From Polymyxa betae (taxonomy: Eukaryota; Endomyxa; Phytomyxea; Plasmodiophorida; Plasmodiophoridae): a stretch of 64,000 nt of DNA. Position 1 is the stretch's first letter, and every line of letters starts with the position of its first letter. Below, piece by piece: positions 1 to 64,000 of the stretch. Both the position numbers and the translations under genes were made by a program. The notes under the pieces were generated by a model. It saw nothing but the letters and a program-made list of their open reading frames with translations, was not told where the DNA came from and did not search any database. The stretch spans positions 1 to 64,000 of the forward strand of contig RBZT01000261.1 in NCBI GenBank assembly GCA_003693705.1, written 5' to 3'.

Positions 1-183
1 GGTCGGTTACGATTGTCCAAACGGTTGTTGAGTTGATGCGAAAATCCTCCGACATGACCAATGGCAGCAACTTGCTCGGCTGTTTTCGCTAATCCGGTTA
101 GATGATTCAAGATTGCTTCCGCCTGCTTTAATACATCAAGTGTTTGTGTCCATATTTTATTTTCTCGCTCCAGTTTAGTGTTT
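1..183 (-). CDS. partial exon, unknown minus-strand gene
   Basis: Read on the minus strand, bases 183 to 1 form one open frame with no stop that runs off the window. It encodes a helix-rich peptide beginning ERENKIWTQTLDVLKQAEA and continuing with GLAKTAEQVAAIGHVGG. Amino-acid composition looks coding, and no competing plus-strand frame is as convincing. No ATG lies in frame upstream before a stop near 205, so this is probably an internal or terminal exon. I do not recognise the family. Confidence 0.35.
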
Positions 184-194
184 GTAGAAAGGGA

Positions 195-212
195 TTTTTA
201 GGGTTAGGGTTG
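195..212 (+). promoter_or_regulatory. double TTAGGG (telobox-like) element
   Basis: Two perfect adjacent TTAGGG units lie about 70 bases before the NADH dehydrogenase start codon. A similar short TTAGGG/TTTAGGG stretch occurs inside AHI1 near 49377-49390. In fungi, RCCCTAA/TTAGGGY promoter sites bind Tbf1-type Myb factors; that role here is inference. Two units are too few to call a telomere remnant. Confidence 0.4.
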
Positions 213-278
213 AGTGGCCTCTTGTATCGTTCCAATCATGATCCTGTTTGTTTTTCATTTCTTTTTGAATATTGAAGC

Positions 279-2151
279 ATGGCATCAACGGCCGTCTCGA
301 GTGCTGCCCGGGCGATCTCGAGCCGCCCTCGAGTCGTTGTGGTCGGGACGGGGTGGGCCGGATTCCGATTTGCGAGAAGCGTCGATCGCCACCATTTCGA
401 CGTGGTCGTCGTCAGCCCTCGTGATCACTTCATCTTCACTCCACTTCTGGCGGTATACTGAAGCGCATCGGCTAACTTATTCCTGAACATTTATGAACGT
501 AGTCGACAACGGTCGGGACTGTTGAGTTTCGAGCAATCATAGAACCGATTCGAATCCTGAGCGAGTTGAAATATTATGAAGCCGAAGTGGCAGCGATCGA
601 TTTGAAAGATAAAACTGTCCGCTGTGTTGATTCTACAGTATGCTATATGTACAGGCGGCCGGCTTATTTCGTTCCAATTGCTTGATCAGGTTTTGTTTGG
701 TCAAGATGAACCACATCGGAAATTCACTGTCAATTACGATTATTTAGTTCTGGCTGCTGGAGCCAGATCTCAGGTCTGAGCTCTACCAGATTTCTCACTT
801 TGTTTAACAACCTGCAGACGTTCTCGATTCCCGGTGTTGAACAGCACGCGATGTTTCTGAAACAAGTTGGAGATGCAAGAAAGATCCGACAACGTATCGT
901 TCACGTTTTTGAACGAGCATGTCAACCAGGAGTGCGTTTGGTTAGACGTTTCGTCTCGTCAGTAGTAATGTATCAGTAGATCTCGGAAGAAGAGCGACGA
1001 AATCTTTTATCGTTTGTCGTTGTTGGAGGGTAATTACAATATTTCGCTCTCTATCAAAGTCTCTGATCTTGGTTGTAGAGGAGTAAGTCACAAAATGGCC
1101 TAGCTCGATATCGCTTGTTTATCGTTTTATAAGCCAACATCGATCGAGTTCGCCTCCGAACTGTACGATTTTGTTCAGGAAGATGTGACGCGATGGTATG
1201 GGCCAACTTTAGCTGCCGAAGTTCGAGTTGCTGTTTTGGAGGCAGGCAAAAACATTCTTGGTTCCTTCGACCGGAAACTTGCGGATTATACAACCAAGTT
1301 GTTCAAGCAGAGAAATATTGAAGTGTTCACTGAAGCTAAAGTGAAACGAGTTCTCAAGGAAGGCGTCGAGCTGGAAGACGGGTCCACCATTAAGGCCAGC
1401 TTGATAGTTTGGTCAACAGGTGAATACTGCAGTTACCTTCTGAGTATTTATTGATAAGCGTCAGGCGTTGCTCCAATTCCGTTAATCAAAAATGTATAAT
1501 GCTCGCTAACCAGCAGAGAGTGTTATCTAACTTTTTTCGCAGATGGACTGTCCAAAAGATGCCCGAAGTGGCCGAATTCTCGTAGATGGCCATCTGCGAG
1601 TTTCTTCACTAACAGGAGTATTTGCATTAGGTGATTGTGCAGTTAACAAAGAAGAACCGCTTCCATGTACAGCACAGGTTGCTCAGCAACAAGGCAAATA
1701 TTTGGCCGATCTTTTCAACAACTCGAAACTTGCTCCTCAGATACTGGAACCTAATAACGTTAGGATGCCAGATCAGTTACGACGTTTCGTTTGATTCTGA
1801 CAACCTCGTAGGCAGATGCGAAACCGTTCAAATATCATCATTTAGCAATGCTGGCTTATGTTGGAGGTTGGAATGCCATTGCTGATATTAAGAATTTTGC
1901 TGCTACTGGATTCGGAACATGGCTTTTTTGGCGCTCGGCCTATTGGACAAAGTACGTTTTCTATTCAAATCTCTGTCTATGAAAGACCTTAATTGTATAC
2001 TCTTTAGGAATGTCTCCATCAGAAACAAGATTTTGATACCGATGTGTAGGTTTCACAGCAAATGAAGAGCTCGTGTTTGCAATCAGTAATAACTTATTGG
2101 TTAGATTGGTTCAAGGCATGGATTTTCGGTCGTGATATCAGCTCCTTCTGA
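279..2151 (+). CDS. type II (alternative) NADH dehydrogenase, mitochondrial
   Basis: Rotenone-insensitive single-subunit NADH:ubiquinone oxidoreductase of the NDE/NDI family, which passes electrons from NADH to quinone without pumping protons. Exon 1 (279-452) holds the first dinucleotide fold, [16 protein letters not shown], and [10 protein letters not shown]. Later exons give [34 protein letters not shown], the second nucleotide fold [31 protein letters not shown], the FAD-contacting GVFALGDCA and the usual tail [16 protein letters not shown]. It ends in FGRDISSF, the normal C-terminus of the family, so the gene looks complete. At least eight short GT-AG introns are needed. A 4-base micro-exon (1079-1082) restores the third glycine of GGGPT. 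I see no EF hand. A decayed copy follows immediately downstream. Confidence 0.93.
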
Positions 2152-2280
2152 TAATTTGATCTCCAATCCTAACTCCACACTGCGTTATTCTCAATAAAAC
2201 TTTTGAAGATCAGAAATTCGAAGAGAAACTTGATGGGTCATCACTTCGGAAACTGAGACGGAAAGTGATCGTCATCTGCA

Positions 2281-2595
2281 ATGGCGTCTACAAGACCAAA
2301 GCCTCGGGTCGTAGTGGTAGGGTCGGGATGGGCATGATGCAGGTTCATATGTGATATTGATCGTCATCGATTCGACTTCGTCGTCGTCAGTTCTCGTGAT
2401 CATTTTGTATTTACACCTCTGCTTTCTGTAAGGAAATCATTTCAAAACTTCACTGCGCTTATTGCTTCAAGCCAACTACACTTGGTACAAATGCTTATGA
2501 AGCAATTATCGAGCCTGTTCGAAAACTTTCCAATATTACGTTTATGAAGCTCAAGTCATTGATGTGAAGGCTACAGGCAAGCATCGATTTTTGGC
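2281..2595 (+). pseudogene. decayed tandem copy of the type II NADH dehydrogenase
   Basis: Begins MASTRPKPRVVVVGSGWA, then an in-frame TGA within the first nucleotide-binding fold. The frame then continues CDIDRHRFDFVVVSSRDHF and VFTPLLS, an intron at exactly the same place as intron 1 of the upstream gene, and LGTNAYEAIIEPVRKLSN with FYEAQVIDVK. Homology then fades and no FAD-binding or C-terminal part follows before the next gene at 2908. Keeping the intron means it arose by DNA duplication, not retrocopying. The stop plus truncation make it non-functional unless TGA is read through, which nothing else in the window suggests. Confidence 0.85.
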
Positions 2596-2907
2596 CGGAG
2601 TAAAACTTAGGTGTAAAAAACCCGATTCAAACAGCAACCAGAAAACACAAGAAGAAATAGCGGGTTCCGAGGTGAAATAAATGAATTAATGTGAAAATCA
2701 GTGGAAGATGTGAAAGCGTTGTAAATGACCGAGCCGACGCCAAGTCGCAAACCTGGTGGGCATGAGCATGAGCGCAGTTTCGGGATAAAGAAGCGCATCC
2801 AAAGCGGAAAATCGTGCCCAGCGCTGAGCCGCAGACCAGTCGGCAGGTCATCGTCGTGACCCTCGACACAGTCCTGTAATGCGATATCCCTTAACCGCAT
2901 TCTGGCC

Positions 2908-4238
2908 ATGGAGAAGGATGGTTCTGGTGGAGATGCGCCTCCATCCAACAGTAAGCTAAGAATGTCACGAGTTAAGGTCGCCTGTTGTCTGTGCTCGGCC
3001 GCCAAAGTTCGTTGTGATCAGAATCGCCCTTGCTCCAGATGCAAGGCACGTGGCACCAGCGATCTTTGCGTCGATCGGGCCGTGACGTCGACCCCGAACC
3101 GTGCCGTCACCAAGCAGCTCAAAGAAGTCAAAGCTTGCAACCCTTGCTATCTGGCTAAAGTCGCTTGCAGTGATACGCGACCATGCCCTCGCTGTGTTCG
3201 TCTCCAACAGCCTGAGAGTTGCATTATTCTTTCAAGACGGAACTCTTCCCAGCAGCAGCGTCAGCACCCAACGCATCCACCGGATGCAAGCGGTAAACCG
3301 GCGACGTCGGCAGCCGCTCTAATATCGGTATTCGCGATCCCCGTCATGGTCCCGACATCTCTTCGAAACCTGTTCATGAATGCTGCATATGTTCGATATA
3401 GCGTCGGCGAAATAGCGAGGTTTGTGAGAAACTCCAGCAGAATGTAAGAACGCGTCAATATCTAAATCAATTCAAAATCAACCGGTTATATGAAAAACAA
3501 ACCAGCAACGCTTACTGACTTCGCCAGGTCTCCTCTACTGGAATCGCTATCATCAACTCTATCGGCTAGCGATCAAGTAAAATTGCGGAAAAACCTTCTT
3601 TCCATTGCCGCTGGCAAGGAATTGGTCGACGAACCCGAAGCAGATGAAGCTCCCACCGCCTGCAGCCCGTTTTCTGTAGTGAACAATTGCGTCAGATCTT
3701 TTCTTGGGTTGTTCGAGTTTTTACCAAAGTTAACTGAATGTGTGCAGCTGCCTATCGATCTGCTTAGCATTGAGCCGAGCACCACATCTGACGCCGTTGT
3801 GAGATTTCAGGTCAACATTAACGACCCTTCAACAATTCGGAACACGATACAGATGTCTGCTTCAGCAGAATTACTGCTCGGATATTCGGTCGTGCAAATC
3901 CAGCGCGCCATCGAATCGACTCCGGCGCCCAAATCGCAGTCGTCTGTCACATTTATAAATGTATACTGGAAGTAAGCGAAACTAGTATGATCGGTTTTAG
4001 CGGCTATAAACCTGGTCTATCGGTCAGATTGTTCCATCCATCTTCATGGGAAGTCATCGCCTGCAATTACCTGGACTGCGTCATTCGTGAGTTGAGCTCA
4101 GCCCAGTTTCCTGTCCGTCTAATGCGAAGCGATGCCCGGACTGTCGATGTGTTATCAAGCTGGCAAATGGGAGTGACATCGTCTGGAATCCATACAATCA
4201 CTGTCCTCTTTACCCCGCTCATTACAGATCAAACCTGA
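2908..4238 (+). CDS. tandem Zn2Cys6 transcription regulator with PAS-like domain
   Basis: Two fungal-type binuclear zinc clusters sit in a row near the N-terminus: CCLCSAAKVRC with PCSRCKARGTSDLC, and ACNPCYLAKVAC with PCPRCVRLQQPESC. Both fit C-x2-C-x6-C-x5-C-x2-C-x8-C. Introns are needed in the 3330-3440 stretch, at 3486-3528 and at 3942-3985 (44 nt, keeps frame). The C-terminal half carries SASAELLLGYSVVQIQRA, then GYKPGLSVRLFHPSSWEV and a final beta-rich ITVLFTPLI, which resembles the PAS domain of ERT1/AcuK-type gluconeogenesis regulators. Those proteins normally have one cluster; here there are two. The linker between them is Ser/Pro/Gln-rich. Expected to act in the nucleus as a DNA-binding regulator; targets are unknown. 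Confidence 0.8.
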
Positions 4239-4440
4239 TTTCACTTCTGCTAAAGCGATATATGATTATAAATGTTTTGACTTATTAAAGTTACAAACCT
4301 AGCGTAGGCCATACCGTGATACTTGCCAAGCGTTAGCGTTCACCCGACAAACGCGTGGTTTGAAAAAATTAGAGCTTTGAATTGGGAAGTGATCACTTGA
4401 ACGGAACGAGGGCAAAACAACATGACCAACAGCATCCCTG

Positions 4441-4836
4441 TCAGATATGGGAACCACCAAATTGCGAACCAACGCGCCTCAAGGCACAAGCTCGCTTTGG
4501 AGCGACGACGGCGACAATACGAAAAGCTAAGAGCTTCGTAAGCGACCCTGAACTAGGCGTGATATTACTGTGAATGGCCAAACGAAGCCAGATTCGGCTC
4601 GGTCTTTCTCCTCCTTGAAGGATTGCCGTGCCGAAACTAAGCACGCAGTTTAGCCTCGTGTCATTCGCACTCAAATGAAACGGTACTTTACGGTTGATAC
4701 CACAGGCCCAGCCTTCTATTTGAAACGTGACAGCAGGCAACTCGAACTGGAGGTCCCTTTTCGGGTGTCGGCTGTCTTCCTTACTGTTTTGCTTTGCGTT
4801 GTAGACAGGTAGGTAGATATTGGCTTCAAGAGCCAT
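4441..4836 (-). CDS. hypothetical ORF (131 aa)
   Basis: Open frame on the minus strand beginning MALEANIYLPVYNAKQ with no family I recognise. It lies between the end of the Zn2Cys6 gene and the end of the minus-strand membrane-protein gene. A competing 39-codon plus-strand ORF starts at 4422 (MTNSIPVRYGNHQ, then Arg-rich), and both cannot easily be real. Together with 4239-4440 and 4837-4922 this is otherwise an apparently gene-free stretch. Confidence 0.2.
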   Translation of the reverse strand: MALEANIYLPVYNAKQNSKEDSRHPKRDLQFELPAVTFQIEGWACGINRKVPFHLSANDTRLNCVLSFGTAILQGGERPSRIWLRLAIHSNITPSSGSLTKLLAFRIVAVVAPKRACALRRVGSQFGGSHI

Positions 4837-4922
4837 ACCAACATGATATCTAACACCATGAGGTAGGATTCGATGAGTTAAGAAGATGTATTCTTGCGAT
4901 CTCTCGTAATGTTTTATTCTAG

Positions 4923-5866
4923 TTACGCTTCATGCATTTTGTTAGCGTCGTCATTTTCAAGCAGGGATCTTTCCGATAATATCTGGTAGTGTAAGCGTTT
5001 CAATGACAGGTAGAAGGAAACAATAAGAAAAGAGCAGCTATAAGAAATTACCATAACCTGAATGACCTCACACAGTAAGTCACTGGATTTGAGGGGCCTA
5101 ATAGCGATTACCTGATTATGATTCATGAACGCGCTAAGAAACAGATAGGAATGATAAACAACTATTGAACAAAGAATTTTGGCTGTTTTCCAAATATCTT
5201 CGGTTATGCTGGAAACAGGACCTCGAAGTAAACGAACACCTTGTAGGGTTGCTTCAAACAGGCTATAGAATGTCAATACCAGAAAAAACGGGTAACCATT
5301 TGCTTACGAAAACACCAAGATTAGAGATGAATATGGGAATGTCTTGGTAGCAATATGAGCCCAGGTCATCAGTAACGACCCATTAAGGAATATGGCATCA
5401 AATATAATACTTTCACGATTGCGATGCGTTTTGCCGATGCTTTCGATTAATTCATAAAATTGGCTAGTGCATTCAGAGGTTGGCTTAGCTTTATCCAAAC
5501 AAATACCTGAAGTAAAACAAATAAATGCATGGTAGTAAACTTGACCAGCTGCTTTGATCAAGAGTTATCAGAATCAAATCAGTGGGAGAGGCGGCATGAA
5601 GAAGTTGCTGAATCGTTCTGCATGTAATCACAAGCGAGATTGTAAATCTAATTGCGACACTGTATTTCGGTGGAATCTGAGATTGTGGCTGTTGCCGGCA
5701 GATTGCTAGATTCGGCATTCGGGAGAGATGCGTCAGGCTTGCAATCATTGGAAAAGCAGCAGTATCCAACGGAAATGAAGCTATCATCATTGGGAAAGAT
5801 ATAAAAAGATCGAGAAGATTCGGTACAGGCGTGATCAAACAGCACAAAAAAAGTCAAAAAGAACAT
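4923..5866 (-). CDS. multi-pass membrane protein of unknown function
   Basis: Multi-exon minus-strand gene starting at a hydrophobic, signal-like MFFLTFFVLFDHACTESS only 57 bases beyond the ELO stop. Clear splices are at about 5303-5258 (donor GTAAGC, joining LILVFS to LFEATLQGV) and a 54-nt intron near 5113-5060 (joining FMNHNQ to VMVISYSCSFL). The downstream exons hold hydrophobic segments such as IIFDAIFLNGSLLMTWAH, ILCSIVVYHSYLFLSAF and ISYSCSFLIVSFYLSL, followed by a charged tail. The intron(s) between 5660 and 5550 are uncertain. I do not recognise the family; the helix pattern suggests an integral membrane protein of roughly 250 residues. Confidence 0.45.
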
Positions 5867-5923
5867 TCTGCAAGCAATTACAATCAGGAATTTATAGTTG
5901 GCATTGGAAGAGAAGTAAGCAAT

Positions 5924-6943
5924 TTAGGCAACCTTCTTCTTGGCTTCCGGCTTGCGACTATAGGTGGCAATTGCAAACTCTATAAACATGTAGAGAACAA
6001 TAGCCGCATACGTTTGAGTAAGCGACAATGACATGGTCTGAATCAGATAGCGTTATTAAGGTTGTAATGGTAAACAAAAAAGTAATACCTGGTGTGGATT
6101 TAAAGCACCTTCGGTAGCGTAGTATCCATACGTCACAAACAAGCCCAAAAAGAACTGGAAGATCTGCAACAAAGTCACCATGATCTTGAGTTTTGGGCGG
6201 AACCCAATCGTCGTCATCGCATAATAAAAGTACATGACGGTATGAACCTATCCAATCATAAAGAATATTGGAATGGGCCAAAAAGGCTACTTACAAATGC
6301 ATTGAAGATGACAAAGACCCAAGTGCAGGGGCATCGCGTAACGACGGCAGTCCACATAGTGATCACAGCACCGATATGGTGGAAAACCTGCAAGGTTGAA
6401 GGACGGCCGCCCTTATACAAGATGATCCAGGTATCCAAGAACTCGTAAAATTTACTAGCAAGTAAATTTAGCAATAGATTCGATAAAGTCAAAAACAGAC
6501 CGACCTGATGTAGAACGCCCAAGCAAACGGCCCAAAGAACGCCCAATGTTCACCTTTGTAGGCATTCAAAGCGAAACTACGCCATGATGATGCCTTTTGG
6601 ACGGCTTGAATAAAATCGGGACAAGTTAAAGCGAAAATAGCAGCAGAGAACACCATCAAGCCAATGTTGTGAAGGAACAAAAATATCTTCACGATAGCGG
6701 AATCGGGTTTACGCCTTTTAGCATTGCCATTGGATTTCGGCCAGAATACCAACAGAGTCAACACATAGCTGCAAATTGTTATTTCGATTGCAATAAAAAC
6801 TGATGGAAGATTTACAAGGCGCAACCGATAAACGGAGCTTTCACGTCCATGAGAGGATAAGGTTCGTTCATAGACGAGAACCGTTGAATAAGATCGTTAG
6901 ACTTGGACGCGAAATTGGAGGTGAGCGAGTTCATGAAGTCCAT
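5924..6943 (-). CDS. ELO-family very-long-chain fatty acid elongase (QxxHH type)
   Basis: Condensing enzyme of the ER elongase system, adding malonyl-CoA units to acyl-CoA. Visible landmarks in order are the N-terminal NEPYPLMDV, KFYEFLDTWIILYKGG, LQVFHHIGAVITMW, NAFVHTVMYFYYAM, an aromatic helix LLQIFQFFLGLF, and an ER-retention-like lysine tail KPEAKKKVA. The histidine box normally reads HxxHH but here is QVFHH, a variant described for delta-9 C18 polyunsaturated elongases such as that of Isochrysis. Introns include one in VHTVMYFYY's exon boundary (donor near 6295) and an apparent 26-nt intron at 6800-6825. The start is taken as MDFMNSL; the frame stays open upstream to about 7114, so a longer N-terminus is possible. 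Confidence 0.9.
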
Positions 6944-7425
6944 AGCGAAGTTGGCGGCCGTCCAAGCGGAATGAGATCGATAGCCGATAGGGGTCGATGG
7001 CGGATCCCTCTTCCGGACTAAAATTCCGCACATAATCTGCCGGCTCGGCGGGCTTGACAGCTGATTTGCAACAAAATGTTTCCGGTTATGTTCCCGTGAA
7101 ACGGTGTCCAGCAATCTAACCTGACGACTTGGTGCCTGTGAGCATGAATTAATTTAAAATTATGTTTTCTGTACGCGAAGCCTGTTATCCATCATGGTTG
7201 AATTTAATTTTTATATAAATCGAAAACAGCTCTGAAAATCTGAGTTTCTAAAAGTTGAGAAATTATTATTCAGGATAATGATAGAAATGTGATTTCGGTT
7301 TCCGAGATGACTAATATAATATAAACTGTGTTTTCGTTCGAGTACCATAGGCAACCCTGTAGAGAGACATCAGCTCGATTGGATCGAATCTCTGTATACG
7401 CATTCCTTAATCGGAGCTAGAAGTA
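6944..7425. other. divergent intergenic region, elongase / gamma-SNAP
   Basis: About 480 bases separate the divergent starts of the elongase and gamma-SNAP. The first 170 bases are still open in the elongase frame; the rest is AT-rich (7140-7330) and presumably holds both promoters. I see no further gene. Confidence 0.5.
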
Positions 7426-8485
7426 ATGCCGGCGGAGATGGAGGGCGACGAGCTCGTGGCCAAGGCTCGCAAAGCTCATACTAAAAATCTGTTTAATTGG
7501 ACGGCGGATTGGGCGTCAGCACTGCTGTACTATGAGCAGGCCGCCAACGCCTACAAGAAAGACGCCGGTGCCAGTTGCCAGACAAAAGCTGTTGAAGCCT
7601 TGCGCCAGGCGTCCAAAGCAGCGGAGGAACTATCTAACGCTAACGCTGCCGCAAAGCATTTATCAGCGGCTGCCGCGATAACCTTGAAACTTGGCGATAA
7701 GGTATTGATGGTTTCAACATTCGGCAAAAGTTAAAAGAAAACTGCAGAACACTGCGGTAGCTTTAATGAAGGATGCTGGGAAATTGTATCAGGAGAACAC
7801 GCAAGCCAGAAAAGCCGCCGAAGAACTTACTAAAGCTGCCGGATGGATTCGAGATGAGAATCCTGATCAGGCTTATGCCTTGTATAGCGATGCCTGCGAC
7901 ATCTACGAGACCGAGGGCCAGACTCAAATGGCACAAGACCTGTACAGGACGGCTTTGGCGTTCCTGATAAGGGAGAATCGCCTCTCGGACGCCATTAAAC
8001 TTTTGACCAAGCAGAACAAGGGCTTATTCAAACACATCGGTTCTTTTTCGGAGGCCTTTAATAAGAATTGCCTGAACGTTTGCGTGTTGCATCTGTCTTG
8101 CCGCGAGACACAAGAAGCCGCCATCAAGTTGACCGAATTTCAAAGGTAGCTCCACTGCTTCCTTGCTGTTAATGTTGTTTAGTGCCGTCGCAGCGCTCCA
8201 TCGAACTTTCTAAACTCGAATGAGGGCACCTGTGCGCAAGCACTCGTCTCTGCGTTCCAAGAATGCGACCCGGAAGCACTGACGAAAGCGAAATCCGATC
8301 GCACCTTAAATTACGTTGACAATCAGGTTTGTATCAAAGCTTTTTCTAGAGCTGAAAATACTGAGTGCTGGTACAAGATTGCTCGATTGGCCCGGGATCT
8401 TACTATTGACGATTCGGCAAGAGAAGCTGCCAAAACGATGGGTGCTGCAGCTGCGTCAGGCGGTGATGAGATCGACTTGACTTAG
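7426..8485 (+). CDS. NAPG: gamma-SNAP (NSF attachment protein)
   Basis: Soluble TPR-like helical-repeat adaptor that recruits the ATPase NSF to SNARE complexes for disassembly on membranes. Exon 1 (MPAEMEGDELVAKARKAHT to KLGDK) and exon 2 (NTAVALMKDAGKLYQENTQ) contain the characteristic ADWASALLYYEQAANAYK, KAAEELTKAAGWIRDENPDQ and YALYSDACDIYETEGQTQ helices. An intron after LTEFQ and a 54-nt intron after NYVDNQ join to IARLARDLTID. It ends with an acidic GGDEIDLT tail, as usual for the gamma type. Length (about 310 residues) matches the family. It is divergent from the elongase and convergent with uL29m. Confidence 0.88.
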
Positions 8486-8564
8486 AAACAGTTGACTTTC
8501 TTGACATGGATTCGCCCATGCCGACTATTTATAGGTTAAATAAAGATAATCGTGACAATTTGGG

Positions 8565-9037
8565 TCAACTAGAAGAGCTTTCTTGCTCCTGGGCGAGATT
8601 CTTGGCCTTTTCTTCCATTCGTCTTTTATAAGCGATCGTTCGCTCACCAACTACTGTTTTCAGTCTGGCCATCGACTGTTTAACCTTCTTTAGACGTCCC
8701 GGATTTGGCATCATAACTTTCTGGGTTCGGCAGGCGTGACGAAGTGATAGCAACATGTTCTTTTCTTTCAACAGAACATACCAAAGCTTGTGCAGATCTT
8801 CAAACGACTTCAGTCTTAATTCTGACGCCCTCCATGCTCGGCCTACGAATCAATGTTAATTTCGCTACAAAATAACACCCAGCTATAACAGTACCCACCG
8901 ACGCGAATGGCATTGGGATCGTCGACGAAAGCATTCAAAGGGCTGTTATTGGCAACAGAAGATGTCGAGCTCCATCGAGCAATAATAGACGAGCGCATGC
9001 GACCGGTAGTAGACCCAGACAGCAATCGCTGCAGCAT
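8565..9037 (-). CDS. MRPL47: mitochondrial ribosomal protein uL29m (MRPL47)
   Basis: Large-subunit mitoribosome protein. Exon 1 encodes a basic, Ser-rich presequence ([19 protein letters not shown]) and [11 protein letters not shown]. One intron (phase 1, about 8913-8848) joins RVG to [17 protein letters not shown]. The conserved core follows: [18 protein letters not shown] and [18 protein letters not shown], typical of MRP-L47/uL29. The Lys/Arg/Glu-rich C-terminal tail ends 79 bases from the gamma-SNAP stop, tail to tail. Confidence 0.85.
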
Positions 9038-9275
9038 GGTTGGAGGAAATGATGATGGTGAGAGGCCACCTACCTAAGCGACATAGTTGCGGGACCCTCT
9101 ATCAGTCACCATCTCGCATTTTCTCAATTCATTTTGTGTTTTATCAAGATAAGGAACAATGAATTGGATTGGATTCATCTAGTTCGTCGATCTTTGTCAA
9201 GAGGCGGCTCTGCAGGATTTTTATGAAATTGGAATACCTGGGGTGCTCGGGTTAGAACTGGTGGCCATTTTATTA

Positions 9276-10883
9276 TTACTTTGGCTTTTTTTGGTTCTTT
9301 AGCAGCGATTTCGAGCGGACGAATGGCCTCGGCGCCATCGCTTGTTTTGTCTGCTGGATGCCCAGATTGCATTCGAACAGGTTCACGAACGTGTTTGATA
9401 TTTCAAATGATAGCTGCTGCGACCGAAACAGGCAGTTGTCTTGGAATTTGAGAGTGTTCAGATACGCCTCAATCCACAACGTATGACAGCATGGGTTCCT
9501 CTGTTTCACTGTTAAATCTCTGATTGTTGCAAACGCTCGATCAAACCATGATCCGTAAATCATCGCTTCGTAAGCTTGCCTGAAGCTGTTTATATGCTTC
9601 CTCTAAGTTAGCTTTGATATCGAATTTGTCCTACCATTTGTTTCAGTTTTAATAGCCTACACGTTTGATTTTAACCTCTTTTGTTGGTCGTTTCGGAGTC
9701 TCAAGAAGATCGACCAGCTGTTGCTTCTGCTTGTTTTTTAACGATCGTTTTTTTCGGTATATCAATGAATTTCTTTTGTTGTTGCGAAGGCTTTCTTCTT
9801 CAGCTTGTGCCTGATCCAAATTTTCGATTACAATACCTGAGCAAAGCTTTACGAATTAATTGACATGCCCTTTCTTATACCTATAAACAGGTTTGCAAAG
9901 ACAAAGTTCCCTATGAATACAAAGGTAATTAGAAACAATCTGGGCCAATCTTGCCCAGGATAGGCCTGGTCGAGATCTTGTTGGAAATTTGTCCAGTTAT
10001 TACAAGTAACCATATCCCAGAGAGTGTATCTAAATGAGGTCAGTCTCCAACGGCTAAATGATATTCAGGTATACAGAGCTGTTGGTAGATCAACCCAGTC
10101 ATTCGGGACGTTGTCTGGAATATCCTGTCCGAAAAGATACAGTCCTGCTACAGCGAATATGTACATGATTAACAACAATAGGACCAGCAGGCTGCCGATA
10201 GAATATATCGTTTTAAGCAACGCAACCACAATAATTTGCAATGATCGAACGAAAGATACGCTTCGTAACGCCCGTATTGCTCTTAAAGCTAGACGATATC
10301 AATTTCTCTAGTTTGCTAAATAGCTGGAATTCACCGCGAAAAACACGAAGGTAGGCCACATTTCCCAGTATTGCTATATCAAACGTGTCGCGAATGAAAT
10401 CGAATATCGAAACCACCAGAACGAAGAAGTCGAATCGGTTGTAGCTGTTAGAAAGATACCCTTTTCCTAGGGCAATGGCTTTAAGAACGAATTCCGCCAA
10501 ATAAAGGACCAAGAACACGATATCGGCTATCTGATACGACTTATTTGAAATCGAGAGATCGGGGACTGTCTTCAATGCGATGGAAACCGAATTCATCAAT
10601 ATCGCTAGCATGATTACTCTCTCAAAGTACACATTCTGTTTGGCATTAAGCATCGATACGAAAATGCCTTTCGGGATCTGCTTACATTCACGATGAAAGC
10701 GACGAACTGCTGAACCGATACATCATCCGTGTTGTTTTTGGTGTTGTCTGCAGTTTTTTTCAGGATACGCGATTACAAAACCAATGACAATGCACCACCT
10801 GATAGAGTATTTAGCTGTGCTTGCAATATTGATTTCGCGAATCGAATATCATCATCAATCGCGGAGAGACGATTTGCTTCCAT
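9276..10883 (-). CDS. CATSPER3: CatSper3-like voltage-gated cation channel subunit
   Basis: One of the four pore subunits of the flagellar calcium channel CatSper, by similarity. Start MEANRLSAIDDDIRFAK; one intron later comes DDVSVQQFVAFIVN, then S1 (FERVIMLAILMNSVSIALK), S2 (IADIVFLVLYLAEFVLKA) and S3. The S4 sensor has five arginines at every third position (LRVFRALRAIRALRSVSF), followed by S5, a pore loop LYTLWDMVTCNNWTNF and S6 (ITFVFIGNFVFANLFIGI). The tail is Lys/Gln-rich and ends in a segment, LWIEAYLNTLKFQDNCLF, that matches the C-terminal domain of animal CatSper3, supporting that specific subunit. The filter position usually Asp is Asn here. At least seven introns. The C-terminal exon join near 9650-9600 is inferred; without it the protein would stop at 9649. 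Confidence 0.85.
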
Positions 10884-11076
10884 TATATCAATCGGGTACC
10901 ATTGGACCGCTCCTCTATTGGTGTCATATTTAAGATACAGATGGCATAGTTAAAGTTTATTTAGCCAATAGGCCCAGCCCTTCACACCAATATTAGCTTG
11001 ATAACTCAATAGGCGGGACAACCATGCCGACATTGCTACAACTTTCACAATTGCAAGGTTGTAGGAAAGCCATAGT

Positions 11077-12507
11077 TCAAGAAAATCTTCGCGGCCGTTT
11101 TGTGCCAGCAACGTTGTCATTATCAAATGATTCTGGAGCAGGAGAACTTGCAGGCTCTCCAGCTGCTGTAGCTGACCGCTTACGTCTTCTGGACTCTTCT
11201 TGAAATCCCTCATCCGGGTTAACATCACTGGCTTTGTCATCGTTTTCGGCGTCTATCAGCCCGCTTAACACACGCCATTTTTTGGCAAGCGATTTGGTCG
11301 AGCGATCGGGGTTATCACCCCAATATTCGGCTAAAATTCGACCCCAATCCTGTCCAAATCTAGCCACACCTTCCTGAGTAGAATGTCAGGTACAACATTA
11401 AAGAAGGAGGCCTATCACATACTCGAAGGTTTTGCTCTTCCTTCTCAGTATAGAACCTCTGCGTTGCACAGATGTGCGATCTATCGCCGTTCTCTGTGGA
11501 CTCAGGAGCCGAAGAACGTCTCGTTCTGCCGCCACGCTTCCCTCGTAATTTGGGCGCTGGCAGGCTTGACCGCCTCGTCTGATTTTCCTCCATATTCTCC
11601 TCGCCACCCTGTTCGGGTTTCGTCTCTTCTGGAGCCATCTCTGCTGTCAGACGATGCCATCTCTCACTCAGTGCCTAAATGACAACTGAAAATCTGCTTC
11701 AAATAAACCACCAATGCTCATACTCTCGTGTTCCTTCCCCGGAAATCATACGTTTCTAGAATGGCGTGCCAATCCTTGCCAAATTGAGCGACGCCGGCTC
11801 GAAGATTATCGAGATCGGCTGTCGTCCAGCGCATCGCAACCCGGCGCTTCCCTTTGGGGGAACGGACAGCGACGTCCTCCTCATCAGCCCGAACTGAATC
11901 AATACTTTGCATTTCCTCATCAGAGACGTCCTGATCGGATGGAGATTGTATCGCAGCCGGAACGAACGTTGGATCGTGGCGTCGGAAAACGACATAGAGA
12001 TATTTATGGTCGAGGCAAAATCGTGAATAAGTCCCGACGTCATACTCGGCGATATCGCAGGTCAGCTCCTTATCGGTGCTCCGGATGACGTACCAGCCCG
12101 TCAGAAGAGCCTGGTCACGGTTGAAGTGATCGCACATGACCTGACGATATCAGGAAGGGCTGAGAGTTAGCAGCGAACGCGCTTACCTCGGGAGAAGGCG
12201 AACGACTGCAGCTGAACGCCAAGGCGTTGGTCAGCGTCGATAGGAAAAGCCGGAAGCCGACCGGAGTCAGGTCGTGGTCGAAGACCTCGCAGGTGACGCC
12301 GGTTGGCAAGCGATAGGCCGCCGGCAGCGTCGAACTGGGCTGGAAGTACATCATTGAGGACGTCATCGCAGCTGGTCGTGGCTCTGAAAATCTGACTGCC
12401 ACGACGGAGTTCTTTCCGCACAATCTTCTCAGGCGACGTTCTTGTTCGAATGAGTCGACCTGGGCTCCTCCGTAACCGACACGAATTCGTTGATTCACCA
12501 CTGGCAA
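11077..12507 (-). CDS. protein with two SANT/Myb repeats
   Basis: Three or more exons. The N-terminal part (VTCEVFDHDLTPVGFRLFL, VMCDHFNRDQALLTGW) has no family I know. It is followed by acidic SPSDQDVSDEEMQSID, then a first Myb/SANT repeat (RWTTADLDNLRAGVAQFG, KDWHAILETYDF, RALSERWHRL), a basic Ser-rich linker rich in KRGGRTRRSS, and a second repeat (FYTEKEEQNLREGVARFG, QDWGRILAEYWG, KSLAKKWRVL). The repeats resemble each other, suggesting internal duplication. The tail is basic (RRRKRSATAAGE, TKRPRRFS), consistent with a nuclear DNA- or chromatin-binding protein. The true start is unclear because no ATG begins the first exon frame; 12507 is the upstream limit of that frame. Confidence 0.6.
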
Positions 12508-12857
12508 CCATCAAGCGGCACATTGAGCAACTCCTGCCACGCTTAGAAAAATCGTAAAAAAAGCGCGGCTCTGTTATTGATAAGATGGGAATTGCATCAG
12601 AAATCATTGAATGAAACTATGAAACGTCCCCGCGTCTTAGAAATGTATTGTTGGAGTATCATATTGATTCCACGACTACATGCATCGTTATAAGATGGGG
12701 CGATGGTGCTGCCTACGGGGTCTCTATACCGAGATGGGTGGGAGCAGCCCTCTCAATTTTGCTGCTTGTTACTAGAGGAAGGAACTTGTCGGCGCCATCT
12801 TCAGTCATAATCATATCGGACCTCGACGCTGCCGGCGCTGGGCTCCAGGACCCGATT
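12508..12857. other. intergenic / unresolved 5' region
   Basis: This 350-base stretch lies between the Myb gene and the divergent PAP2 gene. It may contain the true first exon of the Myb gene (a minus-strand frame opens at 12607, MISDAIPILSITEPRFF), plus both promoters. No other gene is evident. Confidence 0.4.
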
Positions 12858-14107
12858 ATGAACCGGGCCTCGGGGCTCAAAACCGACGATACCGATTCGC
12901 TGCTGAATGACGACGAGGTCGCATGCTGATCACCCGCGTCGCAAATCACTGAACTGTTTAGAAATCGCTCTTCCAGTCGGTCCTGATTGACAACGCGGTC
13001 GATCCCAGAGGACGTTGGAGTAAGAAACTGCCCTGGACTCGTCGGGTTCTGTTCTGGGATTGGGTCCTAGCTTTAGGGCTCCTATTCGCGGCTTATGGCG
13101 TCACTTTATTCGAACCATTCCATCAAGACATAATCGATCATGACCCATTCCTTTCAGTAAGTAGAATTGAAAACATGCTCTGTTTACGCTTTCTTGCGTT
13201 TGAAATGGCCTTTGCCTTTCTGATATCTCGAGTTTGGTCCACACAGGCAGTTTTGCTATTTTCTGATTGTATGCGTTTGCTGACATGTTGAAAGCATCCT
13301 GTCAAGGAACAAACTGTTCCGACTTGGCTTTGTGTATTATTGGGAGCTGGGCTGCCGGTAATCATCTTCGTCGTCTTCAGTCGATTTATCGTTGGCGAGT
13401 CGCTGGATGCGCTACGATCTATGGTACTGATCAACCTCCAACGCAACCAAAGTCTATTTTAATGTTTTTCAAACAGCTGGGTTTGATACAAAGCATTTCG
13501 ATTACCGAGACAACTACGGCCTTGCTGAAGAATTTTGTTGGGCGCCCTCGCCCGAATTTCTTTCAGCTTTGTAAATTCAGCAATGGGTTGTGTCAGGATC
13601 GGGTTGGCATTAATCTTTTCCTGTTCATATCACGAACTCATCTGTTTATTCAGACGACTGAATGGGAAGCATATCGCAGTTTCCCGTCCGGTCATTCGTC
13701 GTTTGCATTTTCAGGTATGTCTGTTTACTTGTGATGATTTCAAATCACCAACTCGATTTAATAGGCCTACTTTTCCTATCTTTATGGCTACTAGGGAAAT
13801 CGAGAATATCGTGCTCTTCGGGTCCTTCATTTGCGAAAACTTTGAGCTCTATGACACCTATCGTGTTGGTGTGGGATTCCTGTATGCTGCTTTTCGACTC
13901 TTACATTTGAACTGTTTTCTCAGACTGGCCATGTTTATCGCTACCAGTCGTATCCGAGATTGTTGGCATCACCATAGTGATGTTCTTGCCGGGGTTCTGA
14001 TTGGCTCAGCGACCTCGTTATACGCGTATCGTACACATTTCCCTTCTATATGGCACCGAACAAGTCCAGATAGACCGTTTCCATTACCGCCTGAATCAGA
14101 TTTTTAA
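12858..14107 (+). CDS. PAP2-type lipid phosphate phosphatase (DPP1/LPP-like)
   Basis: Membrane phosphatase dephosphorylating phosphatidic acid or related lipid phosphates. Start MNRASGLKTDDTDSLLNDDE; a 56-nt intron joins to KSLFQSVLIDNAVDPRG. Helices follow (VLFWDWVLALGLLFAAYGV, LCVLLGAGLPVIIFVVF). All three phosphatase signatures are visible: C1 KNFVGRPRPNFFQLC, C2 SFPSGHSSFAFSG and C3 ATSRIRDCWHHHSDVLAG (SR-x5-H-x3-D). Introns split nearly every helix. The C-terminus is short and Pro-rich (PDRPFPLPPESDF). The three catalytic blocks are intact, so the enzyme should be active. Confidence 0.9.
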
Positions 14108-14186
14108 CCGCTGTTTTCTCTCTGCAACTGGACGACTGGTTGTTCATTATGTGATTTCAATCCCATTAACTTAACAGATGTATATA

Positions 14187-15142
14187 TTAATGATCTTTAT
14201 CTGTATCAACGCGATTTCGGTCACATTTAGAATTTATCTTTTTTCTGACTTGTCGGATCAAAGCTTCCACAGTTTCATCAGGCTCTAAATGCATTGATTT
14301 CATAGCGTCATACATCTCTACGCACCGATGATGGTTTCGCCGTTTAGCGTGCATGTGGATCATCATGGAGTACGTGACAGCATCTGGTTTTACATTCCAG
14401 CGATCGATATCTTTGAAGATGGAATCAGCAAGGTCGATGCCTTGGCACCTTTCGGCAGCAGATATAATAGCTGTGTAAGTTATGGCATCCAGTTGGACGC
14501 GTAATGTTCTTGATTTACATAATAAGCTAAAAACAACGTTAAATTGTCCTTCAGAGTTACAGTTTTGGAACAGAAACAGAAATGTTTTTCTATCAGGTGC
14601 GATATTTTTAGTTTGCATCTCCTTGAGAATGTCAAAGGCCGATTGCATCGAGGAGATACTCAGTAAGGCATTATAATGGAAGGCCTAAACCTGTCAACAT
14701 AAAAAGAACAATGAAATAGATGACTATACTACCTTGGCAGAATATCTTTGCTGGTACGATACGAATATTTTTTTGGCGACGCCAAGTGATTTCATTTTGA
14801 CAGCTTCCACTAGAGAATCGCCTAAGGCTTTCCCAGTGACTCGCAAACGATCCTGGAGGATTCGTTTTCGAGTCTTGGAATCCGTTGTGGTCTCAGCCAT
14901 GCTGCGGGATCGGTCGGCATCGTTGCATAACGCTTGAACCGTTCGTAACAGCCGCTGCTCAGCTGAAGAAACCGTCTTAACAGGCTCCTGCACGCGGCAA
15001 TTAATAAAAAAGGGAAAGCTGGAAATGAGAACCTTACAAGTTTCGCAAGAAGACGGTCGAAGCATGAAGCAGTTTGAGAAGGTTGCAAACGATTACTCGC
15101 CACGTTGGAATGGCGCCGGATGGCTGAGAACAGCGTTATCAT
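14187..15142 (-). CDS. pentatricopeptide-repeat protein, probably mitochondrial
   Basis: RNA-binding helical-repeat protein. Exon 1 encodes an N-terminus like a mitochondrial presequence (MITLFSAIRRHSNVASNRL). Two introns (about 15037-14988 and 14733-14686) lead to PPR units: AFHYNALLSISSMQSAFD with ILKEMQTKNIAPDRKTF, ITYTAIISAAERCQGIDLA with IFKDIDRWNVKPDAVTY, and SMMIHMHAKRRNHHRCVE with MYDAMKSMHLEPDETV. About four units in roughly 280 residues is short for the family. Likely role is processing or translation of an organellar RNA; the target cannot be told. Confidence 0.8.
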
Positions 15143-15303
15143 AATGACATGGTTCCCGCATGGGGCTCATGCCCGAGTAAATCGCAGTATGCGCGCATAA
15201 ACCGTATCAAACGACAGATAATCATATTGTATGATCAATGACAAGGTTTCACTACTGTTAGATGAATTGGCTCTTATATTAAATTCATATTATCATCTAT
15301 TAT

Positions 15304-18300
15304 CTAACTTGACGTTGCCCTTAAGGCCTTTACTAAAGGCAAGTTTTCGAAGACACCAAAGTTCTGAGCTATCCCCAGCAAACTAAACGACAGCCAGTCG
15401 TTGCATGTCTGTTGGTCGAAATACGCCCCGTATCTGTACAATAATGGGTTAAATGAACTTGCTTGACGATTCAAAACAGCATACGCTAATAACATCAAAG
15501 AGACACCGACAACTAGAACGGCAATCACAGAGTAGGCAGCTATCAGGACTGGACTGCATGATACGTACTGGACTCCCATCTGTCTCTCAGCAGGTATAGC
15601 ATTTCTTATGTGATCAATGCGGTCGACCAGTCTCCGCCAGGAACTTTTCTCCTTCTCATTCATCGATTCATATCTCATTTGTTTCAACCGGGACAGCTTA
15701 GCTTCAGGATTTTGGATTTGATAAGGCTTGGTCTTTCCTTGACCCTTAACCCAAATAGCAGACGAGTTTTGCCTCGAAAGCGTTGTTTTCGTTGCTTCGA
15801 CTTGGACAGTATTTTCGGTAGCTGGTATTTCTTTGATCGAGCTCATACGTGACAACGTTCCGTGCGTTGGCACAACCTGTAAAGCAGGATATGGAGTCGA
15901 AAGGTTCCCGGACGAAGGTTGCTTTGACTGTAGATTACTCAACGAACCTTGCCGGGATAAACTGAAAGTATTTTTGATTCTTTCGGTGACGTCAGCTACC
16001 AGGCCGCTCGAAGTTCCTTGCTGAGGCGCTTTGGAAGCTGTTGGGGAACTTGTCAACTTAGGGGAATTCTTTAAAGCAGGGTGGGCTGCAGCTTGTTTCC
16101 CAGCTTCTGTTGAATCTTGTTTAGGTTGAGCAGGGAATGAAACGACCTCAGCCTTCTGGAAACGATTTGACTCTGTAGTTTCAATCGCCATGTATAATCG
16201 GTTCTTAGCAAACGACCTGTTCTTTGTTGAAGAGGCTGATGGTGCTAACTGCTTGATTGCATCCGATCCAGCCGAATTACTGGGCGGTTCAGCACCTGAT
16301 GCAGAGCCTGCTGGATTCTGATCACTGCTGCCATCCGGTGGACGTGCAGTAACATCGAATTGTGGAAAATCAGCAATCACAATTGGAAGAGATTGCGATT
16401 GGCTTGCTCTGTGTGCAGTTAACGACCAGGCAGTGGCAATCTCATTAGATGGATGAATCTTTAAGCGCGAATTGGTTGTACTTGTAAGTTGTTCATTAAG
16501 CGGTTTCTTCTTTACTAGAGGTAAAGAGAAAGTCTAGCAGCAAGATATCAGAACTTCAAACAGACCTTGACATTCTTCTTCTTACCAATCCTTTTCGAAA
16601 CCGGTTAAACGTGATCTCGGGTGCAAGAAGGTCAATGCCTTGCTCTGTAAAACAATTAGAATAAGATCGAGATGCCGAAACGCATAAGTGGATTCTTACC
16701 GAAAGCCCATCTACGCTCGATAATAGACATTTTCTTGAAATGAATAAAGAAAAAATAAGTCATCATCGTGGATGCGGGTAACTAGTCCGATGTTAGGGGG
16801 GAACAATCACAGTAAAGGATGTTGGAATACCTGAATGGCAGCGGTGCAGATTCCAACTCCGACCTTCTGTTGCCAAGTCGTCTCTTTGAACCTGGTGAAC
16901 AATGCTGATAGCATCATATTGCATAAAATCGACCAGGACAAAACTACGATCCTTTGCGGGCGAGAGAGCGACATGCAATCATGAAATACCAACGAAGACA
17001 CAATGGTATGGTTGAATTTCCAGTACTCAAAAAGTCTTTCGAATATCGACTGCAAAAAGTTAACAGAGCAAAAATAAGGCAAAATGTAACTCCTTACCAT
17101 AGGCTTAATGGGTTTCAGTTCATTGCCAAGAGCGGCATCCATTGCTAGAGAGCATGAAGAATCGGCAGACGACGCCACTCGTCCAGAATGAAGCTCACCA
17201 TCCACCAAATAATCTAGTGGAATGTAGAACTTCGCTGTCGTTTGCAGGCGCTTTGCAACGTTGGCAGAGATGTCCAGATTAGAATCCACAACTCCTTCCG
17301 CCGTCACAACAATGCGCTCTTCGCCTTCAACGTGTTTCAAAGAAAGCTCAAACGGTACGACCTGATTCGGTTTCGCAGAACCATACAGCTTTTTTGTAAC
17401 CACAAGTGAATGCGACATTGCACCGATCTGCAAGGTGATTTTCACAGCTGTACCCTAAAAACACAGAGTTATTTCAGGACCATGCAAACACTTTGAGCTT
17501 ACTAGAAGCCCTTCGAGCTCGTTCAATCGCAGGTAGAGAATACTTGAGCCAATGCCGAATTGGAAATCAGCGTTCTTAACCATAGCGCGTCGGCGGGTCT
17601 CCATCACTTTCACATCCTGATAGCGACCCCAAATAATTCCCATTAACGTCACGCCCAAGATCGAGGATATAACGGCGACCACATTCATATTGATGTTTTG
17701 GCCAGTGAGCACCTCAACAAATGCTTTCTCATCAGGAATTACAGGTTTCGGTACGAAAGGAGTCAGTTGCGCCGTAAAATCGGTAGCGTGATCGCAATGG
17801 CATGACACCAAACCAGTTGCTGCCGAGACTGAACGAGTGCATCCGGATTGTGTCCAAGTTTGGTTCACAGAATCGAACCAGGAACACACAACCTGGAGAC
17901 CACACGATGGTCCCTGGAAGCCTGGATGGCAAACACACGAATACGTCCCGTTCATCGCGAGGCAGCTGCCTTGACCATTGCAAGGTACAAAAACTGTTCC
18001 ATTCTGCCAAAGACCCGGGCATGGACTCAGAGACGCGTTTCCCGAAGAGCTCGTAACTTGACTTGATGGCATTATTGTAGTCGTTGAAGCCTGAGATTTT
18101 CTGTCAGAGGTAACGCAAGCGCCAACTGCCACCGCTAAAGGATCTATCAGGCCAGATAACTTGATTTTATGTCCAGCACTGTTAACCACATTGACAGTTT
18201 GAACCTAAAACGATCGTCGTTAAACTCAATGCCTGGGATAGTCAGTTTGACAACCTTTCCGCAGATGGTCTGATTAGTGTAAGCGTACAAGTTTGTTGCC

Positions 18301-21300
18301 CAAGAAGTTGACTGTAAGCCGACAGGACCACCAACACTTGCCAGAGCTGTCGACGGAATCTCAACCGAGGCGGAGATAATTGGAGCACCTTTAGCAACTT
18401 TGACGGATTCACTTACAAACTGCTTCGTGACCAGAACTTGGGGAGCCTCTCCAGGTTGCATGGTATTCAAGGCTGCTGTCGCAATCGACGAAATGATGTT
18501 GCGGACGTTATCGCCGACCGCCTTTAGGTTGGCAGCTGGAGCCGCAGCTGGAGCCCCTGCCGATGTCGTACTAGTAGTGACGGGTCCCAAAAGCGCCTCC
18601 ATCACAGACGACGTCGACTGAGCCAAAGCAGTTTGGGCTGTGGTTGAAATTGGTGAGGAAGATTTGAGTATTCCGGAGATGAGGTTGATGGCAGTGGATG
18701 CCGTCGAAGTTGATAGCGCTTCAGGAGCGGCGGTGATGGCTTGAAGTGTCTGCGTCTGGCAATTGACTTCCGTGGCAGTCAACTGCCGATCGCTTCCAGT
18801 CGATTTGCCGACAACAGCGACCAGTGCATTGACGAGCGATGCACGAATCTGCGTTGAAGCGGCAGTATCGTTGGTGTGAGCAGAGTTTAACATTGTCGCG
18901 CCCATTGAAATCAGGTCTGTAGCTTTCGATGTATCAGCACCCTGTAATGCGTCGCCCAAGCTGCCGTTGACGAAGTTGGTGAAGAACGTTGCAATCTGGG
19001 CAGCCTTGATGGGCTGAACGGTAACAACAGCGCTGACGCTTGCGCTTATTGCACCATAATAATCCAAAGCTCGAACGAAAACAGTTAGGTTACCGCTTTG
19101 AGCATCACCGGCGGGCAGAACTGTCGCCATTTCATTGGACGACGTGGCAACTCCTCCTCCAAGAAGTATTTCTTGTTGACTGGAAGGATCGAAATAAGAC
19201 CAAAGGTAAGAGAGAGGAGTGTCCTCATCGGCCCATCCTGATGTGGTGAAGGCAAAATTGGTAATAAGAGGATTTCCGGAAGTGGGACTGACAGAGACGA
19301 GGCCCCCAAACGGAGCAGAGTTGACCGGGACGTCAATGGAAGCAGTCTATGAGAAAAAGCAATTAAGAAGCGCATTAAATCATCAGCAAAAGAATATGTT
19401 ACCGCGGTCAACTTCCCATCGGTCGGATCAATGGCTTTCACCTCGAAAGTATAAGTTTTCGATCCTTGAAGAACGTTGGGACGAAATTTTAATATGGGAT
19501 TAACAGAAGAGGTCAACAAAGTAGAAGAGTCCATTGGATAACTCGGATCTGAGACACACGTCCAGGTCACCGCTGGCACCACAGAGGGAGCCATGAAGGA
19601 TTGTGGGGTGGCAATCAGCAAGACGCTACTAGTAGGATCGACTTTCGGGACTCGAAGAGGCGCGATTGTAACGGTCGGGTAGATCTTGTTTTCAGATTTT
19701 GGACGGATCTGAATGGTGGAAGACCCAGAAGCCTTCCTCGGTGATCCATTTTTGCTGGTAATCGAAACACTGAACGTTACTGTAACCGGTTCCGAAACAT
19801 CTGGAGCGTTGAATTTCAAAGAAGGAGAATTCAATCCAGTCTCTGGGGCATATGTAAAACCAAGACATGGATTGCCTGAACATCTCCACAAAAACAACAG
19901 ATTCTGCGAACCTGGATAATCGGGATCGTTTGAGTGAGATGCATCAATTATGACTGTGCCTCCGGAGGTGTACTGCCCAGATCCAGAGATGACGACAAGC
20001 AGATTTGATGCTTTCACTGAGACTACTGTGAGCGCAGACGAGCTATAAGCCTGAGTCAAACTCTTTGTAGAGGCTGTGACGTGGAACGTGTAATTCTTCC
20101 CGGCTTGCAATAAAAAACCTGGCAATGTCAATGTCCGGGAATTGAGGGTGACACCAGTGAAAGCGACGCCAGAAACAGGCGCCCATTGATACGACAAGCT
20201 CGTCTCGCAGGTCGAAGCAGTAGCCACAGCTTCTAAGATAATGGAATCAGCAGCCCGGATTATTTTGATGGCGTCACCGCCAATTTTAACTTTGGGCGTT
20301 GCAGATTCAACTGTGATGTTCCAGGTTACCGTCCTGCTTCGAACTTGGAAAAAGCTGGTAGCAGCTAAAGTTGCAGAGATGAACGAATTTGGGGTCAGCC
20401 TGGAGAAAGTAATTGAAGATGCTTTGGATGTTGTCTTTGAAAGACTATTTGTCCAAGTGTACTGCAATGGACGCAGATCTTTCGTAAAGGATGATGCTCC
20501 AGATAGAACAACTTCGTCACAATAACGGACAGGATTTACAGGACCTGTAATGACAGCAACTGGTGCAGGCAAAGATGTAGGAGCGGATAAGGCAATCGAC
20601 TTATTATAAACCGAAATAAGGTCACCAGGCTTCAGCGTGGAAGTTGGGGAAATGTTCCAAACCGAGATTCGGTTTGAGGTCCCATTGACAGTCCCTGTAG
20701 AGTTGCAAAAGATACTGCTGCCGAGCCCCTTTAAAGTATTCAGGCTAAACATGGAGCAGGTTTTGGCGTCAGTGATGACATTTTTTGTGAAGGTCATAAA
20801 AGTGACATCGACGCTTATAGCTGTCCAAGCAAACAGAGCCAGCTTAGGGACCGGACTGGATCCGCTGCCAAGATATTAGAAAAATCAAAGCCATGGTAAA
20901 CAACACTCACCTGGATGGAAAATTGTGTTTGGTGGCAGTTGTCGTTCTCTTTTTGGCAGTGCTCGTTCGCTTTCTTGCTTTCGCTGTTGTTGTTCTCATT
21001 TTGGTAGTCGTTCGCCTTTTTGCTTTAGCCGTTGTCGTTCTCTTTTTCGCAGTTGTGGGTTTCTTTTTGATTGTTGTCGCCCGATTTTTCGCCGTTGTGG
21101 TCTTCTTTCTTAGTCGTGTAGTTGTTCGTTTGATGTTGGTGGATTGTTTGACGACAGGTTTCTGAACAGCCTGGTAGAGAGCTTCCCAGATTGGACTCTG
21201 ATCGGATAGTCTTGAGGAAAATTGCAGAAAAATAGATGAGCCATTCGATTGAATATAAGGCGTAGGAATCCTTGTGCTGGAATTTACCGTTGATAAACGA

Positions 21301-24300
21301 ATTTCAGACCGGGTAAGGTCGCCTTCATTCAAAACAACACTGTCAAGAAGATCATTAACAGCGAAATCGACGAAAATGATGCGAACGTAATCGGTTGGAT
21401 CGGCAGTTAGGTTAAGACGACAAGACAATCCAGGCTGAAGCATAATTCCATCCAAATGGCTTTTCAAACCAAGCCATTCATTGCGGATGGCACGAACTTG
21501 CATAGTTTTGTTCGCACACGTCTCGTATGGCACGAACGGGCATCGAGGCAAATTTGTTGAAGCCGCCGTCCGATGTATAGATGTCGTTTTTTTTAAAACG
21601 GTCCCTTTGTTAATCGTCGATTTCTTGACGGTTGCTTTCTTCGTCGTTGGCTGTTTTGTCGTCGGCTTTCTAGTTGTTAACTTCTTTACAGTCGATTTTT
21701 TAGTGGTCAAAATTCTGGAAGTCGATTCCTTTAATATCGGTTTGCTAGTCCTCGTTCTCTTGGTGGTAGGCTTTGTGGTCGAAATTGTTTTAGTAGTGAC
21801 TTTTCGGGTAATAGGCATCGTAGTTTTCGGTTTCTTAGTGGTCTCTTTCTTAGTTGTCAATCTCTTTGTTGTCGATTTCATAATGATCGGTTTCTTAGTA
21901 GTCAATTTCCTAGTGGTCGGCTTCTTAGTAGTTAATTTCTTAGTGGTTGGTTTCTTAGTTGTCAACTTCTTGGTTGTCGATTTCTTAGTAGTCCGTTTTT
22001 TGGTAGTTGGACTTTTGGTGGTTGGCTTTTTAGTCGAAAGTTTTGTAGTGAGTTTTTTAGTACTACGCTTCCTAGTTGTAAATTCTCTGCTGGTGGACTT
22101 GTTTGCAGTCGGATTCTTGGTCGTTTGCTTCTTAGTAGTTTGCTTTTTTGTTGTTATGGATGACTGTGCCGTGTGCTGAGATATTGTAGGGTTCTTTGTC
22201 GTTAACTTTCTTGTGGTCGACTGCTTAGTTGTCGGATTCTTAGAAGTTACTCTATTGGTAAACCAGTTCTGTGTGGCGAGCTTCGAGGTAGAATGTCTTG
22301 TGAAATTTGTTGTTGAATTCAAAGTTAGAGTGGTAAATAAGAGCTTGCCGGAGGTCTTCGCGGTCGTCGACATCCTTTTTGTCGATCCTCTCTTCGACGT
22401 TTCATGTTTTGTAGTCAATATATGTCGGGTGGTAGGTTTCCGTGTTGTCAGGGTTTGATTGTTTTGACTAGTTGACGTGGAGTATTTAGTTGATGTTCTC
22501 TTTGTAGTTGGCATCCCAGTCGCAGCTCTGCTGGTGCTGGACAAAATTACCGATTTCGTTGTTGGTATTTGAGTTAATCTCTTGGTAGTTGAATTTACCG
22601 GGTTCGACATCTTGGCTGAGGAGATTCTTAATTTCGTAGTTGTGGTATGGGCGAAATCAGTCTTCGTCGTGGAATACTGACCCTGCGTGACGAGTTTTGC
22701 TGTCCCTACAGTGGCCTTTACTGTAGGCATTGCTGTCGAGGAGGATGTTAAGGGCCCTGTCGTAATGTGTTGAAAGAATGTTGGGGCTACAGTTGAAGCT
22801 GGTGGGCTTGTGTAATAATGGGTCCAATTCGATCCAAGCACATTACCAATGTGCGACCACAAATAGTTCCAGTGTTGCCCGTAAGCAAGACTACTGGGCC
22901 AGTAGGTGAAATAATTTACATCTCCAGAGAGTGGTAATCCGTTAGAGCCATCGTCGGCTCCTCCAAGGTACACTTTATCAGTACTCCTTGACAAATGAGA
23001 AGCAAACGATAGTGATGATATTGTGAGAGGAGAATAGGGGTTCTGGCTTGTCAGCTAGTTGTTACAAATTATTGAATTCGAACGAAATCGCGAAATGCCT
23101 ATCAGATTACCTGCTGGTAACATATCGCAGTTGTCCCCGAAATGGTCAGAGCAACGAAACTCCAATCGCTTGCTAAAACTTCAAGCGGGCAGTCCAGCTC
23201 AAGGTCCACGTTTCCGCTGTAGTCCTTTGATTTAAAAGTAAGCCTATTTCAATGACGTAAGTAAATTTGGCTTTCACCTATCAAGCTTACTTAAAATGCG
23301 TGATACCAGCAGAAACCAATAAAGCTGGATAATAATCTCCTTCTGGAGTATTTGGGGTCTGAACCTTAAATATTGTATCAATGAAGTCGATAGAGTCGAC
23401 TTTGACGAACAGAGCGAAGCTGAAATTTTGATTAGCAGTCATGTTTACTACACCGTCGCCGACAATGAGATCATAAGCGGGCTGAGCTACGTTCGCAACA
23501 AGCAAATTTCCAAGAGTGTATGTTAACGTTGACATGGAAGGCATCATGGAGAACGATGTTGTCGCTAGCCTGTGAGTAGTTGATGATTTGGATGGTGACA
23601 GATGCAATGTGGATAGATCCGAAGAAGAGGTTGTTGTGCTGATCTGTTTGACTGATGTTTGAGGCGTTGTAAGACGCTTTGTACTATTGAATGCCAAGAT
23701 CGTTGTCGTAGATAGCGTCGTAGCCGGCTGGGCGGTTGTTTTCACCTTTGATGTCGCCGCTATTGCTGTTGTTGTCTTGACCGCTGATGGCTGCAAAGTG
23801 GTTTGATGCCCAGTCATCGACTTGGTTGTTGTCCATCCGCCTCTTGTTGGAGATGTCGTTGCAGACCTTTTTGTCGTTTTTTGTGGCGACAATGTTGTAA
23901 AAGGTGACGTAGTTTGCAGGCTTGGCGACGGAGGTTGAGGGTTAGCAGTTGGTGGCGGATTGGTGTAGTATTGCCACCAATTTGGTCCCAGCACGTCGTC
24001 AATGTGCGACCATAAGTAATTCCAGTTTTGCCAGTAAGCAAGACTGCTCGGCCAATAGGTGAAATACGATACGACACCATCCATTGGTTGCCCTCCGGTT
24101 CCGTCATTAGCTCCACCAAGATATACAAGATCAGTACTCCTTGGTAGATTCGGTGTAAACGAAACAGAGGACGTAATGAATCCAGAATAGGGAGATTGGC
24201 TTGTTAACTAAGGCCAAGTTAGCAAGCAAAACGAAATCGTTGTCATTTGCCATTTACCTGTTGATAACAAGTTGCAGTGCTTCCTGAAACAGTCATGGCA

Positions 24301-27300
24301 ACAAAAGTCCAATTATTAGCTTGCAATTGCAATGGACAGTCCAGATCCAAGTTAGCACTACCATTGGAGTCGACCGACTTAAAAGTGAGCCTGAAAATTA
24401 ATCAGAACAACCCATAACCAGAACTGGCAAGCCGACTTGTAATTCAAGATGCCAGCAGAGACCAATAAAGCCGGATAATATTCTCCTTCAGGAGTATTTG
24501 GCGTCTGGACCTTGAACACTGTATCAAAGAAATCAACGGATTGGACTTTGAGAAAGAGGGCGAAGGTGAAGTCTTCAGAAGTTGTCACGTTTACAATACC
24601 GTCACTGACAGTGAGGTCATAAGCCGGCTGAGCCGCATTTGAAACAAGTAAGTATCCAGGAGAATAAGTAATTGGTGCCGGTGTAGGAGCTGGAGTGGCA
24701 GCTGGTGTAGTCGATGCGATTGCTGTAGTTTGGATCCTTGTCGTGGATTGCTTAGACTGCGAAAACATCATCACTACAGAGTTTGTCTCCAAATGCTCTC
24801 GAATACTCACCAAAGATTGTGTTACAGTTGAATTCTGGGCGGTTCCATTTGGATGCAATGTAGCCTTCGCGGTGGTTGACATAAACGTTAACTTGGAGGT
24901 GGTTTTTGAAAGGCTAGTAGCCAGTTTTGTGGACAATTTAGAAGTTGTTGTAGCTGAGCTTTTCGTGGTTAATAACGGGCTCGTCGCGGTCGTCGCAGTT
25001 GTCGATTTTGGCGTCACCTGAAATGTCATGGCAATTGTCGAATTTGGCGGCTGAGTGGCAACTGGTGCAGTCGATGCGATTCCGGAAGTTTGGATCTTAG
25101 TCGTAGATTGCTTAGACTGCGACAAACCATCATCATTACAGAGTTTGTCTCTAAATGCGCAAGTACTCACCACAGTTTGTGTTACAGTTGAGTTCACGAA
25201 GGTTCCATTTGGATGCAATGTAGCCTTCGCGGTGGTTGACATAAACGTCACCTTTGAGGTGGTTTTAGAAACGCTAGTAACCAGTTTTGTGGACAGTTTA
25301 GATGTTGTTATAGCCGAGCTTTTGGTGGTTAATAACGGGCTGGTCGCTTTTTTCGCAGTTGTCGATTTTGGCGTCACCTGAAATGTCCTGGCAGTTGTCG
25401 AGTTCGACGGCAATATAGTATGAGAAATCTTAATCGTTGAGTTCGGCGGTAAACCATGTGAAGTAGTTGATCCTATTTGAGTTGTTGCTTTCACAAAAGA
25501 ACTGTTAGCAGATGACGTTGGCTTCAAAGAAGTAGTAAATTTGGGGGATACAGACGGAAACACAGTCATTGTAGATGCTTGGCCGAGCAGATCGAGTATA
25601 TGTTGATTCCGGTAGCTATAAACTTGCCACAGTGGCAGTGTGGCGGGCCAATACGTGAAATAGGCCACCAAACCTGTCATCGGCACAGTATAGAGATTGT
25701 CATTTGCCCCACCTAGAAAGATCATACTGGTGTTTCTTGGCATCTTCGGTTGAAAATAAAGAGAAGAGCTAGCAACAGGGCCTGTTGAATTTCCACCAAG
25801 AATCTGACAGTAAGTCAGAAAAAAAAATTCCAATCGACGATTCTACCTGTTGATAGCATGTCGCGATGTTTCCCGAGATAGTCAGTACGACATACACCCA
25901 TAAGTTTAATGGGACGTCCAATGGGCATTGCAAGTACAGAGTCGCATTAGTATTGGGACGAAAAAACAGCCTTCAAGTAATTAGAAAACTTCTTGAAAGA
26001 TGAAATAAATGCAACTTACGAATTGCCTGTATCTTTAGATACTTGCAGCGAAGGAAACAGATCTTGGTTAGGACCAGAAGGCGTTTGAACTCGGAAAACC
26101 ACATCCATCAGGTCAACGGATGAGACATTGACGAACAATCCAAAGCTAAAATTTGCAGATGAAGATAAGTCAATCCCATTGCCAACTACGAGACCCAGTG
26201 CTGGCGCGATGGGATTAGAAACCAGATTCTGTCCCGGAACGAAAGGTGGAGTAAATGGTGGCGATGTTGAGTTAGATACTGACGATGTTGACGAAAACGT
26301 TGATGTTGTAGTAGGCGATGGTGTCGGCGTTGGAGGAGGAAGTGCAAGGGAGAGGTACTCACCCAGCCATCCGGGTCCCAAAAGAGCAGTTTGATACACA
26401 TAACGGTAATTATAGACTTGCCAAAGGTTCAGTGTAAAAGGCCAATACGAAAAAAACGTAACGATGCCGTTAGCAACAGAGGTACCGTCGTCTACGTTGA
26501 CTTGGCCGAGGAAAATCCTATCTGAATCTTGGAAACCATGCGGTGTGAACGTTACCGTGGATGACAGTAACGGATCAACAGGATGATTGGAGATGCTCTA
26601 ACAATATTAGGCAATCTCGACATTATGGATTCCATTGAGTCAAACAAACCTGTGCATAGCATGTGGCTCTGTTCCCAGACACGGTAAAAGCGATAAAAAT
26701 CCAACTATTCACATCAACTGAAATTGGACATGACAACGATAAATCCAAGTTCCCATCACTGTTTAAAGAACGAAACAGCGGCCTACAAAACACTTGTAAG
26801 GACGCGAACAATTACACGAGTACAGAGCATACACTCCTGAGGTCGTAACGGCTAAACTAGGATAGTAAGTATTTCCAGGGGCAAATGGAGTCTGTACTTT
26901 GAATATGGTATTCGACAAGGTCACCGAAAAAAGCTTGACAAACAAGGCAAACGTAAAGTTTGCAGAATGACTGACATTTACAGAACTGCCGACAACCATA
27001 TCAAAATTTGGAGTAACAGGTGTAGAGACAAGCATAAACGGTGTTGGGAAGCTGACAGGATTCGCAAAAGTCTCCGTCGTAGCCACGAGAGAACTTTTTT
27101 TGGTCGTTGAAAAGACCGAATTGTTCGAAGGCATAAACTCCCTCGTTGTTGCTTTGAGCGTTAAAGCGGTACTGTTTTTCTTCGTTGCAGTCAATACGGA
27201 AATTGTTCCCATTTTCAAAGAAGTGGCCACATTTGCTCTGGTTGTTGATTGCTTGGCTGTATTAGTAGCTTTGACTTTGGTCGTCACCTCTACCGCAGTG

Positions 27301-30300
27301 GACGTCTTCACAGTTTTTGTGGTGAACTGCTGAGCAGGTGATTGTAGTTGTGATGTCGACTTAAAAGCAGAATGCGAGCTAATAGCAGAAAATCGCGAAG
27401 TTGAATGCATAGTTGCTTGAGTTGTGATAGGTAGAGTTGTTCCTTGCTTGATTGTTGGAACTTTAGTGGTCGGGTTCGGCGATTCCGCAATGGCTTTGGT
27501 CGTAGGTTTCGAATTCGAGTATGGAGATGTGATGGAAACACTTGTCACCAGCTTCGATGTCTTTTGCGTTACTGCTGTTGTCCTATGTTTGGTTGATTGG
27601 GTTGCGGTCGAATGCGATGTAGCTTGTGGAATAACAGATGATTTTGTCGTTGTTCCTTTGACCAAAGAGCTTGTCACTTTAATGGTTGTCGGAGCATGAG
27701 ATGGTGCCGATGAGTTTGTATAATACTGAGGCCAATTCGGCCCTAAAATATTTCCAATGTTTGCCAAAAGATAGTTCTGGAGCTGCCAGTTGACAAGAGA
27801 GCTTGGCCAGTAAGTAAAATAAGCAGCATTTCCCGCAAGTGGTAACCCGCTTAATCCGTCATCGGCCCCACCCAGGTAAACTTTATCAGTGGCTCTCGAA
27901 ATGTGTGGTGTAAACGAGAAAGAGGATACTGATAGCCCAGAATAGGGGTTTTTGCTTGTTTCCTAAGGTAGTATTATAAAGAATGAAGGAAACTGAAACA
28001 CTTCTTCGATTACCTGCTGGTAGCAAATCGCACTGGTCTCCGAAATTGTCAGGGCAACAAAAGCCCAATTATTTGCTTCTACTTCCAGTGGACAATCCAA
28101 AGACAGACCAACATCCCCGTTGTAATCTACTGACTTGAAAGTGAGCCTAGAAGAAGTTAAATATTTATAGAATACGAGACGGATAAAACATGTTACTTAA
28201 AATTTGCATCCCCAGATGAGACTAGTAATGCCGGGTAATAATCTCCATTCGGCGTGTTTGGAGTTTGAACTTTAAAAACGGTATCTATAAAATCGAGAGA
28301 ATCGATTTTGACGAACAAAGCGAAGCTGAAATCTTCCGAGGCAGTCATATTGAACACACCATCTCCCACAATAAGGTCATAGGAGGGATGAGTCGCATTC
28401 GAAACAAGCAAATACCCGGGAGAATACGTCATTGGTGCCGGCGTTAGTGCTGGAGTGATAGCCGTTGTGGTGGAAGGAAATTTGGTAGTAGCGATCTTGG
28501 TCGCAGATTTCGTTGTTTTAAAACCAACAGTGCTCGGAAAACTTGTAGACTTTGCTAGCCTGGTAGTCGTTACATGGGCAACGGCGGTCGTAGACTGCAT
28601 GATTTGCGGCTTGGTAGTTGTTTGAAATTTTGAAGTTTTCGCCAGCTTCGTTGTGCGAACGGTCGACTGAACTGGCAGTGCACTAGAGCTAGAAACTGTG
28701 GTTTTTTGATAGACTGTTGTAAGTTTGAGGGTACTTTGCAGCCTTGAGGTAGTTCGCGATTGGGAGGTCGACTTTATATGCGGCTGTGTTGTGGTAGCTG
28801 GCTCTTTCACTTGTTGCGTCGTCGAAGGATGCAAAGTAACGGAATTTTTCTGAGAAGATTTTGATACCGACGTTGAACGCATAATTGGCACAGTCGAATT
28901 TGGTATGAGCGTCAATTGACTGGTAACGGTTATAGATGATGTCGCATTTCGCGTTGTTCCTTGCGAACTCAAGTTGAGATGAAGAGCGGATGTAATTGGC
29001 TGACTGGGGCTCGAATGTGACCCCATGGAAGTGATGTTAACTGGAGCAAGACTCGGTAACGCAGTTAGAGAAACGGAAGGGCTTGCTGTGGGCGATGCTG
29101 TGTAGCTTGCCAGCCAATTTGGCCCAATTATATTGCTGAAATGAACAGAACGATAGTAGTATAATGTCCAGATATCAATTGGGACCGACCAGTAGGTGAA
29201 GTCTGACACCCATCCAATTAAAGAAGGAAGCCCCACACCGTTAAATCCTCCCGCATAAATACAGTCATTTAAATCCATTTGCTGTGGTGAAAATTCGACG
29301 CTGGACACATATATAGGGCCAATCGCATTCTGACTGATTATCTGTAGATGTGTGAGTCATGAGCAATATGCAACAATCCAAAATTAAGGGCAATCCACCT
29401 GCTGATAGCACGTTGCGGTGAACCCCGAAACAGTTAATGCGACGAAAACCCAGGAATTTAAGGGGACCTTGAGCGGACATAAAAGCGACAGGTTGGGATT
29501 GCCTTCATTATCAACGGACTGAAATTTCATCCTATTGAAAATTACGATTCATGGATCCTTTGAGCAAGTTAGATTTCGTTACCGTCCACTTGAGGAAACT
29601 GTTAAAGCTGGGAAATAACCTATAGTGTTAGGAGATAGCACTTCAAAAACAACAGCAGATGTCTGAAGTGAGGTCACGTTCACAAACATTGCAAAAGCAA
29701 AGTTGCTTGATGTAGTTATGAGGTCGCTATTGGCAACTGAGAAATTGTAATGTGGCTTAGTCGGAGACAAAATCAGGCTAACTCCTGCTGGAAAGGGATT
29801 CGGTGTTGAGATAGGGGCCGAGGACTGGAAATGAGGGGAGGAGGGAGCTTGTGAGTACATTATTGGCGGGCCTGAAACCAAATTCTGGTACATTAATCTG
29901 TAAGTTTGGAGCTGACCCAAAGACAGTTGTGTTGACCAAAATTCCATGTAAGCCACGCGACATGAGAGCGGAATTGAAGCATTATCAGCGCCACCTAAAT
30001 AAATCTGGTCGGTGTTCAGAATTGCATGTGGGTCGATCAACGCGTGCGCTTCTATCAGCGGAGTGAAGGAGTTGAAAAAGACGGTCTAAGCAACATAGCT
30101 CATTGCATAATCGTTTAACCAAAGAAGGGTCTCTTGACCTGTTGATAGCATTTAGCAAAGCGTCCTGCTACTGTGAATGCTGCGAATATCCAGCTATTAA
30201 TGGCGACTGGCAGAGGGCAGGTTAAAAGGAACTCTACATCGCCACCGCTGCCATACGAAGACAGCATTAGCCTACCATTGTATAATCAACATTTATAAAA

Positions 30301-33300
30301 TCATAGATATGATAACCGTACCGGCTCGACGAATCCAGTTCCACAACTGGATATGCATAAAAATTTCCAGGAGTCTGAACTTTTAGTAGAATGGACCGAT
30401 TCAAAGCTGTTGTGATATTGGCAAAGAAAGCAAACGTAAAGTTTGAAGAGCTGCTCATGGACACCTGGCCCGAACCCAAAAGAAAATACAAGCTGGGGGT
30501 GGCAGGAGCAGTAACAAGGGGTATTCCAGGTGGAGGGAAATCTGTTTCAAATTGCGGCCATGGTGTCGGCTGAAATTGTACTTTCTTGGGCAACCAATCA
30601 CTTAGCAAGAACTGTTGCTGATAATAGCGGTAGGCATCTAGCTGCCACCCACTAACAGCGAACGCCCAGTAAGAGAACGATAAAATGCACCCCTTCATCG
30701 GCAGCGCGGTAAAGCTTGAGTTATTGCTCATTACACCTAGATAGATTTTGTTTTGTGGATTGAATGGGGCTGTCATCACCGCATAGGCAACTGAAGCTAA
30801 TGGTTGAATTGGATATTGATCGACAATCTATAAAGTGCTACCAATTAGAAAATATAAAGCAATGGCGCATCAGTAACCTGTTGATAGCATACGATTTGAT
30901 TGGCTGTCCAAGTCACACCGATAAATATCATTCTCTGTGTACTCACTTTCAAGGGACACGGTAGCGAACTGAGCAATCGGCCGTCGGGCTCTTTAACCAC
31001 CACTGCAATGCTGTAAAGAAAACAGTTAGGTGCCGATAACTCTAACAGCAGTACTCTAGGCTACCTTGCATTGGTGATCTGCAAGGCTGTGAAGGTTGAG
31101 TTTGGTGACCTGATTTCAAGGATAACCGAATCAATTTGTAACGAGATGTTCATGAACATTGCCAATGTGAAATTTCTGCTTGCACTTAGATTCAACGAAG
31201 GGCCCATAATGAGATCATAGTCTGGCAACACAGGTCCTGTTGCCAGTTTGTTGGCAGTAGACAAAGGCTCGATTTGGTCAGCGGGGTTCAGAATGCCACT
31301 GACCAAAGTAGGTGAGAATCGGGCTTTCATCATGTTCCTATATTCGCCAATTCCAGATGCATTCAAACTGAAAGGCCAGAAAGCGAAGGAAGCAACTAAT
31401 CCGCCAACGAAACCGAAATTATCAACATTAAAGCCTCCGCCAAGAAATATTGAATCGCTATTCAAAAACGGGACCAGTTGGACAGTTTCTTGTGTAATTT
31501 GCATGACAGGATCTGCGACTGGGCTAATTTTCTGATCCACACTGTTCAGAGTGATGCCAGAAATACTGTGTAGACTTACTTGAAGATAACATGTCATTAC
31601 ATTGCTTGACAAAGATATACCAAGAAAATACCACATTCCTGGCTGAATTCGTTTTCCACATGGTATACCCAAACTGTGAGTTAGGGTATTACTTATGTAA
31701 ACCCATATCCTAGATAACCTTTGATTTAGTTTTTGAAATGAAATGTTCTGGATGCTTACAGGCCAGTTTCTAGCAGCAGTGCTCTAGGCTGAAACTTCGC
31801 ATATGGCGTCGAACCGGATATCGGTGAATGAACATCGAAAATAATCCCGGTTTCCAGTGCAGTGATATTTAAAAACATAGCAAAGGTGACATTTTGAGAA
31901 CGGCTGAGATCCAAACCGGTTCCAATCGGACCTTGCAAATTTTGAGGCCGGTCGACGAGGATAGATCCATTAAAAGGCATTCTAAAGTTAAAAGTATGAT
32001 TGAACGGGCCATGGTTTTGCGAATGTTTGAATAAACTAGACATCCCCAAGTTGGCATACTCTACCAATTTTGTAGTGGTTAAGACAGAAGAGAACAAAGA
32101 GAAATATCCGACGTCGGCGTCTACCGGGACGAACCCATAGCTATTGTAATCTCCGCCCAAATAAATTCGATCCGTTGGAGCAAATGCTATTTGCCCAAAC
32201 TCCAAATCCGAGACAGAAAGTACTGAGACAGAGCCATTCAGAACCTATTCACGATTGAAGTAAGAAATTAAATTGCAGATTCCTAACAAGCTAGCAATGG
32301 TAACTCACGGCTTGATAGCACAAGGTCTGACCTGGTCTAATAGTGACAGCCAAATAACTCCAGGCACCAGAGACCACATAATCTGGACATCTTAATCCGG
32401 GATAACCTAGATTAATTGACCCAATCCAAATGCTAAAAGTTGCAAACGTCAGAATCCCGTTAATCACAAAAATCGCTACGCTTGAACCTTCCAAATGCAT
32501 CCACCTGCAGAAATGGGTAGATTGAATACGTAGGACTGCTTGTTGGAGTATGCACATCAAGAATGGTCCGAATTGACGATGGTACTGTGGCTACTCTGTA
32601 GAAGAATGCAAAGGTAACCTCCGTCAAGCGAGATAAATCGAGGAAATTGCCAATAGTGAAATTGAATCGTGGTTGGGTTGCGTTCCGTAGTATTGTCACA
32701 TTAAAATCTGATGAGAATGAGGCTGCTGTAGACGGAACTTGTGTTGCCGGATTCAATGTTGGCGTATTTGTTGGAAGCTGTCCAGAAGTTAACACTGTCG
32801 AATGCCGAGTTGTTGGGTGCCGAGTCGTTGGCCGTCCAGTTGTTGGTCCTCGAGTAGTCCGTCTTCGAGTGGTTGGCTTCCTCGTAGTTGGCTTCCGAGT
32901 TGTCAGTTTCCGGGTCGTCGATTTCCTAGTGGTTGATTTTAGAGTTGTCGGCTTTCGGGTTGTTGGTTTTGGTGTCTTTTTTCGAGTCGTCGGTTTCCTA
33001 GTTGTTCTTATTGGAGTTGTCGGCTTTCGTGTTGTTGGTTTTCGAGTTGTCTGTTTTTTGGTCGTCGGCTTATGAGTCGTGGGTTTTCGAGTCGTTTTTC
33101 TTCGAGTAGTGGGCTTTCGGGTGGTCGGCTCATGAGTTGTGGGTTTTCGAGTCGTTTTTCTTCGAGTAGTGGGCTTTCGGGTGGTCGGCTTCCGAGAACT
33201 TGGTTTTCGAGTTGTTCGTCTCGAAGTCACTGGCTTTCGAGTGGTTCCCTTCACCGTCGGCTGTCGGGTTGTTAGCCTTTTCGTTGCCAGTTTGGTGGTC

Positions 33301-33863
33301 GGCATTCGAGTTGTTGATTTTTTCGTCGCTCTCCGGCTGGTAATGGCGGGCTTCTTTGTCGTGCTAATTCTTGGTGTTTGCAGTACTGCAGTTATGAACC
33401 CTTTCCATCCAGAAAATTGCCCAAACGAATTCGTGTTAAATTGTAATTGAGCCCGATTCGAAAAAGTTGAATAAAACTGTGTTGGGACGGTTGGCGTCCC
33501 ATTCAATGATGCAAGCATTACATAAGATGTTGCCGTATCAAAAAATCTGACAACATCAGCCCCGCGCTCGGTGTTAAATTCCACAAAAGTGATTCGAATG
33601 ACATATCCGGGTGGAGAAGTGATGTTTAGCCGACATTTCGTGTTGGGTAAATATGCAGGTAGGCTGAAATCCTGACTAGTAATGGCCGTCCACTCATTTG
33701 GTTGGGCAGAGACGACTGATGTCGAATTCAAAGTACATGATACATAGCTTGTCAAAGCACATTGTGGTTGCGATGTCTGCGAACTGACAATTTTAAGATA
33801 TACAATGGCGAAGATCACCCATTTCCTGAGTACTGAAATTCCGAGGCCAATATTCTTCACCAT
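15304..33863 (-). CDS. giant polycystin-1-like receptor: CUB, basic Thr stalks, 10 LamG-like, REJ, EGF, GPS, TM
   Basis: One gene of 18.6 kb, roughly 5,000 residues or more, read through dozens of short frame-keeping introns. In protein order it shows a signal peptide (WVIFAIVYLKIVSSQTS, about 33820-33775), a CUB-like domain (CRLNITSPPGYVIRITFVEF) and a basic Thr stalk of TTRKPTT-type repeats. Ten LamG/concanavalin-fold units follow (about 32700-22800) with Ser/Thr linkers, then a second Lys/Thr stalk, a second CUB-like domain (CRLNLTADPTDYVRIIFVDF) and a third stalk of RTTTAKK units. PKD-like and REJ-like modules (20.9-18.2 kb) precede an EGF domain (CNGQGSCLAMNGTYSCVC), a GPS motif (CHCDHATDFTAQL) and a first helix (VVAVISSILGVTLMGII). 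A C2- or PLAT-like beta domain leads to MSLSRPQRIVVLSWSILCN, typical of polycystin-1. A long Ser-rich cytoplasmic loop, helix LIAAYSVIAVLVVGVSLML and a short C-terminus end it at 15304. The polycystin TOP domain and pore are absent. Likely a surface adhesion or signalling receptor; ligand unknown. Confidence 0.82.
20925..21150 (-). repeat. RTTTAKK repeat stalk next to second CUB
   Basis: Coding repeat with units like KRTTTAKAKRRTTTKMRTTT directly after the second CUB-like domain. It is extremely Lys/Arg/Thr-rich and ends at the splice donor at about 20924 leading to the PKD/REJ exons. Together with the 21590-22750 TTKKPTT region, the second CUB is flanked by basic Thr stalks on both sides. 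Confidence 0.8.
21590..22750 (-). repeat. basic Thr-rich stalk repeats (TTKKPTT type)
   Basis: About 390 residues of degenerate TTKKPTT/TTKKLTT units between LamG unit 10 and the second CUB-like domain, all in one uninterrupted exon (22994-20925). Lys dominates here while Arg dominates in the first stalk. The regular ACN/AAR codons leave long hydrophobic ORFs on the opposite strand, which are artefacts. Confidence 0.85.
22800..32700 (-). repeat. array of ten LamG-like domain units with repeated intron pattern
   Basis: Each unit opens with a block like DLIVGDGVVNMT, a strand FALFVKVDSIDFIDTIFKV, QTPNTPEGDYYPALLVS, then WSFVALTISGTTAICYQQ, then DKVYLGGADDGSNGLPLSG, YFTYWPSSLAYWQ and LGPNWxxYYT. 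This is the LamG_3/concanavalin-like lectin pattern. FA[FM]F/FALF strands occur at about 32600, 31890, 31160, 30430, 29680, 28310, 26940, 26120, 24540 and 23400. Introns recur at the same places in the units (after the YPALLVS segment and at CYQQ), showing duplication of an exon set. Units 6, 9 and 10 are the most alike; units 1-5 have short linkers, most later ones long Ser/Thr linkers. Confidence 0.82.
24692..25411 (-). repeat. 360-bp direct tandem duplication in a Ser/Thr linker
   Basis: Two adjacent copies, offset exactly 360 bases (for example TCGATGCGAT at 24711 and at 25071), lie between LamG units 8 and 9. The duplicated block contains part of an exon, a short intron with both splice sites, and part of the next exon. 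The copies encode near-identical peptides (PLLTTKSSATTTSKLSTKL and related) with scattered substitutions. Confidence 0.85.
32780..33370 (-). repeat. basic Thr-rich stalk repeats (TTRKP type)
   Basis: Coding tandem repeat of 5-7 residue units such as TTRKPTT, TTRRKTTRKPTTHKPT and variants. Thr would be heavily O-glycosylated in a mucin, but the Arg/Lys at every unit makes this stalk strongly positive. DNA units are degenerate at third positions, so it is an old, selected repeat rather than a fresh microsatellite, apart from a near-identical pair of roughly 60 bases at about 33076-33135 and 33136-33195. Confidence 0.85.
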
Positions 33864-34125
33864 AGGCCATTAATCAAACAAATTGAGTTGAAAACAAATT
33901 CGGATTCTTGTCTCTGTCTGAAATCTGGAACAGAAAAACGATCACTTGGTACACACTGACAGACTGATCAGATGTCATTATCCTTTGTATCGTCGGAGTC
34001 AGAGTTATACTGGCCCGGCACCCGGTCTACTTTTGAACAGACCCTGCTTGCTGCTGGTATCGGCTCGTTGAGGAACTGAAGAATGAGGCTAGATGGAACT
34101 TATTTAAGCATCGCCATAACACAGA

Positions 34126-34998
34126 TTAGCCTTTATTTTTTTCAAGTGAAGCATGAATCAGGTCGTACAGCTCTCTGGCTTGACCAGATAACGAGCGATT
34201 GGCAAAGCCATGGATCGCATTAAAATCCAAAACGATATGCTCAGCTCCCGGTTGTGAACAAAACCCGCCAGCGATAGGCGGCTCTTGCTGAGGTTTTCGA
34301 TTTAGATTCCATTCCAGGACTGGAAAGAAAAAACTTACTTCATCAATGACTTTTGCAGCAGTCATCTTCTGTTGACTCTCTAAAATCGCTTCTTTCCTCA
34401 AGATCGCATCAGTTGCAGATGAATCAGTATAATCTTTATGGACAAAACAGCCGCAGAAGAAACAAGGACCTGATGAAACCAGTTCAGTTCAAAACATGAA
34501 AATCCTATAAGGAAGGCAACTTACCTTCCCCTTCAACAGTACAAAGAATTCGACCGCATGATAAACAATTTGAGAATACTTCATGCTGCGTTCCAAAGCA
34601 ATCACATGACGTCCTATCTGGAGCGACAACTTCAACTTAAAAATATTTCTTATACAACAAACCGTATGATTACTTCTATTTTGCTTTTTAGGTTTATTTG
34701 ACTGGACTTTTCGAATAACCAGTCCTTTACCACGATTAGGATCTTGGATATTTGAGTGCTGCTCTGCCTGCTTTTTCTTGCTGTGATGATGCTTTTTTTG
34801 GTACAAACGGTTAGCCAGTTCATCAATAAAATCAGGCGATTCGTCGCCAACTATTTCATTGCAGTAGGCCAGCAATTCGTCCCTATTGCCAATGGCGTAC
34901 AGGATATGGTCAGCGATTCCATCTACGTCGCTGAACCCCAGGATAGTCTGCAGCTGCATACAGATCCATTGCCGATGTTGAACCCGGGGATCTTCCAT
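34126..34998 (-). CDS. TRIP4: TRIP4/ASC-1-like zinc-finger protein
   Basis: Activating-signal-cointegrator-1 subunit; in animals part of the ASC-1 complex with the ASCC3 helicase, acting in transcription coactivation and rescue of collided ribosomes. Start MEDPRVQHRQWICMQLQTIL opens the N-terminal helical domain, followed by a Lys-rich linker. A 48-nt intron (donor GTAATC) joins to VVAPDRTSCDCFGTQHEVFS, and the C2HC5 finger follows: NCLSCGRILCTVEGE then GPCFFCGCFVHKDY. The C-terminal part includes EAILESQQKMTAAKVIDE and ends in YDLIHASLEKNKG. The C-terminal ASCH domain of animal TRIP4 is not seen, so this is the short form. Confidence 0.82.
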
Positions 34999-35381
34999 GA
35001 CAATTCACAATGCCGCTATAGCAAATCTGACAGCTCGCACAAATACGCAGCTGTGAAATGGCATTAAAAGATGAAAGCAAAGATGTGGCTCAGTGAGAAA
35101 CTCATTCAATCCGAAAAATGTCCCAAATTCGAAGATATAATCGGTACTAGACAAGTGGTACTGCTTAATGTCAAACCACTGCTCACCTCATTCCTGCGAT
35201 CCATTCTCAGATCACAGTATAGAAGCGCGTGGATTACATACTGGAGTGTTTCCATTGATGGATACTGTTCGATCGGAAGCTGCTATAGGCACGAGATCAG
35301 TCGTTGCCTGGATATCTTGTTGCTGTTGGGCAAAGGGTGAAGTGCTCGACTGGGTAGCGAGACCGTCTGGGTAGCCAGCCA
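34999..35381. other. divergent intergenic region, TRIP4 / NT-C2 gene
   Basis: Presumed bidirectional promoter of about 380 bases. Small plus-strand ORFs (from 35071 and 35168) show no recognisable protein and may be chance or uORFs. Nothing else is supported. Confidence 0.4.
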
Positions 35382-38300
35382 ATGGCTCGCCTGCTACGAC
35401 TTGCTAAGCATCATGGAGTGCAGCCAGATCATATAGACTTCAGTATTCAGATCCATTCATTGGAACTATCGACCAATATGGAAGATAGAGTCCAGGTCAT
35501 CATTAGTCGAGGATCGAAAGCCTGGCCTGGAGCCGTCGTATCTTCTGTTAGCAAAGATGGACATTGGCAGTTTCTCTGGAATTCGCCTATTCAGATCACT
35601 TCCAGTATGTTCCCTAGCAAAAAGGGTCCAAGAAAGTATGACGTCAAGGCTGCAAAGATTATATTTAAACGCATCACGAAGAATAGCGCGAAAACGTTTG
35701 GTGAAATTGAGCTTGATTTATCGGAATTCTGTGAAGCCGAACATAATAATCGATTGCAACGGCCGCTTCATAAATGCAGTGATAAATATGCTCAAGTTGA
35801 TTTTACAATCACGTCATTGATAAGCCAAAGAGATGTCAGTCCATCAATGATGTGAGTACTACGTTTTCACTCGTGAAGGCATCTCTGATCAAGTGTAAAC
35901 CCTTTCAGAGACGACGAATCGATGGCATTGACCCCGGAGCAGAGCCAGATTGAGAACGAGGCAGTTTATTCGTCTCAGTCGTTGGCTTCTGTCCAACAAG
36001 CGTTCACCAGACAAGAAAACGGATCGAACTTAGCCAGCAAGAAGCCTGAGGAACAGCCAAATTCTAACGATGGCAGCAAACAATCGACGCAATCTGTCCA
36101 GCTCCTAATCGCTTTGAAAGATGATAGTATTAGCAGATTACGGAAGAAGGTGGATGAACTAGAACTTATCAATAAGTCTGCAATGGGCTTAGTCAACCGT
36201 GTCAACGAACTCGAAGAGCAATTGAACAGCAAAACGAAAGCCTACGATCAGCTTAAGCTAAATTCGCTGATGATGGAAAAGCTGCTTGCAGACGCTAATG
36301 CTAAAGTGGAAGACTTGGTGAAAGACAGCGATTCTGATGATGAGAATGTCAAGGATGCTCTTACAGAAAATATCGGCCCTGCTCCTTCGGTAAGAATCGT
36401 GATTTTTCTTGACCCATCGCTGAAGGTTTAACAGAATGACGAACTGCTAAAGCTATCACAAGAGAAAGAGCAACTATTAGCTGAAATCGCTAACTCAAAG
36501 CTTGACATGGCTTCACTTGAGGAATCTTACCGAAAAGAAGTGGTTGGTAGCCCTTATTCCAGTGACTCTAGATTTAGACATTCTGCTTCTTCGCAAAGAT
36601 GTTTCCTGTTTTCTGCATGAACTGTGTATAGGTTCTTGGACTGATTATCGCGTAGGGCGACCTCAAGTCAGAGTTGAATCAGGCAAGGAATGAAAGGAAC
36701 GATGCTTCCAACAAGTTAAATGAAATTCAAAAGAGTAGCAAAGAATCTGAACTGATGGAAGCTCTTGAATTAGAAAAAGTGTCTTGTGAATCACTCAGAG
36801 GGATTATTCGTCTTTTACAAGAGAAGTCTACAGAGCAAGAAAGCATGCTCGTGAAATTGCATGAAAGTAGTGAGCAAGAGATTTCAAAGATGAAGGAAAA
36901 GCTCCTGCAACTCGAGCAGGAGAAGGAAGCAGCTTCTCAGGATGCAAAACTGTTGAAATGTGAGAACACCAGCATTAAGAATAGTTTGGAGCAAAGTGAG
37001 GTTGCTGCCAAACAATTACTGAGTGAGACTGATGAACTCAAACGATCAGTTTTGGTGGAGACTCAAAACTTGGAAAGGGCAAAGGAAGAATTTAAATCGA
37101 ATTTGGATTCGCTCACCTCTAGTAACAAAACGGATGCTGATCGTGCTTTAACTGAAGAACGTCGTCGTTTTGCGTTAAAGGTTGAAGAACTGTCAAGTCA
37201 AATCCGAACAAACAATGCTGTTATTGGCAACCTGAGGCAAAGCATAGTCCATCTCGAACATAAGCTTTCAGAAGCTGAAGAGACGATTAGAAACAACGCA
37301 TCAAATTCTGAGAGGCAGATGGCAATTGTTCGTGACGTCTCTGAATCTTATCATCAATCGGAATCCACTTTAAAGCAGCTGATCGCGTTTCAAAGCTCTT
37401 CTTCCGGTCTCCAGGATCAATTTGCTCTAATCGAGAAGCTGATGTCGGAAGCAACTTCTGTCGACATCAAGCGTCGGGATACAGAGCTAAACCAAAACGA
37501 GCTCATTCAAAGGTTAACAGAGAAGATCCAGGACCAAAGCAATGCTCTCTCAATATGTGAGCGCTACCGGTACGAATCACTCAAAGCGTATAAAGCCAAG
37601 ATGTCGACCATGATGGCGGAACATTTGTCCCAAATCGATAGCTTAAACAATCGCATTGCTGAATATCAGCAGATTATCAATCTGTCCAACAACAATGATC
37701 TTGGAGAAATCAATGCACTCAACAACCAAGTCGCCAGTCTAAAGCAGCAAATAATCAATGATAGGCACAGTATCATCTCAAGTCTAGGATCTGCTTCTTC
37801 GTCAGCTCAAGAGCTCAGCCATGATATCTGTGAACTTGTGCATTCATTTTACACTCGCGATTATCTTCCTTCTGAGAATACTACAATAGTTACTGAAGCA
37901 ACTAATGATGCGTTTTTCGTGATCTCATGTCTGCAAGCAAACAACGAAGCATTACAGCGGCTTCTTAATATCGAAACGGAGCGGTCAGTTATGCATCGCG
38001 ATCGCTTACAACGAAAAATGGGCTCTATGAGAGATGAAGTTGAGCATTTGGAGGCCAAAGTGTACGAAGGTTACAAAGAGGGACAACGACTTGAGGTTGG
38101 AGGATTTTATCGAATATTGCTGCTCAACTAATCGAGTATGTAGTCTGAAGTGGATAAATTTCGAAACCAATATGATGAAGCTCAATCCATCATTCGAACG
38201 TTGCAGCAAAAAGTCGATCTTATGGAGAAATCTGCTCTGGCAGACCAAGCTAAATTCAATCAGGTAATGGCTAAATATGAAAAAGCGTGCATTGAGCGAG

Positions 38301-41052
38301 ATCATATTATTCGTGATTTTATTGGTCAACAAATGGAATATTCTGATTTGTACGACCTGCACGTTCACAAACTCTCTTTGTCTGCAGCATCGCTACAAAC
38401 AGAAACTCAAATTGAAGATACATCATTGATAATATATTTGGACGATTTTAATTCAAGGCACGACCGGATAAAGAATGAGCTTGACACTATAAGATGCGGA
38501 TTGAACAATACTCTGGGCGCTTTCTTGGTAAGAGAAGAAGCCACTTGGGATTTGAATGTTGACAGATTCGTCTAGGCTAATCATCACCAACTGGCTTCCC
38601 GAAAAACTGAATTAGAGAAGCTGACGTCTTTTCTGGATTCTGAGCTAAAACGGGTTAATGGCGAAACTACTTCTTCGCAAAGTGCCCTCCAATCGACTGA
38701 AAATTTGCTTCATGAAGAACGCGATTCATCAAAGCACGCCCAGATGAGGATCCAGCAGTTGGAACAGACAACCGCCTCACAAGCTGCTGTTCTGTTTAAG
38801 TCTACTGCATTGCTCCATCTATATGATCACGAACGCGAACGATTCGTGCAAACTATAGAGAGTTTAGAAGCTGATGTCGCAGAACTTTCCACCTGTTTAA
38901 TCGGCCGGGAAGCTGTTTTATCATCTAATCTTCAGACAAAGGAGCTCGAGAGATGGCAGATTGTCGATCAACTTGATGCAATTTCTGAGCAGCAGCACAG
39001 ACATGACTGGAATTTGACTGGGTTGATGGGTGTCTGTTCCAATGAAAATCGCCAGCTACGACACGATATCAAGATGCAACAAAACAGGAACCAAAGACAT
39101 GTAGATGAACTTTACCAGAGTCTTATCACATCTCAAAAGGAGAAAGTCGATTCTGAGAAGCAATCCAATAATGTCATCATGCATTTGGAAAGTGATATCG
39201 AGCATTTGAAAGAGGAATTGGCTCAATCTCAGCAACATACAACTGATAACATCGACTCTATGAAAGCTCGAACTCAACTTGATATGAATAAGATTGCTGA
39301 ACTTCAATGCGAGCTTCAGAGACTAAACGAAGAGACAGACGCCCGTGTAGCTAGATACGAGAGCAGCATCGCTTCAAATGCAGAGGAGCTCAGACAGAAA
39401 TTCGAAAATTTTGAAAAATCCACGTTTGAGCTGAAAGTAACTCTTAAAGCAAAGGAGGACTTATTGGATGAGCTCCAAGGCGAATTGGATGACCAGCAGA
39501 AAGAAATCAACCAAATTCAAAGCGAGCTTTTGGAAGAACGATCACGCGGTGTGAGATTGCAAGAAGAATATCAAAACAAAATTCGCTTACAATCAGGAGA
39601 GTGGACAGCAAAAACACAAGAATATGAGAACCTGATTAATGGTTTAAGAGCGGCTTTACTGGAAAATGAATGCCTTATGAGGCAACTACAAACTGATCTT
39701 GGAGACCTGAAAATGGACATTGAAAGAGATCGATCCTGTATGGTTAAATTGCAGGAAGATAGAGATGCGACGATAGCTCAATATGAATGCCGACTTCGTC
39801 TACAGTCAGAAGAATGGACTACGAAATCGCAAAATCGTGAACATTCGCTATCTGTATTACGAACGGCGTTAAGAGACAATGAAGTTTTTGTGGAGAAGTT
39901 ACAAAATGATCAAACGAGTCAAGATGAGAAAATCAAAAATTATGAAATGTCGATAACTGGATTGAAAACGACCTTGGAACAGAAAGATCAGTTTGTGGAA
40001 AAACTGCAAAGCAATTTGATGAAACAAAATGAGATATTAGACCAGATGAAAGACGAAATTGAGAAAAGGATCAGCCATCAGGTCGATCGGTCAAACCGCC
40101 CTGCTATCTCGCTCTTTGTTTTTGTTGTTGTTATTTTGAAACCGTGACCAATTAAATACTTTGAGTTGAGCTTAATGGATTTTATTTTAGGTGGAATCTG
40201 AAAAGCAGCATCTCGAAGCCAAGCAGAGATTCGAAAAATTACTGGAACAATACGAGGTATGATAGGGTCGATTGTCAAGCAAAGGTTCATATTAACTCGC
40301 TCTCAAGGAAATTAAGCGCTCTAAAGAAGAACAAGATAGACGTATCGCACACTACGAGCAACAAGAGTTAGACAGGGTAACATTTTGATCAACGTACAGA
40401 TATCACACGACTTAACATCAAATAGAGGTCATCAAAGAGCGACCAGCTCACCGAATTAAGCAAAGCTCGATCGACCATCCAACAACTTGAATCGCAATTA
40501 GATGACTTAAGGAGCAATGATAATCAAGATATGTTGGTCACTAAGCAGAAGATTTCTGAATTGGAGCAAGAACTTTTAGTTTCACAGCAAAGCTTACAAG
40601 ATCAAATCCAAGAACTAAAGTCAGCCCATCAAAGTTCGGAAGAAGAACTGCATAAAGCTCGTTCGATAATTTCCGTTCTAGAGGAAGAGCTTCAGAATTG
40701 GAAGCAGCAAAGACAAGAACAAAACAGAGAGGTTCAAGCGGTTGAAGAAACCTTGACGCGGGCAAGATATCCTGATGCAGTACAAGCTGAACAAGTCGCA
40801 CCATGTTCAGATGATGGAAAAAGTCTGAGGCATTTGATATCTGAAAAAGATCAGGAAATCGAACGGCTACGAATGAGTTTTGAAGATATCCAAAAACTGA
40901 ATAAGCATCTGGAAGAGCGATTAGTGAATACCAACGTCCGCATGAGCCAGATGCAAGACGAGGAGAACCAGCTCGAGGAACAGATCAAGACGCTGGAAGC
41001 TGTCTTAGACGACGTTGTTAAACAGAAAACAATGCAGGTGAAGAAGAAATAA
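35382..41052 (+). CDS. NT-type C2 domain protein with very long coiled coil
   Basis: Residues 1 to about 155 form an N-terminal C2 (NT-C2) domain as in EEIG1/EHBP1-type proteins: HIDFSIQIHSLELSTN, VQVIISRGSKAWPGAVVS, WQFLWNSPIQITSS, KTFGEIELDLSEF. The rest, about 1,500 residues, is almost continuous coiled coil with heptads (for example KLLQLEQEKEAASQDAKLL, QIKTLEAVLDDVVKQK). Introns are near 35851-35909, 36389-36434, 36543-36661, 38096-38143, 38529-38576, 40080-40190, 40258-40311 and 40379-40428, all frame-keeping. It ends in KTMQVKKK. NT-C2 domains target membranes or cytoskeletal sites, so a membrane tether, golgin-like or centrosomal/basal-body scaffold is plausible; I cannot name an orthologue. 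Confidence 0.8.
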
Positions 41053-41168
41053 AACCTTCCAACATCTCTCTGAAGCGTCATTTCATTCGTTACGGCATTC
41101 GTCTGAAGAGCCCATGTAACAGAGTAGCGTAGATAGCGTCAGGAAGGAGGCCGGAGTCGGGGACCCCG

Positions 41169-41184
41169 TGACCCCATGGGGTCA
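41169..41184. promoter_or_regulatory. perfect 16-bp palindrome TGACCCCATGGGGTCA
   Basis: Self-complementary over all 16 bases, between the NT-C2 gene stop (41052) and the next tentative gene start (41260). Related sequences occur in two other intergenic spots (about 53838-53859 and 58244-58260). A dimeric transcription-factor site is possible; function is inference. Confidence 0.4.
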
Positions 41185-41259
41185 TGACTATCGGGAGGGG
41201 TGGCCTGTTGCGTAACGTCAATCATCTCGAAGATGGGCAGCAGACTGCTGGGCTGTTTG

Positions 41260-43179
41260 ATGACTCCATCACAGCCAGGTGGTGTCCCTGCTACACCCAA
41301 TACTCATTCGTCTGTACATTCGCGATCTGCCAGTGCCAAACAACCCAGTCCGACAGAACTCGGTCCTGCTGCCACCCAGCCATCGGTAACCGCTGATATT
41401 TCTGCCATGTAAATGTTCTGGGCTAAGGCAGCCTTAGCCGCATCCAAATAAACAAACTGCTCAGCTCCAGCAATCTCCTTGTCAAAATGTAACAGTTTAT
41501 AATTGCATACTTCTATGAATTCAATTGACATTTCTGCTTTAGAGCGATATCGTTAACAAAGCTAAAGATGAACAACGACAGATGAATGGTATCTTGGGCA
41601 AAAAAACGCACAGCATGTTTTCTGAAAGCACCAATAGGTGGGCCGCAATCGAAATCCCGAAATGCTTGCATACATTGCTGCGGTTGGCCTCCGCCTGCTT
41701 CTTTTTAATTGCTTGAAGTTAAACGACGCTTAGAGCGAAATCTTGAATGCACCGGATACCCAGGACCATGCGCCTTTTGCCTGTCGATGAAACCTGATTC
41801 ATTACAATGCACGTTTCCACTGAAGCGTAGCAGATCGGATCAACAGGGTGCTTATTTATCTGGAAGTATCTGCAGTGGTTTCGCTTTCTTTATCGCAATC
41901 TGAAGTTTCATTAAGATACGGTTTCGGCTGCCGCTGACGCTGAATCAGAAGATGACGAAGATGTTCCTGAAGAAGACCGCAAAAGATCCCGGTTTACTTC
42001 CCAAGTATTGACATGCTTTCACAGGCACTCTGGTTTTTGACATCGGATTCAGGTAAGCACCAAAAACCCTCTGAATGCGGTGCCAAGCTGTGTCATGGGC
42101 CCGCAACCCATCGACAAATGGAATGTGGATATGCTGATTCATATAACCATCAATCAGGTTTGATTAAGCATAGTTTCTGAATTTCTTTCAAATCAATGCG
42201 AGTAGGTGATCGACGACCTGAGGGCTAACCACTTCTTACGACCATCCGTTGCTACAGCGTCTTCTTTCAGAAACCAGGTGCATTTTCCTTCTGTGGAACC
42301 TAAGATGCTGTGTGAACACGGTTTGTAGTGCTATTATCGTCACTGGATTGCTGTTGGAGTAGCAACTTGGGTCACGACGTTGGGGCCTCTAAAAGCTGAC
42401 GCTGAATTTAATGAATTTGCCAAACTGTTCTCCGTATGTTGATCTTGTCAATTGGCTTGAGTTCTGACGGCCTTTCAGGCTCTCCAAGATGCAGGAACCC
42501 TTGAATCTGCTTGGAACTTAGATACTCTGGTGCTAAAGAAACTTTTCTGGCTTTCAGGTGCAGGTAGGATACCATACTCGGATCTTCGAACATTCACGTA
42601 GTTTCCCATAGGGTTTACAATACATGATCGAACTAAGAAATATTCTCCTCGAATGGTATTGCCTGAATTCTGCCTGCTCTTAATGTGGATGGGTCCTGCC
42701 GATATGACTGGCATTGTTTCTGCTTCTGATGCTGTTTGCATGATTTACAATTGGATCACGGCTTCGAAGGACAGGTTAAAAAATCAATCACTGACATGCA
42801 GAAGTGAATCTCAAATGCTGCTTGCAGAGTTTGTGTATTTCAAGGGCTGTGCTCACGGCAGTCGGCAATCAGCACGCTTCGCTTCAGCTCGTTCAATTGT
42901 GTCTACCACTTAAACGAAGGAAGAATGGAATGCGGGCGGGAGTTTCCAGCAGATTATCGCATCGAGTTTTTCTGCAGAAATCTTGTGTGTACAAGCGCTG
43001 TGAATCAAGCAGGTACTGTACATTTACTGAACGGTCTGGCTGCTTTTGCAACTGAATGCTCTGAAGGCCTGCTTGGGCCCGACAGGGGGCCTGCTGCATT
43101 TCGTCACGATCTTATGGTCGACATTACGAAAGTCAACGACCTTGCTGCTCCTTCAGTGACACCATGCCCCAAACAGTGA
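41260..43179 (+). CDS. tentative intron-rich gene with Zn2Cys6-like half cluster
   Basis: Several short plus-strand coding-like segments are linked by plausible GT-AG introns but the model is incomplete. Segments include MTPSQPGGVPATPNTHSSV, a Cys-rich KRRLERNLECTGYPGPC with AFCLSMKPDSLQCTF, an acidic SEDDEDVPEEDRKRSR, MGPQPIDKWNVDMLIHITIN spliced to VIDDLRANHFLRPSVATA, WNLDTLVLKKLFWLSGAG, and a C-terminal FCRNLVCTSAVNQAGTV to CPKQ. The pattern C-x6-C-x2-C-x9-C followed by a basic stretch resembles the second half of a Zn2Cys6 cluster, suggesting a fungal-type regulator. The first half of the cluster (ACIHC near 41675) is only weakly placed. It could also be two genes or a decaying one. Confidence 0.35.
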
Positions 43180-43339
43180 ACAATCAACTCTTCCTATTTA
43201 TCAGGACGTGCGTCCATTACAAATTGCTATTCTATTTATCAATATCATTCTCTCTATTCCCACACATATATTAATATTAAAGTATGGATTCGTTCACAAT
43301 CGATTCAATGCGGAATATATGTGACATATAATGCGACAA

Positions 43340-46025
43340 TTACTTGACAACTTTGGCCTTTTTACTCATTTTGTCTTGGGGGACTGCCTTGCTCTTGACA
43401 ACGTCGGAGAAATCCATGGTCCCATGAATGGCATTATTTACAGTGACGAACGAACGAGAAACTCCTTTCGGTATCAAAGGTTTCTCCAGTTCAGCCTTTA
43501 AAGCCTGCCGTAAGCTTTCTTGCTCTGACTGCAAAAGATCAATATAATTAGGACCAGCACAAACATCAGGAAGCAGTTTAACCGACCTCCTTTCTCTTTG
43601 CACTTCGATGATCGGTCATTTTCGGAGCCAGATCATCATCAAGGATGATATCCATCTCAGAAGCATTCTTCTCGAACCAGTTTCGCTGTGATTGCAGGTT
43701 GACATTCGCCGACATGAAAATTGATAAATAACAGTACCTCAGAGGAGGACTTCTTGGTGGATGAAAGCAGTTTATCAAGTCTGGATGCCAACTTTACACG
43801 CCTCTTGATCGGATCTAACATGTTTAACTCGACTGGAAACTCAGGGATCTGAGACACATCATTATCCGAGTAAAACCACACACAGCAAACACCAATACCT
43901 TATGCTTGAGATCCTGAACATGTCGGTTATAAGCAGTCATCTCATTGGGACTCACCAAAATCAAGCTGTTAACAATGCTTAAGGCCACCATCATGAAAAA
44001 GCAATTTCTGAGAGATTACCTGAACCCAGATGCAGACGCTCTTCCAGTTCTTCCAGACCGATGTACATAAACGTCAGAACTAGGTGACAGCTGTGAAAAG
44101 TCAGCAGAGGTTACTAAAGAAAGACGACTGCAAACCTGATAATGAATGACATTGTCAACATTAGGTACATCAATACCACGAGCTGCTACATCAGTACAAA
44201 TCAGAACACAGTTCGACATTGTCTTGAATCGATCCAGGTTTTTCAAGCGCTGTCGCTGTTGCATAGACGAATGCAGCGGATAGACCTGCGAAGGTGGATA
44301 TTGAGCGAAGGGAGAGGGATAGAGATGATCATGAGCTGTACCGGAAGTGATAGAAGGGAGAACAGACCATGGAAACGACGGACACTGGCGATGGAATTGG
44401 CAAATACGATCGTCCTGCCTGGATATTTATGAAGGAAATAATACACATAATAGTCCTTCTCTTCAGCCAGACATTGGATACGACCTTCAGTGATATCTGA
44501 AAGCAAACAGATTTGAATACCGGAAGAAAACACATGAAGCAAGAGAATCAGAAGGAAAGCAACGATAAACATCAACAGAATTGTGAAATCGCCAATAATG
44601 GATTTGCAGAGATCCATCCATTGTATAAATACACAGCGTAAATCAGTGAAAAACTGAAAGAAAACATTTTTGGAAACAATTCGCTGAACCGATTCGAAAG
44701 CAGCTTAATTGAGAGCGGAAACAGTTGCAAATGATGTTGGATCGTACTGGACGATGCCTTCATACTTACTTGATGCAACTCGCGTCTTGGTCGTGACATC
44801 GACAATCGCAGGTTTACCTCGGAAATTGATACGTCCGACCAGATCGTCTAACGAGGATCTCGCGGCCGCCCTGCACACACACGATCACCTTTAATCATCC
44901 GATCACGAAAACCCGCTCCAAATCATGCTCACCCAGTTCGTGCTGATTTCGGTTTCATTCTTGTATCAGCTGATGTCATGGTAGCCGATAGCAGGACGGT
45001 CTGAGGAGCGGCTCGTTGCCGGTCCAGTACGGCCAGGATGCGGTCCAGCTCCCGATAGCATCCCTGTGCTACCATACGATCTGCTTCATCAATAACCAGG
45101 AATTGTAGAGCGCTGAAATCCAGGGCGGCACCAAGATCAGGATCAGCGCCACCATCACCGATCAGATCCCAAATACGACCTGGAGTCGCTACCACGATCT
45201 CGGGACGCTTCATCAACAGACGTTTCTGTTTAGCGGCGGCCAGACCACCAACACATGATGCAATCTGCAATCAATAATGCATCAGCAATGCGATACATCG
45301 AACTTGAGCGATAAAGAATTCGATTCGAAAAAGAAAATCCGAAAAAGGTTTCGGAACCTGAATATTTGTGAATCGAGCAACAGCTTTAAGATGTTGAACG
45401 ATCTGGAGAGCTAATTCACGGGTCGGGCTCAGGACCAGGCCCAGAATCTTCCCAGGACGTGATGTCGTGGATAACGATCTCGATAACATCGGCAGACCAA
45501 ATGCCAACGTCTTTCCGGATCCCTAAAACATCAACAACGATCAGGGCGATGGAACGCGGGCAGCAAACAGGGAGCGAGGACCGTTTCAGCGGCGGCGATG
45601 GCGTCCTTTCTGAATCTAATGAGTGGATTTGCAAGACTTAATTGAATATGTGTTGGTTCATAAAATCCAAGTTCAGATAGACCACGAAGTAGACGTCGAT
45701 CTAGATCAAAAGGTAGCCATGATGCCATAACAGAATCATCAAAATCGTCATTCTCGACTTCAGCAATGGCGCCCAATAGTTCAGGGTCAGCGATGGGAAT
45801 GTCCTCGGCAGAGGATGGTTTCGATTGCGGTGATAATGATGATGATGGTTGTTGTATAGAATCAGGAGATGTTAAAGCACGGAATTGATCTCCTTTAATC
45901 TCATCTAATTGTATCATACCATGAAGTCCATCATCATCTGATATTAATGATAGATCTGCATTAACTGATGTCCATGGTAGGCTATCCCATGGACCGGGCG
46001 CTGGACGAGCTCGCTTTCGCCCCAT
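43340..46025 (-). CDS. DDX24: DEAD-box RNA helicase DDX24/MAK5
   Basis: ATP-dependent RNA helicase needed for 60S ribosome biogenesis in the nucleolus. Start [18 protein letters not shown]; acidic N-terminus, then [18 protein letters not shown], and the Q-motif phrase [10 protein letters not shown]. Motif [19 protein letters not shown] spans an intron (about 45582-45525). [14 protein letters not shown] (Ia), [11 protein letters not shown] (Ib), VIDEADRM (II) and LLSATMTS (III) follow. The C-terminal RecA lobe has [18 protein letters not shown] and [13 protein letters not shown] (VI). After the core comes the MAK5/DDX24-specific tail ([36 protein letters not shown]). Divergent from AHI1. Confidence 0.9.
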
Positions 46026-46072
46026 CAAAGAGAAATGAAATCCGCCACGGAGTCCGCCCTCATGTAGACCTC

Positions 46073-46220
46073 GGGGGGGGGGGGGGGAAAGGAAAAGGAA
46101 AAGAAAAAAGGAAAGAAAAAAAGAAATAGGAAAGAAAAAGAAAAGGGAAGGGAAAAAAAAAGGAAAAGTAAAGAAAAAGAAAAAGAAAAAAAGAGAANNG
46201 GGGGGGGGGGGGGGGGGGGG
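46073..46220. repeat. poly-G / polypurine tract with assembly gap
   Basis: A 15-base G run (46073-46087), a 110-base A/G-only-like tract (one T or two), two unknown bases (46198-46199) and a 21-base G run (46200-46220), all purine on the plus strand. It lies in the DDX24/AHI1 divergent spacer. The Ns and homopolymers suggest a sequencing or gap-closure artefact, so true length is unknown. Confidence 0.85.
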
Positions 46221-46260
46221 ACTCCGTATCATTTTGGCATTCAGAGGCACGTGCACGGGG

Positions 46261-46368
46261 GTAACGTTTGGTCCGATTATGATGTCATGTCCAGCATGTA
46301 ACGTGACATGAGTCGGGCGCAGCCCGGACCGTCAGTTCGCCACGTTACAGTGCCAGTCGGGTAACGTG
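46261..46368. promoter_or_regulatory. repeated GTAACGTG boxes upstream of AHI1
   Basis: GTAACGTG occurs at 46298-46305 and 46361-46368, its exact reverse complement CACGTTAC at 46341-46348, and a partial copy GTAACGTT at 46261-46268. The 46341-46368 pair is a perfect inverted repeat with a 12-base spacer, ending 8 bases before the AHI1 start codon. A shared factor site for the divergent promoter is likely; the factor is unknown. Confidence 0.5.
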
Positions 46369-46375
46369 CTGAATC

Positions 46376-49300
46376 ATGACGACTCTGCGTCCGAACTTGA
46401 ATGATGGTCCTGGACCTGGATTTGCAGCTAATCGTCGTCTGCGAATCTCGGTCGCGACCAGTACGGTCTTGGCCACCGTCACCACGGATACGACCGCGCC
46501 GTCGTTCGCCGAACGTCGCCGTCGTACTCGAAATCTGTCTCCCATCAAGTCTCTGTATAAACATGCACCTGGTGCGTCATTCGCAGAACGACGACGACGA
46601 CGACGTTCTGATCGTGTTAACGATCATGATGATGAAGTTACTATTGGACCAGATACACAGACAGATGTTATTATATCAGAAACTTCTCCAGATCATGATA
46701 TTGGGGCTGTTATACAACCTATCACATCTAATATCAATAATCAACAAGTGGTGGTCGCCATCCCCAAACCGATCACCACGACGGAGGCGGTCACGGCAGT
46801 TGCTGATCCGGACCCTTTCCGGGGCGTACTGGCCTTGTTCGATTGTCAGCTAAGTTGAGATCTATATCCCATCTGCATGTTCTCTATCACTAAATCTGAT
46901 AATTATGTATAGCGGAGACTATATGGTCATGGATTCAGGAACTTCGTGGTGTTCATCGTCAACGTAATAAGACATTACAATTGGTATGTTATATAGATAA
47001 ACAGGGGTTTATATATATATGAAAGAGCTGGAGTTCACCAATTCATTACAAGGAACTCGATCGGGTCGTCATACCGCCCCATTGGCGTCAGGCGGATCCG
47101 GACGCGATCGCCGACATGCTGGCCCAGTACCCAGCCGATCCGATTCTGGCTCTATCGAATCTACAGACGTCGCTACTCGATGAAGTCGTCCCATGTGTCA
47201 ATCCGGTCGTTCGCGTCACGATCGTCGATATCCGGGACGGGACGTACTGGCCCAAGCGGCATCCGGACTGGTCGGTGGTGGCCCATTACGAATCAGGTCA
47301 GATCTGGCTGATTGGCTCTGACATTCATCCAATGATGGGTCGCGGCGTTCGCGCGCCTCTCCATATCTGACTGGGTCGTACAGGCCCCGGTGCTCGCCTG
47401 ATTCTACCAAATCAGACGCATCCGTGGTCCAGTTGTGGTCGGCGCGTACTGGCCCCGTCCTGGCCCGATCCGATTCTGTTCAATGAATCATTGATACACT
47501 TCTTCGATCCTCATGTTCTCATTCTATTCGAGCTACTAGGTCAGTATGGCCGGTTTCCGGGTGGGTCGTACTGATCCCGGCCCTTTTGGGGGAATAGATG
47601 TTGGGGCCCATATTGACCTGGATCGATATGGAGAGGGAGTACGACCAATAGCCTGGGCGTTCCTAAAACCTCTTAATATACATGGTATACCTAATCATGG
47701 ATATATAACATTACAGTTATATAATAGATTACAATTATATCCACTACGTATTAGACCAAATGTTCCATCTGTATGATATCAATCTATATATTATTATATT
47801 ATCAATTATTTAACTGTTGCTATATGGATGGGGATCTTATTCCTGATTTACCAACTGGTTTTTACCTTGTGTGTTAACATACAATATCATTAACTAATTT
47901 CATATCTAGGTATATTTTGAGTATATTGAACAGAAGAATACAAGATGGAGTCCATATACAGGTACAATATCTCTATATCTACATGGTATTGCTCCATTAC
48001 GTCCTCGTATTATTAAGGGACATCGTCCTATATTACCAACTGATATAGAACATGGACGTATTGATTTTCAGGTAGGCAGAGAGAGAGAGAGAGAGAGAAA
48101 GGGCCCAGATCTGTTCATTAACTAACTAATATCAATATCAGACTATGAAAGCGGATCTTCTCACCGATATATCGATGCCGTCGGTCGTACCGGCCCGCGA
48201 TGCGGGTCCATCCACGAGGAACACGACCATGCATACGATACGATCTGGTTCAGATTCATGTCTCATACCTAATAGACGTCTCTATAAACTACCAGCTGGA
48301 TCATTGGGTGCATTCGCCATCGAATTCAGTCCGGATGGGCGTTCGCTGGCCTGTGCCGTGGGCGAGTACGTCCTGTTCCCCGTCAAGATCGTCGATGTCG
48401 AATCGGGTCTGGTACAGGGCGTACTGGCCGGCCATCACGACCTTATACATGATGTCGCATGGTCGACTAACGCCAGGTTCTTGGTGACGGCATCGTCGGA
48501 TCGCACCGCCAAGGTACGTACTGCCCCCCGTGTTGGTCGTTGTTGTTGTTGTGTAACGTGTGTTTGATGGCAGGTCTGGTCCATAACCAGTAATCAGGCT
48601 GTAGTAACATTACAACATCCATGTTTTGTGTATCAATCGAAATTCTGTCCAATACCCCATGATGCTCCAGTACGTTCTGCGGTCGTACTGGAATTCTCCT
48701 GTCAACTGACTTTCCGATCGCTCAGAATCGTATGGTGATCACAGCCGGATCCGACGGCATCGTCCGTGTTTGGGACGGTACGACGGGATCGTTGATGTAT
48801 GAATTATGTGGCCATCATTCTGCTGCAATACATTCTATAGCATTAGATATAGCTGGATTAAGGTATGTGTGATGTATGATACTCTGTATATATATAGAGA
48901 TATCCCTATACATATGTATCCATATTATCTATCTAACTATCATATATAGATTATGGACAGGAGATTGTAATGGTACAGTGATATCATGGGATAGAGATCT
49001 ATCTTGTATAACCTCCAGATTCTGTCTATTACATCATCTTCAATATCCTGATCTACATTCTATACCTATCACATGTCTACGATATGATTCAAGCAATGAT
49101 CTACTTGGTATATTAGCTCGTAATAGCACTCTATACATATTCGGAGCACGCAGGTAACATAGAGTTCTTCATACACAGTTGCTGATCGAACTGATGCGTG
49201 GGCAGGTACGACCTGCGACAGACGTTGACCGGAGCCATCTGCACGAAATCGTCAATACGATTTGTGTTCTCTCCGGATGGGCAATACGTCCTGTCGGGAT

Positions 49301-49622
49301 CTGAAGATGGTGATCTCTATGTCTGGAAGACATCTGGGGCCGTACTCGAGGCCAGGATTGAACCAGGTCGGAATGTTAGGGTTTAGGGTTTCTATAAGGT
49401 GCTCATGATAGCCATTGTGCAGGATTCCAGACGGCATCGTTCGCTGTGAGTTGGAGTCCTACCCAGCATATCATTGCAGCAGCATCGTTCGGTGCTGATT
49501 ATCCAGTCTATGTATATGATTGTGTTGTAGATCAGCATAGAGAAGGACATCGACCTATTGATGTTTCCAGAAGATCTACAGATGCATCATCATTAGCAAT
49601 GATAATGCCACGTGCTCTTTAG
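46376..49622 (+). CDS. AHI1: Jouberin/AHI1-like ciliary WD40 protein
   Basis: Transition-zone protein of cilia. Start MTTLRPNLNDGPGPGFAAN with a basic, Arg-rich N-terminus. Exons then give IWSWIQELRGVHRQRNKT and the C2-like module before the WD repeats (NPVVRVTIVDIRDGTYW, RLILPNQTHPWSSCGRR, DPILFNESLIHFFDPHVL, PIAWAFLKPLNIHGIPNHG). IPNRRLYKLPAGSLGAFAIE leads into WD40 repeats (EFSPDGRSLACAVGEY, HHDLIHDVAWSTNARFLV, GSDGIVRVWDGTTGSLMYE, FSPDGQYVLSGSEDGDLYVW). The C-terminus is VSRRSTDASSLAMIMPRAL; no SH3 domain is visible, unlike vertebrate AHI1. One intron holds a GA microsatellite (48078-48097). Some introns are longer and GC-richer than elsewhere in the window. Confidence 0.85.
48078..48097 (+). 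repeat. (GA)n microsatellite in an AHI1 intron
   Basis: About ten perfect GA dinucleotides a few bases after the splice donor of an AHI1 intron. Expected to be length-polymorphic. Confidence 0.85.
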
Positions 49623-50141
49623 TCAATTATTTTGCAATACTATTTAATTTAATCAAGGAAATAATAAATGTAAATACTATTCCATAGCTATATGTTTTCA
49701 TTAGCAGCTATTGACCTATCGCTCACCACAATGACTCTGAAGCTGTACACTTTTAAGCCTGTTCATAACAATTCCTGCCTACCTGATAAGAGCTGAAACT
49801 TGCCGTTCAAGCTTTTTCGATGAGTCTGAGCAGATACCTGTTGCTATTATTGCACCTAGCCTAGAATTGATACACGATAATCCAATGGTAGCATCAGCTG
49901 GAGATAGTAGAATGTAGACCATCACATGTAAATAGAGGATATGCACAGAACCAGCTTCTGCATAAAGCTTTGACCTGAAATATTGTAGACCATCTGACCG
50001 CAGTAGCCGATGTTCCAAAGCGATTCCAATTCATCACTCAATCTTTTAATGAAAACTGATAGCGCGCTATTGCAAACCAAGCCGATCTTGGTGATGATCC
50101 TGATGAATAAACAGGGACCTGGATGAGATAATCAGATAGGT
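49623..50141 (-). other. spacer with possible small minus-strand gene
   Basis: A 520-base spacer between AHI1 and uL10m. A minus-strand frame at 49779-50018 (contains SPADATIGLSCINSRLGA and CSDSSKKLERQVSALIR) and an upstream frame near 49980-50070 (ALSVFIKRLSDELESLWNIG) look coding and could be joined by splicing into a small protein. I do not recognise it. If unreal, the region is simply spacer. Confidence 0.3.
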
Positions 50142-50903
50142 ATGTTGTATCTATTTGTCGCATCAGATTTTATTCTTGTCCGGGAACCCTCTATTGGCTC
50201 CGTTGATATCGTCATCATGTCGTCGTCATGCCAAAAGCTGAGTCTGTCAAAATATCGCAAGCATACCATTGCACAGCACATCAATCATGTTGCCAATAAT
50301 GCCAGATTCGTGATGCTGGCTCACTGGAACAGCACGGCCGCCTTCGAACAGGCTCGTCGGGCTTGGAGGGCCGCCAACATTCAATCATCGATTGTGAAAG
50401 TAATCGCGATGAAAGGCGTTTATTGTTATGGTGACGCATTGAGCGACGATGCTAGGTGAGGGTTGGCAGGGTTGGATTCAAAGATACTCGCGCCTCGTTC
50501 CTGATCCCATGCCTACGAGGTCCGACCGCTCTGGTTTATGCTGATAAAACCAGCGATGATGATCGGCTCGGCCAGAAACTGATTTGTCAGGCAGCGAAAC
50601 CTGCTCTAGACTCCAACGACATCATGTTCATTGCGGCGTCGTTGGACGGTATGATGATTAATCGCGAGCAAGCCCAGGTCGGTGATCTATCGTTGGGAAA
50701 TGGGTTCCGAGCTAATACGTTTAGAGCAGTATTTACAAAAGGCGCGATCAACTCCAGATCAAGACCTTGGTGCAGCGTTGTCCAACCTGCCTATGTACTC
50801 ATTGCCTCGTTTATGCAGGACCAACATTGACGAAATCGCTCGTATCATGGAATTCCATCGCGATCGTCTTCAGGAACCCCCCTCCGCCGATGGCGAGGCG
50901 TAG
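50142..50903 (+). CDS. MRPL10: mitochondrial ribosomal protein uL10m (MRPL10-like)
   Basis: L10-family stalk-base protein of the large mitoribosomal subunit. Core pattern: LSLSKYRKHTIAQHINHVA, ARFVMLAHWNSTAAFEQ, RAANIQSSIVKVIAMKG, GPTALVYADKTSDDDRLGQ, MFIAASLDGMMINREQAQ. One intron (about 50456-50520) joins to the GPTALVY exon; a second (about 50683-50725) keeps frame into EQYLQKARSTPDQDLGAAL and the ending EPPSADGEA. The real start may be the internal ATG at 50217 (MSSSCQKLSLSKYRKH). Similarity is to the family pattern, not a close copy. Confidence 0.65.
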
Positions 50904-51007
50904 CTCATGCCTATTGCTGGGATTTATTACATTAAAAACAAAGCCACTTCAGATCGTCATATGCTCTCAGTTCTCTCACTAAAATCTGACAATGCTCAGG
51001 CAATCGT

Positions 51008-53746
51008 TCAATTCATTTCAGCATCAGCAACGATGATATTGGTGTTGTGATCGTGGAATGGGTTGGTTTCGATGGCGATGCCCAGCATTTTTAGCTCTAT
51101 CTTCCTGCATTTTTTCTCCCATTGTCTCCGTTCCCTTGAAACTGCTACCTCGGCCTTATCCAGCTCCAGTTCTAAACGCGTCAACTGTTTCCTGAGGTTC
51201 TGTTCCTCTTCATTTGCCTGCTGTAGATGTATTTCTTTCTCGATCACATTCTGTTCCAGAATTGCAATTGTTGAACGTAGCTCTGAAGATTGACTGTTGT
51301 TGGATTCGAACTGATGCTTTAGTCCTTTGACGTGTTCGCGAAGCCGATTTGCCTCTGATTCGAAAGTTCTCGCTTTGCTTTGCGAAACAGCTGTTTCGTC
51401 TCGAAGGTCTCGAATCGTTTTTTGGAGCTGATTTACGCTTGAATTGTGCGATCTTTGTATCTGCTCTATTTTGTCGTCGTAATCTCGTTGTATTCGAACA
51501 TTTTTGGATTCGATTTTATCTCTCATATCATTTAAGTCCTGAATCCGATCATGCAAAGCGGCAATTTCCTTGTCCTTCGAGGTTTTCAAAACTTCATTTT
51601 GTTGCTGGAGTTGTGCTTGTGCTGCGCTATATTTTGCGATTTCGTTTAGAAGATCTTGCTTTGCTTTCTTCAACTCATTTTCGGCATTATTTAGTTTTTC
51701 TGTCAAAGATTTGCATTCTGAACGCCGCTCTCGTAATGATTCTGCTATCTGCGAAAGCTTGTCTTCGCAAATATCTCTTTCTTCTTCATATTGTTGTGTT
51801 TTCAACTAAAACATTTCATTAATCTCTGCGATCATTTCTGGTTGCTACAAGACCTTTAGCTCGTTTTCTAACTGACCATCCTTCTTCATCATCGTTTCTA
51901 GGCGGCTTTCTAAACGAACAATCTGAGCGCGGGCTTCGTTGAGAGTATCTCCAATCTCGTTTTGTACCCGAATTGAAGTCTCCTGCATATGCTGAAAACT
52001 ACATTGGAGAATTTCTTGTAAGTCGACAATATTATGATTCAGGATCATACTTTTTCATGGCAGACTGAGCGCGTCGATCGGCAATATCTCTGCTGTTTTC
52101 AAGCTCAGCGCATTTCGTTTGCAGTTGCTTGATATCTTCGAAAAGTTGTGACTCTTTGGCATTAGCTGTCGCAATAGCTTTTGATAGAGCGCTGGAGCTG
52201 CTTGAACGCAAAGACTGCAGAGCATCAGACAGCTGCTCGCACTCTGATTTTCTCTGATCGCAATTCAATTCATAAAATGAATGCATGATAGAATATCAAT
52301 TACCTGCTTCTCAGCATGTTCCGCTCGTTGTACAGCCTCGTCGCGTTTGAGTGTGGCATCAAGAAAAGAGCATTTCAATTCGCCCAATTCTGACATGAGT
52401 TTCAGATTTGAAGTATTGAGATCTTCAATGCTCTTTTCTAAATTCTTTATTGTACAGAGCATTCCTGTTTTCTGTTGATTGCTTGAATTTAGCAGATTCT
52501 ATAAGTCTCTTACCTTGTAGATCTGAGTCCTTTGAACCGATTATCTGCGTCTGCTGTCTGTTTTGTTCTAGAGAATCTTGAAGTAATTGATTTAGATGTC
52601 TCGCTTCTCCAGACGATTGCGTGTATTGAGTGTGCAATGTTGTCAGCTCACTTTTCAGCTCGTGGATGCATTTCTCACTTTCGACTTCGTGCTCTTTCAA
52701 CAGTTGCTTAAATTGCTCTGCATCCTTTGAACGACCCTGAAGCTCGACTTGAAGCTGCAGACTATCTTCTTGGGCTGATTTCATATGCCTTATAGCGTCC
52801 TCAGTCTGCTTTCTGTTAAAGGAAAGCTCCTTCTGCAGAGCCTCAATCTGGATCTCCATATCACTCATCTGCGAAACTTTCATTTCATAGTTATTGATAT
52901 CATTCCTATTTTGAGTTACTATCCGCAGCTACGAAAGAAGCAGCCAATTACCTCAGAGAAATTATAATGGTGTCTCGTTCTTCGAGAAGAGTTCTAGTGC
53001 CATCCAGTTCTCGACGAGACTCTAATTCTTGTGTCCGTAACAGATGGTTTTCATCTCCCAACAGGGAACATCGTTGGTTAAGTTCATGAAGCTCGCTACT
53101 ATCCATGATACCGCCTGAGTGCCCTCCGTCATCAAACCGCTGAACCAATTTTACAATATGTTCTTCCTAGAATGAACTTTAGATGCACAATAATCTCAAC
53201 CATGAGACCTCTGTTACAAGCTCTGATTCTAGCTCTTCATTGCGAGCAACGAGCCGATTGAGGTCCGATTTCAAATTTTGCAGATCACGGCGAAGCTCGG
53301 CATTGGCGGTGTTAGCTTGAGCTAATTGAGAATCATATGTGACCAATAAAGGAGATCTACGAGAATTTCAAAGAAACTCGATTTGTAATTAGAAGCTGGT
53401 ACATGTATTGTTGATTGACAGTCCAAGGCGCCAGGTCATCGTTGTCATTGTCGATTGCCACCAGAACGTCAGGAAGTTTCATTTGATAGGCTTTCAATTC
53501 GGCTTCCAATCGAGCAGCTAAACATCGCCTCCCGCAACATTCATATGCAATCCATTACGGTTGTGAAAGCTTACAATATGTTTTCAAAAAGTCCCTTTGA
53601 GATTCAGCCAGGTGCAGTTGGCGCAGTGTAGCATCGCGGTCGGCGAAGGCCAGTGATTGCTGCTGCACCTGAGCGGCCTGAGTTGGCTGGACGAGATCAG
53701 CATCAGGAGGATATGATTGTCGTAATGATTGGGCTCCAATCATCAC
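51008..53746 (-). CDS. long coiled-coil protein of unknown function
   Basis: Multi-exon minus-strand gene. Start MMIGAQSLRQSYPPDADLV, then Gln-rich AAQVQQQSLAFADRDATLR and RQLHLAESQRDFLKTY. The rest is nearly continuous coiled coil (for example ELHELNQRCSLLGDENHLL, QIEALQKELSFNRKQTED, LEQNVIEKEIHLQQANEEE). The C-terminal exon (51805-51008) is the longest and ends NTNIIVADAEMN. Introns near 53570, 53390, 52935, 52490, 52300, 52040 and 51845 are inferred from frame. Roughly 750-800 residues. A structural role, such as centrosome, basal body or Golgi, is likely from architecture only. Confidence 0.65.
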
Positions 53747-53966
53747 TTTTTAATCAAATCACAATAAGATTACGATACCAATGATTTGTACAACTCAACT
53801 GACAAGTGACGTTACATCACAGTCAAGTCATAGCATAACCCCATGAGGCCATGACCCATATGACTGGGACATTTCGCTTGAAAGCAACCTGCCGTTCCAA
53901 AACCATGCAATCTTGGTCAGTGGACGTAGGTAGGGATCTCGATGAATGGAAACAAAAGTTTTATTC

Positions 53967-55689
53967 TTATACTAAGAGCTCGCTGCTATTGTCAACTAGG
54001 ATTTGATACCCATTAAGAGCACAGTGGTCAATAATGGCTGGTTCTGGTACGCTTGGCATGTGGCTCTCAGGCGACATGATTCGGGAGATGCCGAGCCCAA
54101 CAACGGCCACAGCATATAATGTCGAGATTAGCATGTGCAGCGTAACTAGAACACGAGCACTGCTACTGATCGCCCAAACGTCTCCATAGCCGGTTGTGCT
54201 CTGGACTACTGTGCTGAAGAATAACAGCGTCCATGCTCGACGTTCCAGGCCATATTTTACTCCTGGAGTTCCATCTAATGATGAAATTCGGAATGCTGCT
54301 GGACCTTGAACCAACGATAGCAGCAGGTAGAAATGGGCGAATATCATAACAGTCGCGATCACCGATTGAAGCAAGAAAGAGAAATCGATATAGTTGACGT
54401 TGATTTTGTGGACGACTCGAACTGACATCGATATTACAACAATTGCCTATGAAAGCACAGTTGGTGATAAATCTGCAACATTTCGACTGACAGTCTTACC
54501 TGAATGAGTCCGATGAACGCCAGGGCGTAGAGCGTTGTCCTAGATGTCGGAGATGTGAGGTTCGTTTCGTCACCAATGACTAGTTTGATGATAATTAAAG
54601 ATGTCATTGAAGTCGTTATCACAAAAACTGCAAGATATCGAATCAAGAACTTCCGACATCTCTCCAGGCCTAATTATAAACACTAAACTGAAGTTCTGCC
54701 AATGACTTTAAATGCGACCTGGAATACGTTCCCTCATTTGCTTGAGCAGGCGCTGAAACAGATTTCGGTTCATGCGTGCATGTTCCCTTCTTAGCTGAAC
54801 TTCTTCAAGATCGAACGCTTTCTGAAAGTGAGAGCACAATATAGCAAATATGCCAATATTATACATTGTTCCAAGACACATTTGCAATGCAGCCAACGTT
54901 TGTCCAGGCCATTCCAAAGCGTACACATCACCGAATCCTTGATTAATCATGTTGATAAGCAGACACAATGTGACAAGCGCGGAAAAACCGACCTGTACTT
55001 GAGATGGTGGCCACCGAGTAGTAAACCAAACTAATAATGGATTGCCCGAGTGTTATCGGATTGATATCAATGTGATAGCTACTCGGATGGATGGTAAATG
55101 CTAACAAATGGAATCCAGAAAATGCGATGATCACTGCAATATACGTCTGTCCAATTCGCTTCATAGAGGGAATACCATGCAATATCATGTGGAATGTATG
55201 CTTTAGAAATGCAGCTAGGACCATGGCTTGCAGCACCTGAGGTTTATCAGCAAGTTTAGTAAAACCCATATTGTGTCGTACCTGGCAAACTGCCAAGCTA
55301 ATCAGAGTCCTGTGATCAGGCTGCTGTGGAATAGCATTTGATCCATTCCAAACAATTATGATCGCGATTGCTTGTAAGACCAAACTTGTTTCGACACAAT
55401 AAATAAATAAAATTCTGTAAAAATTCCATAATGGCCCTGTACGCTCAGATTCAGCAGAAATCGGGCTATCGGATTATATGCATACCGTGCATATGAGTCT
55501 GAATATCAGGACTATCGTTCCTTCGAATAGTAAGGAGTGTATCCCCTGAAGATGACACTTTCAATGATTCGCAGCCAGAACTAGATGTGATATAAACCGA
55601 CTGGGATTTGGGCAATGCTTATGATAGTCCTTCTCGAAACTCCATGCCTGGTACAGCTGATTAATGAGATTCGATCTATCCTGGATCAT
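53967..55689 (-). CDS. two-pore K+ channel with two 4-helix halves
   Basis: Eight predicted membrane helices in two halves, each three helices, pore loop, one helix. Half 1: VLQAIAIIIVWNGSNA, AVCQVLQAMVLAAFLKHTF, IAVIIAFSGFHLLAFTI, pore SLVYYSVATISSTGFGDVYA (filter split by an intron), MCLGTMYNIGIFAILCSHF. Half 2: RYLAVFVITTSMTSLIIIKL, ALAFIGLIQAIVVISMSV, LQSVIATVMIFAHFYLLLSL, pore FFSTVVQSTTGYGDVWA, LHMLISTLYAVAVVGLGIS. TGFGD and TGYGD are canonical K+ filters. There is no charged S4. This layout differs from animal two-pore channels (2+2 helices) and from fungal TOK1 (6+2). Start MIQDRSNLINQLYQAWSF at 55689 is head-to-head with GUCD1; an apparent 21-nt intron (55581-55601) follows HCPNP. 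Confidence 0.78.
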
Positions 55690-55699
55690 AGTAGCGCGA

Positions 55700-56432
55700 A
55701 TGTCCTCTGTGTTGCATGCAGTCGAATATGTTGGGCAGCGATCTTCATGGGACTGTGCTATCGCCTGCAGTGCCATGGTCTGCAGGTCATACGATAGCGA
55801 ACGACCTCTCAGCTGCTGACGACTGATCTGGTCATAGGGCGCTGGCGCTGACCTGGTCCTATACCGACCTGGTTCTGCAATGCCAGACGACGACAGTGTG
55901 GACAATAGATATTCTGCTAGCTCTATATAGATCCGGTGTGAAAGCTATTATGTATACTATACATGTGGGAGCTGATAGACGGCATGAGGCCAAGCCATAT
56001 TATCAGGCGTCTTTCAGGCAGGATTCCCAAAGAGTTGGGCAGCTTTTCCTGGATGCTCGTCGCCTTGGGATTTCGATCACCGCTCATGCATTGACTTCAT
56101 CGGAATTGGTCACTTTGATTACCGAGAAGTCAGCCGTTGTTATTCTGCTGATCGACCAAAAGGTTCTTCATCAGGAACGCAATTCGCAGCCTGGCGGCCC
56201 GAATTCGTTCGTAGGACACTATATCTTATTGATTGGATTCCAGCAAGATTCGTCAGGAAACGAAATTTTTTGCTATTTAGATCCAGCAGCCCCTCCAGCT
56301 CCGTTTTCGTATAGTACGATAACGGTCCACGAGTTGGATCTAGCGCGGATGTCGCCTGGGACGGATCAGGACGCAATCGTCATAGACATCACACAGAAAG
56401 CCAAGATGTATTCATATTACGGCATTGAATGA
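55700..56432 (+). CDS. GUCD1: GUCD1-like C39-fold protein
   Basis: Small cytosolic protein of the GUCD1 (guanylyl cyclase domain-containing 1) family, whose fold resembles C39 cysteine peptidases; function is poorly known. Exon 1, MSSVLHAVEYVGQRSSWDC with AIACSAMVC, holds the WDC-x3-C-type active-site-like motif. A short intron (about 55785-55837) joins to RALALTWSYTDLVLQCQ. The body matches the family: TTTVWTIDILLALYRSGVK, HEAKPYYQASFRQDSQRV, FVGHYILLIGFQQDSSGNE (catalytic-His-like), FCYLDPAAPPAP, and GTDQDAIVIDI. Its start codon is only 10 bases from the start of the divergent K+ channel. Confidence 0.82.
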
Positions 56433-56543
56433 TTAATAAATAAGTAAAGAGATAAACTCTCGTAGTTTTGAATTCTTGGCTCAACTCGAAGAAGAAAATG
56501 CAAAGGCATCTATGACGGGCCAGGACTCCAACACCTGTTTGCA

Positions 56544-57774
56544 ATGGTTCCTGAATACGGCTCGAAATACAAGGTCATTGAAGAGATCGGCGAAGGCACA
56601 TTTGGGCACGTTTATCGGGCTGTGAGAATTAAAGACAACGTGGTTGTCGTCCTAAAGAAGATCCTAATCCGCCGGCCCGAACATGGACTGCCTAAAGCTG
56701 TCCTGCGAGAAATCCACGCCTATCATCAGGTCCAGCACAACCATGTCCTTAACCTACTAGAAACGTACGCAAGACCTTCATCGGTTGTGCTGGTTCTCGA
56801 ATCAATGCATAGCGACCTGCACCAATTCCTTAGAAAACTGACACGTCCGCTGACCGAAGGCGAAATCAAGGTCTGATTGTCTAAACGAGTTTGTTGAATA
56901 TCATGTGCTTAACTGCTGCTTAGTGCATCATGAGAATGCTGTTATCGGGGCTAGCAGCTGTTCATAAGTCCCACATTATACATCGAGTAATAACAATACC
57001 GAGCTGCTTTTTACCATCTCATGTTTTCGTCCTTTTTCGACGATTCTCGTCAGCTCATGAAGAAACAATGGTTTCAAGCTTGTTTTAACACAAAATTTAC
57101 AGGATATTAAGCCGTCCAACATCCTGTTCGACGATGTTGGCCGGGTCAAGATTGGCGATATGGGCCTGGCTCGGATTCACATCGGCGATGGCCGTTCGTA
57201 CTCACACCAGGTTGCGACCCGATTCTATCGGGCGCCCGAACTCCTCTATGGCAGTCGTCAGTACGATTACGGCGTCGATCTATGGGCCGTCGGTTGCGTG
57301 TTCGGTGAGATGCTGGGCCATGGGCCTGTATTCCAGGGCCAGACCGATATCGACCAGCTGTATCAGGTGGTCCGCGTTCTGGGAACGCCATCATGTGAAA
57401 ATTGGCCGGTAGGAAGACATCGATGACAGGTTTGAGAAACTCTGACGTTGCTAATTAGGGTGTCGAGCAGCTGCCTGACTATGATAAAATTCGATTCTCG
57501 CTGGTGCCTCCTACGCCGTTTCGCCAGCTGTTGCCAGATGCTTCTGAACTGGCTTTGGATTTACTGCAGCAATTCCTCGTATATGACTCAACAAAGCGGA
57601 TGCCTGCAGCAGAGGTGATTCGAAGCTGGCACTTTATAGACGAAACGTATTTAATTGGAAGGACAGGCGTTGGAGCATGACTATTTCTTCTCTGAGCCTT
57701 ATCCAGCAAGACATGAGTATCTATTGCATCTGACAAGGCATTGGAATGATTCATTGCCGTCACCGGAACGGTAG
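56544..57774 (+). CDS. CDK20: cyclin-dependent kinase 20 (CCRK/LF2) homologue
   Basis: Ser/Thr kinase of the CDK family; CCRK/LF2 activates RCK-type kinases (ICK/MAK) that control cilium length. Visible: YKVIEEIGEGTFGHVYRAV (glycine loop), VVVVLKKILIRRPEHGLP (ATP lysine and the CDK20-like RRxEdGlP), LESMHSDLHQFLRK, IIHR spliced to DIKPSNILFDD (catalytic loop), IGDMGLARI (DFG reads DMG), SYSHQVATRFYRAPELLYG (activation loop) and YDYGVDLWAVGCVFGEML. VEQLPDYDKIRFSLVPP matches CDK20. Last exon ALEHDYFFSEPYPARHEY ends SPER. All catalytic residues (K, D, D) are present. Introns at about 56872-57105, 57409-57459 and 57617-57669. Confidence 0.9.
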
Positions 57775-58355
57775 AAATCATCTCGCTGCCAGCTTGGCAT
57801 TCTGATACCATTGCAATGACAATTCAGTCTTATTGAGGACTTTTAAAGCAAGATTATGGCCTGCCAGCTGGACACCGATTTGAACGTCTTCCTCGCGCCA
57901 ATCAGTACACAACCTACTTATCATCTATCTCATACCGACAACAATTTGGTCATATGCATCACTTGTTTCATAAAAAGTTCATGCTAAACTTGGAGTCAAT
58001 GAATTGCTGGCGACATCTCAAACATACAGCGGTCCTGCTGGACAATATTCACACTAAGTGGGCGATGAATTGGAAGCATGAAACATGACAAGACGAAGGC
58101 TCAATCCATGACATGTTGACAACTCAGCATTTCAGGCATGGTGAGATCTATTCAATGCTTAATAAAGCCGGGTCTGTCCAAACTTCTGAAACAGCTGGGT
58201 CTGACCAATCCTTTATGAGAGTATCTGTCTAATCCTTTAATAAGAGCCATGGGGCCATGATGGGGCGATATGGGGGCAGGGGTCATCGTCGACTGCGTGT
58301 GCAGCAACCCGTTTGTCATGTTACATCGTCTGTGAGTTCAAATCAGCATTAGGCG
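57775..58355. other. intergenic region, CDK20 / CDC16
   Basis: About 580 bases with no convincing gene. It contains loosely repeated phrases (GGGTCTGWCCAA near 58150 and 58197; AATCCTTTA twice near 58208-58240) and the motif CCATGGGGCCATGA at 58247-58260, related to the palindrome at 41169. Confidence 0.45.
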
Positions 58356-60174
58356 ATGTATGATCTAGAACGGGTCATTTCGACTAGTCAGGCGTTCGGT
58401 TGTCGCCATGCTGCACTCTTCTTCGCCGACAAGCTCGCATGCGCTCATCCTGACCAGCCCAACCATGCATATCTGCTAGCATCGGTGATGTTTCAACAGC
58501 GCGATTTTCGACGGGCCTATGACGTTCTCGTGAAATTTCAGCATTCGATGCCGTTAAAATTCAGACTCCTGGCAACACAGTGTCTGGTACCGGGAGCTGT
58601 TTATACCAACTTTTAGGTCTTTTATATCATACGGTAGGTAGAACTGAAAGATTGGGATGCTGCCCTAAACTTGATTGGTGACGATGATGAGTCGATAAGG
58701 GAATCCTCTCCACAACCTCATGACATGCTTGAGAACGAACTCAATGTAGGATCTTGCATGCATTTAGAGAGTGACCTAAACCTTTGTTGAAGCCCTTATC
58801 GGCAGTTTGCTATTGTCGTGGAATAATTTTCGAAGCTCTTGAGAATAGACGCAGAGCTGTGCATTGGTTCAAGCAGGCCTTGCTTCATGATGTAAGATGC
58901 TATGATGCTTTTAGGTATTCTAATGGTGCATCGGTTTGCCTCTTTAACAGCATTGATCAGGAAATTGATTTACGAGAGAATGCTTCCTGTCAAAGAAGAG
59001 CGCATCTTTGTAGAGGGACTAGAATTTCCAAAGGAATTCGGCTGGCTGAGAAGCATCTATTTATGTGAGATGAATCAGGTTGTATGTATGCTCATGTTTG
59101 TTTATATCTTACATTCGTTTTCAGTTTGACCACACCAATGAAACACTATCTTTTGATATTTCAGCTTTATCGAGATTCAATCTTCATGAAAATAATGACG
59201 TCGTTGTATGCCTTGCCCAGCAAGCATACAATCGAGATCGGTTAAAGACCGCATATGATATTTGCCAGAGTAACTACCTGAAGGGTTTTTATTGAATGGC
59301 TAAGCATAAAGTAGACATCCTGGAGAATGACGCATTTCATAAGAAAACCCTACCAATTTTTACTGGTTGTCTTGTTCATCTTCGAAGGAAGAGCGAGCTG
59401 TTCTATCTAGCACATCAGCTTGTAGATACATATCCAAGCCAAGCCATATCTTGGTATGCTGTCGGCTGTTATTATTTTCTCATCCAGAAATACGAACGTA
59501 ACCCAATTTCAGATTGCATGGCAAACCTAATATTTCCTATAGTTGCTCGGCGCTACTTGTCAAAATCATATAGAGCAGATGCAACATTCGCCTCTGCATG
59601 GATCGCTTATGGGCACTCATTTGCTGCCCAAAACGAATCTGATCAAGCAATGGGTGCCTATCGAACCGCAGAGCGGCTACTCTCTGGATCACATATACCG
59701 ATTCTATATCTGGGCCTAGAACATTTGAAGACGAATAATTTCAAGAGCGCACATTCGTTTATTGTCCAGAGCTTGACAATATGCCCTACTGATCCATACG
59801 TTTATAACGAACTTGGTGTCGTTCATTATGTAAACGGTGAGTATGTTGACGCCATTCATTGCTTCGAGAAGGTCATTGAATTGATTGCACCGGATGCCCT
59901 TGTTGAATGGGAGGCAGCGTTCTTCAATATTGGTCATTGCCATCGTAAAATTGGCGAGTACGAAAAGGCACTTGAATACTACGATACAGCAAAGTCGTTG
60001 AATCCGGGGTCGCCATCCATCCATTCCGCGATTGGATTCACATACCATCTGCAGCGCAACCAGCATGCAGCGATCGATAATTACCACAAGGCACTATCTA
60101 TTAAACCCGGCGACATGCTAACCAGCGATTTGTTATGTCGAGCACTATCAGAGTTGTTTTCAAATCAGCAATGA
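58356..60174 (+). CDS. CDC16: APC/C subunit CDC16 (APC6), TPR protein
   Basis: Scaffold TPR subunit of the anaphase-promoting complex. First exon MYDLERVISTSQAFGCRHA with HPDQPNHAYLLASVMFQ; middle exons VCYCRGIIFEALENRRRAV, ERIFVEGLEFPKEFGWL, DVVVCLAQQAYNRDRLKTA. A 45-nt intron (59271-59315) removes an in-frame TGA and joins DICQ to NILENDAFHKKTLPIFTG. The long core matches the family closely: ELFYLAHQLVDTYPSQAIS, WYAVGCYYFL, ARRYLSKSYRADATFASAW, IAYGHSFAAQNESDQAMGA, VYNELGVVHYVNGEYVDAI, GHCHRKIGEYEKALEYYD. It ends soon after the last TPR (LCRALSELFSNQQ), shorter than the animal protein. Confidence 0.9.
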
Positions 60175-60368
60175 TTGCATAAATGTAACAAGAACCTAAA
60201 ATCTCCAGCGTAAAATCAATGTATATGTACCGATTTCGAAGGCAGACTTTTCATTCTATCAAGTTTGGAGCCTGTAGGTCATTCTCACTTTATCATCAAG
60301 ATATGGCAGGAAGCAACAGGTATTCTTTGCCGTTTTACCTACTACATCTAGTTTCTAAAGTGTTTTTA

Positions 60369-61442
60369 TTACGAATTGGACATTGACTTAGTTAACTTCG
60401 AGACATTATTGTCAACAAGATCATCAATTTTTTGAATCAATTTACTGCCGACTTGTTTGGCATACTGATAACAGTTAGAGAAGCACCGGTGTTAAAAAGT
60501 TAGTACTTACCGCAAGCGAATCAACGAGATCTGAAGGAGTTAAACTTCCCGTCCCTAAATGTGGTTAGAATTGATATCAACTTGTTGCTCTACTAATTGT
60601 TTACCAAGTTTAACGATGCCGCAAATATCGCCTTGAACATTGACAGCGACTGCCACCTGAGCAGACATACAAAGTTCTTCTTGTACTGTAGCATCGGCTA
60701 CGAAACATCTGCCGATCTGCCGAAATTCAAAAGTGGAGCTTGTATCAAAGCAGAAAATGACCTTCGACAAGCAGGTACAGATTGGAGCAGAATCAGTGAG
60801 CAGTCTTGTGGAGTCCAGAGGATCCGGTGACACTTCAAAATCGATATCATCGGTCTCATCTTGGGCACCGATCAAATGAATAGTTGGCACCTGATGAAAA
60901 TCAGCATTCTCGAAAACCAAACGAAATTACTGCACCTGCGCTGTCTTTAACGATGCTCGCACACCGATAGAGATTGCATCTAGAGCGCTACCGTCCGTAT
61001 CAAGCACTTCGCAATCGATATAGACCGTCCAACAAAGACGTCCTGGTACAATACACAGTGACTCCAGGCTGATACTTTGATTGTAAAAACGCTGAATTGC
61101 GCCGGTGAGCTCAGTGTTAGGATCCAGGGCGCCATGGCCACGGAATCGATCCGAAGCAATTGCTGAGCATTCAACGCTGCAGATGATGCTACCCTGGTTG
61201 GGAGTATCATGACCAGGTTGATTGACCTCAAGTTTGACGCCGACGACGACATGCGTCTGATCTAAAAAGACCCGAGCTGAGCCATGAGCGGACGGAACGA
61301 CCTCTGTTTCGAGTTGAAGCGGTCTATAATCCAGTCGTGATCTGCCATCCGCTCTGCAATCGCCTTCTACGCCGCTAACGAGGAATTCTTTCTCTGACCT
61401 CGATAACGCGAACATTTCCCAGAAATCGATTTTGGATGGCAA
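60369..61442 (-). CDS. EXOSC7: exosome ring subunit EXOSC7 (Rrp42)
   Basis: RNase PH-like structural subunit of the RNA exosome ring. Exon 1: SRSEKEFLVSGVEGDCRAD, GRSRLDYRPLQLETEVVP, HGSARVFLDQTHVVVGVK, GRLCWTVYIDCEVLDTDG, LDAISIGVRASLKTAQ. An intron (about 60939-60892) joins to VPTIHLIGAQDETDDIDF, GRCFVADATVQEELCMSAQ. A 51-nt intron (donor GTAAAC) joins GIVKLG to TGSLTPSDLVDSLA, and a last intron leads to YAKQVGSKLIQKIDDL. Order and motifs match EXOSC7 rather than EXOSC8/9. Starts only 31 bases beyond the RGP1 stop on the same strand; tail-to-tail with CDC16. Confidence 0.9.
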
Positions 61443-61473
61443 ATGTCTGCGCAGCGCAAATTGTACATTTTTT

Positions 61474-62840
61474 CTATCTCTTTATTCGAAACTCGGCTAG
61501 ATCAGATTCTGTTACAAAAAATGTGATCTCTCCCTTGGACCAATCATCTGCTCGTTTGTAGTTGTTGACGACGTCTAAATCAAGTTCCCATACAACCAAA
61601 TCGAAAAATTCATTGGATTTTCCGCCATCAATGATCTCATTGAGAACTTGCCTGGAGTTTCGATCGGCATGTGGTGCATTGCTTTTGCTTAAGGCAAACT
61701 GAAATGAGAGCTGCCATTGCATTTCGGTGGTCGGTGTTCGAAAATTGGCACACGCATCAGGCCCATACGGTAGTAATAAGGAGAAATCGTCCGATCTGAG
61801 ATCTGCACATACTAATCTGTCTTCATGCCAGACCAGTCTTTCTTGGCGAATACATGCACCATTCTCGATTTCGTTTTCGCACGATACCAATTGAACTTGG
61901 ACGAAAACGCAGTCTGATGCGCCTTTTTCAAATGTAAGTTTACCTCGAATAACATCGGCCACTTTAAATTGCTTTTGGGTTAATAGGAGGACAACGAACG
62001 GCTGATCATTGAAATCTATTCGAAATTCTTCGGGCGACATAAGCAAGACGTTGTCCACAACGTCATCGGTGTCGTCGTAATATGGATCGTCTACATGCCA
62101 GTCTTTGTCTGGCTGTTTCAATCCAAGACGATCGATCATGGCGCGTAGCTTCCCTTCAAGCTCAGCTAACCTGCCTTCCATCATGCTATCTGATTCCGAT
62201 GGCGGTGGTGGAATATATACAGGGACCTCCGCTTGCTCCGGCTCTGCATCAAACACAGTCATGTCTGGCTAATCAAAGCTCAATAAATAACAAGCAGAAA
62301 ATAAATCCCTTACGATCCGCATCCAATCCGCAGAATAAGGAGACGATGGAATATCCAGATCGAAAACGCCAGGCGATGTACGAACGGTAATGGGGATTCG
62401 GAATCGCCGAAACCTTGCCTTTTCTTCACGTTCAATCCTGATCTCGGCAAAATAAGCGCATCGTAGCATTTTGCCTCGATGAAAAGAAGGTAACAAATTA
62501 GCGCTCGGAAGTCGTGATTCCCAATTAAACGAGCAATTTATAATAGTGCTGACAGGACTGGCCTGTAGTATAATCTATGATGAGATTGTAAATAACAATG
62601 ATGATGGACAAAACAACAACAACTAACAACTCTCTCTTCTTGTTTGATGAGGGCGGTTCCCACAAGGCGAACCGAAATGCAGAGATCTGGCAGAGGTGTA
62701 TTGGGTCGGGCTTGGATCATCCTTTGCAGTGGCGACAGGTCGAGCTCGTCGCGTGTTGGCGCATGTGAAAGCTGGACCCTGCCGGTGATGAGCTGTCCAG
62801 GCTGGACAATGGATGGTGAGATGGACAGCGTGATTTCCAT
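61474..62840 (-). CDS. RGP1: RGP1-like Rab6 GEF subunit
   Basis: Arrestin-fold partner of RIC1 in the Ric1-Rgp1 complex that activates Rab6/Ypt6 at the Golgi. Exon 1 opens MEITLSISPSIVQPGQLIT with GRVQLSHAPTRDELDL. The next exon carries the family signature SFHRGKMLRCAYFAEIRIE and RFRRFRIPITVRTSPGVFD. The long last exon (62262-61474) has LAELEGKLRAMIDRLGLK, FRIDFNDQPFVVLLLTQKQ, FKVADVIRGKLTFEKGA, VFVQVQLVSCENEIENG and MQWQLSFQFALSKSN, ending in a charged segment LAEFRIKR. Introns about 62636-62510 and 62320-62265. Confidence 0.82.
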
Positions 62841-63061
62841 CTGAGCCCCTCTGTCTCTCTCTTAACCTGTCTCACTATTTGATAGACCCCCACAGCCCAC
62901 GATCTCAGTTTCGCCGCTTTTATACGCTCACGTTCATCACAGACGCAAAACTGTTTTGTTACAACCTATTAGCACTCCTACGTGAGTTACTGGTGTATGT
63001 ATGTATGTACCTGACACTGTTTTTATTTGATAGGTTCATATCGTGACTAATTTACGCGAGT

Positions 63062-63915
63062 TCAGTAAGTCTGCCGCGTAAGAATTTCTAAGGTGATCTC
63101 ATCTGTCCATCGCTTCACTTCTTTGACAGAGGAAGCCGAAAGCCATGTCCTATTCTTGCCGGAATTCACGACACAAAACGTGTTCAACATACCATCCATT
63201 TTGCCATCTTCAGTCGTCTTAATTGATGCATTCATTAAAGGAATGGCGCCTTGGCAGTGCTTGTTCATTGCCATTGCAAACATCTTTCCTGAATGCAGAG
63301 CGATCCGTTGAAATGCTCGACAGCATAGCTCATCTTCAAAAGTATATATGCAGTTTTTCCCGACCTGAACTGAAATAAGCAAATGCGCAGTTAGTATGGA
63401 GAAAAGAGACCAACAGCGAAGTAATGTCGACTCCATTTAAACTTGTTCTTCTTGTACAGAAAGCCTTGTTTAGAAAATGGAAATTCGGGTAGAGGGGTAA
63501 TCATTGCTCTTATAGCCTCTATCCACTGACTTTTACCGTCAACAGAGCTCGCTTGGCAAACATATGTCCTTTGTAGAGTGACAATATCGAACACGGTTCC
63601 TGCATTCTCGCTATTCCCGGAACCTGTGGAATCGCCGACAGCCAGGGCGTCTGATAGATCTATCATCCCCAACATTGAGCGCTTGATTTCGGTTTTCGAT
63701 GTCTCGGGACCGATCTCTTGCGAAAAATAGCACAGATACCGGTCATTACGAAGTATGAAATACCTTACTAGCAATCAGTATCGACAGGAAATCCTATTTC
63801 TAACAGCAGACCTTCTTTTCCATGTTGAAACGAAACCGCCTCTTTTATTAAGCCATCCAGAGCAGAGGACATAAACCATAGACGACGACTCCTTGGCCAG
63901 AGCCTGATTTGTCAT
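63062..63915 (-). CDS. tandem PH-domain protein (5' end near window edge)
   Basis: Two pleckstrin-homology domains in a row, expected to bind phosphoinositides. First: VLCSGWLNKRGGFVSTWKR spliced to RYFILRNDRYLCYFSQE, VFDIVTLQRTYVCQASS, SQWIEAIRAMITPL. Second: FSKQGFLYKKNKFKWSRHYF, intron (about 63416-63368), VGKNCIYTFEDELCCRAF, FCVVNSGKNRTWLSASSV, VKRWTDEITLEILTRQTY. The chosen start MTNQALAKESSSMVYV (63915) is the first ATG; the frame is open a further 36 bases upstream to a TAG that could be a splice acceptor, so more N-terminus may lie outside the window. No catalytic domain is seen. Confidence 0.75.
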
Positions 63916-64000
63916 CGTGGCGAAATCGACAGCTTCAGCAGCGATGGTAGTCTAATTGAGCGACGCGGCCCGACACTATTCGTTGTCCACATTACAGGCC

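Follow-up and report, generated by a model that had tools for sequence, protein, structure and literature searches.

It has long been asked what the large ectodomain of polycystin-1 senses and by what route this reaches the channel. Whether a polycystin-1-like front half can by itself couple to a separate channel could be tested with a natural receptor that has this front part together with REJ and GPS but lacks the TOP domain and the pore. The gene at 15304-33863 on the minus strand of the window (the whole 64,000-nucleotide stretch that was analyzed) raises the question of whether such a receptor is encoded here, and in one piece.

Gene model and continuity

We described the locus by a hand-set spliced model of 31 exons and 5,673 amino acids, running from an ATG at 33863 to a stop codon ending at 15304. 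These coordinates agree with those of a preliminary description of this DNA, which had proposed a single gene in the interval. Hand-set exons were used instead of automatic gene models, which missed or shortened some short LamG exons. The introns are 43 to 64 nt long (n = 30), and 91.7% of the gene is coding. GT-AG ends were a condition imposed on the exon model; the reading frame stays open across all 30 introns of the hand-set model. The motif CTRAY occurs in 12 of the 30 intron tails (shuffle mean, 3.4), a count reached in 0 of 1,000 shuffles. It was the best of five motifs tried, and the counts of the other four were matched by 2, 19, 22, and 27 of 1,000 shuffles. An exon earlier quoted as 22994-20925 was recovered as exon 23 of our model, at 23054-20911, and neither the LamG units nor exons 27 to 30 were found in a second copy. 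Sequence evidence thus supports one giant gene carrying the CUB/LamG-array/REJ/GPS order, with splicing predicted; the continuity that had been presented as shown holds as a deduction from splice sites and frame.

Ectodomain

All of the features described below lie on the minus strand. The N-terminal segment (33780-33863) is signal-like by its hydropathy (1.81 at aa 5 to 23) and would direct export. The counts of two CUB-like domains, three basic Thr-rich stalks, and ten LamG-like units given in the preliminary description were all borne out. CUB 1 (33378-33767) matches the Pfam CUB model at 5.8e-8. CUB 2 (21150-21551) had no match in the Pfam scan and is recognized by 30% identity to CUB 1, with Cys in common. 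A profile of the two CUB domains hit four CUB-protein sequences in the PDB at E ≤ 0.001, hits for which CUB 1 alone may account. Stalks 1 (32748-33368), 2 (21552-22820), and 3 (20916-21149) contain 40, 41, and 35% Ser+Thr and 32, 23, and 36% Lys+Arg, respectively, the values for stalk 2 having been computed with borders a few residues off those listed. Stalk 1 contains tandem repeats with a 15-nt unit. Glycosylation of the receptor is predicted from sequence, with 82 N-glycosylation sequons in aa 30 to 4960. On the plus strand, open frames at 21439-22179, 26971-27333, and 32602-33075 overlap Thr-rich stretches, and we take them as putative antisense shadows.

LamG units 1 to 5 form a block (29111-32693) that as a whole matches Laminin_G_3 at 1e-22. 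Taken singly, units 1 (32035-32693), 2 (31310-31926), 4 (29858-30518), and 5 (29111-29773) match this model at 7.4e-5, 0.0019, 5.2e-5, and 5.1e-8, respectively, and unit 3 (30591-31237) has no single Laminin_G_3 match and a Laminin_G_2 match at 0.031. The other five units match at 3.1e-5 (unit 6; 27732-28408), 7.5e-6 (unit 7; 26364-27032), 1.4e-5 (unit 8; 25576-26225), 2.4e-9 (unit 9; 23977-24648), and 1.7e-4 (unit 10; 22821-23502). Single units therefore reach Laminin_G_3 E values of <0.01 in 9 of 10 cases and pass the curated cutoff in only two (units 5 and 9). A profile made from the ten units returned exactly 10 matches.

Two introns lie at equivalent places and phases in all ten units. 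The middle exon was present in the automatic model in seven of them (in unit 7, one border was later moved) and was placed by analogy in units 1, 2, and 4. The pairs 6-10 (dN, 0.19 versus dS, 2.33) and 9-10 (dN, 0.20 versus dS, 1.56) could be compared at silent sites, which were saturated in the other 13 of the 15 pairs listed. Ser/Thr linkers separate the units. The linker from unit 8 to unit 9 (24649-25575) holds most of a tandem duplication (24693-25401; 2.0 copies, 88% matches, 360-nt unit) that includes a duplicated 54-nt intron. The two copies, 25170-25117 and 24810-24757, are in frame and were called introns from their sites; they could alternatively be coding.

PKD, REJ, EGF, and GPS region

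Among the PKD, REJ, EGF, and GPS modules reported previously, REJ and GPS stood, and the PKD and EGF models stayed below their cutoffs. The pre-REJ region (20150-20851), which aligned to the relative P0001, carries weak PKD signals (PKD_4, 0.059), and a PF22352 match (8.9e-5, below cutoff) straddles its border with the REJ domain (18906-20149; PF02010, 5e-45). The following GAIN-like stretch (18028-18905) is named for its position only, and no family model matched it in the Pfam scan. An EGF-like module (17899-17988), with PDB EGF matches and subcutoff hits to four EGF models (E values of 2.2e-4 to 7.7e-3), lies directly before the GPS motif. The GPS motif (17773-17889) scored 25.2 bits in the genome search, above the cutoff, versus 19.4 bits in the spliced protein (cutoff, 22.5), and a stretch spanning GPS and TM1 matched ADGRF1 at 1.3e-5. 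Self-cleavage is doubtful because the would-be cleavage tripeptide (17790-17782) reads His-Ala-Thr, the Leu of the His-Leu-Thr site being replaced. A Leu-to-His change at this tripeptide is described as giving noncleavable PC1 (PMC4810088), an account that does not cover Ala.

Membrane part

Three strong passes are evident from hydropathy: TM1 (17626-17694; 2.19), TM2 (16894-16965; 1.89), and TM4 (15469-15546; 2.82). Two more come from alignment: TM3 (16743-16866), which is split by an intron at 16830-16782, and TM5 (15319-15408), which has a 33-column alignment to Hydra PKDREJ and is followed by the stop. The hydropathy threshold was 1.5; TM3 and TM5 fall below it, and seven ectodomain segments lie above it. 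We infer five passes, with about 190 aa from TM1 to TM2 and about 360 aa from TM3 to TM4. Against Hydra PKDREJ, the alignment score was attained by 3 of 500 shuffles for TM2-3 and by 9 of 500 for the TM5 side, the latter being all that a second alignment spanned. The membrane part showed no similarity to that of P0005 (225 and 384 of 500 shuffles attained the score).

At the position of PLAT in polycystin-1 lies a beta-rich segment (17200-17562; intron at 17502-17455). No Pfam PLAT match was found between TM1 and TM2, the segment showed no similarity to the Hydra stretch (274 of 500 shuffles attained the score), and a PLAT search of the genome gave no match, as was also the case for control sequences. 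PLAT is thus absent as far as detectable, and a strongly diverged PLAT is possible. AlphaFold models were poor (mean pLDDT, 46.3 and 47.2), placing this segment beyond judgment from them, and Foldseek with both low-confidence models returned nothing at E ≤ 0.001. A C2-like assignment of the inter-TM segment, guessed by eye from its strand pattern, was dropped. NCBIfam gave no match for the receptor C-terminal part, P0001, or P0002. An adhesion GPCR was also rejected, given the lack of a 7TM family match and the TM1-TM2 and TM3-TM4 spacings.

The Pfam scan of the spliced protein found no TOP domain, pore, or catalytic domain. The membrane part, previously called polycystin-1-type without qualification, appears to resemble only the front of polycystin-1 (TM1 to TM5 at most), and weakly so. 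The predicted protein shares the REJ module with the polycystin-1 family and lacks its 11 passes, TOP domain, and channel, as well as a detected PLAT. Because the frame stops after TM5 without TOP or pore, and PLAT is undetected, we classify it from its sequence as a REJ-GPS receptor with a polycystin-1-like anchor and not as a polycystin-1. It has the layout of the protist REJ-GPS multipass receptors, REJ and GPS followed by a pore-less multipass part.

Proposed function and alternatives

Our preferred reading, with a probability of roughly 0.55, is a giant cell surface recognition receptor from one gene, with a pore-less polycystin-1-like anchor and a partner channel in trans. A signal peptide would export the receptor, mucin-like Thr/Ser stalks would extend two CUB domains and ten lectin-fold LamG units away from the cell, and the REJ/GPS unit would adjoin the membrane, where an anchor like the polycystin-1 front, of about five passes and without its own pore, would hold it. 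The most likely ligands would be glycans or glycoproteins, borne either by another cell or by the coat of the cell itself; many LamG domains have protein rather than sugar ligands. Through its REJ/GPS region, the receptor could relay binding or pull to a partner, for which the polycystin-type channels encoded at other loci of this genome are the best candidates. Glycan binding, channel coupling, and a flagellar site are all presumptive, as is the flagellar or gamete-recognition role suggested in the preliminary description.

Polycystin-type channels were found as search matches only, on contigs C267, C415, and C378, where no REJ or GPS match was found; the contig of the receptor gene (C462) had no channel or polycystin-domain match. 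A flagellum is likely in this organism because IFT46 is present in the genome (C453). Pairing in trans with separate polycystin-type channels, perhaps on the flagellum, is plausible because the genome encodes both these channels and IFT46 at other loci. More tentatively, the organism could be a fungal-side opisthokont flagellate whose receptor joins a CUB/LamG-array/mucin ectodomain to a polycystin-1 front half that has no pore and gates channels encoded separately, receptor and channel being fully split between two proteins. A search for Fungal_trans gave no match here or in the controls and is therefore uninformative. Complex GAIN-bearing N termini of adhesion GPCRs appear confined to holozoans, as described in a survey of animal relatives (PMC12716839). 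If the fungal-side placement holds, a comparable ectodomain above GPS would exist outside holozoans, though the receptor is not an adhesion GPCR.

An unlikely alternative is a structural or adhesive coat glycoprotein, in which CUB, LamG, and mucin parts would make a surface or flagellar-hair-like adhesin and REJ and the multipass part a mere anchor without signaling. Stalks and LamG units do make up most of the protein, the GPS tripeptide is altered, and the scan gave no pore or catalytic domain, but the long TM3-TM4 stretch together with the REJ/GPS unit would exceed the needs of an anchor. A division of the locus into one gene for a secreted CUB/LamG/mucin protein, with exon 23 as its last exon, and another for a separate REJ-GPS receptor starting near exon 24 is improbable. 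Exon 23 could end unspliced, because a stop codon follows immediately when it is read beyond its donor, but the 46-nt intron at this junction (20910-20865) preserves the frame and has good sites, and in the exon 24 frame the first Met (residue 27) is not followed by a hydrophobic run, leaving no start with a signal sequence. Loss of the TOP/channel end of a full polycystin-1 through misassembly or a misread end is highly improbable, for although Hydra PKDREJ (P0013) runs on into a channel, all three frames stop at once beyond 15304, a new reading frame opens about 160 nt farther along (ATG at 15142), and 13 of the 14 REJ relatives found, some of them fragments, list no channel model.

Comparison with known systems

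These 14 REJ relatives come from the matches listed, with query words from the REJ-to-membrane part only and candidates of about 1,635 to 5,200 aa; alignment A1 was trusted for the REJ part only. None has CUB or LamG, whether by listed domains or by narrow profiles of our own, and the domain order described earlier as apparently new is absent from them. A separate search found no LamG homologues at E ≤ 0.001 among 8,000 scored candidates, all proteins of about 805 to 2,560 aa, a limit that put full-length relatives out of its reach. P0004 and P0008, two of the 14, list PF04886, which we take to be a Pro-Thr repeat; therefore, the Thr-rich stalks may not be unique. Judged by its predicted domains, the receptor, with its CUB/LamG-array/stalk/REJ/GPS combination, belongs to a kind already known and is a new variant of it in domain makeup. 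To our knowledge, no CUB domain, LamG array, or basic Thr stalk is known in the polycystin-1 family, and ectodomains of the CUB/LamG-array/mucin build are known otherwise in adhesion receptors of animals (for example, GPR126). Pentraxin, which GPR126 carries, has a LamG-type fold.

With the polycystin-1/PKDREJ family (human PC1, Hydra PKDREJ, and Caenorhabditis elegans LOV-1), the receptor has in common REJ and a GPS adjoining TM1, and its TM2-3 and TM5 bear a weak likeness to Hydra PKDREJ. It differs in having no detected PLAT, no TOP or pore, and HAT in place of HLT, and Hydra PKDREJ lists none of its CUB domains, LamG array, or basic Thr stalks. LOV-1 and PC1 are described as working with polycystin-2 in cilia (PMC9829181). 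For PC1, the TOP domain is the proposed target of the tethered stalk (PMC11458180); the receptor is missing this domain. Another REJ protein of the same genome (G000:C401) shares the REJ domain, but by eye it has one C-terminal pass and no GPS, CUB, or LamG match. GPR126/ADGRG6 has CUB and pentraxin above GAIN/GPS, a comparison of functional layout only; unlike the receptor, it is described as a seven-pass GPCR with one CUB, one pentraxin, SEA, and HormR, and that description includes neither the REJ nor the stalks of the receptor (PMC6954182). REJ receptors of protists for which no pore is listed (such as Ectocarpus Esi0130_0068 and metagenome P0001, P0003, and P0005) have REJ followed by several passes, as does the receptor. 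Esi0130_0068 is described as a 1,427-aa protein with REJ, GPS, and 6 or 7 passes, with a channel-model match within its REJ domain; as a REJ-GPS protein from the male gametes of a brown alga, it offers a published parallel to the receptor (PMC4700764).

Gene model and splicing

The genome containing the window spans 24.4 Mb in 541 contigs, and GC content across the window is 0.41 to 0.49 per 2 kb. The receptor gene, on the minus strand from 33863 to 15304, is predicted to have 31 exons encoding 5,673 amino acids with no internal stops; its 30 predicted introns are 43 to 64 nt each, and 91.7% of the span is coding. Exon borders were set by hand following two rounds of automatic gene modeling, and because the model demanded GT-AG at every intron border, these borders carry no evidential weight. 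Among five branch-point-like motifs tried on the introns, CTRAY was found in 12 of 30 intron tails (shuffle mean, 3.4; none of 1,000 as high), and the observed counts of the other four were equalled in 2, 19, 22, and 27 of 1,000 shuffles.

Exon 23 (23054 to 20911) carries the end of LamG unit 10, stalk 2, CUB 2, and stalk 3, as the preliminary description had reported. Reading beyond its donor meets an immediate stop, and a 46-nt intron links it in frame to exon 24. In the open frame of exon 24, no Met comes before residue 27, and no signal sequence is seen by eye, so REJ requires an upstream exon. Two introns occupy equivalent positions in all ten LamG units, the first in phase 2 about 38 to 41 residues ahead of the Cys of a CYQQ-like motif and the second in phase 0 immediately past that motif. 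Seven of the ten units (3 and 5 to 10) already had the intervening middle exon in the automatic model, with the preceding donor shifted by hand in unit 7; in units 1, 2, and 4 this exon was placed by analogy, so the intron agreement there is partly built in. Third-position GC is 0.40 to 0.47 across six stretches of the gene. From frame, splice pattern, and shared LamG introns, we take 33863 to 15304 as one predicted gene. The earlier single-gene claim is favored at the exon 23/24 junction, and continuity, then regarded as shown, is something that we infer from sequence.

Of the 45 LamG unit pairs, the 15 with identity above 0.38 were listed with dN and dS; silent sites were saturated in 13 of those listed, and the other two gave dN 0.19 with dS 2.33 and dN 0.20 with dS 1.56. 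Between LamG 8 and LamG 9, a 360-nt tandem duplication (24693 to 25401) copied a predicted 54-nt intron along, with the frame intact in both copies, spliced or unspliced.

Domain composition of the ectodomain

The CUB pair, ten LamG domains, and three basic Thr-rich stalks originally described agree with domain matches and composition. CUB 1 matched Pfam at 5.8e-8; CUB 2 is 30% identical to CUB 1 and gave no match in the Pfam scan of the spliced protein. A profile of both hit 17 PDB sequences at E ≤ 1, including four at E ≤ 0.001, all of them procollagen C-endopeptidase enhancer 1 or MASP-2; ADGRG6 followed (0.013), and the weaker matches included a few non-CUB proteins. LamG units 1 to 5 jointly matched Pfam at 1e-22 in 4 stretches. 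Scanned one by one, 9 of 10 units matched Laminin_G_3 at E < 0.01, unit 3 matched Laminin_G_2 alone (0.031), and only units 5 and 9 passed the curated cutoff singly. The LamG unit profile found an S-layer protein (1.2e-4) and pentraxin (0.0088) in PDB, and all 20 own-genome matches to a unit 10 query fell inside the receptor gene. Ser plus Thr makes up 35 to 45% of stalks and linkers, and Lys plus Arg 23 to 36% of the three stalks and 0 to 12% of the linkers; the stalks contain 15-nt repeat units.

REJ matched Pfam at 5e-45 in the spliced protein, where four EGF models and PKD fell under the cutoff. GPS scored 19.4 bits there (cutoff, 22.5) and 25.2 bits, above the cutoff, in the genome search. 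A PDB sequence search returned ADGRF1 at 1.3e-5 across GPS and TM1, along with many EGFs. An EGF module (17899 to 17988, minus strand) lies directly ahead of the GPS; GAIN strands are expected at that place, so this arrangement is unexplained if the GAIN fold is normal.

Membrane part

At a hydropathy threshold of 1.5, TM1 (2.19), TM2 (1.89), and TM4 (2.82) exceed it and TM3 and TM5 lie under it; seven ectodomain segments also exceed it, at 1.52 to 1.67. Against Hydra PKDREJ, the TM2-3 piece scored 44 (equalled in 3/500 shuffles) and the TM4-5 piece 38 (9/500), the latter alignment spanning the TM5 side only; the stretch at the PLAT position had no similarity to it (274/500 as good). The membrane part had no similarity to P0005, a REJ protein of metagenomic origin in which REJ is followed by five hydrophobic segments (225, 384, and, between TM1 and TM2, 350 of 500 shuffles). 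P0005 itself resembles Hydra PKDREJ at TM4-5 (0/500) and more weakly at TM2-3 (17/500). Stops occur in all three frames right after TM5. The polycystin-1-type membrane part claimed in the preliminary description is retained in reduced form: we read it, on weakly supported homology, as TM1-TM5 of polycystin-1, with PLAT undetected and both TOP and the pore absent. A PPR-like gene, recognized by eye, lies on the minus strand at about 14187 to 15142, its ATG (15142) about 160 nt beyond the receptor stop.

Relatives and own-genome searches

Fourteen REJ relatives were collected (2 from 7,998 scored candidates and 12 further from 8,000), all listing REJ. PLAT and channel models are listed for Hydra PKDREJ only; P0004 and P0008 list PF04886, which we take to be a Pro-Thr repeat. 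None of the 14, some of them fragments, lists CUB or LamG, and narrow CUB and LamG profiles gave no match to them at E ≤ 10, in keeping with the domain set first proposed as apparently new. No such protein was described in the literature searched (polycystin-1/REJ/GPS/GAIN and CUB/laminin G, with few subscription papers), and we file the receptor as a new domain variant of REJ-GPS receptors.

Own-genome domain searches, read at E ≤ 0.001, placed REJ in the receptor gene and contig C401, GPS in the receptor gene only, CUB in the receptor gene and one frame at C429, and PKD channel and polycystin domains at C267, C415, and C378. PLAT had no match at this level in a search that was silent in controls too. 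IFT46 was found at C453 (1.1e-81), and receptor exons 27 to 30 occur once. By eye, the C401 REJ protein (L004, about 1 to 8345) crosses the membrane once at its C-terminal end, with a short tail after the pass, and the secreted-looking C429 frame (L014, 79 to 1953, minus strand) has EGF-like and tyrosinase-like parts beside its CUB match. Elsewhere in the window are a fungal-type Zn2Cys6 domain in two stretches (2860 to 3444, plus strand) and a voltage-gated Ca2+ channel-like exon (10213 to 10722, minus strand; best PDB match, T-type alpha-1G, 1.8e-28). The Zn2Cys6 domain hints at a fungal affinity, and we tentatively regard the organism as a flagellate that may belong to that side.

Proposed role and comparison with known systems

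By analogy, we slightly favor (probability about 0.55) a giant recognition receptor acting via a polycystin-type channel partner. The receptor would bind glycans or glycoproteins. Our confidence is held down by the weakly supported homology of the membrane part.

Published systems offer parallels. Caenorhabditis elegans LOV-1 moves with PKD-2 to cilia (PMC9829181). The tethered stalk of PC1 is proposed to act upon the TOP domain (PMC11458180), which the receptor lacks; a stalk-to-TOP route would therefore be unworkable inside a single chain. The would-be scissile tripeptide of the receptor GPS is His-Ala-Thr (17790 to 17782, minus strand), whereas that of polycystin-1 is His-Leu-Thr, in which the Leu side chain occupies a pocket and its change to His yields a noncleavable protein (PMC4810088). 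The closest protist case that we encountered, a likeness by parallel only, is the Ectocarpus male-gamete REJ-GPS protein, which shows signs of positive selection (PMC4700764).
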